From assembly GCF_040256745.1 (NCBI RefSeq), contig NZ_CP138335.1, positions 2,108,001 to 2,172,000 of the forward strand: a stretch of 64,000 bases of DNA. The letters run 5' to 3'. The position numbers were made by a program, and so were the translations under genes. Source of the DNA: Scrofimicrobium sp. R131 (GTDB taxonomy: Bacteria; Actinomycetota; Actinomycetes; Actinomycetales; Actinomycetaceae). Shown here in pieces: positions 1 to 64,000 of this stretch (position 1 is the stretch's first letter; every line of letters starts with the position of its first letter). The notes under the pieces were generated by a model, which saw nothing but the letters and a program-made list of their open reading frames with translations, searched no databases and was not told where the DNA came from.

Positions 1-1088
1 GAACTTCGCCATTGTGATGCTGATTGCGGTCGGCGCGGAGGTGACGGCCGCCGCCACCTACCTGCGGTACTGGTTTCCGGGCCTGTCCCTCGGGGTGGGG
101 ACCGCGCTCTGTTCCCTCTTCATCGTGGGCCTGAACCTGGTGACGGTCCGCCTCTACGGCTCCAGCGAGTACTGGTTCTCGATGATCAAGGTGATCGCCA
201 TCGTCGTGTTTATTACGCTGGGCCTGTACCTGATCTTCGTCGGCACCCCCACCACGCCTCCCACCGGCCTCGGCAACCTGACGCAGCACGGCGGCTTTGC
301 CCCGGGCGGGTTCACCGGGATCATTGCCGCCACCTGCCTGGCGCTGTTCTCGTTTGGCGGGATCGAAAACGTCTCGGTGGCCGCGGCCGAGTCGGAAAAT
401 CCCTCTCGGGACGTGCCCCGGGCGGCCCGGAACATGATCTGGCGACTGCTGGTGTTCTACCTGCTGGCCATTTTTGTCGTCGTCACCCTGCAACCCTGGG
501 ATCAGACCGGCGCCTCACACGGAACCGTGGACGAATCCCCCCTTCGTCAAGGTGCTGGACCTGGTGGGGATTCCGGCGGCGGCCGACCTGATGAACGCGG
601 TGCTGATTGTGGCGGCACTGTCCGCGGCCAACGGCTGCCTGTACGCCTCCAGCCGGATGATCCACTCGCTGGCCCTGGACGGGATGGCCCCCAGGGCAGC
701 GGCCCACACCTGCCAGAACGGCTCGCCCCGAACCGCGGTCGGGATTGCGACCGCAGGCATGGTGCTGGCTTCGATCCTGTCCCTGGTCAGCCCGGACGAC
801 GCGTTCCTCACCCTGTACGGGTGCGCCACCGCCGGGGTGCTGGTGACCTGGTCCACCGTCATGTACACGCACCTTAAGTTCCGCCGGGCCACGGCCGAAC
901 TTCCCCCGCACCGTCTGGCGTTCTCACCGGTCACCAACTGGATCGTGATCGGGGCGTGCGCCGCCATCTTCATCCTGCTGTACCCGCTGCTGCCCATCGT
1001 CTGGTACGCGGGACTGCCCTACCTGGTGGTGCTGGGCGGCGCCTACCTACTCACCCGGTCTCGACAGCGGCGCCAAGCTAGTTCTTGA
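1..1088 (+). CDS. APC-family amino-acid permease, 5' partial, one frameshift
   Basis: This is an integral-membrane amino-acid permease of the APC superfamily. The window opens inside the gene: the frame is open from base 2 with no start codon. Hydrophobic segments fill both halves, and family-typical stretches such as SFGGIENVSVAAAESENPSR and ANGCLYASSRMIHSLA are visible. Two frames must be joined: frame 2 up to about 537 and frame 3 from about 540 to the TGA at 1086-1088. The break falls on a run of six C at 537-542; with five C the reading becomes E-S-P-F-V-K, as expected for the family. The substrate cannot be told. The gene ends 11 bp inside the convergent lipoprotein gene. Family call is firm; intactness is doubtful. 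Confidence 0.8.
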
Positions 1089-1743
1089 TGTCCAGCACCA
1101 CGCGGGTCGGGTTGGAGAGCGTGGCGATCTGCAGTTGCCGCTGCTGATCCAAACCCAAGCCAACGTGCAGTTGACCCTCGAACGTGCCATCCACATCGAT
1201 CTCGATCGGCCCGACTGAGAGGGTGTCCGGTCCCTGGTAGTAAACCTCGTAGTCCGCGTCGTCCATCGGCATCTGCACCCCGGTGAAAGCCAAGTCCAGG
1301 AAGGTGGACCCGGTGACCGAAAGCGGTTCTCCGCGTCCCTGCTCCACCGGGACGGTGTCGCTCCAGGAGCCGTGCCAGCCGGGGGTGCCGTCGCCGACAA
1401 ACTCGAACACAACCCGGTAGAAGCCCGGGTGTTCCCCCACCCGCACGTCGTGGATCAGCAGGTTGGACCCTGCCGCCCGGTCGTAGTCGGGTTCCACGGG
1501 CACAATTTCGTTCACCCACCGGTCGCCCTGGATCGGGGTGGTTGAGCTTTCGCTCTCGGCGGGCGAGGCGGAGGGAGCCGGGGAGGCACCCTCTGCCTCT
1601 GATTGAGGCGCATCAGACTGGGTCGACTCGACCGGGGTTGGCGCCGGGGTGGTCTCACTTTGGGCGGGGGTGGGAGTTTGGCTGCAGGCCGCCAGGGCCA
1701 AGCTCGCGGCCGCCAGCCCCACAGTTAGCTTCAGTTTCTTCAT
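1078..1743 (-). CDS. Secreted lipoprotein with AMIN-like C-terminal domain
   Basis: A predicted surface lipoprotein of 221 residues. The N-terminus has a Lys-rich start, a hydrophobic core and a lipobox (LALAAC), followed by a Pro/Thr/Ser/Glu-rich linker of about 50 residues. The C-terminal 140 residues form one beta-rich domain of the AMIN-like type found in actinobacterial lipoproteins, ending in a conserved-looking RVVLDIKN. The start at 1743 is chosen over an ATG 30 bp upstream because AAGGGAG lies 6 nt before it and the signal peptide begins there. The gene follows the 1778-2125 gene by 34 bp and may be co-transcribed with it. Its function is unknown; AMIN domains are associated with cell-envelope localisation. 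Confidence 0.75.
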   Translation of the reverse strand: MKKLKLTVGLAAASLALAACSQTPTPAQSETTPAPTPVESTQSDAPQSEAEGASPAPSASPAESESSTTPIQGDRWVNEIVPVEPDYDRAAGSNLLIHDVRVGEHPGFYRVVFEFVGDGTPGWHGSWSDTVPVEQGRGEPLSVTGSTFLDLAFTGVQMPMDDADYEVYYQGPDTLSVGPIEIDVDGTFEGQLHVGLGLDQQRQLQIATLSNPTRVVLDIKN

Positions 1744-1777
1744 TGTTTCTCCCTTTCCCCCGCAGGTGTTCACAATT

Positions 1778-2125
1778 CTACCGGTCGGGCAGCAGCCCCA
1801 ACAGTTCCTTGGCTGCCGCCTCGATCTCCCGGTGTCCGTACTGGGCGGCCCGCTGCTCGACCGCGATCAGGCCGGAGCGGTGGACGCGGCGAAAATCGCC
1901 GTAGGGGAACGAGTAGCTGCCCTTTTCCTCCGGGTCCTCCCCCGGCTTCACCCCCAGGTACCACCGCCCGTAGGCGGCAAATCCCTCGCGGTCCAGGAAG
2001 CGGTTTTCCGCCTCCGCGTCGGGTTTACTCTCGGTCCAGTCCCCATGTTCGTCGAGGACGACCTTCCCCTGCTTGATTAGCTCTTTGGCCTGATCAACAG
2101 CTGCTTGGTTTAGCTTGGTGTCCAT
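1778..2125 (-). CDS. Conserved hypothetical protein, 115 aa
   Basis: A small soluble, charged protein without signal peptide or membrane segment. It has an N-terminal helix-forming part (AAVDQAKELIKQGKVVLDEH) and a central aromatic section (GRWYLGVKPGE, SYSFPYGDFRRVHRSGL). I recall similar uncharacterised actinobacterial proteins but no function. The ATG at 2125 is supported by a -10-like TAGGGT six bases upstream, which would make the mRNA leaderless. The lipoprotein gene follows downstream. Confidence 0.7.
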   Translation of the reverse strand: MDTKLNQAAVDQAKELIKQGKVVLDEHGDWTESKPDAEAENRFLDREGFAAYGRWYLGVKPGEDPEEKGSYSFPYGDFRRVHRSGLIAVEQRAAQYGHREIEAAAKELLGLLPDR

Positions 2126-2131
2126 CCAAAC

Positions 2132-2137
2132 ACCCTA
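2132..2137 (-). promoter_or_regulatory. Putative -10 element, leaderless start
   Basis: TAGGGT on the minus strand ends 6 nt before the ATG at 2125, so transcription would start at or next to the initiation codon. There is no Shine-Dalgarno sequence. Promoter activity is inferred. Confidence 0.4.
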
Positions 2138-2163
2138 GTCTGCTGTGACCGAGGTCGCATCAG

Positions 2164-3534
2164 CTACTGGGCGGAGCCGTGCACCCCCGCGGTGACGGTG
2201 CCGCCTTCGGGCCCGAACTCGGCCGCACCGGCGATGGTCACCCCCGCCTCAAACTGCCAATCCCCGTCCACCTGCAGTTTGGTCGCGGCCCGAAGCGAAG
2301 GTGCACTCGGGATCCGCTGGTCAAACTTGGCGATGGTCTTGTAGTACTTCCCGCTCAGGGCCACCTCCGGGGAGTGGTCCAGATCGGTTTCGAGGCGACC
2401 CGCCGGGCTCAATCGGTACACGTCGGAGCGCAGCAGCAGCAGCTCGTTGGTGGTCTTGACCGGGAGGAACCGGTCCCGGCCCACGCAGATGGCCGTCGAC
2501 CCGGGGAAGACTTCGATCGCCGCGCCCATGGCGGTTTCAACCTGGATCACCGGGGTCGAATCAGAGTCGGTCGGATCCACGGTTTTCTCATTGCGGATCA
2601 GGGGCAGGCCCAACACGGCCGAGCCGCCCGTCAGGCGGTCCTTCAGCTGGCGCAGATCCATCCACAGGTTGTTGGTGTGGAAGTAGGGGTGGCGATGCTC
2701 GTCGGTGAAGAAGTCCATCTCCTCGGGCAGCGTCTGGGCGGTGTCGCGCAGAATCAGCTGGCCGTCACGCTTGCGCCGGGCCAGGTGGCCACCCTTCTTG
2801 TCGTTGATGGTTCGCCGGCACAGTTCCGCCGCGTAGGGCGCGCCGGTGCTGGCAAACCAACCGGCAATGGTGGGGCTCGGGTAGGCCCCCAGGTTGTCCC
2901 CGTTGGAGACGCTGGCGTAGCGGTAGCCGGCCGCCAGCAGCTGATCCAGAATCCCGGAGCCGATCAGGGCGGTGTACAGGTCCCCGTGTCCGGGCGGGCA
3001 CCACTCCAGGGTCGGGTCGGCCGGCCAGGAGACCGGGGTCAGGTCGTCGGCCCGCAGCTTCGGCTCCTGGTTCTGCACGAAAGTCAGCGGCAGGTCCCCG
3101 ACCGCCAGTTCGGGGTAGCGCGCCAAATAGGATTGGGTGTCATCGTCCGTCCGGAAGGAAGTCATGAACAGCAGCGGCAGTTGGACGTCGTAGCGTTCCC
3201 GCACCGACTGCACCTGGCCGACGATCAGGTCCAGGAAGTTTTTTCCCTCCCGCACTTCCAGCAGCGTCTTGGCGCGATCCAACCCCATTGAGGTGCCGAG
3301 GCCCCCGTTGAGTTTGATGATGGCCGTCTGGGCGAGGGCCGCGCGGGCGGCTTCCTCCGACACGGTCAGGTCGGCCAGGAGCGGCGGATCCAGGTAGGGC
3401 TCAATCGTGTCTTCGGGAATCATGCCGGTGACGCCCTGTTCCAGCTGGTGGTAGTAGTGCGAGAACACCTCGATGGCAGCTTCGCTGACTCCGGCTGCTC
3501 GCATTTTCTCCTGCGCGGCCAACAGACCCGACAT
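2164..3534 (-). CDS. UTP--glucose-1-phosphate uridylyltransferase (UDPGP family)
   Basis: Makes UDP-glucose from UTP and glucose-1-phosphate, feeding cell-wall glycan, glycogen/trehalose and Leloir metabolism. The 456-aa protein is of the large eukaryotic-like UDPGP type rather than the GalU type. The nucleotide-binding motif KLNGGLGTSMG lies at residues 74-84. Further family landmarks are NGDNLGA, FHTNNLW and a C-terminal beta-helix-like tail (VDGDWQFEAGVTI). The ATG at 3534 has AAGGGG 5 nt upstream. It begins 16 bp after the stop of the SPW-repeat gene, so the two are probably one transcript. The length is typical of the family. Confidence 0.9.
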   Translation of the reverse strand: MSGLLAAQEKMRAAGVSEAAIEVFSHYYHQLEQGVTGMIPEDTIEPYLDPPLLADLTVSEEAARAALAQTAIIKLNGGLGTSMGLDRAKTLLEVREGKNFLDLIVGQVQSVRERYDVQLPLLFMTSFRTDDDTQSYLARYPELAVGDLPLTFVQNQEPKLRADDLTPVSWPADPTLEWCPPGHGDLYTALIGSGILDQLLAAGYRYASVSNGDNLGAYPSPTIAGWFASTGAPYAAELCRRTINDKKGGHLARRKRDGQLILRDTAQTLPEEMDFFTDEHRHPYFHTNNLWMDLRQLKDRLTGGSAVLGLPLIRNEKTVDPTDSDSTPVIQVETAMGAAIEVFPGSTAICVGRDRFLPVKTTNELLLLRSDVYRLSPAGRLETDLDHSPEVALSGKYYKTIAKFDQRIPSAPSLRAATKLQVDGDWQFEAGVTIAGAAEFGPEGGTVTAGVHGSAQ

Positions 3535-3550
3535 GGATTCCCCTTATTCG

Positions 3551-3895
3551 TTAGTTGGTTGGGTGCGATGCCCACGACCAGGCAGCGCTGACAACGGTGA
3601 GAAGGCCGATCGCCCAAACCAGCCAGGCGATCGAGCTGGCCGCAAAGCCCCCGATCCAGGGCAGGGCGAACACGAGGGCGCCGGCCACCGCCTCGGCCAG
3701 GACCGCCAGCGCGCTGGGTTGGAACATGTCGTAGCATCCGGCCACGACCACCACCAGGCCCACGACGATCCCCCAGGGAGTAGAGATGGTGTCGTTGACA
3801 AACGCCAAGACCGCGATGACAGCTCCGAAGGCGATAATCAGCCAATCGGGTGCCGAACCGCGATCAACAATGTTGGCATTCATTTCACGACCCAT
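3551..3895 (-). CDS. SPW-repeat membrane protein
   Basis: A 114-aa protein with four hydrophobic segments. The segment STPWGIVVGLVVVVAGCYDM resembles the repeat of SPW-repeat proteins, whose function is unknown. The start ATG at 3895 follows AAAGGGGATG, a good ribosome site; a second in-frame ATG lies 12 bp further in. A -10-like TAGGCT about 37 nt upstream would give a leader of about 25-30 nt. It precedes the UDP-glucose pyrophosphorylase gene by 16 bp in the same direction. Confidence 0.7.
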   Translation of the reverse strand: MGREMNANIVDRGSAPDWLIIAFGAVIAVLAFVNDTISTPWGIVVGLVVVVAGCYDMFQPSALAVLAEAVAGALVFALPWIGGFAASSIAWLVWAIGLLTVVSAAWSWASHPTN

Positions 3896-4024
3896 GACAT
3901 CCCCTTTAATCTCTCCGCCTTAAGCCTACCGAGTTTTCTGGCGCCCACCTCGGTTTTATGTCCCGGTGGACGAGGCGAACCCACGCTGACATTAGAATGG
4001 CAGGAAACGGAAGGAGCGGACCCC

Positions 4025-4516
4025 ATGGACAAGGAAATCCTCACCTGGACCGAGTTTGGCGAGGCCTCGCGCGAGTTGGCCCGGCAGGTGCGCGACTCCG
4101 GGTGGGAGCCGGACCTCCTGATTAGTCTGGCTCGGGGTGGCCTGATCCCCGGCGGGGCCCTCGCCTACGCCCTTGACCTGAAGACCATCGGCTCGATCAA
4201 CGTCGAGTTCTACACCGGCGAGGGGACGACCCTGGCGGAGCCGCTGCTGCTGCCCCCGTTCATGGAGGTCAGCGCCGACCTAGGTGGGCGGGCCCTGATC
4301 ATCGACGACGTGGCCGACTCTGGCAAGACGCTGAAACTGGTGGTGGACCTGCTGTCCAAGCAGGGGGTGCGCGACCCGGCCGGTGAGCTGGTTCGCTTCG
4401 AGGTCCGGACCGCGGTGCTGTACCGCAAATCCCGAACCATCATCGAGCCCGACTACTGCTGGCGCTCAACGGATCGTTGGATCAGCTTCCCCTGGTCCAC
4501 TTTGCCCCCGGTGTGA
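4025..4516 (+). CDS. Phosphoribosyltransferase family protein
   Basis: A 163-aa type I PRTase fold protein, probably acting on a purine base (xanthine-guanine or hypoxanthine-like). The PRPP-binding loop IIDDVADSGKT is at residues 92-102. The segment LLISLARGGLIPGGALAYAL at 31-50 carries the conserved R-G-G turn. The ATG at 4025 has AAGGAG 8 nt upstream and a -10-like TAGAAT at 3993-3998, so this gene has a normal short leader. Upstream in-frame sequence is not coding. The 3' end overlaps the convergent tadA by 35 bp. The substrate cannot be fixed from sequence. Confidence 0.8.
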   Translation: MDKEILTWTEFGEASRELARQVRDSGWEPDLLISLARGGLIPGGALAYALDLKTIGSINVEFYTGEGTTLAEPLLLPPFMEVSADLGGRALIIDDVADSGKTLKLVVDLLSKQGVRDPAGELVRFEVRTAVLYRKSRTIIEPDYCWRSTDRWISFPWSTLPPV

Positions 4517-4997
4517 AGAACCCGGAGGAGTCGCTCATCCGCCGCTGCGCGAAGAAGCCTTTCAGCTGAATGGAGGCCTGGTCTTCCAGCACGCCGGCGA
4601 TCACTTCCACCTGGTGGTTTAGCCGCGAGTCCCGCACCACGTCGCGCAGGGATCCACAGGCCCCCGCCTTGGGATCCCAGGCGCCGAACACGAGGCGGTC
4701 GACCCGCGAGTGGACAATCGCCCCCGCGCACATGGTGCACGGTTCCAGCGTGACCACCAGGGTGCACCCCTGCAGGTTCCAGTTTCCGCGGGCCACCCCG
4801 GCCGACCGGAGCGCCAAGATTTCGGCGTGAGCGGTCGGGTCGTTCAGCTCTTCGCGCCGGTTCCAGCCGCGCCCGATTACCTGCCCGTCCTCATCGAGGA
4901 CCACCGCGCCCACCGGAACGTCGCCGGTGCGCGAACATTCGTGGGCGTATCGAAGCGCCCTCGACATCGCTGCTTCATATTCTTGCGGGGACCACAC
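4482..4997 (-). CDS. tadA: tRNA adenosine(34) deaminase
   Basis: Deaminates wobble adenosine to inosine in tRNA-Arg(ACG); that tRNA is present in this window at 10282-10354. The 171-aa protein has the zinc cytidine-deaminase signature: HAE at residues 57-59 and PCTMC at 86-90. The frame is open upstream to an ATG at 5087, but that extension would translate through the metQ terminator hairpin at 5074-5101 and is low-complexity. GTG at 4997 (V-W-S-P-Q-E) or an ATG at residue 11 is therefore more likely. No strong Shine-Dalgarno precedes the GTG. It is convergent with the phosphoribosyltransferase gene. Confidence 0.88.
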   Translation of the reverse strand: MWSPQEYEAAMSRALRYAHECSRTGDVPVGAVVLDEDGQVIGRGWNRREELNDPTAHAEILALRSAGVARGNWNLQGCTLVVTLEPCTMCAGAIVHSRVDRLVFGAWDPKAGACGSLRDVVRDSRLNHQVEVIAGVLEDQASIQLKGFFAQRRMSDSSGFFTPGAKWTRGS

Positions 4998-5073
4998 GCG
5001 ACCAGGATAGCGGAAAAGCCCCCGCTGGGCCGGCGCTGGGGCCTGCACTTTTACCGGCCCTCGCGGGGAGAGC

Positions 5074-5101
5074 AAAAGCCTCCCCACCTGGGTGGGGAGG
5101 C
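5074..5101 (-). terminator. Rho-independent terminator after metQ
   Basis: A 10-bp G+C-rich stem (5078-5087 with 5092-5101) and a 4-nt loop are followed on the minus strand by TTTTG. It lies 15 bp after the metQ stop and marks the end of the metNIQ operon. Confidence 0.75.
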
Positions 5102-5115
5102 CTGCTCACAGCGGG

Positions 5116-5976
5116 TTAGGCGGCGGGGATAACCGAGCCATCAGGCCACTGCTGCTGAATGAACTCGGCTACCTCCGGGGAGTGCAGCAGCTCGTCCAGC
5201 TTCTTGATGGAGTCCTCCTTAGGCGAGCCCTTGGCCCACACCAGGACATTCAGGGCCGGGTTGTTCTCGGTGGACTCAATCGCCAGCGAGTCGGCGGGGG
5301 CCAGGCCCGCTTCCTGCGCGAAGTTGCCGTTGATCACGGCGATGTCCACGTCCGCCAGGGACCGGCCCAGCTGGGCGCCCTCGGTCTCAACGAAGGTGAA
5401 GTCCTTCTTCTTGGTCACGGTGTTGACGTTGACGTCACCGGAGGCGGGCAGCTCGACCAGGCCGTTTTCGGCCAGCAGCGCCAGGGCGCGGCCCTGGTTG
5501 GTCGGGTCGTTGATGATCCCGATCTTGGCGCCCTCGGGCAGATCGTCCAGCGACTCAATCTTGTCGGAGTAGATCGCCAGCGGCTCCAGGTGGATGCCTT
5601 CCCCGGCGACGAAGTCGTAGCCACGGGCTTCGGACTCTTCCTCCAGGTAGGGGATGGTCTGGAAGTAGTTGGCATCCAGGTCCCCGGCGGCCAGCGCCTC
5701 GTTCGGCTGGACGTAGTCGGTGTATTCAACGATCTTCAGGTCCAGGCCCGCATCGGCGGCCAGGTTGTCCTGCACGTACTGCAGGATGACAGCGTGCGGG
5801 CTGGGGGAGGCCCCCACGGTCAGGGTGACCGTCTCGCCGCTCGCCGCCGCATCGGACTGGCTGGTGGACTGATCGGCCGACTGGTCGGTGGACTGGTCGG
5901 ACGTTCCGGTGGAGCAGCCGGCCAGGGCCAGGGCCCCCGCGGCGCCAATCAGAGCAAAATTACGGATCTTACGCAT
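5116..5976 (-). CDS. metQ: Methionine ABC transporter substrate-binding lipoprotein
   Basis: Binds D/L-methionine outside the membrane and hands it to MetI. The 286-aa NlpA-family protein has a lipobox (LALAGC) and then an acidic Ser/Gln/Asp repeat linker (DQSTDQSADQST). Family landmarks are EYTDYVQPNEAL, DANYFQTIPYLEEE, GIINDPTNQGRALALL and INGNFAQEAGL. The start at 5976 is preceded by AAGGAAGAAAGAACC; an ATG 39 bp upstream lacks such a site. It is the last gene of the operon behind the SAM riboswitch, 71 bp after metI. Confidence 0.93.
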   Translation of the reverse strand: MRKIRNFALIGAAGALALAGCSTGTSDQSTDQSADQSTSQSDAAASGETVTLTVGASPSPHAVILQYVQDNLAADAGLDLKIVEYTDYVQPNEALAAGDLDANYFQTIPYLEEESEARGYDFVAGEGIHLEPLAIYSDKIESLDDLPEGAKIGIINDPTNQGRALALLAENGLVELPASGDVNVNTVTKKKDFTFVETEGAQLGRSLADVDIAVINGNFAQEAGLAPADSLAIESTENNPALNVLVWAKGSPKEDSIKKLDELLHSPEVAEFIQQQWPDGSVIPAA

Positions 5977-6047
5977 GGTTCTTTCTTCCTTCGATTTTTG
6001 GCCTAGTGGTGGCATGATTTTGGGGTTTGACTCCGGTTGGGGATTCC

Positions 6048-6736
6048 TTAGCGGTGATCCACCAACCGGCTGATCATGTCACCGACCATTTGGATCGCTT
6101 GGACCAGGATGATGATCAACACCACCGTGACCAGCATGACGTCGTTCTGGTAGCGGACGTAACCGTAGTTGATGGCCATCTGCCCCAGGCCCCCGCCCCC
6201 ACGGCGCCGGCCATGGCCGAGTATCCGACCAGGGTAATCAGCAGCACGGTGGTGGACTGAACCAACTGGGGCAACGCCTCGCGCACCTGCACACCCCACT
6301 GGATGCGCAGATGTGAGGCCCCCATCATCTGGGCAGCCTCAATTTTGCCCGGGTGGATCGAGGCGATGTTGGTTTCCACCAGGCGGGCAAAGAACGGAAT
6401 GGCCCCAATGGTCAGGGGCACCACCACCGCTTTCCAGCCGAGCGTGGTTCCCACCAGCAGACGGGTAAACGGCTGGATCGCGATGATCAGAATGATGAAC
6501 GGGAAGGAGCGGCCAATGTTGACGATCAGGCCGACCGCCCGGTTCAGGGCTGGGCGCGGGCGCAGACCCGCCGGACCGGAGGACACCAGCAGCAGCCCGA
6601 GGGGCAGACCGAACAGGACGGTCAGGATCCCGGAGCTGAACACCATGTAGAGGGTGTCGCGCACCGCGGGCAACAGCTGGGTGGTCAGGGCCGGGTTGTC
6701 CAGCCAGGTGGGATCGTTCGGACCGAATGGAATCAT
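6048..6736 (-). CDS. metI: Methionine ABC transporter permease, frameshifted in this sequence
   Basis: Membrane subunit of the methionine importer. The N-terminal two thirds read from 6736 (MIPFGPNDPTWLDNPALTTQ) and include the permease loop ETNIASIHPGKIEAAQMMGA. The C-terminal part (LGQMAINYGYVRYQNDVML to the TAA at 6048) is in another frame. The break is at the C runs at 6190-6200, read as G on the coding strand. One additional G would restore the family sequence V-G-G-G-G-L-G-Q. A sequencing or replication slip at the homopolymer is likely. The start overlaps the end of metN by 4 bp. Confidence 0.85.
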
Positions 6737-7725
6737 TGGGTCCTCTCTTCCACCGCGACGTTGTTCCGGCGCAGCTCCTCGATAATCGAGGCCGCGCTGT
6801 AGGCGGGGACCGAAACCGCGAGGCGGCCCACCTGGAGTTCCCCAATTGACTCAAACCGGCCCGAGGCGATGTCGCCCCCCATGGAGGCAATCAGGTTCAG
6901 CATGGTGGCCCCGGTGGGAACGCCCGGCCGGGAAGTGAAGGCCACGTCCAGCAGCTTGGTGCCGGGACGCAGGTCAGCGTCTTCCACCGAGGGCGGGGGA
7001 ATCAGCGCTTCCGACAGGGGCGAGCCCACGTCGGAGAGCACCTGGTCCACCGAGCCGCTCTGGACCACGCGCCCGTTTTGCAGCAGGGTGACGGAGTCGC
7101 AGATTTCGGTGACCACGCTCATCTGGTGGGTGATGATCACCACGGTGACGCCCGAGGCGTCCCGCAGCTCTTTCAGCAGGGTCAAGATCTGGTCGGTGGA
7201 CTCTTGGTCCAGGGCCGAAGTCGGCTCATCGCAAAGCAGCACCGGCGGGTTCGAGGCCATCCCGCGGGCAATCCCAACCCGCTGCTGCTGCCCCCCGGAC
7301 AGTTGCGCCGGGTAGGAGTCGCCGCGCCCGGCCAGGCCCACGAGGCCCAACAGTTCTTCGACCCGCGCCTTGATTTGGTCGGCGGGTTGGCGGGCAATCT
7401 TGAGGGGGTAGCCAATGTTGGCGGCGGCCGTCCGCGCGTCCAACAGGTTGGCCTGCTGGAACACCATGCCGATCCGGCGCCGCGCGTCGCGCAGCTGGGA
7501 CCGGGACAGGGCGGCCATGTCGAACCCGTCGACCAGCACCTGGCCACTGGTGGGACGTTCGAGCGCGGTCAGACAGCGAATCAGGGTGGACTTGCCGGCC
7601 CCGGACTGTCCAACAATGCCGTGAATGGCTCCCTGTTCAACTTCCAGTGACACGTTGTCCAGGGCGACAACATTGGACCCACCAGGCATCTGGTAGATCT
7701 TGCTGACGTCCACAAGACTGATCAA
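6733..7725 (-). CDS. metN: Methionine ABC transporter ATP-binding protein
   Basis: ATPase of the MetNIQ importer, 330 aa. Walker A GQSGAGKST is at residues 39-47, followed by the Q-loop (MVFQQANLL), signature LSGGQQQR and Walker B (LLCDEPTSALD). The last 75 residues form the NIL/ACT-like methionine-sensing domain that allows trans-inhibition by internal methionine. The start codon is TTG at 7725-7723, with GGAGG 7 nt upstream. That ribosome site touches the 3' strand of the riboswitch P1 helix. Confidence 0.93.
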   Translation of the reverse strand: MISLVDVSKIYQMPGGSNVVALDNVSLEVEQGAIHGIVGQSGAGKSTLIRCLTALERPTSGQVLVDGFDMAALSRSQLRDARRRIGMVFQQANLLDARTAAANIGYPLKIARQPADQIKARVEELLGLVGLAGRGDSYPAQLSGGQQQRVGIARGMASNPPVLLCDEPTSALDQESTDQILTLLKELRDASGVTVVIITHQMSVVTEICDSVTLLQNGRVVQSGSVDQVLSDVGSPLSEALIPPPSVEDADLRPGTKLLDVAFTSRPGVPTGATMLNLIASMGGDIASGRFESIGELQVGRLAVSVPAYSAASIIEELRRNNVAVEERTQ

Positions 7726-7729
7726 AGTG

Positions 7730-7830
7730 TCACCTCCATCGACCCTGGCAGTAGCACCTGCCTGCGGAATCCCGGATCAGGTTGCTGCAGCTTCCTCGAG
7801 CCAGGACTCTCAGCTGCTCTAGATGGCCAA
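7730..7830 (-). ncRNA. SAM riboswitch (S-box type) of the metNIQ operon
   Basis: On the minus strand the leader of metN reads AGAGCAGCTGAGAGTCC, GGAAGCTGCAGCAACC and AGGTGCTACTGCC, which are S-box landmarks in the right order. P1 is formed by CCATC (7822-7826) and GATGG (7736-7740). The GG of that 3' strand is part of the metN Shine-Dalgarno GGAGG, so SAM binding would hide the ribosome site. I see no terminator with a U-tract between the aptamer and the start codon, so translational control is inferred. The exact SAM subclass needs a covariance search. Confidence 0.75.
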
Positions 7831-7909
7831 CCACCAGCATAAGGGGCAAACCTGGAGCGGAACACTTTCAAAGCCAAATTTTGGACAATCCGGGGCAAAC
7901 GTGACGTAT

Positions 7910-7915
7910 TAGACT
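7910..7915 (+). promoter_or_regulatory. Putative -10 element upstream of gluQ
   Basis: TAGACT ends 8 nt before the ATG at 7924. The same hexamer stands 6 nt before hisS. There is no Shine-Dalgarno sequence before gluQ, so a leaderless or nearly leaderless mRNA is inferred. Confidence 0.35.
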
Positions 7916-7923
7916 GAGTGCTC

Positions 7924-8838
7924 ATGAGTGAAGGAGCTGGCCGCTACGCCCCGTCCCCCTCGGGTCCCCTGCACATTGGGAACCTGCGCACCGCCCTGGT
8001 GGCCTGGGTGATGGCGCGGCAAACCGGCCGCCGCTTCTGGCTCCGAATTGAGGACATTGACCCGCACCGGACCGGGGCCGCTGACCAGCAAATTGCCGAG
8101 CTGGCCAGCCTGGGCCTGGACTGGGACGGCCCGGTCCTGACGCAGACTTCCCGCCTCGCCCGCTACGACGAGGTGCTGGCCGAGCTGGCGGAGCGGGACC
8201 AGCTGTTTGAGTGCTACTGCACCCGGCGGGAAATTGCCGAGGCGACCCGCGCGCCCCACACTCCCCCGCACCACTACCCGGGCACCTGCGCCCACCTGAG
8301 TGAGGCGGAGCGGCAGGAGCGCCGCGCCCAACTCGGGGATCGGGCCCCGGCCCTCCGGCTCCGCTCGCCCAAACGCGACTGGACCGTTCACGACGAGTTC
8401 TTCGGCGACTATTCGGGCCCGGTCGACTCGTTTGTCCTCCGCCGGGGCGACGGCGCCCCCGCCTACAACCTGGCCTGCGTGGTCGACGACGGTGAGACGG
8501 GGGTGGATCAGGTGGTCCGCGGGGCCGACCTGCTGCCCACCTCGCCCGGGCAGGCCTACCTGGCGCAGCTGCTCGGCTACCGCACCCCGACCTACGCCCA
8601 CGTGCCGCTGGTGGTGAACAGTGCTGGTCAACGCCTGGCCAAGCGGGACGGCGCGGTCACCCTGGAGGACCTGGGCTGGCCGACCGAGCGGGTGCTGGAG
8701 TTGCTGACCGGATCCCTCGGCGGACCCGCGGTCACCAGCCTGGCGGAATTTCGCAACACTTTCACCCCCGCAGACCTGCCGCTGGTCCCCTATGAGTTTG
8801 GCGTCACAACGGGACTTCGGCCCCACCGGGGCGGTTGA
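7924..8838 (+). CDS. gluQ: Glutamyl-Q tRNA(Asp) synthetase
   Basis: A GluRS-like enzyme lacking the anticodon-binding domain, which attaches glutamate to queuosine-34 of tRNA-Asp. The 304-aa length fits. The class I HIGH motif appears as SGPLHIGNLRTAL at the N-terminus, the lid is degenerate (LAKRDGAVTL), and a zinc-type Cys/His cluster (CYC...H...C) lies around residues 98-125. The ATG at 7924 is preceded by an in-frame GTG at 7918. It is transcribed divergently from the metNIQ operon. Confidence 0.85.
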   Translation: MSEGAGRYAPSPSGPLHIGNLRTALVAWVMARQTGRRFWLRIEDIDPHRTGAADQQIAELASLGLDWDGPVLTQTSRLARYDEVLAELAERDQLFECYCTRREIAEATRAPHTPPHHYPGTCAHLSEAERQERRAQLGDRAPALRLRSPKRDWTVHDEFFGDYSGPVDSFVLRRGDGAPAYNLACVVDDGETGVDQVVRGADLLPTSPGQAYLAQLLGYRTPTYAHVPLVVNSAGQRLAKRDGAVTLEDLGWPTERVLELLTGSLGGPAVTSLAEFRNTFTPADLPLVPYEFGVTTGLRPHRGG

Positions 8839-8843
8839 GTTCG

Positions 8844-8849
8844 TACACT
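8844..8849 (+). promoter_or_regulatory. Putative -10 element, leaderless start
   Basis: TACACT ends 6 nt before the ATG at 8856, inside the region just after the gluQ stop. The spacing puts the transcription start at the A of ATG. No Shine-Dalgarno is present. Confidence 0.45.
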
Positions 8850-8855
8850 GGACGT

Positions 8856-9164
8856 ATGTTATTTGCATTTTCGATTGCCCCCGCGACGTCCGACCAGCCC
8901 GACGGCTCCATGGCTCACATTGTGGCCCGGGCCGTGAAAGTCGTCAACGACTCGGGCCTGCCCACCGAAACCAACTCGATGTTCACCATTGTGGAAGGCG
9001 AGTGGGATCAGGTAATGCCCGTGATCAAGCGCGCCTGCGACGCAGTGGCGGAAGTGTCGCCCCGGGTCTCGCTGGTGCTGAAAGCAGACCTGCGCCCCGG
9101 CCAGGTCGACGCCATGCACGGCAAAGTTGAGCGCCTGAACGCAGAGTTGGCCCAGCATGAGTGA
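8856..9164 (+). CDS. Thiamine-binding protein, MTH1187/YkoF family
   Basis: A 102-aa protein with a ferredoxin-like fold of the MTH1187 type, a family in which thiamine binding has been described. Landmarks are AFSIAPA at the N-terminus, LPTETNSMFTIVEGEWDQVM, VSPRVSLVLKADLRPG, and a C-terminal helix with KVERLN. The ATG at 8856 is preceded by a -10-like TACACT and no ribosome site. The stop codon overlaps the start of the P450 gene by 8 bp, so the two are translationally linked. Confidence 0.8.
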   Translation: MLFAFSIAPATSDQPDGSMAHIVARAVKVVNDSGLPTETNSMFTIVEGEWDQVMPVIKRACDAVAEVSPRVSLVLKADLRPGQVDAMHGKVERLNAELAQHE

Positions 9165-10224
9165 CTGCCCGATTCAGCTGGACGGGGACGGGACGGTTCA
9201 GGTCAACGACCACGCCCTGGTGACCGAGATTGCCCGGGACGACCGGACGTTCTCCAGCGCGGTTTCCCGCTTCCTGCAGGTCCCCAACGGGATGGACGGC
9301 AAGTACCACACGGCGTTTCGCGCCCTGGTGGACCGGTACCTGAGCCCGCGGCGCGTCGCCGAACTGCAGGCCGGAACCCGCCAGCTGGCCGAGGAAGTGG
9401 TGGCGGAGGCGGTGGCCGGCTCCAACGCGATCGACGCGGTGGAACTGGGGGCCCAGTTTGCCGTTCGCGGCTCCTGCGCCTGGCTGGGTTGGCCGCGCGA
9501 ACTGGAGGCGGAACTGCTCCGGTGGGTCCACGCCAACTTTGCGGCCACCCGCTCCGGGGAACTGGAGAAGACGGCCGAGGTGGCCCGCTGGTACAACGAG
9601 ATCATCACCTCGCTGCTGAAATTCCGGCGCGAACACCCGACCGACGACGTCACCACCGAGCTGATGCAGGACCGGTCGCTGGGGCGCGCGCTCACCGACG
9701 AGGAGATCACCTCGATTCTGCGCAACTGGACCGGGGGCGACCTGGGCACCATGGCCCAGTGCGTTGGCGTGGTCGTCGCCTACCTGGCCGACAACCCGCA
9801 CCTGCAGCAGCGTCTGCGCACCGGCGTTTCCGACGCGGAATGGCAGGCGGTGCTGGATGAGATCATGCGCCTGGACGATCCGTTTATGGCCAGTCGACGG
9901 GTGGCCACCCGCGACGTCACCGTGGGCGACACCCAGGTGCAGGCCGGCCAGCGACTCCGGCTGAACTGGACGGCCGCCAACCAGGACCCGGAAGTGTTCG
10001 GCGAGCAGCGTTTCGACCCGGCCGGTCACGCCGAGTTCAACCTGGTGTGGGGCACCGGCCGCCACGCCTGCCCGGGACGAGATTTGGGCACCATGCAGCT
10101 GCGCGAGCTGATCCAAGCTTTGCTGGCCGCGACCCGAATGATTGAGCCGGCGATGGATGGGGCGCGGGTGCGGTCCGAACCGCCAGCGGGCGGCTACGAC
10201 TCGGTCCCGGTCTGGTTGAACTGA
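9157..10224 (+). CDS. Cytochrome P450
   Basis: A 355-aa heme monooxygenase-type protein, shorter than the usual 400 residues because the N-terminal region is reduced. The heme loop GTGRHACPGRDL near residue 300 has the axial cysteine. The ExxR motif is in LDEIMRLDDPF. The oxygen-binding I helix reads NWTGGDLGTM, a variant also known in some actinobacterial P450s. The substrate is unknown. It overlaps the thiamine-binding gene by 8 bp, and no ferredoxin or reductase gene is next to it. Confidence 0.88.
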   Translation: MSDCPIQLDGDGTVQVNDHALVTEIARDDRTFSSAVSRFLQVPNGMDGKYHTAFRALVDRYLSPRRVAELQAGTRQLAEEVVAEAVAGSNAIDAVELGAQFAVRGSCAWLGWPRELEAELLRWVHANFAATRSGELEKTAEVARWYNEIITSLLKFRREHPTDDVTTELMQDRSLGRALTDEEITSILRNWTGGDLGTMAQCVGVVVAYLADNPHLQQRLRTGVSDAEWQAVLDEIMRLDDPFMASRRVATRDVTVGDTQVQAGQRLRLNWTAANQDPEVFGEQRFDPAGHAEFNLVWGTGRHACPGRDLGTMQLRELIQALLAATRMIEPAMDGARVRSEPPAGGYDSVPVWLN

Positions 10225-10239
10225 GGCAGCGGTTAAAGA

Positions 10240-10276
10240 GCGGAACCCCCGCACGGTGGGTCTCACCGGCAGGGGC
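10240..10276 (-). terminator. Terminator-like hairpin after tRNA-Arg
   Basis: Downstream of the tRNA on the minus strand, CCCC-tgc-CGGTG pairs with CACCG-tgc-GGGG around a 5-nt loop, followed by a weak CTCTTT. The stem has an internal 3x3 mismatch, so it is only terminator-like. Confidence 0.4.
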
Positions 10277-10281
10277 TGCTG

Positions 10282-10354
10282 CGCGCCCGAAGGGACTCGA
10301 ACCCCCAACCTTCTGATCCGTAGTCAGATGCTCTATCCATTGAGCTACGGGCGC
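10282..10354 (-). tRNA. tRNA-Arg(ACG)
   Basis: Minus-strand cloverleaf of 73 nt. The acceptor GCGCCCG (10348-10354) pairs with CGGGCGC (10283-10289). The anticodon stem TCTGA/TCAGA carries loop CTACGGA, anticodon ACG; the T arm has GGTTCGAGT. CCA is not encoded. Its A34 is the target of TadA, encoded at 4482-4997. Confidence 0.95.
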
Positions 10355-10477
10355 ATGGCCGCTAGGCCTCATCAAGAATAAGCAGATGCAGGCGCAGATG
10401 CCAAATCGCTGTTCTGCGATACGGATCACTGTAACGCGCCGGACAGAACCGCGACAACACGAAGGGTCCAAATTTCA

Positions 10478-10483
10478 TAGACT
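10478..10483 (+). promoter_or_regulatory. Putative -10 element, leaderless start of hisS
   Basis: TAGACT ends 6 nt before the ATG at 10490. There is no ribosome-binding sequence, so a leaderless mRNA is inferred. Confidence 0.45.
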
Positions 10484-10489
10484 GGGATC

Positions 10490-11752
10490 ATGGCTAATCC
10501 TGTGGTTCCTGCCCGCGGCATGCGCGACATCATGCCCGCAGAGAAGAAGAAGCGCGATCGGGTGCTGGGCATCATTCGTGACGTGTACCGGCAAGCAGGC
10601 TTCGATGAGATCGAAACTCCGGCGGTGGAGCCGCTGACCCGCCTCCTGTCCAACCAGGGCGGCGAGAACGAAAAGATGATCTTTGAGATCATGCGGCGCG
10701 GCCTGCCCGCCGACGAACCGGTGATCGCCCGCGATGCCTCCGACCTGGGGCTGCGCTACGACCTGACGGTCCCGCTGACCCGCTTCTACGCCACCCACGC
10801 GGCGGAGCTGCCCCGCGTGTTCCGCGCCCTGCAGACCGGTCCCGTCTGGCGGGCCGAGCGCCCCCAAAAGGGACGGTTCCGCCAGTTCCGCCAGTGCGAC
10901 ATCGACATTATTGGGGACGAGCACATCACGGCCGAGGTGGACCTGCTGGTGACGACGCTGGCCGCTTTCTCTGCCCTGGGGATGGCCGAAGACATCCGGG
11001 TGCTGCTGGGGGATCGCCGCTTCCTGGTGGACCTGCTCACCGCGGTCGGGGTGGAGTCCGAACACCACGATGCGGCCCTGATCGCCCTGGACAAGAGCGA
11101 CAAGATCGGCGCCGACGGGGTGCGGGCCGAGCTGCTGGAGCGGGGCCTGTGCACCCCGGACCAGGCCGACGAGCTGGTCTCGCTGAACATCGACGCCGAG
11201 GCGGCCCTGGCCGCGGGCGAGGTGAGCCTGCCCAGCGGGAAGACCGTCTCGCTGTACGACCTGCCCGCCATCGTGGCGGCGGTTCGCGCCCTGGCCCCAA
11301 CCTGCCAGATTGAGTTTGACCCGACCCTGGTTCGGGGGATGGGCTACTACACCGGGCCCATTTTCGAGGTGGCCCACCGGTACCGGAACTTTTCGGTGGC
11401 CGGCGGGGGCCGCTACGACCACGTGGTCGGCAAGTGGCTGGGCCGGGAGGTGCCCGCCTGCGGCTTCTCGATTGGGTTTGAGCGGATCATCGACCTGGTG
11501 GACCTGCCCGAAGAGCAGGAGGACCGGGTGGCGCTGCTGTACAAGCCGGGTTCGGACCCGGTGCCGGTCTACCGCCTGCGCGCGGAACTGCAGGCCAGCG
11601 GTCACGCCGTGGGCCTGGTGGTGCCGCCGCGGCGCCTGGGCGGGCAGTTCTTCGAGTCGTTGGCGGCCGACGGGTACTCTCACTTTGTCGACTCGCGCCG
11701 GGAGGACGCCACTTTGGACGATTTGCGCCCGGTCCAGCGCGACCAGGACTAG
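10490..11752 (+). CDS. hisS: Histidyl-tRNA synthetase
   Basis: Class II synthetase charging tRNA-His, 420 aa. It begins with the family hallmark PVVPARGMRDIMPAE. Motif 2 is GPVWRAERPQKGRFRQF. The histidine-specific stretches are LVRGMGYYTGPIFEV and SVAGGGRYDHVVG, and motif 3 is CGFSIGFERI. A shortened C-terminal anticodon-binding domain follows. The start is leaderless (see the -10 at 10478). The gene stands alone between tRNA-Arg and purU. Confidence 0.95.
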   Translation: MANPVVPARGMRDIMPAEKKKRDRVLGIIRDVYRQAGFDEIETPAVEPLTRLLSNQGGENEKMIFEIMRRGLPADEPVIARDASDLGLRYDLTVPLTRFYATHAAELPRVFRALQTGPVWRAERPQKGRFRQFRQCDIDIIGDEHITAEVDLLVTTLAAFSALGMAEDIRVLLGDRRFLVDLLTAVGVESEHHDAALIALDKSDKIGADGVRAELLERGLCTPDQADELVSLNIDAEAALAAGEVSLPSGKTVSLYDLPAIVAAVRALAPTCQIEFDPTLVRGMGYYTGPIFEVAHRYRNFSVAGGGRYDHVVGKWLGREVPACGFSIGFERIIDLVDLPEEQEDRVALLYKPGSDPVPVYRLRAELQASGHAVGLVVPPRRLGGQFFESLAADGYSHFVDSRREDATLDDLRPVQRDQD

Positions 11753-11819
11753 CCCCACTTCGCCTCGGCCGGTGCCCGGGAAATTGTGAGCAGCGGTGAC
11801 CGGCCGGCGCCGGTTTCCC

Positions 11820-11825
11820 TATACT
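11820..11825 (+). promoter_or_regulatory. Putative -10 element, leaderless start of purU
   Basis: TATACT ends 7 nt before the ATG at 11833. No Shine-Dalgarno is present. Confidence 0.45.
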
Positions 11826-11832
11826 GCCTGTC

Positions 11833-12672
11833 ATGGAGCTAGTTCTGACCCTGACCTGTCCCGATCAGCCCGGCATTGTTCACGCGGTGACGGGGGCGAT
11901 CGCCAACCATGGCGGCAACATTTTGGAGTCGCAGCAGTACGGCGATGCCACGTCGAAGCGTTTCCACATGCGGGTGGAGGCGGAAGGGGTGGGCGAGGTG
12001 GATCAGCTTCGCTCCCAGTTGGGTGAGCTGGCCGCGAAGATGGACATGCGCTGGTCGCTGACGGAGGCGGGTCGGGCCGTTCCGACCATCATCATGGCCT
12101 CTAAGGAGGGGCATTGCCTGTCAGACCTGCTGTATCACACCCATGAGGGGCAGATCCCGATCGACGTGGTGGCCGTGGTGGCGAACCACGAGGATCTGCG
12201 GCCGCTGGCCGAGTTCTACCACACGCCGTTCCATCACATCCCGGTGACGAAGGAAACGAAGCACCAGGCCGAAGACCAGCTGATGGCGCTGCTGGAGGAA
12301 ACCGGGGCGGAGCTGATTGTCCTAGCCCGGTACATGCAGATCCTGTCGGATCGGGTGTGCGAGGCGATGGCCGGCCGGATTATCAACATTCACCACTCAT
12401 TCCTGCCGTCATTTAAGGGCGCCCGTCCCTACCAGCAGGCCCACGCCCGCGGGGTGAAACTGATTGGGGCGACCGCCCACTACGTCACCCCGGACCTGGA
12501 CGAGGGACCCATTATTGAGCAGGACGTCATCCGGGTCACCCACGCCGACTCGGTGCCGGAGTTGGTCTCGCAGGGCCAGGATGTGGAGCGCCGCGTCCTG
12601 TCCCGGGCCGTGCGCTGGCACGCGCAGAACCGGGTGCTGCTTAACGGGCACTCCACGGTCGTGTTCTCTTAG
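11833..12672 (+). CDS. purU: Formyltetrahydrofolate deformylase
   Basis: Hydrolyses 10-formyl-THF to THF and formate, balancing the one-carbon pool. The 279-aa protein has an N-terminal ACT domain (LTLTCPDQPGIVHAVTGAIA, to about residue 75) and a C-terminal formyltransferase domain. Active-site landmarks are NIHHSFLPSFKG (Asn, His) and TAHYVTPDLDEGPIIEQ (Asp). The apparently leaderless start is marked at 11820. The stop overlaps by 4 bp the convergent relic restriction gene. Confidence 0.93.
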   Translation: MELVLTLTCPDQPGIVHAVTGAIANHGGNILESQQYGDATSKRFHMRVEAEGVGEVDQLRSQLGELAAKMDMRWSLTEAGRAVPTIIMASKEGHCLSDLLYHTHEGQIPIDVVAVVANHEDLRPLAEFYHTPFHHIPVTKETKHQAEDQLMALLEETGAELIVLARYMQILSDRVCEAMAGRIINIHHSFLPSFKGARPYQQAHARGVKLIGATAHYVTPDLDEGPIIEQDVIRVTHADSVPELVSQGQDVERRVLSRAVRWHAQNRVLLNGHSTVVFS

Positions 12673-13271
12673 CCTTTCGGGGCGCCGGACGAACCCAACC
12701 CTTTGAAGCGTTCGACGAACTCGCTGAGCCGCTCAATCACCCGCTGTTTCAGCTTCAGGCGGGGGTTGCCCTTGGCGAAGCGGGAGACGGGCGGCAGCAG
12801 GTCGGAAATTTGGGTTCCGGTGGTGCGGAGCTCACCGTCGCGGAAGGACTCTTCGACCAGTCGCCGGGTCCGCTCTGGATCCAGTTTTTCTTCCGCAATG
12901 ATTCCGGCCAGTTCTTCCTCACGTTGCCGGGACACGTACTGCTGCCACTGAGCGTCGATCTCATCTGCCATTGAGACGGTGTCGACGAACCGTTCAATCA
13001 GGTCTTTCTTGTTCCGCAGGGACGGGCTGGAGTCAATGGCCCGGGTGATGTCAGCGCGGAACTCTTGGTCATGCTGTTGACCGCGGTCTTCCTGGTGCTG
13101 GCGCACCAACCGCAAAATGTAGTCGACGTTGATTTCGACCTGTTTGATCAGCTCAATCTCGAAGACGACGTCGTCGATGATGTCTTCTTTTTCCAGCTCG
13201 GCGGTGCGTCTGCGCTCATTACCCAGCACCTTCGCAAACTTCAATAGCAGCGACCCCGATCCGCACGCGGG
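12669..13271 (-). pseudogene. Relic type I R-M fragment: HsdM motif I fused to HsdR C-terminus
   Basis: An open frame of about 200 codons that cannot be a functional protein. It begins with PACGSGSLLLKFAKVLGNE, the SAM-binding motif I of HsdM. Without a stop it then continues into the C-terminal domain of an EcoR124-type HsdR (DDVVFEIELIKQVEINVDYI, KKDLIERFVDTVS, LPPVSRFAKG). An internal deletion therefore removed the rest of hsdM, hsdS and most of hsdR. The matching 5' half of hsdM lies 10 kb away at 23562-24253, so the pieces were once one minus-strand operon. The 3' end overlaps purU by 4 bp. Confidence 0.8.
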
Positions 13272-13275
13272 AACG

Positions 13276-13443
13276 CACAAGCGAGCAGATCGGATACAGA
13301 AATGGTTCGAGGCGTGGCTAAGCGATGAAGCAGATCAGGAAGCCAAACCCCTTCGCTTCAACGGAGAGTGGATAAAGAGCCGTCAGACTCGTCGTCTCAT
13401 GAAACTGGGTACGCCAGGCTGGTTATGCGTCAAGCCATCCTAG
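13276..13443 (+). other. Possible gene fragment at the left island edge
   Basis: The plus strand is open from the relic junction to a TAG at 13441-13443 and reads protein-like (RADRIQKWFEAWLSDE, LRFNGEWIKSRQTRRL, GTPGWLCVKPS). It has no start codon of its own and overlaps the end of gajB. It could be a 3' remnant of a gene lost during island insertion, or chance. Confidence 0.25.
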
Positions 13444-14691
13444 ATGAGCATCTTGAACCAGCGCTCGCGGTACATCTTTACGGAGCGCCAACCCGTTTCT
13501 TCCGCTAAATGGTTCAGCGGTGTCACCAGACCAATCCTTTTTCGCGCCATCCGACGCATCACTCTCGCACTCAGGAGGTTCCCACCATTCGATGGGGAGC
13601 GTCGGGTTATCCTGCAGGCGTTTGGTTAGCTTTTTCGAGTCAACGATGATGGCCACCGACAGCCTCGCTCGTGTGACGGCCACGTAGAAGCTGCATGCGC
13701 TCTTCGCTGCCATTGCTTTGCCTGTAGAGATGAGATCTAGCATCGGTTGCGTGGGGTAGATTATCACGCGGTCGTAGGTCAGCCCTTTGACCTGACCAAT
13801 GTTCGTAAATCCCAGATGATTGAGGTGCTTTCCTGACGCAGCGCTGCCACGCAGCAGAACCGCTCCATAGCGTTGAACGTAGTCGTTCAGATGCGGCTCG
13901 AGAACTAGGAAAACGCCATCATGTCCGGTGATTTCTTTATTGGCCGACGTTGTCGGCGCGAATCCCAGTTCTGGGGGAAAGATCGCGTCAGAGAAGCTCG
14001 CGATGGTCTGGTTAGACCTGAAAGTCGTGGTCATCTCTTCGATGGTGAGACGTTCACTTTTCTCATGGTCTCGGTACCAGCTCAATAACTGCAACCGATC
14101 TGCGTTCTTGTTTCTGGACGACATGAGGTCGCTGTCCAGCAAGGATTGCCGAACATCGCCAACCATGACTAAACGCAGGCTCGTAAAGTCGAGGAGTCGG
14201 GCCAGTATGTCCAGACTCTTGCGACTGATGTCTTGTACTTCATCGATGATGATCTCGTCGTAGATTCGACTCAGTCGATTCTCGACCTTGCCTTGTGCCG
14301 CTTCAGCCACCTTAACGGAGAGCTCAGGCAAGCTCTCTCGATAGATCGAGCCGTTAGAAGAGAAATAACGTGCTTCTCCTTTCAAGCGGAAGTGGTCCTT
14401 CGGATGCAGGTTGCGATCAAAAATGAACCCCGTGGGCCTGACTTCATCGAAGAGGCACGGCAGGTACGGGCGCACGTAATGCTTGATTAGGAACGCATAC
14501 CAGCCAATTACGTCAGGTACCTGGTCTGCGCTGCACGCGGCGGAGAGCCTCGATATCAGCTCCTCTTGCCCCGACTCGGTCAGGGTGATGATGAGCCTCC
14601 GCTTGGGCCTCTCCCGGTTTGCGCAGGCACGTACGATGCGCTCAGTCTTGCCCGAACCGGCGGCGGCGTGCACGAACAGGTGGTTGTTCAT
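13423..14691 (-). CDS. gajB: Gabija-type UvrD-like helicase (GajB-like)
   Basis: A 422-aa superfamily 1 helicase, the partner of the upstream OLD nuclease in Gabija anti-phage defence. Motifs in order: Walker A AAAGSGKT at 9-16, DEVQD at 150-154, VGDVRQ at 177-182, FRSN at 224-227, QVKGLTYDRVI at 300-310 and VAVTRAR at 337-343. The protein is close to the usual GajB size and much shorter than UvrD/PcrA. The ATG at 14691 overlaps the gajA stop as ATGA. The frame is open further upstream, but that part lies inside gajA. It is the last gene of the island operon. The Gabija call rests on the OLD plus UvrD pairing. Confidence 0.8.
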   Translation of the reverse strand: MNNHLFVHAAAGSGKTERIVRACANRERPKRRLIITLTESGQEELISRLSAACSADQVPDVIGWYAFLIKHYVRPYLPCLFDEVRPTGFIFDRNLHPKDHFRLKGEARYFSSNGSIYRESLPELSVKVAEAAQGKVENRLSRIYDEIIIDEVQDISRKSLDILARLLDFTSLRLVMVGDVRQSLLDSDLMSSRNKNADRLQLLSWYRDHEKSERLTIEEMTTTFRSNQTIASFSDAIFPPELGFAPTTSANKEITGHDGVFLVLEPHLNDYVQRYGAVLLRGSAASGKHLNHLGFTNIGQVKGLTYDRVIIYPTQPMLDLISTGKAMAAKSACSFYVAVTRARLSVAIIVDSKKLTKRLQDNPTLPIEWWEPPECESDASDGAKKDWSGDTAEPFSGRNGLALRKDVPRALVQDAHLGWLDA

Positions 14692-16310
14692 GAGCCTGCT
14701 GGCGTATCTGCCATGATCGCGACGATGGCCTCGCTGATGTATTTGGGAGCTGAAAGCTCTTCTGCAGTCTCGGCGAGCGCCAAAGCCGCGTCGGTCTTGT
14801 GGCTGGTCATCCACTTAAGGACATCATCACAATCCTGGACATCGAGCGACCGACGGATGACGTCCTCACCGTTCGCGTAAATCAACTGCGGTTCGAGGGT
14901 TTCACCACCCGCCACCTCTCCAACGTAGAGTTCACGTCGGCCATCAATGAGGTAGGCATTCAACTTCGCGCGAACGTCGTCAGGACTCTTGCCGTCGTTG
15001 TCTCGGATCGCCACCATGCGTTTGTCGAGCAGTGCCGCAAGCTCGAAACCACGCCTGAATGACGTACCACTAATCGACATGACATCGACACCCATGTCGA
15101 GGGGTTCCTTGTCGTATTTGTCCGAGAAGAAGCGATTGAACAGAATCTCATCAGATGGCCCTTCAACGAGCACCATTCGGTCGGCGAGCAGGATTCTCAG
15201 GGTGTCAAACCCAGAGAGCTTCCGAAAGTAAGCCGTGGTGGTAGCATCCATGTCACCGAGCTTGTGAATACCCCCGTTGCTCAGGAGCGCAAGCTGATCA
15301 ACACCCAACCGGTTGAGAACATACGAACTATGTGTAGTAATGAAAACCTGACGGTCGGCTGCCAGAGCACTGATCAGCTTGAGTAGTACCCGCAGGCGAG
15401 TGTGCGACAGGTGATTCTCTGGCTCCTCGACCAGCACATAGTTGCTCTTCGACGCAGTTCGATCCATCGCAAGTATCGTTTTCGCTATAGCTTGTTCACC
15501 TTGCCCAGACAGGCTGAACGGGATCGAATCTAGATCGGGCACGAGAGTTGCCTCCCACGACGCTGCCCGCGACTGGTCAACTTGCACGCCCACCGTAGGC
15601 CCCCGCAGACCTTCGGATTCCTGCGCTAACGAGCGATTCAGGTCGGTCAGTAGGTCTTGGCCGAGCTTTGAGCGCATCTTTCGGTACTCGACAGCGATAC
15701 CCGTACGCGCGCGCTCATCCAGGCGCTCCTCAAGCAATTGCTTCGTGTAGTAATCAAGTGCTCGCTCTGAACGGATCGTCTGGCCATCGATAACCACGAT
15801 ATTGATATCTTTGGGTTTCCTATACAAGGACGTTGAGTGGAAGTCGTGCCAGTCAAGCCGGTAGTACTCCACTGGCAGAACCCGTGGGCAATCTGGTTGC
15901 TCGAGATATGACTCCAATTCTTGCACATAGTCTTCATCTGGATGTGCATGCATCGTAACGCCGACTGAATCTTCCTTCGCCATATTGTGCATGCCGCGCA
16001 TCTTTTCGGCATCGCCGCGTTCCACATCCAAGTAGACGTCGATTCGGAACTCAGGGGGCTTCGGTTTTTTACCTGCTTCAAGGTCATCGAAGAACGCGAC
16101 TACCAGATCCTTGTTGAACCAGTACGGATTGAGTAGGTCACTTGCCCAACGACCACCGTTCAAGCGTCCCGTCAACACCATTGAGATAGCTTCAAGAATC
16201 GTGGATTTTCCAGCCTCGTTGCCACCAACAATGATGTTCATTTTCTCGTCAGGTTCAAAGATAAGCTCCTTGAAACAACGAAACCCCCGGATGTGAACCT
16301 TGGTAATCAC
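14688..16310 (-). CDS. gajA: Gabija-type OLD-family ATPase/TOPRIM endonuclease (GajA-like)
   Basis: A 540-aa protein with an N-terminal ABC-type ATPase and a C-terminal TOPRIM nuclease. Walker A GGNEAGKST is at 29-37, the signature LSGQGEQ at 267-273, Walker B VLVEEPENH at 292-300 and the H-loop THSS at 326-329. The TOPRIM domain has its glutamate in LVEGPSDE (381-388) and its acidic pair in RDNDG (436-440), so the metal site looks intact. In Gabija, GajA cuts DNA when nucleotide is depleted, with GajB acting alongside. The start overlaps the hsdS stop and the stop overlaps the gajB start, both as ATGA. Other OLD-based systems exist, but the helicase partner favours Gabija. Confidence 0.85.
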   Translation of the reverse strand: MITKVHIRGFRCFKELIFEPDEKMNIIVGGNEAGKSTILEAISMVLTGRLNGGRWASDLLNPYWFNKDLVVAFFDDLEAGKKPKPPEFRIDVYLDVERGDAEKMRGMHNMAKEDSVGVTMHAHPDEDYVQELESYLEQPDCPRVLPVEYYRLDWHDFHSTSLYRKPKDINIVVIDGQTIRSERALDYYTKQLLEERLDERARTGIAVEYRKMRSKLGQDLLTDLNRSLAQESEGLRGPTVGVQVDQSRAASWEATLVPDLDSIPFSLSGQGEQAIAKTILAMDRTASKSNYVLVEEPENHLSHTRLRVLLKLISALAADRQVFITTHSSYVLNRLGVDQLALLSNGGIHKLGDMDATTTAYFRKLSGFDTLRILLADRMVLVEGPSDEILFNRFFSDKYDKEPLDMGVDVMSISGTSFRRGFELAALLDKRMVAIRDNDGKSPDDVRAKLNAYLIDGRRELYVGEVAGGETLEPQLIYANGEDVIRRSLDVQDCDDVLKWMTSHKTDAALALAETAEELSAPKYISEAIVAIMADTPAGS

Positions 16311-17803
16311 GACACCAACTCCCCGATCTCTCGCACCAGAGGCAACACACAGTCAAGTTTGGACACAATACGCTGCTGTTCAGACGGCGTAGGCAGTGGG
16401 AAAGGCAGCCTTTTCACCGCTTCGAGTGGGACACGCTTCTGTCCCGCTGTTCCAGTCATTTGAGGCACCAAACCTGCCTGCACATATTCACTCTTCAAAA
16501 AGGAAAGTAAATAGTCGGCTTCAACACGAGTTCCTGGCCTTAGTACGTGAAGCTCAGTTGTGCCCGCCCCAGAAACTGACCCAAGGTTGCGAATGACCGC
16601 TGACTTCCTATTCTGAAAGCACGGCGTAATCTTGGCGATAACAACATCACCCTCGCCAAACTTTGTATATCCTGTCTTGACTTCCCGCCAACTTCGTACA
16701 ACGGGATGGATCCTGCCCGAAATTCCGTCCTCAATATTGGCCATGGAGAGGAAACCAATTACGTCAGAATCAACCGCTTTGACGGGTGGACTTGAAATAG
16801 CGGCAAAACCGAGACGAACCCATTCCCAGGTGTCTGGCAGCTCAAAGGGCTCGTCTGTTTTATCCACTGGTGGCAGTGGCTGCTGTTTTTTGATTTTGCC
16901 CTCCTGTTCGAGTTGCTGGCGTTCGTTCTTGATGGTTTCAAGGAGTTCGGTGGCTGTACCGTCTTCGGGGAGTTGCTTGGTGAGTTTGCCGCTGATGGCA
17001 GCTTGGAGGATCGCGCGTTCGATTGCCTTCGCGAACTCGCGGTCTAGATGCTCTCTCTCTCTCTCGAGTTCAGCAAGTTGGTCAATGAGCGGCAGAACCT
17101 CATCGAGTTTCGCGATTATGCGTTCCTGTTCGGCCAGCGGTGGCAGCGGAAGCGGCAGCTCAAGGATGGTGCCCAAGTTGAGTTCTTGCTGCTTAGTAGT
17201 TCCGCTTGTCAAATCATCCATGTTCTGCTGAATATGTGGCGACGAGATGAAGACGTCAACAAACCGAGGAAGTACCTTTCGGAAGGTTCGTATAACTGTG
17301 ACATGCGAATCCGCTGCCATCGCCGAGTAGTCACCTGAGTCAGGTAAAACTGTTGACCGGCCTACAGTGCCAGTGCCTGTCGAATTCCATAGAATGTCGC
17401 CTGCGCTCAGAATTCGTTCCTGCGGAAGCGCCTCGAAGGCCTTGGGCGCATACGGGCGCGCAAATGTGGAATCAAACCCCGACCAACGCACGCACTTTTG
17501 AGAGACCGCCGAGTACGGTGAAACATCTGCATAGATCGGAGATTTCCCGCGCTGAGCATATCTCGCGACTTCCCCCACACGAGTCCATACCCAACTCGGG
17601 GGGATCACGAATTGCCGATCCTCGCCTGTAATGGGTGGCAGCAACTTCGCTTTCTTCAGTTTCTTCTCTTTGATAAGTGCATCGCGTTCGGCAGCAATCT
17701 GTTCGAGGAGTTCTGTTGCGGTGCCGTCTTCTGGGCGCTGGTCGGTGAGTCTGCCGCTGATCGCTGCTTGGAGGATAGCGGCGCGGAGGCGGTCAGCGAT
17801 CAT
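16307..17803 (-). CDS. hsdS: Type I restriction-modification specificity subunit
   Basis: Sets the recognition sequence of the type I complex. At 498 aa it has the classical two-half layout. The first conserved segment contains RAAILQAAISGRL, followed by target-recognition domain 1 (about 65-215). The central repeat LPLPPLAEQERIIAKLDEVL to ERAILQAAISGKL comes next, then recognition domain 2 (about 320-460) and the second repeat LPFPLPTPSEQQRIVSKLD. The repeats AILQAAISG and EDGTATELLE appear twice, as expected for a gene that can recombine its halves. It overlaps hsdM (ATGA) upstream and gajA (ATGA) downstream. Confidence 0.93.
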   Translation of the reverse strand: MIADRLRAAILQAAISGRLTDQRPEDGTATELLEQIAAERDALIKEKKLKKAKLLPPITGEDRQFVIPPSWVWTRVGEVARYAQRGKSPIYADVSPYSAVSQKCVRWSGFDSTFARPYAPKAFEALPQERILSAGDILWNSTGTGTVGRSTVLPDSGDYSAMAADSHVTVIRTFRKVLPRFVDVFISSPHIQQNMDDLTSGTTKQQELNLGTILELPLPLPPLAEQERIIAKLDEVLPLIDQLAELEREREHLDREFAKAIERAILQAAISGKLTKQLPEDGTATELLETIKNERQQLEQEGKIKKQQPLPPVDKTDEPFELPDTWEWVRLGFAAISSPPVKAVDSDVIGFLSMANIEDGISGRIHPVVRSWREVKTGYTKFGEGDVVIAKITPCFQNRKSAVIRNLGSVSGAGTTELHVLRPGTRVEADYLLSFLKSEYVQAGLVPQMTGTAGQKRVPLEAVKRLPFPLPTPSEQQRIVSKLDCVLPLVREIGELVS

Positions 17804-19272
17804 TCGGTCACCGCCAGTAGTGCTTCGATCTGCGCGATTTTTGCATCGATTTGTGCATCAAGTTCAGCGCGCTTTGCCTTGTACTCAGCGATGGTCTCTT
17901 CTGGGCTGAGAACGACGGTTGTTTGCTGCGGGAAGCCGCACCTATCGAGGTTGTAGCCGCCTTCGATGAGCTGATCGGCGGTGAACCGCTGGGCTTTGGG
18001 GTTCCCGTCAGCGTCTTCGATCTCTTGGCGATCCGCCCACCACTCAACGGCGTCATCCAGGTGTTCTCTCAGCATTGGTCTGGTTTTTGAGAAGGCTTTG
18101 TAGCCTTCGGGGAGGTCAACTCGGTAGTACCAGGTCTCTTTGGTTCCGCCGGTGTTGTCGAAGAACAGCAGGTTGGTGGCAATCGAGGTGTAGGGCGAGA
18201 ACACTGATCCTGGCAGTCGAATGACGGTGTGAAGGTTAAACTCCTTGAGGAGCCGCTCTTTCAGTGCAAGTTTCGCTCCGTCGTTACCGAAGAGGAACCC
18301 GTCGGGCAGCACGACCCCGGCTCGCCCGTTTCGTTTGAGCCGGTAGGTGATGAGCGCGATGAAGAGGTCTGCGGTTTCGGAAGACCGGAAGGCTTGCGGA
18401 AAGTTGGCCTTCACCGACTCTTGTTCAGTTCCACCGTAAGGCGGATTCATGGTGACGACGTCAAACTTCTCGCTGTCTTTGAAGTCGCGTACGCTACGTT
18501 CGAGTGAGTTGCCGTGAATGAACTGGGGCTGGTCTACGTCGTGCAGCAGTAGGTTGGTCACGCCGAGCAAGTACGGCATTGGTTTCTTTTCGATGCCGTA
18601 AACGCTGGAACGGTATGCCTCGCGGTCTTCAACGCTTTCGACCTGTTTGTCGAGATGTTTGAGCGCTGAGGTGAGGAACCCAGCTGTTCCGGCAGCAAAG
18701 TCCGCGACGGTCTCGCCAAGTTTGGGGTTGATCATCTCGATCATAAAGTCGGTGACCGCGCGTGGCGTGTAGTACTCACCTGAGCTGCCCGCACTTTGGA
18801 GTTCTTTCAAGAGTGTTTCGTAGATCTCGCCGAATGCGTGACGGTCTGCGTAATCCTCGAAGTCGATCTCGTCGATGAGATTAACGAGCTGCCTGATGAG
18901 GATGCCATCCTTCATGTACTGGTTTGAGTCTTCGAATACGGCGCGCACGACTGATTGGCTGAGTGGTGTCGATACGGTGATCGGCAGAGCTTTGAGGGCC
19001 GGGAAGAGTTCCGTGTTGAGGAATGTAAGTAGTTCTTCGCCGGTTTTGGAGCGCCCGTCTTTCAGGTCTGGTGCCCAGGAGCGCCAGCGGAGCGCCTCGG
19101 GGATGATGGATTCGTAGGCTGGGTTGTGGAACTCCCAGTCTGCTTCTTTCGCGTCGTAGACCTTAAGGAACAACAGCCAGGTGAGCTGGGCGATGCGTTG
19201 GGCGTCGCCGTCGACCCCGGCGTCTCCGCGCATGATTTTGCGGGAGGTGGAAATAAATGAGTTCAAGCTCAT
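17800..19272 (-). CDS. hsdM: Type I restriction-modification DNA methyltransferase subunit
   Basis: N6-adenine methyltransferase of the island's type I system, 490 aa. Motif I is DFAAGTAGF at 191-199 and the catalytic motif IV is NPPY at 276-279. The N-terminal helical HsdM domain precedes these, and a C-terminal coiled-coil-like helix (EETIAEYKAKRAELDAQIDA) contacts HsdS in the family. It starts 16 bp after the hsdR stop, with AAGGAG in the gap, and its stop overlaps hsdS as ATGA. It differs strongly from the relic hsdM at 24.2 kb (motif I AAGTAG rather than ACGSGS), so the two systems are unrelated lineages. Confidence 0.94.
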   Translation of the reverse strand: MSLNSFISTSRKIMRGDAGVDGDAQRIAQLTWLLFLKVYDAKEADWEFHNPAYESIIPEALRWRSWAPDLKDGRSKTGEELLTFLNTELFPALKALPITVSTPLSQSVVRAVFEDSNQYMKDGILIRQLVNLIDEIDFEDYADRHAFGEIYETLLKELQSAGSSGEYYTPRAVTDFMIEMINPKLGETVADFAAGTAGFLTSALKHLDKQVESVEDREAYRSSVYGIEKKPMPYLLGVTNLLLHDVDQPQFIHGNSLERSVRDFKDSEKFDVVTMNPPYGGTEQESVKANFPQAFRSSETADLFIALITYRLKRNGRAGVVLPDGFLFGNDGAKLALKERLLKEFNLHTVIRLPGSVFSPYTSIATNLLFFDNTGGTKETWYYRVDLPEGYKAFSKTRPMLREHLDDAVEWWADRQEIEDADGNPKAQRFTADQLIEGGYNLDRCGFPQQTTVVLSPEETIAEYKAKRAELDAQIDAKIAQIEALLAVTE

Positions 19273-19288
19273 CGGCTACTTGTGCTCC

Positions 19289-21688
19289 TTATGCAGCTTC
19301 GTAGAGGGCATCTTCGAGATCACGAATTGCCTGCAGGTAGGCGTCGCGTCCTCCAAAGAGACGGGCAATCTTCTGCGGTGATCCGTACTGGGTGAACGGG
19401 TCAACGCTGAGGATTCTGGTTGTTTCGATTTCAGATATACCGATATCTGCGTACTTATCCAAGAGCGCCTCCAACACTTCGCGGCAGGTGTCTGAATATT
19501 TGTGAAGGTAGCCACGCTTCTTGACATGATCGATGCGCTCTTGTTTGGTCAGTGGAGGCCTGTCGAACGCGATGTGGAGGATGAGGTCGAAATCGTCGAC
19601 GTCGAAGAATCTGCCGTCAGCTTCTTCTCGGATGGCTTCAAGGAAGGCGCCTCGGCTGTTGAGCTGGCCGATGAGTTCGTCTTTTCGTTCGGCCTGCGAC
19701 CAAGCGGTGAGGAATGAGTCGAGGCTGGAGTAGGTATTCAGCAATGAACGCTTCGAGAAGTCGCGGATCGATTCGGTCACGAGTTTTCCGGTGACGGGAT
19801 CGACGTACTGCACGCGTTCGTTGAGCAGTTTGACTTCAACACCCCGAACTCGCACCTTCCCTTGCTTTTCGGGGTCCGGTTCGGTGATCCACGGTGGATT
19901 ACAGATGATCACACCATCCGGGCCGGAGTTCTCGATGTCATCTCCATCCCCGGGGTCTTCTACAGTTTCGTCGTCTGGCCATTCGGGTTCGGGGATCTCG
20001 CCATCGTCTCCAGGCTCGGGCGGAGGCATGTCGATGCTGCCTGCTGGGTTGCCGTCGAAGTCTGGGTCGGCAAATAGTCGGGTTGATCCACGGAAGTCCA
20101 TGATTGTGAAAAACTCTTTGCCGTGTTCAGGATCGAGCCGGGTGCCGCGTCCAACGATCTGTTTGAACTCCGTCATCGACCCGATGTTGGACTCCAAGAC
20201 GATGAGCTTGATCGTTTTGACGTTGACACCCGTGGTGAGCAGTTTTGACGTGGTGACCAGTGTCGGATACTGCTCGTTGACATCAGCGAAATTGTCGAGC
20301 TGAGCCTTGCCCTCTTTATCATCTCCGGTGATCTTCATAACGTATCGGTAGTCCTCGATAACCCGCTCAAGGTTCTCGTTCGCTAGGGCTTGACGCATCC
20401 GTTCGGCGTGCTCAATATCGACGCAGAACACGATGGTCTTCGAGTCCGTGCCGTACTTCTCCAGCCAGGACGTCACGTACTTGGCGACCATCTGGGTGCG
20501 CTCGTCAATGATGAGGTTACGGTCGTAGTCTTTGACGTTGTACTCGCGATCTTCGACTTCGTTGCCGTCGACATCGACCTGCCCCTCGAACGGTCGCCAG
20601 TTCTCCAGGTCGACGTCCAAGCCAACACGAATCACCTTGTACGGGGCGAGGAAGCCATCCTTGATACCCTGTTTCAAACTGTAGGTGTAGACGGGTTCAC
20701 CGAAGTAGTCGATGTTCGACACTTCCTTCGTCTCTTTCGGTGTTGCCGTCATACCAATGTGGATGGCACTCGAGAAGTAATCGAGAACACGCCTCCACAG
20801 CGATTCCTCGCGCACTGATCCACGGTGGCACTCGTCAATGATGACGAGGTCAAAGAACTCGGGTTTGAACTGCCGGAATGGTTCTTCACCCTCTTCACCG
20901 GCAAGCTGCTGATACAAGCTCATGTAGACCTCGTAGGAGGAATCCAATTGTTTGCCTTTGACCTTGGTAATGCGGCCTGAGAGCGGCTCAAAGTCACCGT
21001 TAATGGTCTGATCAATCAACACATTGCGGTCGGCCAGGTAGAGCACCCGCTTCACATAGCCAGCTTTGAGGAGCCTCCAAATGATCTGAAACGCGGTGAA
21101 CGTCTTACCAGTTCCGGTGGCCATGACCAGGAGTAGACGGCGGTCGCCGTGAGCAATTGCTTCCAGCGTGCGGTCTATCGCTGCTTGTTGGTAATAGCGG
21201 GCTTCTTGCGGTTTGAACGGGTCAACATGGCATGGCTCCGCAATCAGTGCCGCACCTTCAGCATTGAGACCTTTGCCGACCATGTAGCGCCGCCACAGCT
21301 CCTCTTCGGTTGGAAACTCATCCAAGCCAATCTCTCGCTCAATACCGGTGAAGAAGTCGTGCTCGATGAAGCCCCTGCCATTTGATGAGTAGGCAAACGG
21401 CGCGTCAAGCTTCGCGGCATACCCAAGCGCCTGCTGGAGGCCTGCGGCGACGGTGTGTTCCATGTCTTTGGCTTCAACAACCGCAAGCGGCTTACGGGAC
21501 TTCGAACCCAGCAACACGTAATCCGCTTTGCTGATCTCGTCACGTTTAGTCTTGGTCCCTTGAACAATGACCTGCCCCGGAGCGATGACAAGTTCCATTC
21601 GCAACTGCTCTTTACGCCAACCAGCCGTCTCGGTGATTGCAGGAGTGATAAACCTGAGCTTGACGTCCTCTTCAGTGAGCTTTGACAT
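19289..21688 (-). CDS. hsdR: Type I restriction endonuclease subunit R, EcoEI type
   Basis: ATP-driven translocase and nuclease of the type I complex, 799 aa. The N-terminal PD-(D/E)XK nuclease is seen as ADYVLLG followed by AVVEAKD (Asp56, Glu72, Lys74). The superfamily 2 motor follows: MATGTGKTF at 189-197, DECH, MTATPKE and QIVGRGTRLDP. A C-terminal domain of the EcoEI type begins around residue 640. The ATG at 21688 lies inside the end of the HTH gene, overlapping it by 17 bp. All catalytic motifs are present, so it appears functional. Confidence 0.93.
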   Translation of the reverse strand: MSKLTEEDVKLRFITPAITETAGWRKEQLRMELVIAPGQVIVQGTKTKRDEISKADYVLLGSKSRKPLAVVEAKDMEHTVAAGLQQALGYAAKLDAPFAYSSNGRGFIEHDFFTGIEREIGLDEFPTEEELWRRYMVGKGLNAEGAALIAEPCHVDPFKPQEARYYQQAAIDRTLEAIAHGDRRLLLVMATGTGKTFTAFQIIWRLLKAGYVKRVLYLADRNVLIDQTINGDFEPLSGRITKVKGKQLDSSYEVYMSLYQQLAGEEGEEPFRQFKPEFFDLVIIDECHRGSVREESLWRRVLDYFSSAIHIGMTATPKETKEVSNIDYFGEPVYTYSLKQGIKDGFLAPYKVIRVGLDVDLENWRPFEGQVDVDGNEVEDREYNVKDYDRNLIIDERTQMVAKYVTSWLEKYGTDSKTIVFCVDIEHAERMRQALANENLERVIEDYRYVMKITGDDKEGKAQLDNFADVNEQYPTLVTTSKLLTTGVNVKTIKLIVLESNIGSMTEFKQIVGRGTRLDPEHGKEFFTIMDFRGSTRLFADPDFDGNPAGSIDMPPPEPGDDGEIPEPEWPDDETVEDPGDGDDIENSGPDGVIICNPPWITEPDPEKQGKVRVRGVEVKLLNERVQYVDPVTGKLVTESIRDFSKRSLLNTYSSLDSFLTAWSQAERKDELIGQLNSRGAFLEAIREEADGRFFDVDDFDLILHIAFDRPPLTKQERIDHVKKRGYLHKYSDTCREVLEALLDKYADIGISEIETTRILSVDPFTQYGSPQKIARLFGGRDAYLQAIRDLEDALYEAA

Positions 21689-21908
21689 CGCTGTCCCCCT
21701 CCACGCCTTCGACGATTTCTGTAATGTCGCTCAGCCCGCAGTCGAGTGCTTCGGAGATCTTGACGAGTACGGCGGTCGTGACGTTTTCATTGCGTCCGAG
21801 CTTGGCGACGGTGCCGGAGCTGATCCCAGCTTTGTGCTGGAGGTCGCGTTTGAGCCATCCTTTGTCGACGAGCTTCTTCCACAACGGGTTGTAGCTGATC
21901 CTTCTCAT
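21672..21908 (-). CDS. HTH (Cro/C1-type) regulator of the defence operon
   Basis: A 78-aa single-domain XRE-family protein (ISYNPLWKKLVDKGWLKRDL, GISSGTVAKLGRNENVTTAV, KISEALDCGLSDI). Small regulators of this kind often precede restriction-modification genes and control their expression. In the raw sequence the frame is continuous with the DUF3800 gene upstream. The internal ATG at 21908 is however the natural start: in the neighbouring frame a DUF3800 stop codon (TGA) overlaps it as ATGA, like the other junctions in this operon. The 3' end overlaps hsdR by 17 bp. Autoregulation is inferred. Confidence 0.75.
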   Translation of the reverse strand: MRRISYNPLWKKLVDKGWLKRDLQHKAGISSGTVAKLGRNENVTTAVLVKISEALDCGLSDITEIVEGVEGDSDVKAH

Positions 21909-22517
21909 TGCTCGTCTACCTCTCGCTCGTCTGTCTTCTTGTTCCATTGCCCCCCCGTACAAGGCGTTGGTGTCAGCCCCGAGAGTAATCACGCTTGTAG
22001 CCTGCACGATCTTTCCAACAGGTGTTCCTGCGTAGTCTTTTTTGCGGTCGAAGTCGTAAACAGTGTTGGAGATTACATCATGTAACTTGCTGACCTTGAC
22101 GCCACCCCTAGTGTCCTTCTTATCAAGATAGATACGTGACCTGCCTGTGGAAGAAATGACGTTCCGAACGAGGTAGAACATCATTTTGTCGTACCAGTCA
22201 TCATGGCTTTGCCCGAACTTAGCATGGTCGAGTCCGTCTTTGGGAGCCACCACTGCCCTCAACTCGAGATCATCATCCTCGAAGAAGTAGTCCACTACAT
22301 CGAGGTAGAAGTCGAGCTTACCTGCTGAGACCTTGTTCCACTTAATCTCGAAGTCACGGGGTAATCCATGCTCTTCGCGAAGCTCAACCAGCCGATGAGA
22401 GATGTCCTTCGTGAGCGCGACCGGTGAGACAACTGCTCCGAGCACCATGAACGGCTTGCCGTCGTTGGGACGATGGGTGCTCTCATCGCAATAGACGTTG
22501 ATGTCACCATTCACCAT
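21906..22517 (-). CDS. DUF3800-domain protein, probably frameshifted at its 3' end
   Basis: The N-terminus INVYCDESTHRP, the segment LVELREEHGLPRDFEIKWNK and SRIYLDKKDTRGG match the DUF3800 family. That family is predicted RNase H-like and is common near defence genes and prophages; its activity is unknown. The start at 22517 begins the family sequence; the upstream extension does not look coding. The raw frame runs on into the HTH gene to 21672. The switch is at seven C (21950-21956): with six, the protein ends QWNKKTDEREVDEQ and stops at TGA overlapping the HTH start. First gene of the island operon. Confidence 0.7.
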
Positions 22518-22727
22518 TCTCACCTCACTTTCAGGTACCTTGCCAATTCTATCGCCGCGCCCAATATCCTGCGGACACCTCGGAGTTGCTTGCCGCTGCC
22601 AAGTTTGTGCGTGCTCCAAGTGCTCTCACGAGAAAGGCTTAACTTTTCGTTTGCTCGTGGCCTCGCCTCAGAGAGCTTTGCACGCAATCCGGCATCACTG
22701 ACGTTGGCTCTATAGAAGGAGCCAGCC

Positions 22728-23235
22728 ATGACCAAAGAACTACGGGTGTTCGATAATCACGATTTCAGCAACAACCGTACTCACCGATGGTGGGCGGAGG
22801 CTGTTTTGCGGAAAGGATGCCGCCACTACGTTCGATTTTGAGGACCCAACCAAGGTTCTCGAACACTGTTGTCGTGGGGTGGCAGAACACCACATCATCG
22901 TCGATGCGCTAGGTCGTACCCAAGATACGCGTATCATCACCGAAGTCTATCTCTACCAATCGGTCGCATCCTCGAAGCTGGCTGTGGCGGAACGTCTAGA
23001 ATCGTGGGTGTTCGATAGGGCGTCGGCGTCAATTCGTCGCCACGGCATTTGCGCGATCGCCGAGCCGCTGAAGTACGCCAATTTCCTCGAAGAAGCGATC
23101 CACACACTGCGCCGAGTGGCCGGCTCGTCTCGCTGCCGAAAAGACTATGCTCAATATTGCTCCGTAGATCTCATACTTCGACCTGGCGCTAAGGTCGTCG
23201 CCGCTATTGGCCACGACAGAGTAGGTACATGGTGA
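22728..23235 (+). pseudogene. Hypothetical protein in two frames, inside the island
   Basis: From the ATG at 22728 (good site AGAAGGAG 6 nt upstream) the frame reads MTKELRVFDNHDFSNN and stops at about 22842. The +1 frame continues protein-like (DFEDPTKVLEHCC, HHIIVDALGRTQDTRIITEV, ANFLEEAIHTLRR) to the TGA at 23233-23235. One extra base near the TTTT at about 22803-22806 would explain the break. No family is recognised. It is the only plus-strand gene in the island, divergent from the DUF3800 gene, with a TATAGA box near 22711. It could be an antitoxin- or defence-type gene, but I cannot assign it. Confidence 0.4.
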
Positions 23236-23375
23236 ATTACTCACAAATAGTTGAAAAGCTACCGAGCAAATCTAAACCGACACCAAGTATTTTACTCAGT
23301 CGCTCAGGATCAATGCTGTCGGAGCCTATCGCAGGACCGTGCTGCTTCAGGAAACACCTTACGACTTTACTTTAG
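23229..23375 (+). CDS. Small hypothetical ORF, 48 aa
   Basis: ATG at 23229 overlaps the stop of the preceding plus-strand gene by 7 bp and the frame runs to TAG at 23373-23375 (MVNYSQIVEKLPSKSKPTPS at the start). It has no recognised motif or clear ribosome site. The rest of the AT-richer gap to about 23560 shows no gene I can support. Confidence 0.2.
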   Translation: MVNYSQIVEKLPSKSKPTPSILLSRSGSMLSEPIAGPCCFRKHLTTLL

Positions 23376-23561
23376 CTAATCGCACGCCCCCTCGTCACTG
23401 ATAACTTCAAGTTCATGCTCATCGCTAAACCTCCCTCCTGAACGTCCGCACACTCTGCCAAATGTGCTGGAAGCCGCTTTCACCAACTACGTCGAGTTTG
23501 CACCACTCTCGCTGCATGCACGCAGCCGCCGCAAACCCGTATCCATTCCGCTTGAAAACCT

Positions 23562-24253
23562 TCGTAGACTTTGCTGATCTTGGTCTTACCCCTGGTCGTA
23601 ATGCGTGCCAACAGCTCAGAGACCTCTTGGGGCGTGTAGAACTCCCCACCAGACTTGCCCGCACTGGAGGCGTACATCTGCATTAGGTACTCGTAGGCGT
23701 CACCAAAGAGATCGATCGTGTTGTCCCCGAAATCGCCCAACGGCAGCCTGGCAATCTCATTGAGCAGCTTCACCAGCTTTTCATTGCGTTTGGCGACCGT
23801 GGTGCCCAGCTTCGGACTGTTCACGTCCAGGTCGTCAAACAGTCCCTTGATGTCGTTCTCACTGTCGTACCCAACAGCTGACCCCTCAATGTTTTTGAAC
23901 ACCTGTTCAAGGGTCTCGTTTAGGTTCTCATCTTGGGCCGCGCGGCCGCGGACGTTTTCAAACAGCTCAGAGGGGCGAATGTAAAAGCCTTTGTCCTTGA
24001 TCAGGTCAACGACGTCGTCGTCACCAATTTCATCGTCGGAGCATTTGGCGAAGTCGAAGTTCACGTTGCCGGACGCATGCTCACCCTGATTGATGTAGTT
24101 GGTCAGGTTTTCAGAGATGAAGCGGTAGAACAGCATTCCCAGGACATAGGACTTGAAGTCCCACCCGTCCACCGAACCGCGCAGATCGTTGGCAACCTGC
24201 CAAATCATCTTGTGCAGCTCTGCCCGCTGTCCGTTGCCTCCGGCCGCTACCAT
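23562..24253 (-). pseudogene. Relic hsdM, 5' half
   Basis: N-terminal half of a second, unrelated type I methyltransferase. It reads QRAELHKMIWQVANDLRGSV, DGWDFKSYVLGMLFYRFISE, GGEFYTPQEVSELLARITT and KISKVY, and then diverges exactly where motif I (DPACGSG) should follow. The missing motif I is found at 13271, at the other end of the island. The raw frame runs on to 23480 as non-family sequence. The start at 24253 has GGGAGG 7 nt upstream. The methyltransferase cannot be active because motifs I and IV are absent here. Confidence 0.8.
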
Positions 24254-24440
24254 CCTGTTGCCTCCCACCTCTGGTCGTGGTTCTTGACCACGCCCCATTG
24301 TCCAACTCAAGAAACTCTACTCACCATACATTTGACCTCCGACAAGTAGCTAAATCCGGCTGGTTTACGGCAAAGACTGGCGGCGCCAACTGCGGGTTGG
24401 GACGTGGCCGCTGCCAGGTCCAATCAACACCCAAGAGCAA

Positions 24441-24473
24441 AGCCCCCGACAAGCTTGCACCTGTCAGGGGCTT
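24441..24473 (-). terminator. Terminator after tRNA-Ser(GCT)
   Basis: AGCCCCTGACA and TGTCGGGGGCT pair around a GC-rich loop on the minus strand, followed by TTTGCTCTT. It lies 18 bp after the tRNA 3' end. Confidence 0.6.
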
Positions 24474-24490
24474 CAACCTGTTACCACTGG

Positions 24491-24579
24491 CGGAGACGGC
24501 GGGATTTGAACCCGCGAGGGGCGTGAACCCCTACCTCCTTAGCAGGGAGGCGCACTCGACCGGACTATGCGACGTCTCC
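24491..24579 (-). tRNA. tRNA-Ser(GCT)
   Basis: 89-nt class II cloverleaf on the minus strand. The acceptor GGAGACG (24573-24579) pairs with CGTCTCC (24492-24498). The anticodon stem CCTCC/GGAGG has loop CTGCTAA, anticodon GCT. A long variable arm (GGGGTTCACGCCCC) and T arm GCGGGTTCAAATCCCGC are present. CCA is not encoded. The defence island lies on its 3' side. Confidence 0.95.
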
Positions 24580-24607
24580 AGTATTTTCCAAGCATAACGG
24601 CTGGGAC

Positions 24608-25114
24608 TCACTCATTTCCACTTGCGCCCGGTTCCGCCATTGTGACTCCGGCCGCGTTTGTCAGCTCCCGGCACATAAACACCGAGTGGGGGTCCACCTT
24701 ATATTCCGCGAACGGCCCGCACTCCACGAACCCGTGGCTCAGGTAGAGGCGCCGGGCGGGAATGAAGAAGTCTTCCGACCCCGTCTCCAGGTAGGCCCGC
24801 ACATAGTTGCGCCGGGTCGCCTCGTCCATCAGATGCTCCAGCATGATCGCGCCGATCCCGCGTCCACGAGCCTCCTCCACCACCCGCATGGTCTTCAGTT
24901 CCACCGTGCCATCACCCAGGTCTTTGAGCGCCCCGCAAGCCAGGAGATTCCCGCTTTCTCGCAGTCCAAACAGGGTGATGGACGAATCTGCGAAGCGGAC
25001 AACGTGCAGTGCCCCGGTAATCTCCGGGGCCGACATTGCCACCATCTCCTCAAAGTGTTCATGCACCAATTGGCGCATGTCGGGGAGGTCAATCCCCTCG
25101 GGCATGATTCTCAT
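24608..25114 (-). CDS. GNAT-family N-acetyltransferase
   Basis: A 168-aa acetyl-CoA-dependent acyltransferase. The acetyl-CoA pyrophosphate loop is seen in VVEEARGRGIGAIMLEHLM (R/Q-x-x-G-x-G/A). Typical flanking strands are TVELKTMRV and YLETGSEDFFIPARRLYLSH. The substrate is unknown. The start at 25114 is favoured because a -10-like TATCGT stands 6 nt upstream; the frame is open to 25183, but that part looks non-coding. The gene is divergent from the membrane protein gene at 25202. Confidence 0.8.
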   Translation of the reverse strand: MRIMPEGIDLPDMRQLVHEHFEEMVAMSAPEITGALHVVRFADSSITLFGLRESGNLLACGALKDLGDGTVELKTMRVVEEARGRGIGAIMLEHLMDEATRRNYVRAYLETGSEDFFIPARRLYLSHGFVECGPFAEYKVDPHSVFMCRELTNAAGVTMAEPGASGNE

Positions 25115-25120
25115 GGCTCG

Positions 25121-25126
25121 ACGATA
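25121..25126 (-). promoter_or_regulatory. Putative -10 element, leaderless start
   Basis: TATCGT on the minus strand ends 6 nt before the ATG at 25114; no ribosome site is present. Confidence 0.35.
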
Positions 25127-25201
25127 GTCCAGTTCCCACCTCAACCCCGGTGCCGGTATGCTCCTTGAGCAGATAGTGTCCAACTACGCAGGAGGAACCT
25201 A

Positions 25202-26143
25202 ATGAGGCGCTTCTTGGCCGGCCTCCTACTAACCGTGGCCGCACTGATGGTTCCGGTGACCCTGGTTTCCCAGTGGATCCAGAATTACCTGCTGGACACG
25301 GACAATTTCACCGCGTTGTACCAGCCGGTGGCGGGCAAGAGCGCTTTCCAGCAGTATCTGGCCGGGCAGGTGTCCGAGGCGGCCGGCGAGGCGATTGAAC
25401 AGTCAGCCGTGGCACAGTTCACTCAGTCGGCGGCTGGGGCGGTCGACGACGTGGTCGGCCTGTTTGGGTTGGACCTGGGCCTGTCCGACACTTCCTCCGA
25501 CTGGGTATCGCGCCTGGGCGACCGGGTGGCCGAAACCGTCCACGGCGAGGCCCTGCCGGCCCTGCAATCCCCCCAGTTCGCCCAGGTTTGGACCGAGGGA
25601 ATCAACCAGATCCACTCCCAGCTGATCACGGGTCTGACCGGGGATGGTCCCGACTCGCAGACCCTGGTCCTGCAGGCCGGGCCGTTTGTCTCCATCATCT
25701 TGGAGTACCTGCAGCAGCAGGGATTCAGCTTCGTCTCTTTCCTGGCTCCCCTGGCGGCCGACTCTGAGGTGGTCCTGGTCGAGGTGAACTATCCTCCCGC
25801 CGCCCGCACCTTCGTGAACCTGATTGTGGACTACGGACCCTACCTGCCGTGGGTGACCGCCGGCATTGCGGCCCTGGGCCTGCTGCTGTCCCGGGCGCGC
25901 CTGGTGTCTTTGGGGCGGTTCGCTTTTGCCACCGCGTTTCTCTCTGCCCTCGTCTGGCTGGTGGCCCCGCTGCTGGGCGCCTTTGCGCTGGCTGACGTCG
26001 GCGGGGGACAGGAGGTGGCCAAGTTGCTGTGGGACGTGGCGGTGACTCCGCTTCGCTCGGAGGCGTTGCTGGTCGCCGGATCCGCCCTCCTGCTCTCCAT
26101 CTTTGCCGGCGCGCTGCACCTGCTGCGGACCAACCGCTCCTAG
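25202..26143 (+). CDS. Integral membrane protein of unknown function, 313 aa
   Basis: An N-terminal hydrophobic segment (FLAGLLLTVAALMVPVTLVS) is followed by about 190 mostly soluble residues (DTDNFTALYQPVAGKSAFQQ, rich in Ala, Gln, Ser), predicted outside the membrane. Three C-terminal transmembrane helices (about 215-310) end in a short basic tail. This single helix, large loop and helix bundle layout occurs in uncharacterised actinobacterial membrane proteins. The ATG at 25202 has GGAGGAACCTA upstream, an excellent site. No neighbour suggests a role. Confidence 0.7.
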   Translation: MRRFLAGLLLTVAALMVPVTLVSQWIQNYLLDTDNFTALYQPVAGKSAFQQYLAGQVSEAAGEAIEQSAVAQFTQSAAGAVDDVVGLFGLDLGLSDTSSDWVSRLGDRVAETVHGEALPALQSPQFAQVWTEGINQIHSQLITGLTGDGPDSQTLVLQAGPFVSIILEYLQQQGFSFVSFLAPLAADSEVVLVEVNYPPAARTFVNLIVDYGPYLPWVTAGIAALGLLLSRARLVSLGRFAFATAFLSALVWLVAPLLGAFALADVGGGQEVAKLLWDVAVTPLRSEALLVAGSALLLSIFAGALHLLRTNRS

Positions 26144-26150
26144 AGCGCAG

Positions 26151-27320
26151 CTAGCGCCGTACCTGGCCGAGGTCGAAGTACTCCACCAGTTCCGGGTCCA
26201 GCTGGGGAACCGGCAGCAACCCACCGTTGCCGCGAATAGACTCCGTGGCGACCAGCCCGGTGGCCACTGCCTGGCGGGCAGCCACCGGGGAGGTGCGAGT
26301 CGGGACCCCTTCGCGGACAAACGCGAGAAACTCGTCAATCAGGAGGCGGTCGGCCCCGCCGTGGCCCCCCTCCACCTCGCCAACGATGAAAGACTCGTCC
26401 GCTGGCGCCGCACCCCGATGGCGACGGTTCCACAGCCTGACCTCCGCGCCGACCTCGTCCCCCAGGTTCTCCAGCCGGCCCTCGGTTCCGATCACCGTGT
26501 AGTTCCGCCAGTAGTCGGGCGTGAAGTGGCACTGCTCGTAGGATCCCAGCACCCCGTTGTCTAGCACCAGGTTGACCTGCGAGATGTCCTCCACGTCCAC
26601 CACCGGGTTCAGCCCGGTCGCGGCCGTCGGCGGCCAGTTGTCCAGACTGAACCACTCTGACATCCGCTCACCCGAACGGTCCCGCCGGTCCGTGATCGAC
26701 CCGTAGACGCTGAGCGAACCAATTGCCTGCGTCCGGACCGTGTACGCCCCCGCCAGCCAGTGGATCACATCCAGGTCGTGGGCACCCTTCTGGAGCAGCA
26801 GTCCCACCGACCGCGACCGGTCCGCGTGCCAGTCCTTGAAGTAGTAGTCCCCGCCGTTGCCAACGAAGTGACGGCACCAAACCGCCTTCACCTCGCCGAT
26901 CCGGCCGGCCTCAATCAGGTCGTGCATCAGCGTGATCACCGGCATGTGCCGCATGTTGTGCCCAACGTACAGCCGGGACCCAGTCCGCCGGGCCGCCTCA
27001 AGAATGCGGTCACAACCCTCGATCGATGTCTCTAGCGGCTTCTCGCAAAAGACCGCGGCCCCGGCTTCCAGGGCCGGCACTGCCACCGCTGCGTGGGTGT
27101 CGTCGGGGGTGAGCACCATGACGGCGTCGACGCCGGAGGCGAGCAGATGGTCCAGGTCAGGGGTAATGAGCGCGTCCGGGAATGCCGCCCGGGCTTCTGT
27201 CCGCGAGCGCTCACTCAGGTCACAGACGGCGGTGACGACGGAGCCCTCACCGGGACGGTGAGCCTCCAGCGCCAGATGCCCGCGCAAACCAAAACCTACG
27301 ACACCAATCTTGAGGTCCAC
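26151..27320 (-). CDS. Gfo/Idh/MocA-family NAD(P)-dependent oxidoreductase
   Basis: A 389-aa sugar or inositol dehydrogenase-type enzyme. The Rossmann motif is GVVGFGLRGHLALEAH at the N-terminus. The dinucleotide/substrate signature is FCEKPLETS, and DLDVIHWLAG is the usual catalytic-region pattern (K-P and D-x-x-x-H). The start is GTG at 27320 with AAGGAG 5 nt upstream. The substrate is unknown; a role in carbohydrate catabolism is plausible given the sugar operon 3 kb away. It is not obviously in an operon. Confidence 0.85.
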   Translation of the reverse strand: MDLKIGVVGFGLRGHLALEAHRPGEGSVVTAVCDLSERSRTEARAAFPDALITPDLDHLLASGVDAVMVLTPDDTHAAVAVPALEAGAAVFCEKPLETSIEGCDRILEAARRTGSRLYVGHNMRHMPVITLMHDLIEAGRIGEVKAVWCRHFVGNGGDYYFKDWHADRSRSVGLLLQKGAHDLDVIHWLAGAYTVRTQAIGSLSVYGSITDRRDRSGERMSEWFSLDNWPPTAATGLNPVVDVEDISQVNLVLDNGVLGSYEQCHFTPDYWRNYTVIGTEGRLENLGDEVGAEVRLWNRRHRGAAPADESFIVGEVEGGHGGADRLLIDEFLAFVREGVPTRTSPVAARQAVATGLVATESIRGNGGLLPVPQLDPELVEYFDLGQVRR

Positions 27321-27656
27321 GAATACTCCTTATAGTTCTGTGGAAACTGAATGAGTGCACTGCCGGCCCGATCGGGCCCCACCCGGGCGGCCAGCGGTCG
27401 CAGAAACCGGCGGAGCTGGGCTGTAGCTAGCTCCACTGGGCCTGCCTGCTGTTGCCGTCGAAGGTGAATCACCACCAACTCCTTAACTCCTGCAACGGAA
27501 TTCCGAGCCCACGCAGGACAATCTCTTGTTACTCCCTTCCCGGCTCGTTTCGCAACCAGCGCCGGCATGGTACCAAACCAGCCCGCCTCGTGCCCCGCCT
27601 CCCGTGCAACCCCTCCGCCATGCTCATTTCCCCGCGCCGCCAGACCGATCAACACG
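27321..27656. other. Intergenic region with no supported gene
   Basis: This 336-bp gap lies between divergent genes. The open frames that cross it are low-complexity and lack ribosome sites. I see only the ribosome site of the minus-strand dehydrogenase at its left end and the -10 of the ABC operon at its right end. Confidence 0.5.
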
Positions 27657-27662
27657 TACGGT
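27657..27662 (+). promoter_or_regulatory. Putative -10 element, leaderless start
   Basis: TACGGT ends 6 nt before the ATG at 27669 of the ABC ATPase gene; no Shine-Dalgarno is seen. Confidence 0.4.
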
Positions 27663-27668
27663 GGTCCC

Positions 27669-28568
27669 ATGAACGAAACCCCTTTGGCGCTGGACCTGCG
27701 CGACATCGGCATTACCTATCGCGGCCACGTGCGCGCCGTCGATCACGTGACCCTGCAGGTGAGCCAGGGCGAGGTGGTAGCCCTGTTGGGCCCGAACGGG
27801 GCCGGCAAGTCCAGCCTCCTTGACAGTGCCCTAGGCCTGGTCAAACCAGATTCCGGCTCCGCCCACATTTTGGGGATGCCGGCGCGAGAGGCGATTGGTC
27901 GCGGCCTGGTGGGAGTGGTGAACCAGACGGGCGCCCTTCCCACCGACCGAACCGTGATCCAGACGCTGAAGCTTTTCCATTCGCTCTACCAAAACGCTGC
28001 TCCAATTGACGAGCTGCTGGCTCGGACCAACCTGGAGCACCTGAAGCGGCGCCGCGTCGGCAAGCTGTCGGGCGGCGAGCAGCAGCGTCTTCGTCTGGCG
28101 TTGGCCCTGTTGCCACGGCCGATGGTGCTGTTTCTGGATGAGCCCACCACCGGGATGGATCCCACCGCCCGCCAGGAATTCTGGCACCTGATCGTCAGCG
28201 ATGTCACCCTGATTTTCGCCACCCACTATTTGGCCGAGGCGGAAACCCACGCGCAGCGGACCGTGATCATGAGCCAGGGGCGAATCGCCGTGGACGCCCC
28301 CACCCACGAACTGCTCAGCCAGGGCCGGGCTCGGCTGAGCGTTGAGGTTTCCGAGTCTGCGCGCGACCGCCTGTCGCCGCTGCTGGATCGGCTCAACTGG
28401 GAACAGCGGTGGACCGGCACTCACCTGGAAGTGTCCGGCGATCAGCTTGAGGATGCCGCTCGGATCGTGCTGGCCGAACCCAGCTGCCGGAACCTGCGAA
28501 TCGTCGACTCCTCGTTGGAAGAAATCTTTGCCGAAGTCGCATCCGAGCCGGAAGGGGCCCGCGCATGA
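27669..28568 (+). CDS. ABC transporter ATP-binding protein (ABC-2 exporter type)
   Basis: A 299-aa ATPase of a two-gene exporter. Walker A is GPNGAGKSS, the signature KLSGGEQQRLRLALALL, Walker B VLFLDEPTTGMDP and the switch histidine ATHYL. A C-terminal extension of about 90 residues is typical of DrrA/CcmA-like drug or lipid exporters. The start at 27669 has a -10-like TACGGT 6 nt upstream. Its stop overlaps the permease start (ATGA). The exported substrate is unknown. Confidence 0.88.
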   Translation: MNETPLALDLRDIGITYRGHVRAVDHVTLQVSQGEVVALLGPNGAGKSSLLDSALGLVKPDSGSAHILGMPAREAIGRGLVGVVNQTGALPTDRTVIQTLKLFHSLYQNAAPIDELLARTNLEHLKRRRVGKLSGGEQQRLRLALALLPRPMVLFLDEPTTGMDPTARQEFWHLIVSDVTLIFATHYLAEAETHAQRTVIMSQGRIAVDAPTHELLSQGRARLSVEVSESARDRLSPLLDRLNWEQRWTGTHLEVSGDQLEDAARIVLAEPSCRNLRIVDSSLEEIFAEVASEPEGARA

Positions 28569-29350
28569 ACCTCGCTGAAATCAAGGCTGCCAAGCCCCTT
28601 GCTCCCCCGGCTCGCGGGCTCGGGCACCTGATCGGAGCCATGTTCCGCCAGGTCGCGCTGAACCCGTTCAACCTTGGTTTTGCCCTGGCCATGCCGGTGC
28701 TGATGTACCTGATGTTTGGGGCCAACCAGGAGTACTCCTCCTACTCGGTGGGGTCCGGCAACGTCGCTGCCCAGGTGCTGGTCTCGATGACTCTGTTCGG
28801 GGTGCTGCTGTCTTCCGCCTCGTTCGGGGCTTCGGTCAGTCTGGAGCGGGCCCAGGGGGTGGGCCGCCTCTATGCGCTCACTCCCCTGTCGGCTACCTGG
28901 CAGATCGTTGGCCGCCTCGTCGCCAGTGTCGGGGTGTCTTCCCTGGTCATCCTGGTCACCTATCTGGTCGGCCACTTCACCGGTGCTCAAATGAGTGGGA
29001 GCGCCTGGGTGGTCACCGCCATCCTGGTGATGATCTGCTCGGCACTGGCCTCTGCGATCGGGTTCGGGTGCGGTTTCGCCCTGCGCTCTGACGGTGCCTA
29101 CGCCGCCACCTCGGCGGTCATTGTCCTGTCGGCGTTTGGCGCGGGGATGACGATTCCCTTGGACCAGATGGGTGAGTTTTTCCAGCGGCTGGCCCCGTGG
29201 ACCCCGCTTTGGGGCGTCAACGAGATTGTCATTCGGCCCCTGTTTGGCTGGGATGGGTTCACCCCCAACATGGTTTTGAGTTTCCTCGGCTGGACCGGCG
29301 CCTTCATGGCGCTAGCGATCTGGGGGCTGCGGCGGGATACGGGCCGCTAG
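28565..29350 (+). CDS. ABC-2 type transporter permease
   Basis: A 261-aa membrane partner of the ATPase at 27669, translationally coupled by a 4-bp overlap. It has six hydrophobic segments, with the ABC-2 pattern ERAQGVGRLYALTPLSATWQ after TM2 and WTPLWGVNEIVIRPLFGWDG near the C-terminus. Its stop overlaps the end of the convergent LacI gene by 4 bp. The substrate cannot be told. Confidence 0.85.
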   Translation: MNLAEIKAAKPLAPPARGLGHLIGAMFRQVALNPFNLGFALAMPVLMYLMFGANQEYSSYSVGSGNVAAQVLVSMTLFGVLLSSASFGASVSLERAQGVGRLYALTPLSATWQIVGRLVASVGVSSLVILVTYLVGHFTGAQMSGSAWVVTAILVMICSALASAIGFGCGFALRSDGAYAATSAVIVLSAFGAGMTIPLDQMGEFFQRLAPWTPLWGVNEIVIRPLFGWDGFTPNMVLSFLGWTGAFMALAIWGLRRDTGR

Positions 29351-30405
29351 GGGGTGGTTTGGCTCGGCTTGGATCGAACCACGATTCGGTGGGGAACCGA
29401 CACGTGGGCGGCCGGGGCCCCGCCGGCGGCCAGCAGATCCAGGATTTGCTCCGAGGCGAAGTCGGCGCACGGGTCAATCGTGTCGAACGCTGGGTAGGAG
29501 AACTGCCCCTCCTCGATGTTGTCAAAGCCGATCACCCGCACCTGATCCGGGACGGAGATTCCCGCGGCCGACAGCGTGTGGATGGCGCCGAACGCCATTG
29601 AGTCTGAGAAGCAGAAGAGCCCGTCAAAGCCGGCTCCCCGGTCCAGCAGTTCCCGGACGGCCTGGGAGGCTTCCGCCCGGTTGAAGCGTTGAACCTTTCC
29701 GACCAGGGCCGGGTCTAGTTGGAGGCCGGCCTCTTCCAGCGCGGCCCGGTAGCCCTCGAACCGGAGGCGGGAGGTGGCTTGGCTCTGGTCCTCCTGGTAG
29801 CCAACGACCGCAATTCGTTTTCGCCCCTGCGCCAGCAGGTGCTTGGTGGCGTCGAGTGCCGCCTGGACGTTGTCAATCCCGACGTGGGGAACCCCCTGCC
29901 CGTGCAGGGCCTCGCCGTACTCACCGATCAGGACCAGGGGCGCGGGGGACTTTCGCCGGCGCAGGTCCTGGGCCTCCAGCTCCAGCGGCGAGAGCACGAT
30001 CCCGTCCAACCCGGGCAGGCCGTGGCCTTCCACCGCCTCGATCTCGCGGGCCCGCTCGCCGTTGCTCTGACTGACCAGCACCGTCAGGTTGCGCTTTTGC
30101 GCGGCGGCCACAAAGCTGGAGGCAAACTCGGCGAAGTAGGGTTCGCGCAGGCTCGGCAGGACCAGGGCGATCATCCCCGAGTTGCCGCTTCGTAGTTGGC
30201 GAGCGGCCAGGTTGGGCCGGTATCCCAGCTCGTCAATCGCCGCCAGCACCGCCTCCCGCACGGGCTCTGACACCCACCCCTGGGAGTTGACCACGTTGGA
30301 CACCGTTTTGGGACTGACGCCAACTTTGGCAGCCACATCCCGCAGCGTGACCCTGTTCGAACGTCTCTGTTGAACCAATTTGAGGTCTCTCTTTCTTCTG
30401 GCCAA
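29347..30405 (-). CDS. LacI-family transcriptional regulator of the sugar operon
   Basis: A 352-aa repressor. The DNA-binding head is at residues 19-45 (TLRDVAAKVGVSPKTVSNVV), the hinge helix is in YRPNLAARQLRSG, and a periplasmic-binding-protein-like effector domain makes up the rest. It is divergent from the sugar transport operon that starts at 30555. Two perfect palindromes TTCAACGTTGAA lie in the intergenic region and are the likely operators. The inducer is probably the imported sugar. Autoregulation is likely, since both sites lie between the two start codons. Confidence 0.9.
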   Translation of the reverse strand: MARRKRDLKLVQQRRSNRVTLRDVAAKVGVSPKTVSNVVNSQGWVSEPVREAVLAAIDELGYRPNLAARQLRSGNSGMIALVLPSLREPYFAEFASSFVAAAQKRNLTVLVSQSNGERAREIEAVEGHGLPGLDGIVLSPLELEAQDLRRRKSPAPLVLIGEYGEALHGQGVPHVGIDNVQAALDATKHLLAQGRKRIAVVGYQEDQSQATSRLRFEGYRAALEEAGLQLDPALVGKVQRFNRAEASQAVRELLDRGAGFDGLFCFSDSMAFGAIHTLSAAGISVPDQVRVIGFDNIEEGQFSYPAFDTIDPCADFASEQILDLLAAGGAPAAHVSVPHRIVVRSKPSQTTP

Positions 30406-30436
30406 ATCCTATGTTACGCTTTTTCTACCGTCTTAG

Positions 30437-30448
30437 TTCAACGTTGAA
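30437..30448. promoter_or_regulatory. LacI-type operator O1
   Basis: Perfect 12-bp palindrome TTCAACGTTGAA, 32 bp upstream of the lacI-type gene start. Centre-to-centre distance to the second copy is 55 bp, about five helical turns. Confidence 0.7.
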
Positions 30449-30490
30449 TCATAGTCCAATCCAAACCTCTGGTCCGATTACGGTTTCGTA

Positions 30491-30504
30491 GTTCAACGTT
30501 GAAC
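30491..30504. promoter_or_regulatory. LacI-type operator O2
   Basis: Perfect 14-bp palindrome GTTCAACGTTGAAC containing the same 12-bp core as O1. It lies about 50 bp upstream of the first permease gene, where a repressor would block the sugar operon promoter. Confidence 0.7.
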
Positions 30505-30554
30505 CAAGATGGTCGGCTCACGGAGAGTCGACTCGACCACGGAAGGGGGTTGCG

Positions 30555-31433
30555 GTGGAGCAACTGGCTCGCGGCGTCAAGCCGTACCTGTACATAGCGC
30601 CAATCGTGCTGATCTCAGGGTTTCTGATCTACTACTTCATTGGGTTTACCGTCTTCGCCAGCCTGACTGACTGGAACGGGCTCAAGCGGATGAACTTCAT
30701 CGGGCTCGACAACTACGTGCAGCTGTTCAACGACCGCACCTTCTGGATTGCCCTGCGCAACAACCTGGTCTTCATGGTGGCCACCATCGCCATCCAGGCG
30801 ATCCTCGGCCTGTTTGTGGCCGTCCTCTGCGCGGATCGGCTGCCCGGGTCAAACCTGTTCAAAGCCATCTTTTTTCTGCCGATCTCAATGGCACCGGCAA
30901 TCATCGCCACCGTTTTCAAGTACATGCTGGAAGCCAACTACGGCACGCTGAATGAGAGCCTGCGCTCCCTGGGGCTGCTGGGGCCCGACGAGGTCATCAC
31001 CTGGTTGGGGGCTGATCTGGGCGTCTGGTCCATCATCGCGATCAACGTGTTCCAGTGGATGGGCTTTTCCATGATGATTTACTTCGCCGGCATCATGGCG
31101 ATCCCGAAAGACCTGTACGAGGCGGCCCAACTCGACGGCGCCGGTTGGTGGCGACGACTGTTCTCCGTCACCATCCCGTCGCTGCGCGGCGTGACCGCCA
31201 CCCTGATTGTGCTGGGGATCGTCGGCTCGCTGAAAACCTTCGACGTCGTCTGGCTGACCACCGGGGGCGGCCCGGGCGTCTCCACCCAGTTCCTCACCAC
31301 CTTCCTCTACCAGGAGCGGGCCAACCGCGAGGCCGGCTACGCCAGTGCCATCGGCACCGTGCTGCTGATCCTGGCTTTCGTCCTGACCCTGGCTCAGACC
31401 CTGTGGACCAACCGCAAGAGCAAGAGGAGCTAA
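30555..31433 (+). CDS. Carbohydrate ABC transporter permease, MalF/UgpA type
   Basis: A 292-aa membrane subunit of a CUT1 sugar importer with six transmembrane segments. The cytoplasmic EAA loop that docks on the ATPase reads LYEAAQLDGAGWWRRLFSVT. The start is GTG at 30555, preceded by GAAGGGGG. It is followed 1 bp later by the second permease. No ATPase gene is in the operon; a shared MsiK-like ATPase elsewhere would be needed, as is usual in actinobacteria. Confidence 0.9.
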   Translation: MEQLARGVKPYLYIAPIVLISGFLIYYFIGFTVFASLTDWNGLKRMNFIGLDNYVQLFNDRTFWIALRNNLVFMVATIAIQAILGLFVAVLCADRLPGSNLFKAIFFLPISMAPAIIATVFKYMLEANYGTLNESLRSLGLLGPDEVITWLGADLGVWSIIAINVFQWMGFSMMIYFAGIMAIPKDLYEAAQLDGAGWWRRLFSVTIPSLRGVTATLIVLGIVGSLKTFDVVWLTTGGGPGVSTQFLTTFLYQERANREAGYASAIGTVLLILAFVLTLAQTLWTNRKSKRS

Positions 31434-31434
31434 G

Positions 31435-32232
31435 ATGAACTCCCGGATTTTGGCCAATGTTGCCAAGTACGTCGCCCTGCTGGCCCTGGTCGGCCTGTGG
31501 CTGTACCCGATCGTCCTGGCGATCTGGAAGTCAGTGCAGGTCGGCGGGTGGAGCAACTACTACGACGTCCTCACGCACGACACCTTCAACTACTGGAAGG
31601 CGATCGGCAACTCCTTCATCCTGGCGGTCGGATCCAGCCTGATCATCATGCTGATCTCCTCGCTGGGGGGATACGCGTTCTCCAAGATGGTCTTCCGCGG
31701 GCGGAACCTGCTCTACTCACTGCTGCTGGCCTGCCTGGCCGTGTCGATTGCCTCCGTGGTCACCCCGGTGTTCTCCACCATCAACACGCTGGGCCTGCGC
31801 GACACCTATCTGGGCGTAATCGTCCCCATGGTGGCGTTCAACTCCCTGATGATGCTGATGATCATGAAGACGCACTTCGACTCGCTGCCCGACGAGCTGA
31901 TAGAGGCGGCCCTGCTGGACGGATGCGGTTCGCTTCGAATCTACGCGCGAATCCTGATGCCGCTCTCAGGCCCCACGCTGGCCACGGTTGGCGTCCTCTC
32001 CTTCGTCTACACCTGGAATGAATACCTCCTCCCCCTGCTGTTACTGAAAGACCCCAACTTGTTCCCCGTTACCCGCGCCATCTCACTGCTCCAGTTTGAC
32101 CGAATGAGTCAGCAGGACATCTCCACCCTCTACGCCGGCCTGATCCTGATGACCGTCCCGACGCTGGTGGTGTACCTGTTCAGCCAGAAGTACCTGCAGG
32201 CGGGCGTAACCGCCGGGGCGGTGAAGAGCTAG
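31435..32232 (+). CDS. Carbohydrate ABC transporter permease, MalG/UgpE type
   Basis: A 265-aa partner of the upstream permease, with six transmembrane segments. Its EAA loop is LIEAALLDGCGSLRIYARIL. The conserved C-terminal region includes FLLPVTRAISLLQ-like sequence (LFPVTRAISLLQFDR). It starts 1 bp after the first permease and its last base is shared with the GTG of the GH43 gene, so the operon is continuous. Confidence 0.9.
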   Translation: MNSRILANVAKYVALLALVGLWLYPIVLAIWKSVQVGGWSNYYDVLTHDTFNYWKAIGNSFILAVGSSLIIMLISSLGGYAFSKMVFRGRNLLYSLLLACLAVSIASVVTPVFSTINTLGLRDTYLGVIVPMVAFNSLMMLMIMKTHFDSLPDELIEAALLDGCGSLRIYARILMPLSGPTLATVGVLSFVYTWNEYLLPLLLLKDPNLFPVTRAISLLQFDRMSQQDISTLYAGLILMTVPTLVVYLFSQKYLQAGVTAGAVKS

Positions 32233-34070
32233 TGAGCACCTTCCAAAACCCGGCCCAGTTCGCCGACCCCACCCTGACCAATCCGGACCCCTTCGTCCTC
32301 AGTTACCTGGGTGCCTACTACTGCTACTCCACCGACGAGGACGGGGTGCGGGTCTCCTCGTCCCCAGACCTGGTCCACTGGGAGTATCACGGGTTCGCGT
32401 TCACCGACTCTGACCGGCGAGCCTTCTGGGCCCCGTGCGTCGTCTACCGCAACGGCACGTTCTACATGTACGTGTCGGACCGGCCCGCCGGGGTGGAGGA
32501 CAACCACGAGCAGCGGCTCCGGGTGGCCACCGCCTCGCACCCGCTCGGCCCGTTCACCTCCCAGCGCCGGCTCCGGGACGACCGGTTCGCCATTGACGCG
32601 GACGTCGTCGTGGCCGAGGACGGCTCACCCCTGATGTTCTACGCCAGCAACGAGTTCACCGGGCTCTCCCTGGACCGGCCCGGCACCGCCATCGTGGTGG
32701 ACCGAATGACAGATCTGACCCACCTGGCCGGGGACCCACACCCGGTGGTGGTCCCCACCCTGAAGCAGGAAGTTTTTGCCGAAGACCGGTTCGGCGACGG
32801 GCGCGACTGGCACACGATCGAGGGAGCCGCCTTCTTCACCCATCGCGATCACGCCTACCTGACCTACTCCGGCAACGCCTACCTGCGCCCCGACTATTTC
32901 ATTGGCTACGCCCGGGCGCCCCTTGGGCCCAGCTTCGACCAGCTCGCCTGGCAGAAGATGCCCGGTGAGCGCACCTTCGCGCCGCTGATGTACCGGACCG
33001 ACGAGGTCGAGGGGACCGGGCACAACTCCGTCATCCAGGCACCAAACCTGGTCGACTGGTGGATCGTCTACCACGGTCGGAACCTGGCGGAGGAGCGCCT
33101 GGAGGGAGTGGAACAGCGGCAGATGCGCCTGGACCGACTCCATTTTGACGGCGACGAACTCTGGACCGAGGGTCCCAGCGCCAACCCGGTGGTGGCCCCC
33201 AGCCCCGCCGGGATCCAGTGGTCCCAACCGGTCCAACTGCCGCCGGCCCGACTGGCCGAGGAAATCTTTGCCGAGGCGGTCGGTCCCTACGTCAGCGAGT
33301 TCTGGGTTCGGGCTGAGCCCGGCGACTCCGGCGCTCGATTCGCCCTGGTGCCGATCCGACACGGAGACCTGGACCAACTGGCCTTCTGGTTCGACGCGGG
33401 AGCGCAGACGGTGACCGCACGCCAGCTGACCAACGGCATCTGGACCGACCTGGACTGTGCGCACCTGACCGACTTCGACTTCGCCGCGTGGCAACCGCTG
33501 CAAGTTGAGCGTGGCCTGGCCGAGGTGGTGCTCCGGCGAGGACACCAGGTGCTGCTGCGGGTGCCCCACGCGGCCGGGTTGGATCCCGCGGGCGTGGCCG
33601 TGCTCGGTCAGTACACCCGGGTCGAGGTTGGGTCCGCTCGCCTAACTGAACACTTTGACTGGCACCCGAGTCAGGGAGGCGCCCTGGCGGCGGCGGTCCG
33701 GGCGGATCAGCCGCTGACGGCCACCTCGACCGGTTACTCGACCGGTCAAACGGCCGGCCTCTGGGCCGAACGCGCCGACCTGACCCTAATCGCCTCGCCC
33801 GCCCACCACCAGTGGGCCGTCACGATGGACCTCTGGCTCCCGGCCCCCGACTCCACAGTTCGGGTCGAGGGAACGGCCACCGGTTCACCGCTACTGGTCA
33901 CCGCCAAGTCAGGCGCGAAACAGACTGTCCGCCTGACCGCAGCCGCCGGCGACCAAGTCCGCCTCCACCTCGAACGGGCCAGCCTAACCGGGCTGACCCG
34001 AACCCAGATCACCCAGTCTGAATCAACAACAACCGCATCACCTCGAAAAGGAGAACCCAATGAAGAATAA
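32232..34070 (+). CDS. Glycoside hydrolase family 43 protein
   Basis: A 612-aa cytoplasmic glycosidase (no signal peptide), probably removing arabinose or xylose from imported oligosaccharides. The N-terminal five-bladed propeller carries the three acidic catalytic residues of GH43: Asp19 in NPDPF, an Asp in FAIDADVV (122/124) and Glu197 in HTIEGAAFF. The C-terminal part (about 330-612) consists of beta-sandwich-like segments, perhaps an appended xylan/arabinan-type domain. The start is GTG, overlapping the permease stop. The exact sugar is unknown. Confidence 0.85.
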   Translation: MSTFQNPAQFADPTLTNPDPFVLSYLGAYYCYSTDEDGVRVSSSPDLVHWEYHGFAFTDSDRRAFWAPCVVYRNGTFYMYVSDRPAGVEDNHEQRLRVATASHPLGPFTSQRRLRDDRFAIDADVVVAEDGSPLMFYASNEFTGLSLDRPGTAIVVDRMTDLTHLAGDPHPVVVPTLKQEVFAEDRFGDGRDWHTIEGAAFFTHRDHAYLTYSGNAYLRPDYFIGYARAPLGPSFDQLAWQKMPGERTFAPLMYRTDEVEGTGHNSVIQAPNLVDWWIVYHGRNLAEERLEGVEQRQMRLDRLHFDGDELWTEGPSANPVVAPSPAGIQWSQPVQLPPARLAEEIFAEAVGPYVSEFWVRAEPGDSGARFALVPIRHGDLDQLAFWFDAGAQTVTARQLTNGIWTDLDCAHLTDFDFAAWQPLQVERGLAEVVLRRGHQVLLRVPHAAGLDPAGVAVLGQYTRVEVGSARLTEHFDWHPSQGGALAAAVRADQPLTATSTGYSTGQTAGLWAERADLTLIASPAHHQWAVTMDLWLPAPDSTVRVEGTATGSPLLVTAKSGAKQTVRLTAAAGDQVRLHLERASLTGLTRTQITQSESTTTASPRKGEPNEE

Positions 34071-35391
34071 ACGTCAGCTAGGGCTGGCGGCGCTCAGTTT
34101 TGCCGCGGCCGCTACCCTGGGCCTGTCGGCCTGCTCCTCCGGGGGCGCCAGCCAGTCGAAGGACCAGTCCGGCGACGCGAGCGCGACCGGTGGCGACGAG
34201 ATCACCCTGTCGTTCCGCACCTGGCTGCCAACCCAGGTGCAGTGGCCCGAGCTCATCGAAGCTTTCGAAGCCGAGAACCCCGGGATCAAGATCGACTTCC
34301 AGCGCGACGAGGACTACGACGCGTTCCGGACCAACCTGGACAACGAAATCCTGGCCGGGGAAACCCCCGACCTGTACGGGATTCAGGCGGGCGCCTCGTT
34401 CGACGACTACGCCGAATACGCCCTGCCCGTGGACGAGTACGGCGCCGACTGGATCGACCAGGTTCGCGCTGAAGCTCGGAAGGAAACCACCACCCAGGAC
34501 GGGGTCGAGGCCGCCGTGCCGATCCTCACCGCCGGGATGCAGTTCTACCTGTACAACCAGGATCTGTTCACCGAGCTGGGACTGGACCTGCCCACCAACT
34601 ACGAAGAGCTGGTGAACGTGTCGAAGGCCGCGGCGGCTGCCGGCTACACCCCGTTCGCGATGGGGGCCGCTGACACCTGGCACGACACCGACTTCTTCGT
34701 CTGGCTTTCCAACCAGTACGGCGAAGGCGGCGACATCTACCGGGCCGCCTCCGGGGAGATCCCCTGGGATTCCGAGTCCCTGGTTCAGGCTGCCACCGAC
34801 TGGCAGAAGCTGTTCACCGACGGGGTGTTCCAGCAGGGCGCCCTGACCACCACCACCTACCCGTCCGCTCGTGACGACTACTTCCTGGCCGGGAAAGCTC
34901 TGGCCTTCCCCACAGGGTCGTGGCACGTGGGAATGTCGATGGTCGGACCGGACCAGGAGCAGCCGGGCAGCGCAATTGAGGACGCCGAAGTTGGAATGGC
35001 GGTCTTCCCGCAGATTGGCCCCAAGGACGGCGGCGCCACCTCCGGCGTCGACTTCGCCCTGGCGGTTTCGTCCGACATCGACGAGGCCAAGCTCGACGCG
35101 GCTGCCAAGTTCGTCGAGTTCATGGCGGTTGGGACCGGCCAGCAGCTGTGGGTCAACACCCTGCAGGGCTTCCCGGTGGCCGACGGAGTCAGCGTGCAGG
35201 TGGCTGACGACGAGCCTGAGATCGCTCAGCAAAGCCTGAAGGTGGTCGAAGAGGCGCTGGCCGCCTCCAAGTACCCGCGCAAGCTCAACGTTCCCGGCTG
35301 GGACTCGCTGCAGGATGACCTGGGCATTGTGCTGCAGGACATCGCGGGTGGGGCCAACCCGGCGACCGCACTGGCCACGCTGAACAAGTAG
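34060..35391 (+). CDS. Extracellular sugar-binding lipoprotein of the ABC importer
   Basis: A 443-aa family 1 solute-binding protein. The signal peptide ends in the lipobox LGLSAC, followed by a Gly/Ser/Asp linker. The body shows ELIEAFEAENPGIKIDFQRD, AGETPDLYGIQAG and GKALAFPTGSWHVG, typical of oligosaccharide binders. AAAAGGAG precedes the ATG, which lies 11 bp inside the GH43 gene. It is the last gene of the operon: two permeases, glycosidase, binding protein. Confidence 0.9.
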   Translation: MKNKRQLGLAALSFAAAATLGLSACSSGGASQSKDQSGDASATGGDEITLSFRTWLPTQVQWPELIEAFEAENPGIKIDFQRDEDYDAFRTNLDNEILAGETPDLYGIQAGASFDDYAEYALPVDEYGADWIDQVRAEARKETTTQDGVEAAVPILTAGMQFYLYNQDLFTELGLDLPTNYEELVNVSKAAAAAGYTPFAMGAADTWHDTDFFVWLSNQYGEGGDIYRAASGEIPWDSESLVQAATDWQKLFTDGVFQQGALTTTTYPSARDDYFLAGKALAFPTGSWHVGMSMVGPDQEQPGSAIEDAEVGMAVFPQIGPKDGGATSGVDFALAVSSDIDEAKLDAAAKFVEFMAVGTGQQLWVNTLQGFPVADGVSVQVADDEPEIAQQSLKVVEEALAASKYPRKLNVPGWDSLQDDLGIVLQDIAGGANPATALATLNK

Positions 35392-35400
35392 ACCCCACTC

Positions 35401-35425
35401 GGCCCGCATTTACTGCCGGCGGGCC
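35401..35425 (+). terminator. Hairpin after the sugar operon
   Basis: GGCCCGC (35401-35407) pairs with GCGGGCC (35419-35425) ten bases after the operon's stop codon. There is no U-tract, so it may act only weakly or stabilise the mRNA end. Confidence 0.35.
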
Positions 35426-35454
35426 GGGGGGAACATGGAGCCCGATCCTGGTGA

Positions 35455-35610
35455 GAGCCGGGGTCGGGCTTCGTGGGTTCTGGGGTGGGGTGTTGGTTTG
35501 GTTTGGGGTTGGGTTGGGGTTGGGTGTGCGGTGTGGGCGCGTTTGGGCGCGTTTGGGCGTGTTTGGGCGTGTTTGGGTGGGGGTTTGGGCGGCTTAGGCG
35601 TGCGGTACGG
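35455..35610 (+). repeat. G-rich tract with G-quadruplex motif and 10-bp repeats
   Basis: The plus strand is almost free of runs of C and rich in TTTGGG and TTGGGG. At 35505-35524 four G-runs separated by TT form a textbook quadruplex motif. From 35541 to 35580 four perfect-length copies of GTTTGGGCG(C/T) follow with a 10-bp period, flanked by degenerate copies. No gene is supported here; ORFs crossing it are low-complexity. Confidence 0.7.
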
Positions 35611-35619
35611 GCGGGAAGG

Positions 35620-35829
35620 CTGGCAAACCTACCCAAACGCTGGCAAAACCTGGGCCCAGCGGCCCAAACCAGCTCAAACTCCCAACGTTTGCCAGCATTC
35701 CGACACGTTTGCCAACACCCGCGGCTGGCAAACCTACCCAAACGCTGGCAAAACCAGGGCCCAGCGGCCTAAACCACCCCAAACACCCAACGTTTGCCAG
35801 CACTCCGACACGTTTGCCAACCCCGGGCC
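35620..35829. repeat. Two 105-bp tandem repeats with eight TGGCAAA(C) sites
   Basis: Units start at 35620 and 35725 and differ at only a handful of positions over about 97 bp. Each holds two TGGCAAA sites in plus orientation (35621 and 35641; 35726 and 35746) and two inverted copies GTTTGCCA (35687 and 35707; 35792 and 35812). Within every pair the spacing is exactly 20 bp. This looks like an array of binding sites for a dimeric or oligomeric protein. It is not a CRISPR: only two units and no spacers. From 35830 to about 35940 I see nothing recognisable. Confidence 0.8.
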
Positions 35830-35944
35830 GCAAAAACCCCCAGACGGCCAGCAGTCCGGGGGTGAGAGCCCGCAAATCCAGGCCCGCGTGCGCAACGACG
35901 CTAACCTGCACTTTTCGGCAGCATTCTGCCGATCCTACAGTGGC

Positions 35945-36214
35945 GAGTAAAGGGTTAGAACTCTCGCAGACGGGGTGCGAGATCTCGGCTACACACAAGC
36001 AAACAAGCAGTGGGCGGAAAAGCTGCCCGAAGGCGTTGCACGAGTAGTCCATGAACTACGAAGACATCCAGGCGTACCTACGCAGTGGCGCACCACTTAG
36101 TGATGACCGGAAGGCGAAGTGCTGCTGGCCCCAGGAACCAAGGTGAAAGTGATTGAAGCGCGCTACGATGAGGTTTGGAAGATAGCGCATGTGATCGTGG
36201 AGGTGCTGAGATGA
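35945..36214 (+). pseudogene. Remnant of a phage minor head protein with ADP-ribosyltransferase domain
   Basis: Three pieces in changing frames. Frame 2 reads RTLADGVRDLGYTQANKQWA to LPEGVARVV. Frame 3 from 36051 reads MNYEDIQAYLRSGAPLSD, like the tyrosine/arginine helix of ART domains. Frame 2 again from 36107 reads PEGEVLLAPGTKVKV to IVEVLR and stops at 36212-36214. The last piece has the ART E-x-E motif (EGE) and the usual EVL..PGT strand. Such domains are found in head-morphogenesis proteins of actinophages. Frameshifts and a missing central part show decay. The stop overlaps the next start as ATGA. Confidence 0.55.
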
Positions 36215-36570
36215 CGCAACCTAGTCGCTTCATTAAGCGCCGCCCCGGCGGTGCGATGAACAGCGCCATCGGCCCCAACGGTAGCCCGGGTTGGACCGAT
36301 TGGGGCGACCTTGAAAGCGTGCGCGAGTATGCGGTGATCTTGGAGAGCCAGATTCGCCAAGGCGACAGGTGGGCTGCTGAGGATCTAGTCAAGTTCCAAG
36401 CTCGCGTCGCTGAACTTGAAGCCGACCCCGCCAAACCCCACCGCAAGCGTCTCGCTGAGTTACTTGAGTGGGCCGCACAAGGTCAGGACGTAAGCGCAGC
36501 CATTGCCGACGCGGAACGCAACCTGGCTGAGGCGCAGCGCCGCCAAGCTGACACATCGAACACCCACTAG
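36211..36570 (+). CDS. Phage-type hypothetical protein, 119 aa
   Basis: A soluble, charged protein (FIKRRPGGAMNSAIGPNGSP, ESQIRQGDRWAAEDLVKFQA, then a Glu/Ala-rich C-terminal helix). The ATG at 36211 overlaps the stop of the ADP-ribosyltransferase remnant. It lies between that remnant and a scaffold-protein start, the position where small head genes lie in actinophages. It is intact but probably an orphan. Function unknown. Confidence 0.5.
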   Translation: MTQPSRFIKRRPGGAMNSAIGPNGSPGWTDWGDLESVREYAVILESQIRQGDRWAAEDLVKFQARVAELEADPAKPHRKRLAELLEWAAQGQDVSAAIADAERNLAEAQRRQADTSNTH

Positions 36571-36589
36571 CACCAGCTCTACCACTTAC

Positions 36590-36616
36590 CCCACTACCCC
36601 TTGGTAGTGGGTTTTT
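36590..36616 (+). terminator. Rho-independent terminator in the phage remnant
   Basis: CCCACTACC (36590-36598) and GGTAGTGGG (36603-36611) form a perfect 9-bp stem with a 4-nt loop, followed by TTTTT. Confidence 0.85.
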
Positions 36617-36670
36617 GCTACCCGCAGATGGCGGGGATTGGGCGACGGCCCCTAACCGGAAGGAAACACC

Positions 36671-36859
36671 ATGACTGACTCAACCGCGCCCGAAAACGCC
36701 AAGCAGGCGGAAACGAGCGCCATCCAGGCCCCAAACGGCGCAACGCCGGACCCTCAGCAGTTCGAGGCGATCACCTCGCAAGACGAACTCGACCGCATCA
36801 TCACTAGCCGGCTCTCGCGCGAGCGCGCGAAGCACCAACGGCCTCATTCCCATAGCTAG
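36671..36859 (+). pseudogene. 5' fragment of a phage scaffold protein gene
   Basis: Starts with GGAAGGAAACACC before ATG. An acidic, Ala/Pro/Gln-rich N-terminus is followed by ITSQDELDRIITSRLSRERA, the typical beginning of phage capsid scaffold proteins. After residue 55 the sequence turns to QRPHSHS and stops at 62 aa, whereas full proteins have 150-250 residues. A deletion joined it to unrelated DNA near 36835. Confidence 0.55.
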
Positions 36860-36979
36860 GAGCAGCAGGGCAGGAAGTCGGTAGGCTCCTCTCATTCGCT
36901 CAATGATTGAGCAAGCCTCTTCCCGACCAAGGAACATCGCCTCTTCGTCTCTGTCGGTGCGGACAACCTCGGGGAGCAT
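36860..36979 (-). other. Unassigned open frame beside the phage remnant
   Basis: The minus strand reads MLPEVVRTDRDEEAMFLGRE and ERMRGAYRLPALLLLAMGMR from 36979 before running antisense into the scaffold fragment. It could be the start of a truncated gene cut by the same deletion. No family is recognised. Confidence 0.2.
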
Positions 36980-36997
36980 TTCCGGCTTGAGGTGACG

Positions 36998-37043
36998 AAA
37001 TCGGGGTCCGATAAGGGAATATCCCCTCGGACCCCGATCTTTT
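36998..37043 (+). terminator. Terminator-like inverted repeat near tRNA-Ser(TGA)
   Basis: A 12-bp perfect inverted repeat (37000-37011 with 37027-37038) is followed by CTTTT on the plus strand. On the minus strand it lies 25 bp after the tRNA 3' end and could also stop tRNA transcription. Confidence 0.55.
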
Positions 37044-37067
37044 GGCTTTATTTAGCCGTTCCTACCG

Positions 37068-37154
37068 CGGAGAGTAAGGGATTCGAACCCTTGGTGCCAT
37101 TGCTGACACAATGGTTTTCAAGACCATCACCTTCGGCCGCTCGGTCAACTCTCC
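37068..37154 (-). tRNA. tRNA-Ser(TGA)
   Basis: 87-nt class II cloverleaf on the minus strand. The acceptor GGAGAGT (37148-37154) pairs with ACTCTCC (37069-37075). The anticodon stem ATGGT/ACCAT has loop CTTGAAA, anticodon TGA. Long variable arm and GGTTCGAAT T loop are present. CCA is not encoded. The phage remnant lies on its 3' side, as expected for tRNA-targeted integration. Confidence 0.95.
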
Positions 37155-37194
37155 CAGAGCAGAGTTTATCTGCCCGAACCCCGATCTGCGAATC

Positions 37195-38529
37195 TCAGCC
37201 GCGCAGGAACCGCTTCCGCGTCCGCTTCTCAGCCTGGTTTGTGCTGGCAGGTTGATCCAACAGACCGTGGTTGATGGCGGAGGCAAAGGGCGGCCACACC
37301 GGCAGCCTCCCCGCCAGCAGCGCCTGCAAGGTGTGATAGACGTCGGGCCGGCTTGAGACCGTGTCGGAAGTCTGCTCGTTGTTGGCGCTCAAAGCCCGGG
37401 CAAACACGCCTGGGCGCAGCTGCATGTAGTCGTTCAGGTAGTCGATCCACACTCGGTATGAATGCTCGTAGGCTTCGACCTCACCGGCCACCGCCCCCGC
37501 ATCCAACTTGGCTCGGCGGATGAAAGCCGTGGCGCAAATGCCCTCGCTCACCACCCACTGCAGGTGGTCGGACAGGACCGGGGTGCCGTCGAAGTCCACG
37601 GTGTAGACGAAGCCGGGCTGGCCGTCTCGGCGCCAACCGTCGGTGCGGGCGCGTTCGAACAGTTCCTCCGCCATCACCGTCAGGTAGTCGTAGTCGTCCA
37701 GGCCCTGGGCCTGCAGCCCCGCCTGCGTTTGGACGGCCAGGCGAGCCAGCTCCATTCCGTGGCCAATCACGAAGCCGTAGGGATAGTAGGGGGTGTCGGG
37801 CTGGTCCCGGTTGTAGTCGAGCATCGGACGCCAATCCGAAGTGTAGTGTTCGGGGATTCGCCACTGGTTCTCCACCCCAACCTGGTAGACGAAACGGAGC
37901 ATCCGCTCGGCCGCGCGCAGCCACTCCACGTCCTGGACGGCCTCCGACGCCGCCAAATACGCTTCCACGGTGTGCATCAGCGAGTTCATTCCCCGGTAGT
38001 CCTTGAACTCACCCCAGTCGCTGGTGGCGCAGTCGCGCACCAGGGAGGTGTCCGGGTCCAGCCAGTGCTCCTTCTGTTCAGCCAGGGCCAGGTGCAGCAG
38101 CTCGTAGGCGCCGGGCCGGTTCGCGATCGAGGCGGTGGAGGCGGCCAGAATCAGGAACGCCTGCGCGTACTGCCACTTGCGCGAACCCTCCTCATCCCAG
38201 GGAACGCCGTGCCCATCCTGGTCGGGAGTGTGCGTGATGGCCTTGTACCAGCCCCCGTGCTCCGGGTCGCGGAAGTACTCTTTCATGCACCGGACCCCGT
38301 GGTCGCAGTAGCGCCTAGATCCGGGGATCCCCATCAGCACCCCGAGCGAATAGACGTAGGTCATCCGAGCCGTAATCGCCAGGTCCACCGGCCGGGTCTG
38401 ATCCACCTGTCCGTCACTGGTGAAGTAGCCGAAACCGGTCCGGGTCACTGCGGCGTGGCCGTGGCGCAGCAGTGCCCGCATTTCTTCTGATAACCACCGG
38501 CTGTGCTCGATCGAATCGAACCATCCCAT
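37195..38529 (-). CDS. AGE-family sugar isomerase/epimerase
   Basis: A 444-aa (alpha/alpha)6-barrel protein of the N-acylglucosamine 2-epimerase family, likely a mannose or sulfoquinovose-type aldose-ketose isomerase. Landmarks are DLAITARMTYVYSLG, HGGWYKAI, DYRGMNSLMHTVEAYLAASE (helix with catalytic-site His), FVIGHGMELARLAV and HLQWVVSEGI. The start at 38529 is chosen because AAAGGTGG stands 7 nt upstream; the open frame extends to 38904 without family sequence. It stands between tRNA-Ser(TGA) and the HAD phosphatase. The substrate is not determinable. Confidence 0.82.
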   Translation of the reverse strand: MGWFDSIEHSRWLSEEMRALLRHGHAAVTRTGFGYFTSDGQVDQTRPVDLAITARMTYVYSLGVLMGIPGSRRYCDHGVRCMKEYFRDPEHGGWYKAITHTPDQDGHGVPWDEEGSRKWQYAQAFLILAASTASIANRPGAYELLHLALAEQKEHWLDPDTSLVRDCATSDWGEFKDYRGMNSLMHTVEAYLAASEAVQDVEWLRAAERMLRFVYQVGVENQWRIPEHYTSDWRPMLDYNRDQPDTPYYPYGFVIGHGMELARLAVQTQAGLQAQGLDDYDYLTVMAEELFERARTDGWRRDGQPGFVYTVDFDGTPVLSDHLQWVVSEGICATAFIRRAKLDAGAVAGEVEAYEHSYRVWIDYLNDYMQLRPGVFARALSANNEQTSDTVSSRPDVYHTLQALLAGRLPVWPPFASAINHGLLDQPASTNQAEKRTRKRFLRG

Positions 38530-38636
38530 GAGTTGACCACCTTTAACATCGTCGTTTGGGTCTACCCCCATCATAGGGGTGAACTGGGACGTTGGTCGTC
38601 GGTTTGTGACGGCGAACTGACCGCCCAGCCCAGCAG

Positions 38637-39536
38637 TCAGTACCGGTTCAACACCGCCCGAATCACCGCGGCCGCCCCGTCGTGCTCCACCGCGGTGGTA
38701 ACCGCGTCGGCGGCCGAACGCACCGCCTCGTCCGCGCTGCCCATCGCCACCCCGTGGTGAGCCCACCTGAGCATCGCCAGGTCGTTTTCCCCATCCCCAA
38801 TCGCAAAGGTGCCGGTGCTTGGCAGCTCCAACTGATCCACCAGTCGCTGCAGCCCGGTCGCTTTCGTCACCCCGGCCGGACCGATATCCACCCACGAGGT
38901 CCACCCAACCGCATACTCCACGTCGACCAGGTTCATCTCGTCGATCTGCTGCGCAAAGTCGTCCCGCTCCAACCAGGGGGCGCGGGCAACGAGGCGGGTG
39001 GCCCGCCGGCCCAGCACGGCCTCCAAACTGTCGGCCAGTTCCTGACGCATCAGCTCGCCCGCGGGGAACAGTTGGGAGACCAGCATTCCCCCCGCGCCCA
39101 CGTCCACCCCAAGCAAAATCCCGGGGAACGTTTCCAGGAACTGTTCGCCGGTGGGGCGCGGGTCAAACTCGTTGATGTCCGCCACCTGGTGGCCGTCGCC
39201 GTCCCACCGGACCGTCAGGGACCCGTTCGAGCAAACCACCCACGACCGGTGCAACCCCAACTCTTCCACCACGTGCCGGGTGGAGTAGACGCCCCTGCCG
39301 GTGGCGATGACGATGTTGGCTCCGGCCGCTTCCGCCTCCGCCAGCGCCTGCTTCATCCTGTCGGTGACGCCGTGCGTGCCGACCATGGTGCCGTCAATGT
39401 CGAGGGCAAAAAGGAGCTGGCTGGGATCGTCGGGTAGGACCGCGGGCAGGTCCGCCTCCGCCCGGGCCACCGCCTCGGCGAAGGGGATACCCTCCTGGCC
39501 GCTCGGCGGAGGGGTGATCAGCCAGTCGCTGGTCAC
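38637..39536 (-). CDS. HAD-superfamily (Cof-type) phosphatase
   Basis: A 299-aa haloacid-dehalogenase-type hydrolase. Motif I is DIDGT at 46-50, motif II is the Thr of IVIATGRG, motif III is the Lys in [10 protein letters not shown] and motif IV is [12 protein letters not shown] type IIB cap lies between motifs II and III. It probably acts on sugar phosphates or another small phosphorylated metabolite. The start is GTG at 39536, overlapping the serS stop (GTGA); the frame continues upstream only as antiparallel shadow of serS. It is co-transcribed with serS. Confidence 0.85.
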
Positions 39537-40801
39537 GGAACGAGTTCCGCCCGTCCGCCCAGGTAGGGCCGCAGCGCCTCGGGCACGTGCACCGAGCCGT
39601 CGGGCCGCTGATGGTTCTCCAGCAGGGCCACCAGCCACCGGGTGGTGGCCAGCGTGCCGTTCAGGGTGGCCACCGTCTCGGTCCCGCCCTCGCGCCGCTC
39701 CCGGATTTGCAGTCGGCGGGCTTGGAAGGTGGTGCAGTTCGAGGTGGAGGTGACTTCCATCCACCGCTCCTGCGTGGGCAGCCAGGCCTCGCAGTCAAAC
39801 TTGCGGGCCGCGGAGGACCCCAGGTCTCCGGCGGCAGTGTCGATCACCCGGTAGGGCAGCTCGACCCGGGCCAGCATTTCCTCTTCCCACCCCAGCAGTC
39901 GCCGGTGCTCTTCGGCGGCGTCCTCCGGCCGGCAGTAGCTGAACATTTCCACCTTGTTGAACTGGTGGACCCGGATGATGCCGCGGGTGTCGCGCCCGGC
40001 CGCCCCCGCCTCGCGCCGGTAGCAGGTGGACCAGCCGAGGTAGCGTTCGGGCCCCTCGGACAGGTCGATGATTTCGCCCTGGTGGTACCCGGCCAGCGCC
40101 ACCTCGGAGGTGCCCACCAGGTACAGGTCGTCGGCCGGCAGGTAGTAGATCTCGTCTGAGTGGGCCCCCAGGAATCCGGTCCCCTGCATGATTTCCGGTT
40201 TGACCAGGGTCGGGGTGGTCAGCATGGTGAAGCCGGCCGCCGTCCCCAGGTCCACCGCCATGGTCAGCAGGGCCAGTTCGAGGCGGGCGCCGATCCCGGT
40301 CAGGTAGTAAAAGCGCGAGCCGGACACTTTGGCGCCGCGTTTGACGTCGATCGCCTGCAGCCCTTCGGCCAGTTCCAGGTGATCCTTCGGGGTGAAGCCT
40401 TCGGCCGCAAAGTCGCGGGGGGCCGGGCCTTCCTGGCGCAGAACCACGTAGTCGTCTTCGCCGCCGCTGGGCACGCCCGGCTCAATCACGTTAGAGAGAG
40501 CCAGGGTCAGGTCCCGGGCGCGGGCCTCCGCCTCGTTCGCCTCCTGTTCGGCCGCTTTCACCCGGTCGGCCAGCGCTTTCGCCCGGGCCAGGACCGCGGG
40601 CCGATCTTCCGGACTTGCTTTCCCCACGGACCGGGAGACTGCCTTCTGCTCAGAGCGGAGCGACTCAAACTCTTGCAGCAGGGAGCGGCGCAATTCGTCG
40701 GCGGCAATCACCTGATCCACGAGAGCCGGATCTTCGCCGCGCGCCACCTGGGAGGCGCGAACAGCATCTGGGTTTTCACGGAGCATACGCAGATCAATCA
40801 T
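39533..40801 (-). CDS. serS: Seryl-tRNA synthetase
   Basis: Class II synthetase for the tRNA-Ser species, two of which are in this window. At 422 aa it begins [18 protein letters not shown], followed by the N-terminal coiled-coil arm (about 25-105). Motif 2 is [20 protein letters not shown], and [15 protein letters not shown] and NGTLATTRW surround motif 3. The ATG at 40801 follows a -10-like TATCAT by 6 nt without a ribosome site, so the mRNA is probably leaderless. It is divergent from the lipid kinase gene only 33 bp away. Confidence 0.95.
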
Positions 40802-40807
40802 GCTGCC

Positions 40808-40813
40808 ATGATA
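40808..40813 (-). promoter_or_regulatory. Putative -10 element, leaderless start of serS
   Basis: TATCAT on the minus strand ends 6 nt before the serS ATG at 40801. Confidence 0.45.
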
Positions 40814-40822
40814 ACTTGTCGC

Positions 40823-40828
40823 TACGCT
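40823..40828 (+). promoter_or_regulatory. Putative -10 element, leaderless start of the lipid kinase gene
   Basis: TACGCT ends 6 nt before the ATG at 40835. It lies only 9 bp from the serS -10 on the other strand. Confidence 0.45.
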
Positions 40829-40834
40829 TGAGGT

Positions 40835-42097
40835 ATGAACGGTCCTATGCTGGTGCTCCTCTATGCGCTGGTGGTCTCGGGCGGAGTATCGGCAGCGCTC
40901 CTGCGAACCCTGCATCGACGCCCAGCCCACCTGCCGCGCCCGGGCGGCAAGACGGTGGCGCCCGGCCGGGTGTGGGTGATTGCCAACCCGACCAAACCGG
41001 ACGACTACGCTCGCTTCCAGCAGACCATCAACACCCTCTGTCAGCGGATGACCGGACATCCGGCCCAGTGGCTGGAGACAACCCGAGAGGACCCGGGTAC
41101 GGGTCAGGCCGCGAAGGCGCTGGCGACCAAACCGGCCGTGGTGATCGCGGCGGGTGGGGATGGGACCGTCCGGGCGGTGGCGGCCGGACTGGCCCACTCG
41201 GGCGTGCCGATGGGGATCATTCCGGTTGGCACCGGGAACCTGGTGGCGCGCAACCTGGGTCTGCCACTGGACCTGCCATCCGCGCTGGAGGTGGCCGTCT
41301 CCGGCCGAACCGCGCCGATTGACTTGGCTTGGCTCCGCCTGGAGCGGGTCTCCGAACCGGGGGAGCTGCCCGCGGAGGGGGGCCTACTGCGAGCCCTCCG
41401 CCCCGAAGTGGACGTGGCTGAGAACGAGTTCGCCTACCTGGTGATCGCGGGGATCGGTTTTGACGGGGAGACGATGGCGAACACCTCGGCGCGCCTAAAG
41501 CGGGCGGTCGGCTGGAGCGCCTACGTTTTCACCGCCCTGAAGTCGCTGCGGATTGAGCGAATGAAGGCGACGGTCACCCTCTACCACCCGCAGGGGGTGG
41601 CGGGGGCTCGGCCAAAGTGGGCCAAGGCGGTCCCCCCGCAGGTGTACCAGGCAATTGAGGACTCGCACACCCTGGGGCAGGACGCGGCCAACCAGGACCG
41701 CTACGTGACGGGCCTCCGCGCCCGGACCGTGCTGATGGCGAACTGCGGGACGCTGCCGTTCACCGTCCTGGCCCCCTACGCTGAGATCGACGATGGCCTG
41801 CTGGACGTGATCGCGATCGACACGAAGGGCGGACTGTTCGGGTGGATCAACCTGGCCGCCAAGGTCCTGGCACAATCGGTGGGTCTGCGTCCCTTCAACC
41901 TGCGCCGCGACCTGGGTCAGATCTCATTTCAGCAGTGCCACGCCGTGCAGGTGGACACGAACCGGCCCTACCCGGTGCAGGTGGACGGCGACCCGGTTGG
42001 GACGGCTCGCACGGTGATCACCCGGTTGGACGAGGGGGCCCTCCTAATGCGGCACCCGTGGCTCCCCTCCACCACCGGGGCCCTGCTGCACCACTAG
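40835..42097 (+). CDS. Diacylglycerol kinase-family lipid kinase
   Basis: A 420-aa protein with an N-terminal hydrophobic segment ([19 protein letters not shown]) and a DAGK catalytic domain. The nucleotide motif is [17 protein letters not shown] and the second glycine-rich loop [28 protein letters not shown] and VQVDGDPVG follow later. It phosphorylates diacylglycerol or a related lipid (DgkB/YegS-type fold). An insertion around residues 175-195 and another near 265-290 lengthen it. The start is apparently leaderless. It is convergent with pheA. Confidence 0.87.
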
Positions 42098-42105
42098 CGG
42101 CCGGG

Positions 42106-43083
42106 CTAGTCGGCTTTCCCCTCGAACAGCACCGAGTTCATCCACTCCCAGGCCCGACCAAAATCGTCATCGGAGGTGCCCGGGCGCACCTGGGCGCGAA
42201 CCCCGTCCACCCGCGGGTAGGAGCCGAGGAACTTCACTTCGGGGCAGGTCCGGTACAGCCCGACCAGGGCCGCCTTGACCCGCTCTTCCTGCACGTGGCC
42301 GGCAATGTCGATGGAGAACGCGTAGGAGCCCAGCCCGTCCCCACCGGGACGCGACTCGATCCGGGACAGATTCACGCCGCGGGCCGAGAACTGCTCCAGC
42401 ATGGTCAGCAGCGCGCCCGCCTCGTCGTCGGGCAGCTTCACCTGAACGGTGGTTTTGTCCGCGCCGGTTTTTGGCGGAATCGCGCCGGGCAGAGAGACCA
42501 TGACAAACCGGGTGACCGCCCCCCGGTTGTCCGCCACATCCTGGTACATCGCTTCCAGCCCGTAGCGTTCCACCGAAACCGCGTTGCACAGGGCCGCCTG
42601 AATAGACACGTCGGCGGTGCCCCCCAGCAGCTCCGCGGCCGAGGCGGTGGAGGTGGTTGGCACGTGGACGGCACCGGGGAAGTTTTCCTCCACCCAGCCG
42701 CGGCACTGGGCCCAGGCGTGCGGGTGGGTGCCGATGAACTTGACGTCCTCTTTCCGGGTTCCGGGGCGGACCGCGAAAGAGAAGGAAACGGGGACGATCA
42801 TCTCGCAGACGATCACCAGGCCCCCCTGCGAGAGGGCGTCGATAGTGGCGTTGACCCCGCCTTCGATCGAGTTTTCGATCGGGACGACCGCCCGGTCGGC
42901 CTCCCCGGTCCGGACCGCCTCCAACGCCTGCCCGACCGAGGTTTTCGGCTGCAGTTTGGCGCCGGCGGGGGCCACCTGCCAGAGGGCCTGCTCGGTGAAA
43001 GTGCCGAAGGGACCCAGGAAAGAAATCGTCACTTCCGGGCCGGCAAAGGGCGGTCCGGGGAAGTTCGTTGGTTCCTGGGTCAT
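42106..43083 (-). CDS. pheA: Prephenate dehydratase
   Basis: Converts prephenate to phenylpyruvate in phenylalanine synthesis; 325 aa, without a chorismate mutase domain. Landmarks are SFLGPFGTFTEQAL at the N-terminus, VVPIENSIEGGVNATIDAL, and the Thr-containing active-site pattern TRFVMVSL. The ACT regulatory domain contains GVNLSRIESRP, the phenylalanine-binding ESRP. GGAAGGAAGACTG precedes the ATG. It follows the DUF6541 gene by 14 bp and is probably in the same transcript. Confidence 0.94.
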   Translation of the reverse strand: MTQEPTNFPGPPFAGPEVTISFLGPFGTFTEQALWQVAPAGAKLQPKTSVGQALEAVRTGEADRAVVPIENSIEGGVNATIDALSQGGLVIVCEMIVPVSFSFAVRPGTRKEDVKFIGTHPHAWAQCRGWVEENFPGAVHVPTTSTASAAELLGGTADVSIQAALCNAVSVERYGLEAMYQDVADNRGAVTRFVMVSLPGAIPPKTGADKTTVQVKLPDDEAGALLTMLEQFSARGVNLSRIESRPGGDGLGSYAFSIDIAGHVQEERVKAALVGLYRTCPEVKFLGSYPRVDGVRAQVRPGTSDDDFGRAWEWMNSVLFEGKAD

Positions 43084-43097
43084 CAGTCTTCCTTCCG

Positions 43098-45044
43098 TTA
43101 GTCACAGGCGGTGATACGGTACACCCGAGCAGTATCCCCCTCGGCGACCAGTTCGAAGCCCGTGGAGGTGTCCACGTTGTACAGGCCCGGCGTCCGATCG
43201 GAGCGGAGCCTCGAATAGTAGTGTCCATCATTGTCGGCGTAGAAGTGGGTGATGCCCTCTTCGCGGACAGCCTGACAGACGCTCGGGTCCGTCTGAATCT
43301 GGTTGAACCGCTGCACCAGAATCGTCTCGTTGTCCGACGGGTTCGACGACAGGGTCAGCGCCGGGAAGAACACTTCCCGCTGCCCTATCACCTGGGCGTA
43401 GACCGAGCCGTTCTGCGGGTCGCCCAGCACCCGAGCATCCGGGGGCAGCAGGTCCGGCAGGCTGCGGAGCATTTCCAGTTCCCCGGCGGTCGCCATTCCC
43501 GGTTTGCCGAGGCGGTCCGGGTCGTAAACCGATTGGGCCGCGCCGATCCGGGCGCCCAGCCCCTCGCCGCCACTGGCCACCAGCAGCACCACCACCAGCA
43601 GCGCGTTCGCGTAGCGCAGGCCCGCCTGACTGAGCCAGTGGGCCACCGCCACGACCCCGAGGGCAGCCAGTGGCACGATCGCCAGGCTTTCCGGCTCCAT
43701 TGTCCGGCGCGGATCCAGGAACCAGGGGGCCACCAGCCACTGCCGGAAAGCCGAGTTGGGCGCGTACGCCACGAAGGTAATCAGCGCGAACAGCGCGAAA
43801 GAGAAGGCCGGCCAGCGCGGCTGGGACCGGATCAGCCCGACCACCAGCAGGGCGGCCAGGATCCCGGACCAGACGAACAGGCTCAGGGAGTTGGGGTAGG
43901 GCGGGGTTGGGGTCAGCAGGTTCGCGAACGCCACTTGCCAGGAGACTCCCGAACGCGGGTACTCGCCCATCGACCGAACGGACGGCGACTGCATCACCAC
44001 CAGGACGACGGCCACCCCGGCCACGACCGCGGCCCAAAGAGACCCGAGCCGGCCCCACCGGCGAGCGGGCCAGTACTTCCCGGTCAGGTGGAAGACCCCG
44101 GCCAGGACGGCGGGGGTGAGCAGCACCAGCAGGTTGAAAGCAATGATCGGGTGGACGACGGCCGCCCCGATAATGGACAGGGCCAGGACGATGACCCCAC
44201 CCACCAGTTTTGAGCGCGAGACCTGCCCGGTCCCGTCCCACCATTCCAGCAGGTGGCGGCCCAGCAGGATCATCATCGAGGCAATCCCGGGTAGCAGCGC
44301 CACCGTGGTGGCGTTCGGCCACTGCGAGTAGGCCATCAGGGCGTCGCCGGGCATGGAGAGCATTCCCCCGGCCAGCAGCGGCGCCACCCAGGCCGCCTGC
44401 GGGAACAGCATCCGCGTGTAGGCTCCAGCCCCCACCACCCACAGGAGAATCAGGGCCAGGGTGGAGGCGTTCGCCCCCAGCACCACGGTGCTCGGGGTGG
44501 TGAACAGGGCGGTGAAAATGTGCCAACCCAGCGGGTAGGCGGTGGCGTTTCCCTCGCGGAAACTCTCATCCAGGCCCGAACCCATCCGGCCGTCACCCAG
44601 ATGATTGATGGACCAGACGCCGTTCATGTGGAACGAGGGGTCCCACTGCTGCACCGGGTTGGTGGCCGGTCCACTGACCACCATCGGCACCACGGCCAGC
44701 ACCCAGCCGAGGGCGACCGCGGCCCAGAAGGCCCACCCCCAGGGCTGGACCGGGTGGGAGGCTCCGCGCCTTCCCCAGCCGGTTCGCCACCGCCAGACGA
44801 AAACGCCGAAGCCGGTGACGCCAATTAGGGCCAGGACCGGAATTACCCGCGCCCCCGACCAGAAGATTCCGAGCCAGTTGTACAGGTAGCCGAGCCCCAC
44901 CACCAGCGCGACGGTGACCGCGGGAGCGAACACCCCCGCAATGAAGGCCGGCACCCGGGCGGCGCGCAACCAGAAGTAGCTGGTTCCCACCGCCACCAGG
45001 GCCATGGCCGCCGCCAACGCGACGGCTAGGAGCCAACTAGTCAC
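43098..45044 (-). CDS. DUF6541-type polytopic membrane protein
   Basis: A 648-aa protein with about 12 transmembrane helices and a soluble C-terminal domain of about 130 residues (from about residue 515). The fold resembles GT-C glycosyltransferases. The extracytoplasmic first loop has WDPSFHMNGVWSI and the segment NATAYPLGWHIFTALF, compatible with an acidic catalytic loop. The family occurs in actinobacteria and bifidobacteria with unknown function. It overlaps the dedA gene by 8 bp upstream. A role in envelope polysaccharide assembly is an inference from fold alone. Confidence 0.75.
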   Translation of the reverse strand: MTSWLLAVALAAAMALVAVGTSYFWLRAARVPAFIAGVFAPAVTVALVVGLGYLYNWLGIFWSGARVIPVLALIGVTGFGVFVWRWRTGWGRRGASHPVQPWGWAFWAAVALGWVLAVVPMVVSGPATNPVQQWDPSFHMNGVWSINHLGDGRMGSGLDESFREGNATAYPLGWHIFTALFTTPSTVVLGANASTLALILLWVVGAGAYTRMLFPQAAWVAPLLAGGMLSMPGDALMAYSQWPNATTVALLPGIASMMILLGRHLLEWWDGTGQVSRSKLVGGVIVLALSIIGAAVVHPIIAFNLLVLLTPAVLAGVFHLTGKYWPARRWGRLGSLWAAVVAGVAVVLVVMQSPSVRSMGEYPRSGVSWQVAFANLLTPTPPYPNSLSLFVWSGILAALLVVGLIRSQPRWPAFSFALFALITFVAYAPNSAFRQWLVAPWFLDPRRTMEPESLAIVPLAALGVVAVAHWLSQAGLRYANALLVVVLLVASGGEGLGARIGAAQSVYDPDRLGKPGMATAGELEMLRSLPDLLPPDARVLGDPQNGSVYAQVIGQREVFFPALTLSSNPSDNETILVQRFNQIQTDPSVCQAVREEGITHFYADNDGHYYSRLRSDRTPGLYNVDTSTGFELVAEGDTARVYRITACD

Positions 45045-45708
45045 TCTGTTTTGCCTTCCGGCGTTGGACCAACACCTCCACCACCATGGGGATGACCGAA
45101 ACCAAAACGATCAGCAGAATGATGATTTCCAAGTTGTCGTGCACCCAGGGTCGATCGCCCAGCAAAGCCCCAATCATGGTCACCCCGACCCCCCAGATGG
45201 CGGCGCCCAACGTGTTGAACACGACAAACCGACCAAACGGGAAGCGGGCGGTCCCCGCTGCAATCGGCACAAAAGTGCGAACAATTGGGACGAAGCGACC
45301 CAGAATGAGGGAGCGTCCGCCATAGCGGGCAAAGTAGTTTTCCGCCTGCTCCAGGTGTTCGGTTTTAAGAATGCGCGCATCCGGTTTGAAGAGCCCGCGC
45401 CCGTAGCGCCGACCCAGCCAGTAGCCAATCTGCGCTCCCAGGAAGGCAGCGAGCAAAATCACGCCAATTAGTAGCCAAAGGTTGAGATTCAACTGAGTGT
45501 GCAGCAGACCCGCCGCAAAGATCAGAGAGTCTCCGGGAAGAATCGGGAACAACACCCCAGATTCAATAAAGACAATTAGCGCCACTCCAAGCAGCACCCA
45601 CGGTCCCATGGTTAGGAGAAGATCTTCCGGGTTCTTGAACCAATCAATCACGGTTGAGAACCAGGAGGAATCCCCCTGCGAGAAAAACACCAGACTGTTC
45701 GCGTGCAA
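45037..45708 (-). CDS. DedA-family membrane protein
   Basis: A 223-aa SNARE-associated/VTT-domain protein. Family marks are FIESGVLFPILPGDSLIFAA, GAQIGYWLGRRYGRGLF and the re-entrant RFVPIVRTFVPIAAG. Members act in lipid scrambling or undecaprenyl-phosphate recycling. The start is TTG at 45708, with GAGGTGG 4 nt upstream. A TAGACT at 45743-45748 (minus strand) would give a leader of about 30 nt. It heads an operon with the DUF6541 gene and pheA. Confidence 0.87.
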   Translation of the reverse strand: MHANSLVFFSQGDSSWFSTVIDWFKNPEDLLLTMGPWVLLGVALIVFIESGVLFPILPGDSLIFAAGLLHTQLNLNLWLLIGVILLAAFLGAQIGYWLGRRYGRGLFKPDARILKTEHLEQAENYFARYGGRSLILGRFVPIVRTFVPIAAGTARFPFGRFVVFNTLGAAIWGVGVTMIGALLGDRPWVHDNLEIIILLIVLVSVIPMVVEVLVQRRKAKQSD

Positions 45709-45766
45709 TAGACCACCTCAAGAGTTAGACGCTGTCACCAGTAGTCTAGTGTCCCCGTTCCGTGGT

Positions 45767-45772
45767 TACACT
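45767..45772 (+). promoter_or_regulatory. Putative -10 element, leaderless start
   Basis: TACACT ends 7 nt before the ATG at 45780 and no ribosome site is present. It lies 18 bp from the TAGACT that probably drives dedA on the other strand. Confidence 0.45.
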
Positions 45773-45779
45773 TGTCAAC

Positions 45780-48314
45780 ATGGATGAGCTTCTAGTTAGG
45801 AAGCGCCTGCCTGAACCCGTGGTGGTGGCCGACCGACTCCCGGTCCGCCAGCGTCGCCCGGAAGACCTGTACGAGGCGGGGGCTAACCTCCTCGGCATTG
45901 CTTTGGTGCTGCTGCTGGGGGTTTACGCCCATTCCACCACCCTCGGGGTGACAGAAGATGTGCGGGTAGCTTTCGGCTCGGTCATCCGTCAGCTGCTGCT
46001 GGTCCCAGTTTCGGTCATCCAGGGACTGTTTGTGATTTTGGCGCCAACCGCGGTGATTTTCGCCCTGGCGCGCCGCGGGCGGATCCGTTCCATCCTGGCG
46101 GTGCTGGTCACCGGCGCGGTCACCGCTATTCTCGGCTGGCTCATCTCCATGCTGATTCCGCACCTGCCGGTCCCGCTGGTCGACTCGCTCCTGGTCAACA
46201 CGCCCTCCGGGGCCGTCACCTCCGTCGACGTGGTGATTATGGTGCTGGTGGCCGCCCTGACGGTGGCCGGGGACGGCAGCCGGGTCAAGTCGATCCGCTA
46301 CTCCTGGTACGGCATCTGGTTCCTGCTGGTGGTCGGGGTGATCCGCGGGACCACCACGGTGGCCGCGGTCCTGGTCACCGTGCTCCTGGGCCGAATGATC
46401 GGGTGTTTGGCCCGGTGGATCCTCGGCTTCTCCGACCGGCGCGCCACCCCAACCGACCTGGTGGAGGCCCTCCTCACCGTCGGAATCACCCCGAAGACGG
46501 TCATTCGCGCGGACCTGGACCAGGAGCTGGACTCCTGGCGGATCACCGAGTCGGACCGCCAACCCGATTTTGCCTCCGGCCTGGTCAACCCCGAGTTGGA
46601 GCGCGAACACCTGGCCGGCCTCTGCCGGCTCAAGCAGGCCGAGCCGCACCGATCCAGCTTTGCCGACCGGCACTACCAGGTGGTGACCGCGGACGGGCGG
46701 CACCTGGACCTGCACGTGCTGGACCCGTCCCGCGCCATCACCGGCACCATTGGGGACCTGTGGGACAACTTCCGGCTCCGGGGCCTCTCCCGCTGGATTT
46801 CCCCCACCCTGAAAGCCAACGCTGAGCGGGCCGTCCTCACCACCCACGTGGCGGTCGAGGCCGGCGCTCACACCCCGCCCCCGGTGGGGATTGCCGAGGC
46901 GGGGGACTCCGTCGTCGTGGTCTGGGAGCAGCTGCCCCCGGTCTCCACCCTGCTGGCCCTGCGCCACCACGAGGTGCCCCTGGGTGACGAGGTGCTCACC
47001 CAGGCGTGGGAGCAGCTCCTCTCCGCCCACAGCCGCGGGGTCTCCCACCGGAACCTCGACGTCGACTCGCTGGTGCTCGACGCGGATCAGCAGCTGTGGA
47101 TCCTCCACTGGGATCAGGGCGAGGTGGCCACGGGCGAGCTGAACCGGCACATTGACCGGGCCCAAATGCTGGCGCACCTGGCCCTGGTGGCGGGACCCGA
47201 GCGGGCGCTCGCCTCCGCTCGACGCTACTTTTCGGTCTCGGAACTGCTGGCGATCTCCCTGGTGCTGCAGGGCGCTGTCCTCCCCCCGGGGGTGCGCGGC
47301 CAGCTGCGGCGCACCAAAGTGCTGGAGGAGCTGCGCTCCAACCTGGCGGAACTGACCGAAGCCACCCCGCAGGTAACCACGCCGCTGCGACTGCAGCGCT
47401 TCTCCCTGCGCACCGTGCTGATGGCCATCTTGGCCCTGGCGGTGCTGGTCGCGGTCGTCGGCGGCCTGAACTTCAACGCAATTATGAACGCGGCGCAGGA
47501 TGCCAACGCCTGGTGGATGCTGGCCGCCTTCCTGATTGGTTCCACCACCTGGCTGGCGGCCGCCATGCCGCTGGTGGCGTTTGCCCCCAAGAAGATCAGC
47601 CTCTGGCAGGCCACCTTGGCGCAGATGGGCGGCTCCCTGGCCAACATTGTGGCCCCCGCCGGCGTCGGCCCGGCCGCCTTCAACCTGCGGTTCTTGAACA
47701 AGCAGGGGGTGGCCATGCCGCTGGCGGTGGCCACGGTGACGCTGGTGCAGATCTCCCAGTTCCTCACCTCGGTGGTGCTGCTGCTGGGAATTGTGGTCAT
47801 CACCGGAACCTCCCTGGACATTCCGATCCCCACCATGACCATCGTCTGGGTGCTGGCCGCGATCCTGGCCCTGGTCGCCACCCTGCTGGCGATCCCAATG
47901 ATCCGCAACTGGATCTGGGCGAAGGTCAAACCCACCTGGGAGCAGGTCTACCCGCAGCTGCTCTGGATCATGGGACACCCGAAGGAACTCGGGTTCGCCA
48001 TGGCCGGGAACCTGCTCGGGAACCTCGGGTTCATCGGCGCGTTCGCCGCCTCCCTGGCCGCCTTCGGCTACTACCTGAGCCCGATGACGGTGACGATCAC
48101 CTTCCTGGTGTCCACCACCCTCGGCTCGATCATTCCTTCCCCCGGCGGCATCGGCCCGGTGGAGGCGGCCCTCACCGGTGGGCTCCAGGTGGCGGGGATT
48201 CCCGGCGCGGTCGCCATCTCCGCCGCGGTCATATACCGCCTGGTCACCTTCTACGGCCGGATCCCCTTCGGGTGGCTGGCGATGCGGTACCTGCAGCGCC
48301 GGGACCTGATCTAG
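45780..48314 (+). CDS. MprF/UPF0104-type flippase-like protein with internal kinase-like domain
   Basis: An 844-aa membrane protein. The N-terminal part (about 30-225) has five or six helices. A soluble middle (about 230-540) resembles a degraded protein-kinase/APH fold: SRGVSHRNLDVDSLVLD parallels the catalytic loop and LWILHWDQGE the metal-binding region. The C-terminal part (about 555-830) is the lysylphosphatidylglycerol synthase TM/UPF0104 domain, with GGSLANIVAPAGVGPAAFNL and IIPSPGGIGPVEAALTGGL. It may flip or sense lipids. The ATG at 45780 is preferred over an open frame to 45762 because of the -10 at 45767. Kinase activity is doubtful. Confidence 0.8.
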   Translation: MDELLVRKRLPEPVVVADRLPVRQRRPEDLYEAGANLLGIALVLLLGVYAHSTTLGVTEDVRVAFGSVIRQLLLVPVSVIQGLFVILAPTAVIFALARRGRIRSILAVLVTGAVTAILGWLISMLIPHLPVPLVDSLLVNTPSGAVTSVDVVIMVLVAALTVAGDGSRVKSIRYSWYGIWFLLVVGVIRGTTTVAAVLVTVLLGRMIGCLARWILGFSDRRATPTDLVEALLTVGITPKTVIRADLDQELDSWRITESDRQPDFASGLVNPELEREHLAGLCRLKQAEPHRSSFADRHYQVVTADGRHLDLHVLDPSRAITGTIGDLWDNFRLRGLSRWISPTLKANAERAVLTTHVAVEAGAHTPPPVGIAEAGDSVVVVWEQLPPVSTLLALRHHEVPLGDEVLTQAWEQLLSAHSRGVSHRNLDVDSLVLDADQQLWILHWDQGEVATGELNRHIDRAQMLAHLALVAGPERALASARRYFSVSELLAISLVLQGAVLPPGVRGQLRRTKVLEELRSNLAELTEATPQVTTPLRLQRFSLRTVLMAILALAVLVAVVGGLNFNAIMNAAQDANAWWMLAAFLIGSTTWLAAAMPLVAFAPKKISLWQATLAQMGGSLANIVAPAGVGPAAFNLRFLNKQGVAMPLAVATVTLVQISQFLTSVVLLLGIVVITGTSLDIPIPTMTIVWVLAAILALVATLLAIPMIRNWIWAKVKPTWEQVYPQLLWIMGHPKELGFAMAGNLLGNLGFIGAFAASLAAFGYYLSPMTVTITFLVSTTLGSIIPSPGGIGPVEAALTGGLQVAGIPGAVAISAAVIYRLVTFYGRIPFGWLAMRYLQRRDLI

Positions 48315-48319
48315 CCTGC

Positions 48320-48348
48320 TTGACACCGCTGGGCCCGGCCCCTAGCCT
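48320..48348 (+). promoter_or_regulatory. Sigma-70-type promoter of the ABC-F gene
   Basis: A perfect -35 TTGACA (48320-48325), a 17-bp spacer and -10 TAGCCT (48343-48348). Transcription would start at about 48355-48356, leaving a leader of about 76 nt. Confidence 0.65.
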
Positions 48349-48355
48349 GGGTCCC

Positions 48356-48367
48356 GTGTGGAACTGA
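48356..48367 (+). other. Possible leaderless 3-codon upstream ORF
   Basis: The predicted transcript would begin with GTG TGG AAC TGA (Met-Trp-Asn-stop). Mini-ORFs in the leaders of antibiotic-resistance ABC-F genes mediate induction in other bacteria. Here it is only a positional suggestion. Confidence 0.25.
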
Positions 48368-48431
48368 CTTTTGACCCTGCGCGCTCGCGGATCACCCGGC
48401 GCGCCTGCCCGCCCAGTCAAAGGCGTTCCCT

Positions 48432-50039
48432 ATGTCATTACACTTTTTGCGCGCAACCGGAATTTCCCGCAGCTTCGGCGCCCACCAGGTCCTGACCGAC
48501 ATTTCCCTCACGATTCAGGCGCAGACGCGCGCCGGTTTGATCGGCCAGAACGGTTCGGGCAAGTCGACGCTGATGCGGATCCTCGCCGGGGTGGACCAGC
48601 CCGACACCGGGGTGGTGGAGACCTCCCCCGGAGCCCAGGTCGGGCTGCTGTGGCAGGATTTTCCCCTGCCTGCCGAGGCCTCGGTCCACACCGCCGCGGA
48701 GCTGGCCCAGCGGCCGCTGCTCGACCTGCGGGGCCGCCTCGAATCCCTAGCCGTCGACCTGGCCGCTCACCCAGGTAACCCGGAGCTGCTGACCGCCTAC
48801 GGGCAGACCCTGGAGCAGGCAGACCGGCTGGAAGTCTGGACCCTGGAAGCAACCCGCGACCAGACGCTGGCCGGGCTGGGATTGGGCGAGGTGGATCCGG
48901 CCCGGACGGTCGGCACCCTCTCCGGCGGGCAGCGTTCCCGCCTGGCCCTCGCCTGCCTGCTCCTGTCCCGGCCCGACGTGCTGCTGCTCGATGAGCCCAC
49001 CAATCACCTGGACGAGGCGGCCACCACTTTTCTGGCCGGCACGGTTCGGGACTGGCCGGGACCGGTGCTGGTCGCCTCCCACGATCGGGCTTTTCTGGAG
49101 GAGTCGGCCACCGAAATCCTGGACTTGGACCCGGATCCCAGCGGGGCCGGGGGCCTGACCCGGACCCGGGGCGGGTTCTCCGACTACATTCTGGCTCGCC
49201 TGGATCAGCGGGCAGCCTGGGAGCGCCAGTACCAGCTGGAGCAGGCGGAGCTTCGGCGGCTGCGCGGCCGGGTCCGCCAGGATCACCAGGTGGGGCACCC
49301 GGGGGCAAAACCGCGAACCGAGGGCGGAAGCGCCAAGAAGTTCTACGCGGATCGCAATGCGCGCGTGGTCAAGCGGCGGGTGGATGACGCCTCCCGGCGC
49401 CTGACCGAGCTGAGCGAACAGCAGGTCCGAAAACCCCCGCGCGAACTGGCTTTTGCCGGGCTGACCCGCGGGGGCGCCCCCCAGTCGGGACGGGTGCTGC
49501 TGCGCGACGCCCAGGTGACCGGGCGCCTGGCCCCAGTCAGTTTGGACCTCTCCCCGGGGGAGCAGCTGCTGCTGGTGGGGCCGAACGGCTCCGGCAAATC
49601 CACCCTGCTGGCGGTGCTGGCCGGGCAGGTGCCCCTCACCGGCGGTCAGGTGCAGGTCAGCGGCAGTTTCGGGCTGCTGGGGCAGGAACCCGCCCCGGTC
49701 CCCGACCTGACGGTGGAGCAGATCTACCGCCGGGAGGTTGGGGAGGACGCGCCGGCCCTGACCGAGTTCGGCCTGCTGGCCCCGCGCGAGCTCAACCGCC
49801 CGGGCCGTCACCTCTCCACCGGGCAGGTGCGCCGCCTCGAACTGGCGATGATTCTGGCCCGGCCCCCGGCCATTTTGGCGCTGGATGAGCCGACCAACCA
49901 CCTGTCGCTGGACCTGGTCACCCTGCTGGAGGAACTGCTGCCCACCTACCCGGGGATCGCCGTCCTGACCAGTCACGACCGGTGGCTGCGCCGACGTTGG
50001 GCGGGGCCGCAGCTGGAACTGGTTCCGGCCGTCCGCTAG
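48432..50039 (+). CDS. ABC-F family ATPase
   Basis: A 535-aa soluble protein with two ABC domains and no membrane part. Walker A1 is GQNGSGKST at 38-46 and signature 1 LSGGQRSRLALACLLL, with DEPTNHLDEAAT. Walker A2 is GPNGSGKST near 384, followed by the second signature-like STGQVRRLELAMIL and DEPTNHLSLDL. The arginine/lysine-rich linker between the domains (about 250-320) would reach the ribosomal peptidyl-transferase region. Members rescue stalled ribosomes or give resistance to macrolides, lincosamides or pleuromutilins. The second signature is degenerate. The site AAAGG lies 8 nt before the ATG. Resistance role unproven. Confidence 0.85.
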   Translation: MSLHFLRATGISRSFGAHQVLTDISLTIQAQTRAGLIGQNGSGKSTLMRILAGVDQPDTGVVETSPGAQVGLLWQDFPLPAEASVHTAAELAQRPLLDLRGRLESLAVDLAAHPGNPELLTAYGQTLEQADRLEVWTLEATRDQTLAGLGLGEVDPARTVGTLSGGQRSRLALACLLLSRPDVLLLDEPTNHLDEAATTFLAGTVRDWPGPVLVASHDRAFLEESATEILDLDPDPSGAGGLTRTRGGFSDYILARLDQRAAWERQYQLEQAELRRLRGRVRQDHQVGHPGAKPRTEGGSAKKFYADRNARVVKRRVDDASRRLTELSEQQVRKPPRELAFAGLTRGGAPQSGRVLLRDAQVTGRLAPVSLDLSPGEQLLLVGPNGSGKSTLLAVLAGQVPLTGGQVQVSGSFGLLGQEPAPVPDLTVEQIYRREVGEDAPALTEFGLLAPRELNRPGRHLSTGQVRRLELAMILARPPAILALDEPTNHLSLDLVTLLEELLPTYPGIAVLTSHDRWLRRRWAGPQLELVPAVR

Positions 50040-51703
50040 CGGCGCCCGGAGCTCTCCACGTCGGAGCGGATCGCCCGGCCGATTCGCGCCAGCAGTTCCG
50101 GGCTCACATCCAGGTCCAGGATCCGCGCCCAACTGGGCAGCAGCTCCTCGGTGTAGGTGTGTCCGTGTCCGCCCGGCACCGTCCCGGCAATGGGCAGGTC
50201 CCCGATCAGCTGAACCAGGGTGACCAGCGGGGTGAAGCGCATGTTGGGGGACACGTCGAGGCCCACCCGCTCGCGGAGCCAGTCCGGCTCGCGAAAGGCC
50301 ACCGTCCGGTTAAACCAGACCACCGGGTCCGAGGCGTGCTGGGCAAAGATAATTCGGGGGTGCTCCCACGGGCCGAACTCGCGCCCGAACAGGTCCCGGT
50401 CCAACTGGCCGGGCTCGTTGACAAATCGGGCGTGTTTGCCCGAGTCGTAAACGGGGGCCACCTCGGGTGAGCCGCGGTGGCGACCCTGGGTCAGCTCGCG
50501 CGAAATCCGAGCCCGGTAGGGCGCCCCCACCAGCAGGGCTCCGTCCACCCGGCCCCGCATGTCCGCGAAGTTCAGGAACGGCGCCTGGGCGGCCTCGGCC
50601 CCCAGCGACTCCCCGCTGATGATCAGTTTGGGGCGGCGCTCGGGCGGCAGCTGGTCAATTTCCGCCCGGACGGCCGCGAACAGCACCTCGGCTGAGCGCA
50701 GGCACAGTTCCTTTTGCGTCAGCGCAATGGCGGCGGAGAACAGGTAGGAATACTGCATCGAGATGGTGGCGCAGTTGCCCCGGGTCAGGTACTCCATCGA
50801 CTGGACGATCCACTCGTCCACCCAGCCGGAGCCGGTCGCCACCGAAATCAGCACCACCTCACGGTCCAGGGCGCCGGTTCGGTGCATCTCCTGGACCACC
50901 AGCGCGGCCTCCTCGGCAAAGTCGACGCTGCCGGGAACCAGCCCGGCGTAAACCCGGATCGGTTCGAGCGCGGTCTCGCCCATCACCTGGCCAATCCGGT
51001 GGCGGTGGGGTCCCCGGCCCAGGAAGGTTCGGCCCTGCGCCCCCACCGACTCCCAGGAGCAGAGGGAGGTGGGGGAACCTGAGCGTTCGGCCACCACCGG
51101 CTCGTGCACCCCGGCCGCGGTTCGGTTGTTGCGCCGCTCAGCTTCGCGCGCAAAGAACATCAGGAACCCGCCCAGCACCACCTTGTTGGAGACGAACAGG
51201 GCCAGCACGACGAGGACCGTCGCCGCCAGCAGCCCCGCCAGCGGCTCGTACATCCACTGGCCCAACCAGTGGATCAGCTGCGTGTACACCCAGGCGCCGG
51301 CCCGCGCCACCCCGACCAGGGCCGCGAAAAACACCAGCGTGATCAGCAGGCCCAGCAGGTACTCGCGCCAGCTTTCGGGGCGCATCTCCACCAGGCGGGC
51401 AGCCCGGCGCGAGGACAGGTAGGAGCCGATCACGGACCGCAGGAACCACAGGCCCACCGCGACCCAGAAGATGGTCGGCACCCAAATCTGGGCGGTTTCG
51501 CTCAGTTCCACCCGGAAGCCCAGCCGGTGCGCCGCGTAGGTGAGCAGGTTCTGGCCGATCCAACCGAGGGCGTAGCCGGCCCCCATCAGGGTGCCGGACA
51601 CCAGTCCGTGCCAGAAGCCGCGGCGCGGCAGGAGCGACGGCGACACGGAGATCGCGTACATGATCACCGCGACAAACAGTCCGCCGGCAGAAAAGAGGTC
51701 CAT
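50036..51703 (-). CDS. Membrane-anchored alpha/beta hydrolase family protein
   Basis: A 555-aa protein. The N-terminal 200 residues contain about five transmembrane helices, beginning LFVAVIMYAISVSPSLLPRR, the signature of the Abhydrolase_9 N-terminal domain. The C-terminal half is an alpha/beta hydrolase with nucleophile elbow SGESLGAEA and a late catalytic His candidate in GGHGHTYTEELL. Its substrate is unknown; mycobacterial relatives are uncharacterised. A -10-like TATAGT lies at 51735-51740 (minus strand), and GGAAAG precedes the ATG. It is convergent with the ABC-F gene, overlapping by 4 bp. Confidence 0.82.
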   Translation of the reverse strand: MDLFSAGGLFVAVIMYAISVSPSLLPRRGFWHGLVSGTLMGAGYALGWIGQNLLTYAAHRLGFRVELSETAQIWVPTIFWVAVGLWFLRSVIGSYLSSRRAARLVEMRPESWREYLLGLLITLVFFAALVGVARAGAWVYTQLIHWLGQWMYEPLAGLLAATVLVVLALFVSNKVVLGGFLMFFAREAERRNNRTAAGVHEPVVAERSGSPTSLCSWESVGAQGRTFLGRGPHRHRIGQVMGETALEPIRVYAGLVPGSVDFAEEAALVVQEMHRTGALDREVVLISVATGSGWVDEWIVQSMEYLTRGNCATISMQYSYLFSAAIALTQKELCLRSAEVLFAAVRAEIDQLPPERRPKLIISGESLGAEAAQAPFLNFADMRGRVDGALLVGAPYRARISRELTQGRHRGSPEVAPVYDSGKHARFVNEPGQLDRDLFGREFGPWEHPRIIFAQHASDPVVWFNRTVAFREPDWLRERVGLDVSPNMRFTPLVTLVQLIGDLPIAGTVPGGHGHTYTEELLPSWARILDLDVSPELLARIGRAIRSDVESSGRR

Positions 51704-51824
51704 GCTGTCTTTCCGGTGGGGGATGGGACAGCACTACTATAGCCGGGCTGGCGCCGATCTTCCGGCCCGGCCAAACCCCAGATCCACCCGGCCGAGCCGC
51801 CCGGTCAAACCCGGAAAACAGTGC

Positions 51825-51830
51825 CATAAT
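51825..51830 (+). promoter_or_regulatory. Putative -10 element, leaderless start
   Basis: CATAAT ends 6 nt before the ATG at 51837; no ribosome site is present. Confidence 0.4.
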
Positions 51831-51836
51831 TTGGGT

Positions 51837-52934
51837 ATGTCAGCTCACAATTTCACGGATGAAACCGACCTGCCTCAGCCCCTCCCCCCAGCCTTCCAGG
51901 AAGTCGCCCCCGGCTACCGGCTCGACGACCCGCATGCGGCCCCCACCCTGCGCTGGGGGATCCTCGGTGCCGGCGGGATTGCCCACACTTTTGCCGCCAC
52001 GGTCTCCGCCCACTCCTCCGGCCAGATCGCAGCGGTGGGATCGCGAAACCTCGACCGGGCCCGCGCCTTCGCGCACGAGTTCAACCTGCCCCACGCCTAC
52101 GGTTCCTACGAAGAACTGGTTGCCTCCCCCCACGTCGACGCGATCTACGTGGCCACCCCGCACATTCGCCACCGCGACGACGCCCTCCTAGCCCTGCGGG
52201 CCGGCAAGCCGGTGCTGGTGGAAAAGGCCTTCACCATGACCGCCGCCGAAGCGCGGGAAGTGTTTGACGAGGCGGCCACCCGGAACCTGTTCGTGATGGA
52301 GGCGATGTGGAGTCGCCACCTGCCGCACTATCGGTTCATTCGCGCCCTGATCGAGTCGGGCGCGGGGGGACAGCTGGTGGCCGCCAGCGCGGACCACTCC
52401 CAGTGGCTCCGCCACGTTCCGCGGATGGTCCGCCCCGAGCTTGGCGGGGGCGCCCTGCTGGACCTGGGCGTCTACCCGCTCCACTTCCTGCACCACGCGC
52501 TGGGCCGGCCGACCGAACTGGTGGCGGCCGGGCTGCCCACCGGGACCGGGGTCGATGCGTCCGAGGTGATTCTGGCTCGCTACCCCGCCGCCCTCGGCGT
52601 GGCCAGCGCCACCATGGACGGGATCAACTCCACCGCCGGAACACTCACCTTCGCCAACCTGGCCGTGGAGCTGCCGGAGCAGTTCTACCGCCCGACCGTC
52701 GTCCACCTGCGGACCTTCCCTGACCGGGCCGAAGGTGGGACCGAGCAGCTGGTCACCACCTGGGATGCCCGGGTTCCCGGCGGCTTCCAGTACCAGGCGG
52801 CCGAGGTAGCCCGCTGCGTGGCCGCGGGCCTGACCGAGTCCCCGGTGGTCACCTGGGCGGACACCCTGGACGTGATGGAAATGATGGACGAGGTGGGGCG
52901 CCAGCTGGCGGCCGCGGGGACATTCAGGGAATAA
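51837..52934 (+). CDS. Gfo/Idh/MocA-family oxidoreductase
   Basis: A 365-aa NAD(P)-dependent dehydrogenase. The Rossmann loop is WGILGAGGIAHTFA near residue 40. VATPHIRHRDDALLAL, KPVLVEKAFTMTAAEA and EAMWSRHLP match the dimeric-dihydrodiol/trans-dihydrobenzenediol-like branch, and GGGALLDLGVYPLHFL carries the conserved D-x-G-x-Y. The start at 51837 has a -10-like CATAAT 6 nt upstream; the frame is open to 51591, but that part is antisense to the hydrolase gene. It differs clearly from the family member at 26151. Substrate unknown. Confidence 0.87.
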   Translation: MSAHNFTDETDLPQPLPPAFQEVAPGYRLDDPHAAPTLRWGILGAGGIAHTFAATVSAHSSGQIAAVGSRNLDRARAFAHEFNLPHAYGSYEELVASPHVDAIYVATPHIRHRDDALLALRAGKPVLVEKAFTMTAAEAREVFDEAATRNLFVMEAMWSRHLPHYRFIRALIESGAGGQLVAASADHSQWLRHVPRMVRPELGGGALLDLGVYPLHFLHHALGRPTELVAAGLPTGTGVDASEVILARYPAALGVASATMDGINSTAGTLTFANLAVELPEQFYRPTVVHLRTFPDRAEGGTEQLVTTWDARVPGGFQYQAAEVARCVAAGLTESPVVTWADTLDVMEMMDEVGRQLAAAGTFRE

Positions 52935-53073
52935 CCAGGGTACCCTGAAGCGCCACCCTGAACAGGCGGCTTAATCGGCGCCAGCATGCGGAAAAGTCAC
53001 CCTGACCGGTCCGGTTTGGGGGTGTTTTCGTCGTGCCATGATGAAACTGTTCTCATCAAAGAAAGGTTTCAGC

Positions 53074-53793
53074 ATGCTTGAGCCCCCCATCGTCAGCCTC
53101 CAGCAGGTCGAGAAAACGTACGGCACCGGTGAGGCCGCCGTCACCGCGTTGAATCAGGTTTCCGTCGACTTTTACCCCGGCGCGTTCACCGCCATCATGG
53201 GCCCGTCCGGCTCGGGCAAATCCACCCTGCTGCACCTGCTGGCCGGGTTGGATGTCGCCACCGCCGGCTCGATTCGGCTGGAGGGGGTGGAGCTGACCGG
53301 GCTGGGTGACGACCAGCTGACGCGCCTGCGCCGCGACCGGATCGGTTTCGTCTTCCAGAGTTTCAACCTGGTTCCCACCCTGGATGCGCGGGCCAACATT
53401 TTGCTGCCTCCCTCCCTGGCCGGCCAGAAGGTCGCGGCCGAATGGTTTGACCAGGTGGTGGCGGCCCTCGGACTAACCGACCGGCTTTCGCACCGGCCCC
53501 ACCAGCTGTCGGGCGGCCAGCAGCAGCGGGTGGCGGTGGCCCGGGCCCTGGTGTCCCGCCCGGCGGTAATCGTGGCCGACGAGCCGACCGGGAACTTGGA
53601 CTCGCACTCTTCGGCCGAGGTGCTCCGCCTGCTGCGCGCCGCGGTGGATCAGCTGGGCCAGACCGTCATCATGGTCACCCACGACGCCCCTTCCGCCGCC
53701 CAGTCCGACCGGGTGCTGGTGGTGCGTGACGGCCAGATCGTGGCCGACCTGGATCGCCCCGGCGTGGAAGAGATCGAGGCGGTGTCTCGATGA
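53074..53793 (+). CDS. ABC transporter ATP-binding protein, MacB/LolD type
   Basis: A 239-aa ATPase partner of the FtsX-type permease that follows. Walker A is GPSGSGKST, the Q-loop [12 protein letters not shown], the signature [16 protein letters not shown], Walker [14 protein letters not shown] and the switch VTHD. The start at 53074 is chosen for GAAAGG 7 nt upstream; in-frame ATGs at 53038 and 53041 lack such a site. Its stop overlaps the permease start (ATGA). Systems of this type export peptides, lipoproteins or drugs, or drive mechanotransmission. Confidence 0.88.
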
Positions 53794-56228
53794 AGCAACT
53801 GGTTCAGGCCAACCTGCGCACGCACGGTCGCCGCTACCTGGCCACCGGGTTGGCCGTCTTCATTGCCGTGGTCTTCGTCGTGGCGGTGCTGATGCTGTCC
53901 GGGGCGTTGGGCACGTCCATTGGCAACTCGTTTGCCGACCAGTATCGCGGCTCCTCCGCGGTGGTGGAAGACCGGGAGGGGACCGGCACCGACGTGGTGG
54001 AGGAGGTGAGCGGAACCCCCGGGGTGGAACTGGTGGTTCCCGCCCTGAACACCTACGCCCAGTTTGGCGGCTCCGGCCAGCAGTTCGGCAGCATCGCCGG
54101 GGTGCTTCCCGAGCCCCTGTTCCGGCCCCACCTGTCCCAGGGGGAACTCCCGACCGACCCCAACCAGATTGCGCTCGATGCCAAGCTGGCCAGCGCCCTG
54201 GACCTGACGGTAGGTGACCGGCTGACGATTCACCCCTACACCGAGTGGCATTCGCTGGACGTTGAGGTCAGCGGGATCTTCGGGGAGGGGAACTCCCCGG
54301 CCTCCGTGAACTCTGACGCGCTGATGACCCCGGCCGGGATCCACCAGCTCAGCGGCGACTCCTACGCCTCCACCTACCTGGTGGTCGGCTCGGACGGGTT
54401 CACGCAGGAGCAGGTGGCTGCCGCCGTGCGAGCGGCCCTCAGTTCCGACGAGCTGACCGTCCAAACTGAGCAGGAGGCGGTGGAGGCCGCCCTGGCCGAA
54501 GCCAACCTGGCCAGTTCGGGCATGAGCCTGGCCCTGATGGTGTTCCCGGCCATCGCCATCGTGGTGGCCATCATCGTCGTGTCAACCACCTTCCAGGTGC
54601 TGGTCCGCCAGCGCCAGCGGGAACTGGGGTTGCTGCGCTGCGTGGGGGCCACCGGCCGCCAGGTGCGCCGGCTGATCCTGGTCGAGTCCCTCCTGGTCGG
54701 GGTCGTGGCCTCCGCCCTGGGGGTGGCGGTCGGCGTGATTGCGTCCGCCTTGGCTATCAGCGGGTTTGGCCTGCTGCCCTCCCTGACGCAGGCGTTTGGC
54801 TCGGCCAGCTGGCTGACCCTGTTCCTGGTCTTTGTCCTCGGGGTGCTGGTCACCGTGCTGGCGGGCTTGCGCCCCGCGCTGCAGGTGGGGCGGGTCGCTC
54901 CCCTGACCGCCTTCACGGCCGCCGCGGTGGAGCCGGTCGAGCGCACCCGCGGCTGGTGGGTTCGCCTCAGCCTGGGAGCTTTCGTGTCGATCGCGGCCGG
55001 AACCGTGATGGCGATTACCGCCAACTGGCACAGCACCGCCGGCCTGGGCCTGGCCATCGTCAGCGGAATGGCCACCCTGGTGGGGCTGACGCTGTTCCTG
55101 TCGGCGGTGTTCCCGCGCCTGGTGGCCTGGGTGGGGGCGCCCATGCGCTCAACCCTCGGACAACTCGCCACCGGCAACACCCAGCGCAGTCCGGGTCGGA
55201 CCGCCGCCACCGGGGTCTCCATCTTCATCGGGGTCAGCCTGATCGTGATGATGCTGGTGGGAGCCTCGTCCCTCAGCCTGACCATGAACCGGGAGCTAGA
55301 CTCGCGCCTGGCTACCGACCTGGTGATCACCTCCTCGAACGGGGAGCTGACCGAGGCCGACGTGCAGGCGGTGACGGACCTGCCCGGCGTGGCCAAGACC
55401 GCCCCCGAATGGGGCCTGGCCGACGCGAGCGTGGACGGGGAGCCGGTCACCCTCTACGGGGTGGACGCCTCGGACCGGGTGGCCCGAACTCAGGGTGAGC
55501 CGCTGGGCGACGGCCGGGTCCTGGTGCCCGAAACCTCCGGGCTGGAATCCGGGCAAACCGTGAACGTCTGCGTGGCGCAGAACTGCGCTGACCTGGAGGC
55601 GCTGGTGGACACGTCCTGGCTGGCCCAGGACGGGCGGGCCGGCGTCAGCCAGGCGACCCTGGACCGGCTCGGCGCGGGGGTCACCCCCCAGATGCAGGCC
55701 ATTTTGGCGCAGCTGGATTCCACCTCTGACTACCGAACCGTGTCCAACGCGATCGGCAAGTTGGATCAGAGCTGGAGCCTCGGCGGGGCCGCCTCCACCC
55801 GGGCTCAGTTCGACGAGATGATCACCATGATCCTAACCGTGGTCGTTGCCCTGCTCGGGGTGTCGGTCGTCGTCTCACTGGTGGGGGTCTCCAACACGCT
55901 GGCCCTGTCGGTGGCGGAACGGACCCGCGAAAACGGGTTGCTGCGCGCCCTTGGGATGACCCGGCGGCAGGTGTCGCGGATGCTCACCTGGGAGGCGGTG
56001 CTGATCTCCTTCACGGCCGCCCTGGTCGGGGTCGGTGCGGGGATCCTGTTCGGTTGGATTGGGACCGTGGCGGTGATGATGGAGGTGGCCGCCGCCCAGT
56101 TGGATATCCCCTGGCTGCAAATCGTCCTGGTGCTGGCCCTAGCCATCGTGGCCGCCGCCCTGTCGTCCTGGTGGCCGGGACGCAAAGCTGGTCGAACCAG
56201 CCCGGTGGAGGCACTCGCCGTGGACTAG
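53790..56228 (+). CDS. ABC transporter permease, FtsX/MacB-like, 812 aa
   Basis: A two-halved permease. An N-terminal helix is followed by an extracytoplasmic MacB-like domain (about 40-245) and a three-helix FtsX block (VLVRQRQRELGLLRCVGATG). A second helix, loop and FtsX block (LALSVAERTRENGLLRALGM) follows. This duplicated ten-helix layout is common in Gram-positive antimicrobial-peptide or lipid exporters. It is coupled to the ATPase gene by a 4-bp overlap. The 3' end overlaps the convergent methyltransferase gene by 4 bp. Substrate unknown. Confidence 0.88.
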   Translation: MKQLVQANLRTHGRRYLATGLAVFIAVVFVVAVLMLSGALGTSIGNSFADQYRGSSAVVEDREGTGTDVVEEVSGTPGVELVVPALNTYAQFGGSGQQFGSIAGVLPEPLFRPHLSQGELPTDPNQIALDAKLASALDLTVGDRLTIHPYTEWHSLDVEVSGIFGEGNSPASVNSDALMTPAGIHQLSGDSYASTYLVVGSDGFTQEQVAAAVRAALSSDELTVQTEQEAVEAALAEANLASSGMSLALMVFPAIAIVVAIIVVSTTFQVLVRQRQRELGLLRCVGATGRQVRRLILVESLLVGVVASALGVAVGVIASALAISGFGLLPSLTQAFGSASWLTLFLVFVLGVLVTVLAGLRPALQVGRVAPLTAFTAAAVEPVERTRGWWVRLSLGAFVSIAAGTVMAITANWHSTAGLGLAIVSGMATLVGLTLFLSAVFPRLVAWVGAPMRSTLGQLATGNTQRSPGRTAATGVSIFIGVSLIVMMLVGASSLSLTMNRELDSRLATDLVITSSNGELTEADVQAVTDLPGVAKTAPEWGLADASVDGEPVTLYGVDASDRVARTQGEPLGDGRVLVPETSGLESGQTVNVCVAQNCADLEALVDTSWLAQDGRAGVSQATLDRLGAGVTPQMQAILAQLDSTSDYRTVSNAIGKLDQSWSLGGAASTRAQFDEMITMILTVVVALLGVSVVVSLVGVSNTLALSVAERTRENGLLRALGMTRRQVSRMLTWEAVLISFTAALVGVGAGILFGWIGTVAVMMEVAAAQLDIPWLQIVLVLALAIVAAALSSWWPGRKAGRTSPVEALAVD

Positions 56229-56965
56229 GCGGGATCCAGGATCCACAGGAAGGTCAGGTGCGGAATTCGCACCTGACCTTCTTTTGGATAGGCCAGATGG
56301 TCGCGCAGGTACCAGTTCAGGTTGGCCTGCATCCGGCGCTGGCGGGCCGGCCCCGACCCCAGGTAGGAGGAGCGGGTCCGGGCGAGGGCCATCACCTCGT
56401 CCACCGTCAGGGTCTGCACCCAGGGAAAGACCTGAACCAGACGGGTCTTAAACCCGGGCAGACGGGGGTTCCAGTCGGCCCGAATCACATCGCCCGAACG
56501 CATGATCCGGCTCAGCCGGTGGACCCACGGCTCCCCGACCTCCATCTGATTTTGGATGATGGCGCCATGCCCACCCGGAACCAGGATCCGGCTCGCCTCC
56601 GGGCCGGTCCTCTCCCGGTCCACCCAGTGGAAGGACTGGGCCCACACCACCAGGTCCACGCTGGCGGGGGCCAGGCCGGTCGCCTCGGACGTGCCCCGGT
56701 GCCAGGTTAGGCGCGGCTGGGTGGGAGCCCCGCGCGGCATCTCCGGGGCCGGCTCGACCGCTTCGACCCGCACCTGCGGCTCCAGGTCCAGCAGTTGGCG
56801 GGCGAAAATCCCGGTGCCCGCCCCAATGTCCGCCACCGACCGCACCGGCCCCACCCGGGTCAGCAGTGCCTCCAGGGCCGCCTCCGGGTAGCCGGGGCGC
56901 ACCCGGTGATACAGGTCCGGGTCGGCCTGGGCGTACGGGTTCGGGGTGGCGGGCGTCGGTTCCAT
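56225..56965 (-). CDS. Class I SAM-dependent methyltransferase
   Basis: A 246-aa methyltransferase of the methyltransf_11/UbiE-like kind. SAM motif I is VADIGAGTGIFARQLL at about residue 43; VEAVEPAPEM is the acidic ribose-binding strand. DLVVWAQSFHWVDRERTGPE is the D-[LV]-[VI]-x-x-A-x-x-x-H-W pattern typical of small-molecule methyltransferases. The start at 56965 is preceded by a -10-like TAAAAT 7 nt upstream, so it is probably leaderless; the frame is open further up but not family-like. Substrate unknown. Confidence 0.85.
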   Translation of the reverse strand: MEPTPATPNPYAQADPDLYHRVRPGYPEAALEALLTRVGPVRSVADIGAGTGIFARQLLDLEPQVRVEAVEPAPEMPRGAPTQPRLTWHRGTSEATGLAPASVDLVVWAQSFHWVDRERTGPEASRILVPGGHGAIIQNQMEVGEPWVHRLSRIMRSGDVIRADWNPRLPGFKTRLVQVFPWVQTLTVDEVMALARTRSSYLGSGPARQRRMQANLNWYLRDHLAYPKEGQVRIPHLTFLWILDPA

Positions 56966-56972
56966 CGGAGCG

Positions 56973-56978
56973 ATTTTA
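56973..56978 (-). promoter_or_regulatory. Putative -10 element, leaderless start
   Basis: TAAAAT on the minus strand ends 7 nt before the ATG at 56965; no ribosome site is present. Confidence 0.4.
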
Positions 56979-57038
56979 CCCCTGCAAGTTGGGGCGGATG
57001 GGCTTACCCTGTGTACACCCCAAACCGCAGGAGGGCCG

Positions 57039-57782
57039 ATGAACCCGCGCCGCCGATTCCCAGTGGGCTGCTTCTCGCCCGAAGCCATGCTGGTAACCAT
57101 GCTGATTGAGGGGCTCGGCGCCGTCTGGGTGGCGGCCCGCTACCGCCTGAACCGGGTAGGCTGGCTGACGGTGGCGCTGCTGGTGTTCCTGGCCACCTTC
57201 CAACTGGCCGAGTTCCTCATCTGCGAGGACAACCTGATCTCGCACCAGGCTTGGGCCCAGATCGGCTACATGTCGATCACGATGCTGCCCCCGCTCGGGG
57301 TGAGCCTGGCCCTGGCCATCGCCGGGAAACGCGCCCCCTGGGCCCAGCTGATCATGTACGGTCTCTGCTTCGCCTTCGTCTTTTACTGGGGGCTGAACCA
57401 CTGGGCGGTGGACGGCGAGAAATGCTACGGCAACTACGTCTTCATTGAGGCGCACAACGACGCCATGTGGCTCTACGGCACCTACTACTACGTGTTCCTA
57501 GCGGTGGGCACCGTCCTCAGCTTGTGGTGGGCTCACCGGGCCACGGACCAGCGGACAAAATGGGCGCTGCGATGGCTGGCCGTTGGCTACGTCGTCTTCA
57601 TTTTGCCGACCGTGCTGGTCGCGCTGATTGACCCGCACGTCGACAACTCGATCCCCTCAGTCATGTGCGGCTTTGCCGTGCTTCTGGCCCTGATTCTGCT
57701 GTTCGGCGTGATGCCGCTGGCGGGAAGGAAACGGGACCGGTGGCTGGGCCGGCACGCTCGCGGCGGCTCGGCGGGCACCTGA
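57039..57782 (+). CDS. Polytopic membrane protein of unknown function, 247 aa
   Basis: Seven hydrophobic segments (for example LVTMLIEGLGAVWVAARY, LTVALLVFLATFQLAEFLIC, VMCGFAVLLALILLFGVMPL) separated by short loops with many Trp, Tyr and His residues (YWGLNHWAVDGEKCYGNYVF). The layout is reminiscent of histidine-kinase membrane-sensor domains, but no catalytic domain follows. GGAGGGCCG precedes the ATG. The last 126 bp are antisense to the end of the sortase gene. Function not recognised. Confidence 0.65.
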   Translation: MNPRRRFPVGCFSPEAMLVTMLIEGLGAVWVAARYRLNRVGWLTVALLVFLATFQLAEFLICEDNLISHQAWAQIGYMSITMLPPLGVSLALAIAGKRAPWAQLIMYGLCFAFVFYWGLNHWAVDGEKCYGNYVFIEAHNDAMWLYGTYYYVFLAVGTVLSLWWAHRATDQRTKWALRWLAVGYVVFILPTVLVALIDPHVDNSIPSVMCGFAVLLALILLFGVMPLAGRKRDRWLGRHARGGSAGT

Positions 57783-58712
57783 GTTCGGGCCGGACCGGCG
57801 TCGGCGTTTGGGCCGAGGCGGGTAGCCGGCGCGCCAGTACCAGAGCCCGGTCAGCAGGGTGCCTCCAACCAGGATCACCAGCCACCAGGGGAAGCCCGGA
57901 ACCTCCGGTCCCTTCCCCAGATTGTCCAGGTCCTCGGCCGGGGTGGGGTGCACCCGCTCCCCGGTGACCAGGATCCGGTGGGTGTTGATTCCCAGCGGGG
58001 TGCAGGTGACCAGGGTGAGCAGGTCCCGGTCGGCTTCGGGCTTGATGTACATCGACTCGTCTGGGAGTACCACCCGGATCTCGCTGACCCGGTAGGTGAG
58101 AACCTCGCCCAGCACCTCCACCACGATCTTGTCGCCCTCCTTCACCCGATCCAGGTGGGTGAAGATGGTCGCGTTGGCCAGGCCGGAGTGGCCGGTCAGC
58201 ACCGACCTGGTGCCCACCCCTCCCACCGGAAGGGCGGTTCCCTGCAGGTGACCTACCCCCCGCAGCAGGGTGGCGTCGGAGGTGCCGTGGTAGACCGGTA
58301 GGTCCAGGTTGATGGCTGGGACTTTGAGTCGGGCCATCATCCCGGTCGGGTCGTTGTTCAGCATCTCAAAATAGTCGAAGTCGCTGGAGCTGGTCCCAAT
58401 CCCCTCGGCAATGTTAGAGCCGGCCTGATAGCGGGCCACCCCGCTGAGCAGCCGGTTGTATTCGCGGGCTTCCGCCAGTTTCTCCCGGGCGGCGGCCGCC
58501 CCCGACTCGCGGTCGGCCCGCTCCTGGTCGACAATCACGTTGGACTGGTTGTACTGCGTTACCCAGCTGGCCGCCGAAGGGTAGATCAGCGCGCCGAGCC
58601 CGAACAGGGCAAACGCGGCAATCAGGGTGTTGAACAGGCTAAACCGCCACCGGCGCCGCGTCGATTCTGCTGCGTGGCCGGCGGTCCGGGTGCGCACTGC
58701 TGTTCCTGCCAA
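57657..58712 (-). CDS. Class C (pilus) sortase
   Basis: Polymerises pilin subunits through their LPxTG motifs. The protein of about 351 residues has an N-terminal transmembrane helix (LFNTLIAAFALFGLGALIYP), a lid-like region, catalytic His in LTGHSGLANATIFTHLD, catalytic Cys in TLVTCTPLGINTHRILVTGE and the Arg in the same stretch. A C-terminal transmembrane helix (WWLVILVGGTLLTGLWYW) is a class C mark. The TTG at 58712 is favoured because GGAGGAG lies 8 nt upstream; a TTG at 58730 is in frame. A basic tail of about 50 residues overlaps the convergent membrane protein gene. Confidence 0.9.
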   Translation of the reverse strand: MAGTAVRTRTAGHAAESTRRRWRFSLFNTLIAAFALFGLGALIYPSAASWVTQYNQSNVIVDQERADRESGAAAAREKLAEAREYNRLLSGVARYQAGSNIAEGIGTSSSDFDYFEMLNNDPTGMMARLKVPAINLDLPVYHGTSDATLLRGVGHLQGTALPVGGVGTRSVLTGHSGLANATIFTHLDRVKEGDKIVVEVLGEVLTYRVSEIRVVLPDESMYIKPEADRDLLTLVTCTPLGINTHRILVTGERVHPTPAEDLDNLGKGPEVPGFPWWLVILVGGTLLTGLWYWRAGYPPRPKRRRRSGPNSGARRAAASVPAQPPVPFPSRQRHHAEQQNQGQKHGKAAHD

Positions 58713-58757
58713 AGTGATGGTCTCCTCCAAAATGTCTGCGGCCCGGCTGACAGCTTT

Positions 58758-58796
58758 GGAGGGGAAGAGCCCGACCGAGCCGGGCCCCTCCCCTCC
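58758..58796 (-). promoter_or_regulatory. Hairpin between pilin and sortase genes
   Basis: GGAGGGG pairs with CCCCTCC, and an inner GCCCG pairs with CGGGC, separated by a 4x4 internal loop. It lies between the pilin stop and the sortase ribosome site. It has no clear U-tract; it may act as a partial terminator or 3'-stabiliser so that pilin is made in excess. Confidence 0.35.
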
Positions 58797-58820
58797 TGCT
58801 ATTCAACTACCAGAGTCGCC

Positions 58821-60302
58821 TTACTGCTGCGATTCGGTTTCGCGCTGCCGGTTGCGCCGGACCAGGTACAGGCCCATGGCGATCGTCAGGAAACCAACCC
58901 CGGCGATGGCCAGCAGGACCCGGCCCTGAGCACCGGTGACGGGCAGGGAGGGCAGGTCGCCCTCATCGGAACCAACCTGGGTGTTGACCACCGTGAGGTT
59001 GGCGCCTTCGGCCTGGACGTCGAGCAGTGCCCCACCAATCGCGCCCTTGTAGCCCGCCGGGACCACGGTCTCGTAGACACAGTAGGAGCCCTTGGCTAGG
59101 ACCAACTCGGGGGTCTTCCCGTCGGTGCCGGAAACGTAATTGGAACCCAAGTCAACCTGTTTCATCTCTGCATCGGCAGCGAGCTGATCGTAGGCAGGAC
59201 AGCTCGTCAACCCAGCCTTGGTGTACAGCTCAAAGCCGGCACCGGCCAGCGGCACATTGGCGGTGGCCCCGCGGTTCGAAGCCTCCTTCATGATGTACGC
59301 CCCGCTGTAGAACTCCTCTGGATCGACAACGGAGACATCATTTCCCTTACCGTTGATGGTGATGGTCGCGGTGTTCGAGGTGTCACCCGTACCGTTGGCG
59401 TCAGCGGTAATGGTCAGCACCAGTTTGCCGCCAATGTTGGCATCGAGTAGGGCCAGGCCAGCCGGGTCGACCATCGTCAGGGTCACCAGGCCGGCGGACT
59501 CAGCCAGGGTGTAATCCGTGCCCGCGGTCATAGTTACCTCATCACCATTCGAGTCGAGCAACTGGACCGACGAGGACCCGTAGGTCAGCGCAGAGGACAG
59601 CTGGTCGGTAATCACAAACTGCGTGTAGAGAACCTGATTGCCGTTGTCATCCAGGCCCAGGTTGTTGATCGGCACGGTGATGTCGAAGGTGACGTCCGAG
59701 CCGATGATCTCACCGTTCTTGGTCGCACCTGAACCAACCAGAGCATTCTTCGGGTAGATGTGCACGTCGTAGTTCCACGCCGCACCGGTCCCATTGCCCG
59801 GGAAAGGCACGGTCACCAGGGTCGGAATCATCGCGTACAGGGAGTTGTCGGCCGGGGTCGACTCGTAGACGAAATAGGCCCGGTCCGCCGGTAGACTGGC
59901 AAAGGCGGCCTCCCCATCGACGTCTGTCCTCACTTCTGCCTGGCAGCTCACCGCAACCGGGCTCCCCCCTTCGGTCACCACTAAGTCACCGTTGTTGTCC
60001 ACCGTCCCGACCAGGTCCTTGAGCCGGTCCCAATCGGAAGGCACCGCCAGGTCGATACCGGTGACCGAACAGACGGTGAAGCCCACGTCACCCACGGGCA
60101 GTGCGCCCTGCGGAGGGGTGATCTGGGTACCGTCAGCCGGGCCGAAATCACCGGAACCGGGCTGCTCGAACTTGTGCACGGTCAAGCTACCGGTGCCACC
60201 GTCGCCGGGGGCCGCCAGTGCCGGCACCGACACGGCCAGTCCGGCCGCGCCCACCAGGACTGCTCCGCTCAGGATCGCAGTCATTTTACTTGTTTTCTTC
60301 AA
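58821..60302 (-). CDS. Major pilin, SpaA/SpaH type, LPXTG-anchored
   Basis: Backbone subunit of a sortase-assembled pilus, about 493 aa. The signal peptide (MTAILSGAVLVGAAGLAVSV) is followed by Ig-like domains. The pilin motif with its crosslinking lysine is NYDVHIYPKN. A late E-box-like ETVVPAGY and the C-terminal signal LPVTG, hydrophobic helix and basic tail are present. The start is probably TTG at 60302, because AAGGAAG lies 4-5 nt before it; an ATG at 60317 is in frame but lacks a site. The tip protein gene ends 15 bp before that ATG. Confidence 0.9.
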   Translation of the reverse strand: MKKTSKMTAILSGAVLVGAAGLAVSVPALAAPGDGGTGSLTVHKFEQPGSGDFGPADGTQITPPQGALPVGDVGFTVCSVTGIDLAVPSDWDRLKDLVGTVDNNGDLVVTEGGSPVAVSCQAEVRTDVDGEAAFASLPADRAYFVYESTPADNSLYAMIPTLVTVPFPGNGTGAAWNYDVHIYPKNALVGSGATKNGEIIGSDVTFDITVPINNLGLDDNGNQVLYTQFVITDQLSSALTYGSSSVQLLDSNGDEVTMTAGTDYTLAESAGLVTLTMVDPAGLALLDANIGGKLVLTITADANGTGDTSNTATITINGKGNDVSVVDPEEFYSGAYIMKEASNRGATANVPLAGAGFELYTKAGLTSCPAYDQLAADAEMKQVDLGSNYVSGTDGKTPELVLAKGSYCVYETVVPAGYKGAIGGALLDVQAEGANLTVVNTQVGSDEGDLPSLPVTGAQGRVLLAIAGVGFLTIAMGLYLVRRNRQRETESQQ

Positions 60303-60332
60303 GGAACTTCCTTTCATTTTTTCTCACACTTG

Positions 60333-63300
60333 CTAATCGGATGCCTGCGGGGCACTGGTCCCAGCAGAAGCTATTCGCCACCGTCGATATCCGGAGAGGG
60401 CTCCGGCCGCCAGCAGGCCCCCGCCACCCAGGACCGCAAAGACCCAGGCACCCAGGCCGCCGGTTAGCGGCAATGCCGGCAGCTCCTCCCCAGCCACCGC
60501 CACCAGTCGGAACACCTCGTGGGTTCCGGCCGCCAGGGTCAGACCGTTCAGTCCGGTCCCGCTGAGCGGAAGCCAGCAGTCAGGTGGGATATTGGTCAGG
60601 GTCTCGGCCAAAGGGGCGCAGGTGGGATCGTCCAGGTTCAGCCGTTCTACCCCGGCCACCTGGGTTCCAGTCGGCACCGAACCCACCGACAGGTCGTACT
60701 TCCCCGGACGGATCAGGCTGTTGGCGGCCGTCTCGGTCAGGTTGGCATCGAAAGCGGCTTCCGCGGCCTGCAATTGCAGTTGCCAACCCGAGCCGGCACT
60801 GGTCCCTCCAACTCGGGCCGGAAGCAGGGTGGCCTCCGCGGCTTGGTTCCGCCAGGTGCATTTAACCGTCGGCGTCAGCTTGTCGGGGGTAATGGTCCGC
60901 GCCTCCGGATCAAACATGCCCGCAGGCAGGGCGCCCCCAGATCCATCCGTACAGGTCAGCCCTGCGTCCAGGTAGAAGTTCGCCTGGTCTGGGGCGCCCG
61001 GCGCCACCCTTTCCGAAATGGTGTAGGTTCGATCTCGATCCAGTACCATCGGGGTCCCTCCGTTGAGGATGACTTCTTGCCCATCGGTGTCGGTAGCAAC
61101 AATCTCGAAGTGATCCGGGATCACCGGGCTGGTACCTGTGCCGTAATCATTGGTGGCCACCTCTTTGACTGCTTGCACTTTCAGTTCCACTTCCGTGGTC
61201 AGGCGCAGGGTCAAGTCCCGAGCGGTACTCCACACCGAAGTCGGAATCGACAGTTGGTTCGTGTTTCGGGAGTAGCTGGCTTCCCCCACAACATTGCCGT
61301 TTACATCCAATAGCTCAACGGCTCCCACTACGCGGACCCCAGCCGGGAGGCTCAAAGTGATGTTGGTGATGGCAGAGACGCTATTGACGGCGTGGGAGCT
61401 GAAAAACTGCAAACTGCCGTCGGAAGGAATCACCCCGGTCACGGAGGTGGAGCTGGGAGCAGCGGAGGACACATTGGTCAGTGTGAACCCGTAGGTTCCC
61501 GGCGCCCCCTGGGCAGAAAGGTGCAGGGCCGCATTCGCCAGCGTCAGTCGATAGTCTTCAGTTTCTCCATCAATAACCCAGTCGCTGGCACGCGAGGCCG
61601 CCGATCCCTTCGCGGGTGCGTAGGGACCGGTACTGCCGGGTTGATTATTGAACGGATCCGTATCCAACTGATTCCCAGACGAGGTGGCGTTTACTCGCAG
61701 ATAGTGCTGGCTTGAAGAGAGGGCTGGAGTCGACGGAACCATTACTCGCAGCTCTGCGGATCCACCCGACGCCCTGGCCGTCACTGTGGAGGGGAAACTG
61801 GAGGTATTGCGATTTTGCAGCCACGCCCGCACGGTAGAGTTCGCTGCACGCTCGCCCTGTACCGTCGCGTAGAAACTGTAGTTGGTGCCCAGAGCATAGA
61901 CGCGCTGTTCCGGGTCAAACATCACCCAGGTCTCTGGGTCACCTGGATCGCCATCCCCTCGCCAGGCAGCTTTCACCCCGTCGTCGGTAGCCGAGTGGGA
62001 GTTGTTAGTGGCACCATCGGTATACCATCCGGGGTTCTCCCCCAGGTACACCATGGGTTCATCCCCCGCATTGACCGCGTTCAGGTGGCGTGGACCATCC
62101 TGGGCAATCGTCGACCGGAAGCCCGCATCACCCCAAGATCCCTCAACGCTAACCCCGAAATTTACGGTGGTGACATCATCGCTGCCGGCCTGTACCTGAT
62201 ACTGGGCCGCCAGCACCATCTGTGAGGGGGTCAAAATCTGCGACCCGTTGGTGGCCCCCAGAGTCTGCTTCGGATAATCAATGTAGGATCCCGAGCGGGA
62301 CGGAGCGGTCGATGGAGCCAGGTTCTGTCCGTAGGACTGCACCTGGACACGGTCGATCCCACACAGGGTAGAGAAGGTAATCCCGGTTTGGACGGCATTG
62401 ACCGCGGTCGCTCCCACCGTCACCTGCGGCTGCACCAGCCGCACATAGTAGGTGGTATCGGACGAGGGCGGAGGGACCAGGAAAGAGTACTCGCCACTCA
62501 TGTTCGTAGTCTGTTGGCCCACTACGGTCCCATCCGCGGTGTACAACTGGATTGTTTGATCCGCTAGCGGGGGCTCGCTCGCATCCTGGGCGCCGTTCCG
62601 ATTCAGATCTCGGTAAACAGTACCGTTCAACACGGCAGCCATCTGAGCCGACGCTAAATCATAAATGGAAGCACCTGCTGACCCGGGGACCATGGTGGTG
62701 AGCCCGGTCAGGGGATCCGCCGCAAAGGTGTAGGCCTGCCCCCCACCGACGCCGGGTTGGTTTACTCCTGAGAGATAGAGTTTCCCCTCGTAAAACGCCA
62801 TCCCCCAGGTGTTGGTGCCGTAGATCCGCTGGTAGGTTGACCCGGTTTTCCCCCAAAGAGGCATCACTCCGGAATAGATCCAGCCTCCCCCCAGTCGGTA
62901 CTCAACTTTCACCAACCAGGTGGTTTGCTGGGAGACACCGGTGCCCGGATTGGGAGTCGGTACGTCTGCCACCAACACGTAGGCATCTCCCCTCCCGTCA
63001 ATTGCCATGTCGGAGGCGGGGAACCGGCCATTAAACAGCGAGTGATCGGCTGGGGTCTTTGGTTGCATCACACCGGACTCGGCATAGTTGCCAGTTGCCG
63101 GATCGAAAATCATCATCCGAAACGTGTTACCTAAGGTCGAGTCCTCACCGGAGGTCAGGTAAAGGTACCCGGTGCGCTGGTCCACCTCGCCACCCGACCA
63201 GTACCGATAGCTGCTAGAGGTGGGTTTCGGGACGAAGAAGATCCGATTGGGATGCACATTGTTGGTGAGGGCACCATCCGAGTTGTTGAGCACCTCGGCG

Positions 63301-64000
63301 ATAGAAATAGAGTTGGATCTGGCCGTTCCAATCGGGGGCAGACTGGAAACCAGGGCGGGTGACCCGGTTAGGCTGGCCTCGGCCCAACTCCAGAGGTAGG
63401 ACTTGCCCACCCGGGCACCATTGGCCCCGCCGTCAATGGCCATGGTGGTGAGATCGGATGAACTAGCGCTCCAATAGTTGGGGCCGGTCATATTGCCAAT
63501 TGCAGCCGGCGTGCTGCGGAAGGTACCGGTTGCGTCGGAGGGGGACAGTTCAGTCACAGGGCGCGAATCATGGTTCCGAACGGTTGTTGAGGTGGCGTAG
63601 AGCTTGTTCGGATCGATAACAATGTTCTTCGAACGATTGGTTCCCCGGTACAAGCCCTGATAGGGCTGGTTGGGCACCGGCCCCCAGTGCTGGTCCAGCA
63701 CCACGTCCGAGGGCACCTGACAGGAATAATCGCCAATTTGAGGATTGGTAGCGCGCCCGACCGGGGTTGAAACCGGACCCTCAACTTCACTCTGGGCGAG
63801 CTCGACAGACTCTGCGGGGTCCGCAACTGGTGCCTCCATTGGGTCGGGCTCAGCTCCGGACATCGGAAACTCGTCCGGGCCGGTTCCGGCCTGTTCTGGC
63901 TCTATTTGGTCATTGCTCCCGATCAGCTCAGACTGGTCGATGGCCGACAACAGCTGGTGCACCCCAATCGACGATTTCCCCGACTGAGAATCAGGGCCGG
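60333..64000 (-). CDS. Large LPXTG surface protein, probable pilus tip adhesin, 5' partial
   Basis: First gene of the pilus operon; the frame is still open at the window edge, so the signal peptide lies outside. More than 1,200 residues are visible. An N-terminal globular part is followed near residue 450 by an SdrD_B-like domain (NGTVYRDLNRNGAQDASEPP). A GEVED-like region comes next (TDDGVKAAWRGDGDPGDPET, WVIDGETEDYRLTL). Then follow SpaA/prealbumin-like domains and the sorting signal LPLTG, hydrophobic helix and Arg-rich tail. The order tip, backbone, sortase C is the classical pilus cluster. The ligand is unknown. Confidence 0.85.
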   Translation of the reverse strand, partial: GPDSQSGKSSIGVHQLLSAIDQSELIGSNDQIEPEQAGTGPDEFPMSGAEPDPMEAPVADPAESVELAQSEVEGPVSTPVGRATNPQIGDYSCQVPSDVVLDQHWGPVPNQPYQGLYRGTNRSKNIVIDPNKLYATSTTVRNHDSRPVTELSPSDATGTFRSTPAAIGNMTGPNYWSASSSDLTTMAIDGGANGARVGKSYLWSWAEASLTGSPALVSSLPPIGTARSNSISIAEVLNNSDGALTNNVHPNRIFFVPKPTSSSYRYWSGGEVDQRTGYLYLTSGEDSTLGNTFRMMIFDPATGNYAESGVMQPKTPADHSLFNGRFPASDMAIDGRGDAYVLVADVPTPNPGTGVSQQTTWLVKVEYRLGGGWIYSGVMPLWGKTGSTYQRIYGTNTWGMAFYEGKLYLSGVNQPGVGGGQAYTFAADPLTGLTTMVPGSAGASIYDLASAQMAAVLNGTVYRDLNRNGAQDASEPPLADQTIQLYTADGTVVGQQTTNMSGEYSFLVPPPSSDTTYYVRLVQPQVTVGATAVNAVQTGITFSTLCGIDRVQVQSYGQNLAPSTAPSRSGSYIDYPKQTLGATNGSQILTPSQMVLAAQYQVQAGSDDVTTVNFGVSVEGSWGDAGFRSTIAQDGPRHLNAVNAGDEPMVYLGENPGWYTDGATNNSHSATDDGVKAAWRGDGDPGDPETWVMFDPEQRVYALGTNYSFYATVQGERAANSTVRAWLQNRNTSSFPSTVTARASGGSAELRVMVPSTPALSSSQHYLRVNATSSGNQLDTDPFNNQPGSTGPYAPAKGSAASRASDWVIDGETEDYRLTLANAALHLSAQGAPGTYGFTLTNVSSAAPSSTSVTGVIPSDGSLQFFSSHAVNSVSAITNITLSLPAGVRVVGAVELLDVNGNVVGEASYSRNTNQLSIPTSVWSTARDLTLRLTTEVELKVQAVKEVATNDYGTGTSPVIPDHFEIVATDTDGQEVILNGGTPMVLDRDRTYTISERVAPGAPDQANFYLDAGLTCTDGSGGALPAGMFDPEARTITPDKLTPTVKCTWRNQAAEATLLPARVGGTSAGSGWQLQLQAAEAAFDANLTETAANSLIRPGKYDLSVGSVPTGTQVAGVERLNLDDPTCAPLAETLTNIPPDCWLPLSGTGLNGLTLAAGTHEVFRLVAVAGEELPALPLTGGLGAWVFAVLGGGGLLAAGALSGYRRWRIASAGTSAPQASD

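What the first reader, a model, noticed from the sequence alone, without database searches (positions are those of the whole stretch)
13423..22517. Type I R-M and a Gabija-like pair fused into one overlapping operon
Seen: on the minus strand DUF3800, HTH, hsdR, hsdM, hsdS, gajA-like and gajB-like genes follow each other. There are 4-bp ATGA overlaps at hsdM/hsdS, hsdS/gajA and gajA/gajB, a 17-bp overlap HTH/hsdR and a 16-bp gap hsdR/hsdM. Catalytic motifs look intact in HsdR, HsdM, GajA and GajB. Known: Gabija and type I systems are usually separate neighbours in defence islands. Inference: the unit may be co-regulated, with the OLD nuclease and helicase acting as back-up when restriction is evaded, or even using HsdS/HsdM marks.
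Basis: partly seen in the sequence, partly recalled or inferred. Interest (0 to 1): 0.85.

Follow-up and report, generated by a model that had tools for sequence, protein, structure and literature searches.

The report
Restriction operon with Gabija-type nuclease tail
[quoted passage not shown] this pair has been attached repeatedly to the ends of quite different restriction systems, so it looks like a plug-in backup module and not one fused machine.

Summary
The operon is real: DUF3800(truncated)-HTH-hsdR-hsdM-hsdS-OLD-UvrD on the minus strand, core motifs intact, overlaps as stated (hsdS/OLD is GTGA, not ATGA). OLD-UvrD belongs to a divergent subclade of Gabija (GajAB) with a shorter helicase. 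Its nearest relatives (57% and 54%) sit at the 3' end of type III restriction operons. Across 86 loci an RM gene is the immediate co-directional upstream neighbour of OLD in 13 of 64 cases, but the downstream neighbour of UvrD in 0 of 43. RM-linked members are scattered on the tree, so attachment happened repeatedly. Conversely, a congener has the same HsdR/HsdM (95%/96.5% identical) with a protein kinase gene instead of OLD-UvrD and no HTH; homology stops exactly at hsdR's start and hsdS's stop. So this is an exchangeable, probably co-transcribed second defence layer. The cassette lies inside a decayed element integrated into motif I of an older hsdM, with attL/attR like those of serine-recombinase elements in two congeners. 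Precedents: PrrC and DarTG2 in type I loci, OLD nucleases in BREX. New variant of a known kind; the mechanistic link (RM-made DNA ends feeding OLD-UvrD) is inferred, untested.

The parts
13274..23562 (.). Element (about 10.3 kb) inserted in an older hsdM; approximate attR (13274) and attL (23562) crossover points
   Evidence: Junction sequences shared with serine-recombinase elements in two congeners; GC about 53-56% vs 66% outside
21672..22517 (-). DUF3800 (C-terminally truncated) fused in frame to the HTH regulator
   Evidence: Pfam DUF3800 9.7e-6, PADLOC PDC-M04A 7.9e-53; homologs match only residues 6-159, intact gene 234 aa
21672..21908 (-). Cro/C1-type HTH regulator with its own ATG and Shine-Dalgarno-like sequence
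   Evidence: HTH_26 3.7e-11; 57% identical to the HTH that opens the type III-OLD-UvrD operon L010, 47% to the HTH next to OLD in L060
19289..21688 (-). hsdR, EcoAI/EcoEI (type IB) family, 799 aa
   Evidence: NF046051 1075 bits; EcoEI_R_C; 95% identical to HsdR of congener G396; dN 0.027, dS 0.51
17800..19272 (-). hsdM, N6-adenine methyltransferase, 490 aa
   Evidence: N6_Mtase 7.9e-60; 96.5% identical to G396 HsdM; dN 0.021, dS 0.64
16307..17803 (-). hsdS, two target-recognition domains, 498 aa
   Evidence: PADLOC Specificity_I 345 bits; conserved regions shared with G396 HsdS, recognition domains different
14688..16310 (-). OLD nuclease (ABC ATPase + TOPRIM), GajA-type, GTG start overlapping the hsdS stop
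   Evidence: PDLC00098 547 bits over 1-530; OLD-like_TOPRIM; model pLDDT 87.6, top PDB fold GajA 8u7i/8sm3
13423..14691 (-). UvrD-like SF1 helicase, short GajB-type, 422 aa; ordered part to about residue 386
   Evidence: PDLC00140 304 bits; model pLDDT 88.5, top PDB fold Gabija complex 8tk1
23563..24310 (-). N-terminal half of an older (EcoR124-like) hsdM, cut just before motif I
   Evidence: TIGR00497 hsdM 289 bits; intact 522-aa homolog in G398 and an unbroken homolog in G400
12669..13273 (-). Remnant: hsdM motif I (PACGSGSLLLKFAKVLG) joined by a deletion to the C-terminus of an EcoR124-type HsdR
   Evidence: EcoR124_C 1.5e-43; sequence
23223..23590 (-). attL and adjoining remnant of the element shared with the prophage-like insert in G396 (71% over 375 bp)

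Best explanation
The operon is a layered, modular defence cassette. An HTH regulator and a type IB restriction-modification enzyme (HsdR2M2S) form the first layer; an independent OLD nuclease plus UvrD helicase of the Gabija type is appended as a second layer and is probably translated by coupling from the hsdS and OLD stop codons. Most likely mode of action: HsdRMS methylates self DNA and cuts unmodified invading DNA; the OLD-UvrD pair acts as a Gabija complex, nicking or processing DNA with free ends not protected by the host end-processing nuclease, so it catches linear, restriction-cut or restriction-evading phage DNA. The two layers need no physical contact and the tail can be moved between RM types. 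Shown: gene content, intact motifs, overlaps, Gabija-type relationship, recurrent 3' attachment to RM operons, existence of the same RM core without the tail. Inferred: co-transcription, HTH control, OLD-UvrD complex formation, the DNA-end model, and the division of labour.
For: Gabija-type relationship by profiles, sequence and fold. Nearest relatives L010 (57%) and L011 (54%) end type III RM operons with -4 and -1 bp spacing, L010 opening with a homologous HTH. RM gene immediately upstream in 13/64 co-directional cases vs 0/43 downstream, Fisher p 0.0014, background 3.2% of nearby genes. RM-linked tips scattered on the OLD tree: 12 changes, at least 9 forced by starred branches. Of the two OLD-positive genomes among 396 sampled in the phylum, one is the window itself and the other (L134) is mod-res-OLD-UvrD. 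Congener G396 keeps HsdR/HsdM without the tail. Published: PA14 Gabija is proposed to act on linear DNA devoid of RecBCD (PMC12407980); PrrC embedded in a type IC locus senses restriction inhibition (PMC12707154); OLD/TOPRIM modules as backups in BREX (PMC12839542).
Against: No expression or activity data. Most relatives of the pair are stand-alone, so no RM partner is needed in general. The subclade is distant from the biochemically studied Bacillus GajA (PDB match only 3.6e-8; other PADLOC GajA models at most 113 bits). No promoter or terminator signal stood out over shuffles. The 13-vs-0 test uses partly related loci, an incomplete sample and profiles seeded from these loci; my control with classical GajA found too few pairs to compare.
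Confidence: 0.62

Rival explanations
1. Guard model, as in PrrC: the OLD-UvrD effector is kept silent by the restriction enzyme and released when a phage anti-restriction protein disables it.
For: Precedents: PrrC in the type IC EcoprrI locus (PMC12707154) and PARIS, whose OLD ATPase detects Ocr (PMC12839542). Tight translational coupling. [quoted passage not shown]
Against: The same clade follows type I, type III, IIG and BREX-related enzymes that share no obvious surface, and most members have no RM neighbour; the congener RM lacks it.
Confidence: 0.17
2. Ordinary defence-island juxtaposition: two independent systems landed side by side; the overlaps reflect only selection for compact operons.
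For: Gabija and RM both cluster in islands; OLD-UvrD is mostly stand-alone; the junction is recent because a congener has the same HsdRM with another downstream gene.
Against: Directional bias, 13/64 upstream and 0/43 downstream; the nearest relatives have the same layout with type III enzymes.
Confidence: 0.18
3. OLD-UvrD uses the HsdM/HsdS methylation pattern to tell self from non-self.
For: Physical linkage to a methyltransferase.
Against: Exchange among RM systems of different types and the many stand-alone members; no modification-reading domain found in either protein.
Confidence: 0.03

Closest known systems
Gabija (GajA-GajB), Bacillus cereus VD045 and P. aeruginosa PA14
   Same: Class 2 OLD (ABC ATPase + TOPRIM) adjacent to a UvrD-like helicase; best PDB match by sequence and fold
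   Different: Sequence-distant subclade, shorter helicase (relatives mostly 340-390 aa vs 494 aa), attached to an RM operon here
RptR-hsdMS-DarTG2-hsdR island (RRDM) of EPEC E. coli (PMC12255303)
   Same: Small regulator first, type I RM, second defence module within the same unit
   Different: Second module is a DarTG2 toxin-antitoxin between hsdS and hsdR; relation of RptR to the HTH here was not tested
EcoprrI-PrrC (type IC)
   Same: Accessory effector encoded with a type I RM
   Different: PrrC is a tRNA anticodon nuclease embedded in hsd genes and held by the enzyme; here a DNA nuclease-helicase pair at the 3' end
OLD/TOPRIM backup effectors in BREX loci (PMC12839542)
   Same: OLD nuclease modules recruited next to methyltransferase-based defence
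   Different: Here type I (and, in relatives, type III/IIG) restriction operons with a helicase partner
Mod-Res-OLD-UvrD operons of Arcanobacterium sp. (L010) and Corynebacterium pseudodiphtheriticum (L011)
   Same: Nearest OLD-UvrD sequences; same position at the operon 3' end; L010 has a homologous HTH in front
   Different: Type III instead of type I RM

Membership tests
Type I restriction-modification (EcoAI/type IB) | HsdR with nuclease and helicase motifs, HsdM with motifs I/IV, HsdS with two TRDs, adjacent | tested here: met
Gabija (class 2 OLD) | OLD ABC ATPase + TOPRIM with intact Walker/signature and TOPRIM acidic residues | tested here: met
Gabija (class 2 OLD) | Adjacent UvrD/PcrA/Rep-like helicase with intact motifs | tested here: met
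Gabija (class 2 OLD) | Helical insert in the TOPRIM domain that distinguishes class 2 from class 1 OLD | tested here: inconclusive
   Model has helices after the TOPRIM core, but they were not superposed on GajA; GajA and class 1 OLD (6p74) fold scores are close
Gabija (class 2 OLD) | GajA4-GajB4 complex | not testable with these tools
   No complex prediction available
Gabija (class 2 OLD) | Nucleotide-inhibited site-specific nicking and phage defence | not testable with these tools
   Needs biochemistry and plating
PrrC-type guarded effector | Effector confined to type I loci | tested here: not met
   Most relatives stand alone or follow other RM types

The most novel reading that the evidence does not exclude
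OLD-UvrD is a specialised RM-tail effector: free DNA ends made by type I/III/IIG restriction on phage DNA, when host end-processing is blocked by the phage, are the activating substrate, so cutting by layer one licenses layer two. This would explain the repeated attachment of the pair to the 3' end of unrelated RM operons.
Probability: 0.25. Interest if true: 0.7.

Novelty: new variant of a known kind. Interest (0 to 1): 0.45.

Why it matters
How Gabija tells self from non-self is open; a preprint proposes that it attacks linear DNA lacking RecBCD (PMC12407980). A Gabija-type pair repeatedly wired to the end of restriction operons of different types offers a natural test: does restriction supply the ends? 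It also shows that RM operons are assembled from exchangeable parts (regulator, RM core, tail), with borders at start and stop codons, and suggests a directional search rule (what follows RM genes) for finding further backup effectors.

Tried and rejected
Viral-contig scan with the OLD protein gave no relative; phage records gave only two distant Listeria matches. An attP-half pattern in viral contigs gave nothing. Promoter/terminator scan did not exceed shuffles. Control with a classical GajA model found only 5 matches in 396 genomes, two of them with a clear helicase neighbour and none with RM upstream: too few to compare. Search of five congeners for OLD found none (no positive control in that set). 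A RecB model found no hit over cut-off in the genome; AdnAB-type enzymes were not tested. Rejected: an hsdS-specific fusion and use of methylation marks.

Full report
What is there. The low-GC island (about 53-56% against 66%) on the minus strand holds, 5' to 3', a DUF3800/HTH frame, hsdR, hsdM, hsdS, an OLD nuclease and a UvrD-like helicase. DUF3800 is damaged: homologs match only its residues 6-159, while an intact relative is 234 aa, and the rest is fused in frame to the HTH, which has its own start and Shine-Dalgarno-like sequence.

Identity. HsdR is an EcoAI/EcoEI-type (IB) subunit (NF046051, 1075 bits). The OLD protein fits PADLOC GajA models PDLC00098/00102 over its whole length (547 and 545 bits) but other GajA models at 113 bits or less; the helicase fits GajB PDLC00140 at 304 bits. 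In the PDB the top sequence matches are GajA (3.5e-8) and GajB (0.002) of Bacillus cereus, and the top fold matches of confident models (pLDDT 87.6 and 88.5) are again Gabija chains (8u7i 1.2e-21; 8tk1 2.4e-14), with class 1 OLD close behind for the nuclease (6p74, 1.3e-19). So it is a divergent Gabija-type pair.

Where else it occurs. The pair is common and mostly stand-alone: 1720 plasmid records hold relatives, for example the enterobacterial IncFII-type plasmid copy beside vapBC and a Xanthomonas copper plasmid. In 80 genomic loci and some plasmid loci the contexts were charted. Tight RM contexts: type III in L010 (-4 bp), L011 (-1), L082 (8), L005 (125) and L134 (59); type I in the window, L054 (-40, embedded between hsdS and hsdR), L067 (16, same), L055 (215), L069 (99), L034 (131), L088 (135); IIG-like enzymes (DUF7149-DUF7814-Eco57I-TaqI_C) in L047 and L085; a PLD-helicase plus Eco57I-type MTase in L056. 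RM genes are the immediate co-directional upstream neighbour in 13 of 64 loci and the downstream neighbour of the helicase in 0 of 43 (Fisher p 0.0014; 3.2% of nearby genes are RM; loci are not fully independent). On the OLD tree the window is sister to L010 and L011 (SH-aLRT 100), and RM-linked tips need 12 changes, at least 9 forced by starred branches. Attachment has therefore happened repeatedly.

The RM core without the tail. Congener G396 carries HsdR 95% and HsdM 96.5% identical, DNA about 85% identical over 4.9 kb, beginning at the hsdR start; the shared hsd sequence ends at the hsdS stop; dN/dS is about 0.05 or below. There hsdS is followed by a protein-kinase gene (Pkinase 1.8e-21) and hsdR is not preceded by the HTH. 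Five congeners have no OLD hit. The type I core is thus maintained by selection without OLD-UvrD, and both flanks are exchangeable. In the type III operon L010 an HTH 57% identical to the window's opens the operon and OLD-UvrD closes it: regulator and tail are shared while the RM core differs.

How it got here. The cassette lies in an older, EcoR124-like hsd locus: hsdM is cut just before motif I, and beyond the cassette motif I is joined to an HsdR C-terminus by a deletion. In congeners G396 and G397 homologous hsdM genes are cut at the same point, by elements with two large serine recombinases and, in G396, phage genes in a roughly 51-kb insert. The window shares both junctions (right: TGTATCCRATCYGCTCGCTTGTGCG; left: 71% over 375 bp) but has no recombinase gene left in the island. 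Serine-integrase elements inserted in hsdM are already known from streptococcal ICEs (PMC4701971, PMC7563491).

How it works (inferred). First layer: classical type I restriction. Second layer: an independent Gabija-type nuclease-helicase. Published work proposes that PA14 Gabija attacks linear DNA devoid of RecBCD (PMC12407980) and that OLD/TOPRIM modules are backups in BREX (PMC12839542). A tail that works on DNA ends fits attachment to any DNA-cutting enzyme. A PrrC-like guard is possible but less likely because the partner changes type; dependence on HsdM/HsdS marks is unlikely. None of this was tested by experiment.

Verdict. New variant of a known kind: an RM operon with a Gabija-type tail. 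I found no paper in the held library describing it for type I or III systems, but the library is partial.

Noticed in passing
window 13273-12669 and 24310-23563; L096, L097, L123, L124: hsdM motif I is the attachment site of serine-recombinase elements in at least three species of this genus; G396 carries a roughly 51-kb phage-like insert there. The window copy has no recombinase gene left.
   Followed up: partly
L122:860-967 and 2638-9238: In G396 the near-identical hsdRMS cassette lies about 3 kb from another attR-like sequence, with IS elements nearby and serine-recombinase fragments further out on both sides: the RM cassette itself may travel on such elements.
   Followed up: partly
L122:2638-3921: A Ser/Thr protein-kinase gene directly follows hsdS in G396, in the slot taken by OLD-UvrD in the window: possibly another RM-tail effector.
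   Followed up: no
L054:11575-14741; L067:11610-14649: OLD-UvrD embedded between hsdS and hsdR together with further genes (a GmrSD_N protein in L054): nested defence in type I loci of a spirochaete and a flavobacterium.
   Followed up: no
plasmid hits, e.g. L136:3995-6564: About 1,450 Klebsiella and E. coli plasmid records carry a relative of the OLD-UvrD pair, mostly about 31% identical, annotated AAA ATPase/helicase UvrD; in the one inspected it lies beside vapBC.
   Followed up: partly
L134:15307-17115: A second OLD-like TOPRIM ATPase lies upstream of mod in the L134 type III operon, so that operon has OLD proteins at both ends.
   Followed up: no

Follow-up and report, generated by a model that had tools for sequence, protein, structure and literature searches.

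The array and its surroundings

The window, a stretch of 64 kb (C1:2108001-2172000) from the single 2,221,980-bp contig that makes up the 2.22 Mb genome, contains an intergenic array of short repeats, flanked upstream by a sugar operon and downstream by what is left of a phage. This remnant is a fragment of a phage head-scaffolding protein (window 36671-36859), located between the array and a tRNA-Ser gene (around 37067-37154); it is read as a degraded prophage, with the tRNA gene as a possible attachment site. Direct reading and a pattern search find eight TGGCAAA heptads between 35621 and 35819 (Table 1). They are paired at an exact spacing of 20 bp and make up two 105-bp units, which confirms the coordinates, geometry and intergenic setting given in the original prediction. 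Each unit is made up of a 27-bp A site, a 40-bp spacer and a 27-bp B site, together 94 bp, with an 11-bp linker completing the 105-bp period. The sites are pairs of direct repeats, with no palindrome within a site. The pattern TGGCAAAC-N12-TGGCAAA matches four times in the 64-kb window, with the strands alternating + - + -, against none expected by chance (100 dinucleotide shuffles).

Table 1. Positions of the array, its parts and related elements (window coordinates, unless a locus is named).
Feature	Position	Strand	Description	Basis
Unit 1	35621..35714	+	A site (TGGCAAAC-N12-TGGCAAA, + strand), 40-bp CA-rich spacer, B site (same motif, - strand)	
A site, unit 1	35621..35647	+	heptads 35621-35627 and 35641-35647	pattern search
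B site, unit 1	35688..35714	-	heptads 35688-35694 and 35708-35714	pattern search
Linker between units 1 and 2	35715..35725	.	11 bp; helical phase kept (105 bp = 10 turns of 10.5 bp)	
Unit 2	35726..35819	+	structure as unit 1; starts 105 bp after unit 1	
A site, unit 2	35726..35752	+	heptads 35726-35732 and 35746-35752	pattern search
B site, unit 2	35793..35819	-	heptads 35793-35799 and 35813-35819	pattern search
Strongly curved DNA (predicted)	35600..35819	.	end-to-end/contour 0.33; sole stretch of the window below 0.70	
Left flank	35535..35590	+	about five 10-bp GTTTGGGCGC-type repeats	read by eye
Terminator-like hairpin with T-run	35832..35863	-	just outside the array	read by eye
Insertion sequence copies	L022:5939-7323, L030:6180-7564, L023:8975-10359		all three near tRNA genes	

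The 10-bp repeats of the left flank are the reverse complement of the A-site core, CCCAAACGC, and may extend the phased pattern of the array. A GT-rich tract at window 35500-35600 holds these GTTTGGGCGC-like repeats; comparable GT-rich tracts are found before the arrays of L021, L035 and L037. On the other side, a separate terminator-like hairpin adjoins the array, which therefore need not itself be a terminator. A protein-coding repeat of 35 residues was also considered (105 bp is 35 codons, and several frames are open); it was rejected because the codon phase differs from heptad to heptad (0, 20, 67 and 87) and some arrays contain 1-bp indels.

A family of nineteen arrays

A pattern search of the whole genome revealed 19 arrays of the same geometry, with 56 exact sites. 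Allowing two mismatches, the motif has 73 matches, against 2 for the reversed pattern, so there is almost no background. Most arrays consist of two units, the others of one, two and a half, or three. The 40-bp and 11-bp spacers alternate at the 19 loci, and departures from the geometry are minor: a single spacer of 41 bp, a single N11 and incomplete arrays at 600, 806 and 2070 kb. All 19 are intergenic, and the genome-wide search found no decayed copies. Their neighbours are functionally unrelated, including smc, ndk, rplL, rpoC, rpsJ, tsaD/sdhB, metG, pdxS, ABC transporters and tRNAs; the idea of a regulon was rejected, as the genes beside the arrays share no function. The original prediction had considered a local phage or plasmid feature and had itself named genome-wide dispersal as evidence against it; the 19 dispersed copies contradict that idea.

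Conservation of the heptads

When 33 units were oriented alike, identity between loci was 94.3% for the heptads, 67.2% for the N12/13 stretches and 57.8% for the spacer. In round figures, 94% of heptad positions are identical against 58% in the spacer, bearing out the earlier observation that the geometry is strictly kept while other positions drift. Composition alone would give a spacer identity of 32.6%; the copies are therefore homologous but diverged, that is, old. From the drift of non-heptad positions about 58 heptad changes would be expected and about 10 are seen, a count that draws mainly on well-preserved units. Heptads remain near-intact even at the loci that have diverged furthest (L030, L026 and L034). 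The heptads are thus under strong constraint.

The array folds better than its shuffles (z of -4.4 as RNA and -5.0 as DNA), and a symmetric hairpin is possible. No covariation of the potential hairpin pairs was found, the one pair with a double change being at shuffle level. Of 29 units, 11-13 have mismatches in the pairs that flank the heptads, and the 10x10 internal loop is never paired. Constrained heptads lacking covariation favour recognition of duplex DNA by its base sequence, and the conservation pattern thus points to sequence-specific binding at the heptads.

Helical phasing and predicted curvature

In the two-unit arrays, the power spectrum of A/T content peaks at exactly 10.5 bp, about 9-fold above shuffles. 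The A/T maxima are symmetric about the dyad of the unit, at 0, +/-9.5, +/-21.5, +/-31.5 and +/-41.5 bp. Pairing of the sites two helical turns apart, as for a cooperatively bound protein, is supported, in agreement with the original prediction.

This 10.5-bp phasing of A/T leads to a predicted curvature that, for each array, far exceeds that of the rest of the genome examined. Under three wedge models alike, the 19 arrays all have a stronger predicted bend than almost any of about 1600 background windows. The predicted end-to-end/contour ratio of the arrays is 0.35-0.56, compared with about 0.90 in dinucleotide shuffles (z of -6 to -9.6). Elsewhere in the approximately 615 kb of genome stretches covered by the curvature and gene-context statistics, only six stretches have a ratio under 0.70, and all of these stay at or above 0.58. 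When the heptads are kept and everything else is shuffled, the ratio comes to about 0.79, so heptads and filler both contribute to the predicted curvature. The most bent array (0.24) is at L029:6200-6400, between genes for an Asp-Al_Ex family permease and an FGGY kinase.

Chromosomal distribution, polarity and gene context

From dnaA and the minimum of GC skew, oriC lies near 76 kb, in agreement with three parS sites at 81 kb, which puts the terminus antipode at 1187 kb. As to the position relative to oriC and ter, which the original prediction proposed to check, arrays occupy the two thirds of the chromosome nearer the origin and are absent around the terminus. No array occurs within 806-1553 kb, a gap of 747 kb centred at 1180 kb, 7 kb from the antipode. 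The probability of a gap of such size and so centred is 9e-5; without a prior on the gap centre, for a gap of such size anywhere, the significance is only p ~0.01 (0.012).

The arrays also have a direction. On the leading strand the 40-bp spacer is rich in GT, a polarity that follows the replichore at 18 of the 19 loci (sign test, p 8e-5; the polarity of the short 2070 kb array was scored by eye), the exception being the array at 1715 kb. At the two tandem loci where transcription opposes replication (600 and 1624 kb; L025 and L028), the spacer is oriented with replication. A genome-wide GC skew of only about 0.03 is too small for mutational skew alone to account for the polarity. Polarity and terminus exclusion together point to chromosome-scale organisation.

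With gene contexts taken from a crude gene caller, ten arrays are in convergent gaps, eight in tandem gaps and one in a divergent gap, compared with 2, 38 and 21, respectively, of the other gaps (Fisher p 3e-6). The location at gene ends and in convergent gaps, together with the lack of a shared function among the neighbours, argues against promoter control.

Partition sites and candidate binding proteins

The parS centromere is a 16-bp palindrome, TGTTTCACGTGAAACA, near oriC. Three perfect canonical copies are present at 81 kb beside the single ParB gene, and two near-perfect ones at 48.5 and 2208 kb. Because canonical parS sits separately, a ParB/parS partition role of the arrays is unlikely. 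The genome has one ParB only, and no second ParB-family protein of the kind of a Noc-like paralogue was found in it. The two best HTH_3 matches tested are R-M controller-like and ClgR-like, and neither matched EspR in the PDB. An 88-aa R-M controller-like protein at G000:C1:119226-119378 (L074) has C.BclI as its best PDB match (E 3e-14).

Occurrence in relatives, phages and plasmids

Among the genomes searched, the element is confined to this actinobacterium. Relatives had been proposed as a place to look for the paired sites; none were found in five sister species or in 199 other genomes of the family Actinomycetaceae, where a 98-position profile, with the best 20 candidates per genome scored, gave a best E of 0.003, which is background. 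The closest sister species is 78-82% identical in the two proteins compared. In the sister G003 there is no array in the gap between tsaD and sdhB, the counterpart of an array-bearing gap here, nor are there equivalent bent sites in 400 kb (minimum end-to-end/contour 0.58). A pattern with 30 fixed bases found no array in GTDB contigs, and the viruses, phages and plasmids of IMG/VR (pattern with 22 fixed bases), INPHARED and PLSDB gave no array match. No Rfam family covers the array, the only match being a chance one to a miRNA (E 3.2).

Copying and insertion sequences

The arrays at 232 kb (L023) and 1557 kb are 94% identical outside the heptads and have unrelated flanks, showing that arrays can be copied. 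Directly after the L023 array are two adjoining HIRAN-like stretches (L023:5795-7178), one apparently degraded. Arrays vary in unit number and have unrelated flanks, and no target duplication of an array was recognised by eye. A Mutator/IS256-type insertion sequence of 1385 bp, encoding a 396-aa transposase, is present in exactly three near-identical copies in the genome. Two of the three interrupt arrays: each sits in the outer heptad of an array's last site, the 8-bp target duplications being TGTTTACC and CACGTTTG. REP elements are known insertion-sequence targets, for IS256-family elements among others (PMC1525189). A Y1 transposase (RAYT/IS200) was searched for as PF01797, with no match in the genome and matches in 8 of 14 control genomes.

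Comparison with known systems

The closest known kind depends on the property compared: by layout it is the BIME, by physics the gyrase motif, by distribution the Noc and SlmA sites and by motif EspR. Membership was tested for REP/BIME, parS and iterons and failed for each. Like the arrays, BIME/REP elements, especially BIME-2, are dispersed and intergenic, mostly at gene 3' ends, with alternately oriented units and fixed alternating spacers; they also serve as insertion-sequence targets (PMC1525189), and those of E. coli show a gyrase-related phasing. Their unit, however, is a palindrome of 20-40 bp with a GTAG/CGTC tag, whereas the array unit contains two direct heptads 20 bp apart and no palindromic unit; there is no RAYT in this genome, the loci number 19 instead of hundreds, and the arrays are in addition strongly curved by prediction, excluded from the terminus and polarised with replication.

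The E. coli gyrase motif spans about 130 bp, with GC content varying at a 10.75-bp phase on both sides of a central segment; gyrase sites are over-represented in BIME-2 and downstream of operons with strong transcription (PMC6379681). The arrays resemble this extended motif in their helically phased A/T and GC, their symmetry about a centre and their location downstream of genes; they differ from it in having near-invariant heptads and in forming a dispersed homologous family. On one strand all heptads read TTTGCCA, an exact fit to the consensus TTTGC[TC][GA] of EspR, a nucleoid-associated protein of M. tuberculosis. EspR dimers occupy multiple sites cooperatively and form DNA loops (PMC3315491), but EspR sites are hundreds of dispersed single motifs with no fixed geometry. 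Noc-binding sites (NBSs) are absent from the terminus region and SlmA-binding sites (SBSs) are similarly distributed (PMC4331003); both are, like the arrays, sequence-specific and spread over the chromosome, but have another motif and another architecture.

Discussion

The array looks like a chromosome-organising site and not like a phage or plasmid control region, because there are 19 intergenic copies with a predicted bend, fixed-spacing heptads, replication polarity and absence from the terminus. Of the options in the original prediction, the chromosomal site stands, the phage or plasmid control region does not, and a partition site is improbable. We give an even chance to the interpretation that it is one of about 19 members of a lineage-restricted repeat family of BIME-like type, maintained as sites of nucleoprotein wrapping that serve chromosome architecture or the control of supercoiling. 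Wrapping fits the same-face sites, predicted curved DNA, dyad symmetry and whole numbers of turns. Each element presents a stretch of predicted curved DNA with near-invariant TGGCAAA on one helical face in dyad-symmetric pairs. A sequence-specific DNA-binding protein, perhaps together with gyrase, could occupy the heptads cooperatively and wrap or bend 100-200 bp into a nucleoprotein complex. Such complexes might have an architectural role in the origin-proximal two thirds of the chromosome, either as loop or domain anchors or in handling supercoils from converging transcription, and would not be promoters or operators of particular genes. The elements would have spread by BIME-like copying and then been maintained.

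A bolder reading, which we put forward tentatively, is a dedicated architecture system in which a sequence-specific protein on curved heptad arrays, polarised with replication and excluded from the terminus third, marks chromosome position and direction, a functional counterpart of MatP- or Noc-type systems evolved anew in one lineage. What speaks against an architectural role in general is that no binding protein emerged from the ParB-family search and the two HTH_3 candidates, and that the sister species lack the family, which is odd for an essential system unless it is young.

The main rival, somewhat doubtful in our estimation, is a selfish family with replication-biased insertion: a non-autonomous dispersed repeat, MITE- or REPIN-like, with the heptads as binding sites of a transposase that has been lost or acts in trans. 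Insertion at replication forks would give the orientation bias, and convergent gene ends would be the least harmful places to insert. The copies are homologous and dispersed, and strand-biased insertion is known for single-strand transposons (PMC6006769). The recent copying of the L023 and 1557-kb arrays into unrelated flanks is as expected of a selfish repeat and counts against an architectural role, and the array-free tsaD-sdhB region of G003 also agrees with insertion of a selfish element. On the other hand, no Y1 transposase and no decayed copies were found in the genome, constant ends or target duplications were not recognised by eye, and the heptads are intact even in the most diverged resident copies. 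Transposition does not need helical phasing or curvature of the non-heptad positions either.

It is unlikely that the arrays are simply strong DNA gyrase sites, like those of E. coli BIME-2 or phage Mu, in which the DNA would be led around the GyrA C-terminal domains by its phased A/T bends, at convergent gene ends with their accumulating positive supercoils. The 10.5-bp phasing with dyad symmetry and the enrichment at convergent gene ends fit such sites. Gyrase, however, reads shape and has a degenerate motif, so a near-invariant TGGCAAA needs another reader, and neither terminus exclusion nor polarity is predicted. Less probable still is a terminus-excluded spatial marker of the nucleoid-occlusion kind, as Noc/NBS or SlmA/SBS, with an unrelated binding protein. 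Absence around the terminus antipode is shared with NBSs, but these are single palindromes, not curved arrays, and have no replication polarity; the single ParB-family protein means that there is no Noc paralogue of that family.

An iteron or control region of a phage or plasmid, or a ParB partition site, is very improbable: direct repeated sites do lie beside a phage remnant in the window, but iterons are confined to a replicon control region beside a rep gene, the arrays are 19 dispersed chromosomal copies without a match in phage, plasmid and viral collections, and canonical parS is elsewhere. Equally hard to credit is an RNA-level element (bidirectional terminator, attenuator or mRNA stabiliser) acting through a TGGCAAA/TTTGCCA stem, for which the better-than-shuffled fold and the location at gene 3' ends speak, but which is opposed by the broken, non-covarying stem with its unpaired internal loop, by the lack of a U-run, by the separate terminator-like hairpins read by eye beside arrays, and by direct repeats and helical phasing that it leaves unexplained.

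Dispersed bacterial repeats are commonly written off as selfish DNA. Here, one family in a 2.2 Mb genome unites constrained sequence-specific sites, extreme predicted curvature, replication polarity and terminus exclusion. Its 19 discrete sites form a small, fully listed set for asking whether a dispersed repeat is a chromosome-organising code, and the arrays could be used as bait for a new nucleoid protein.
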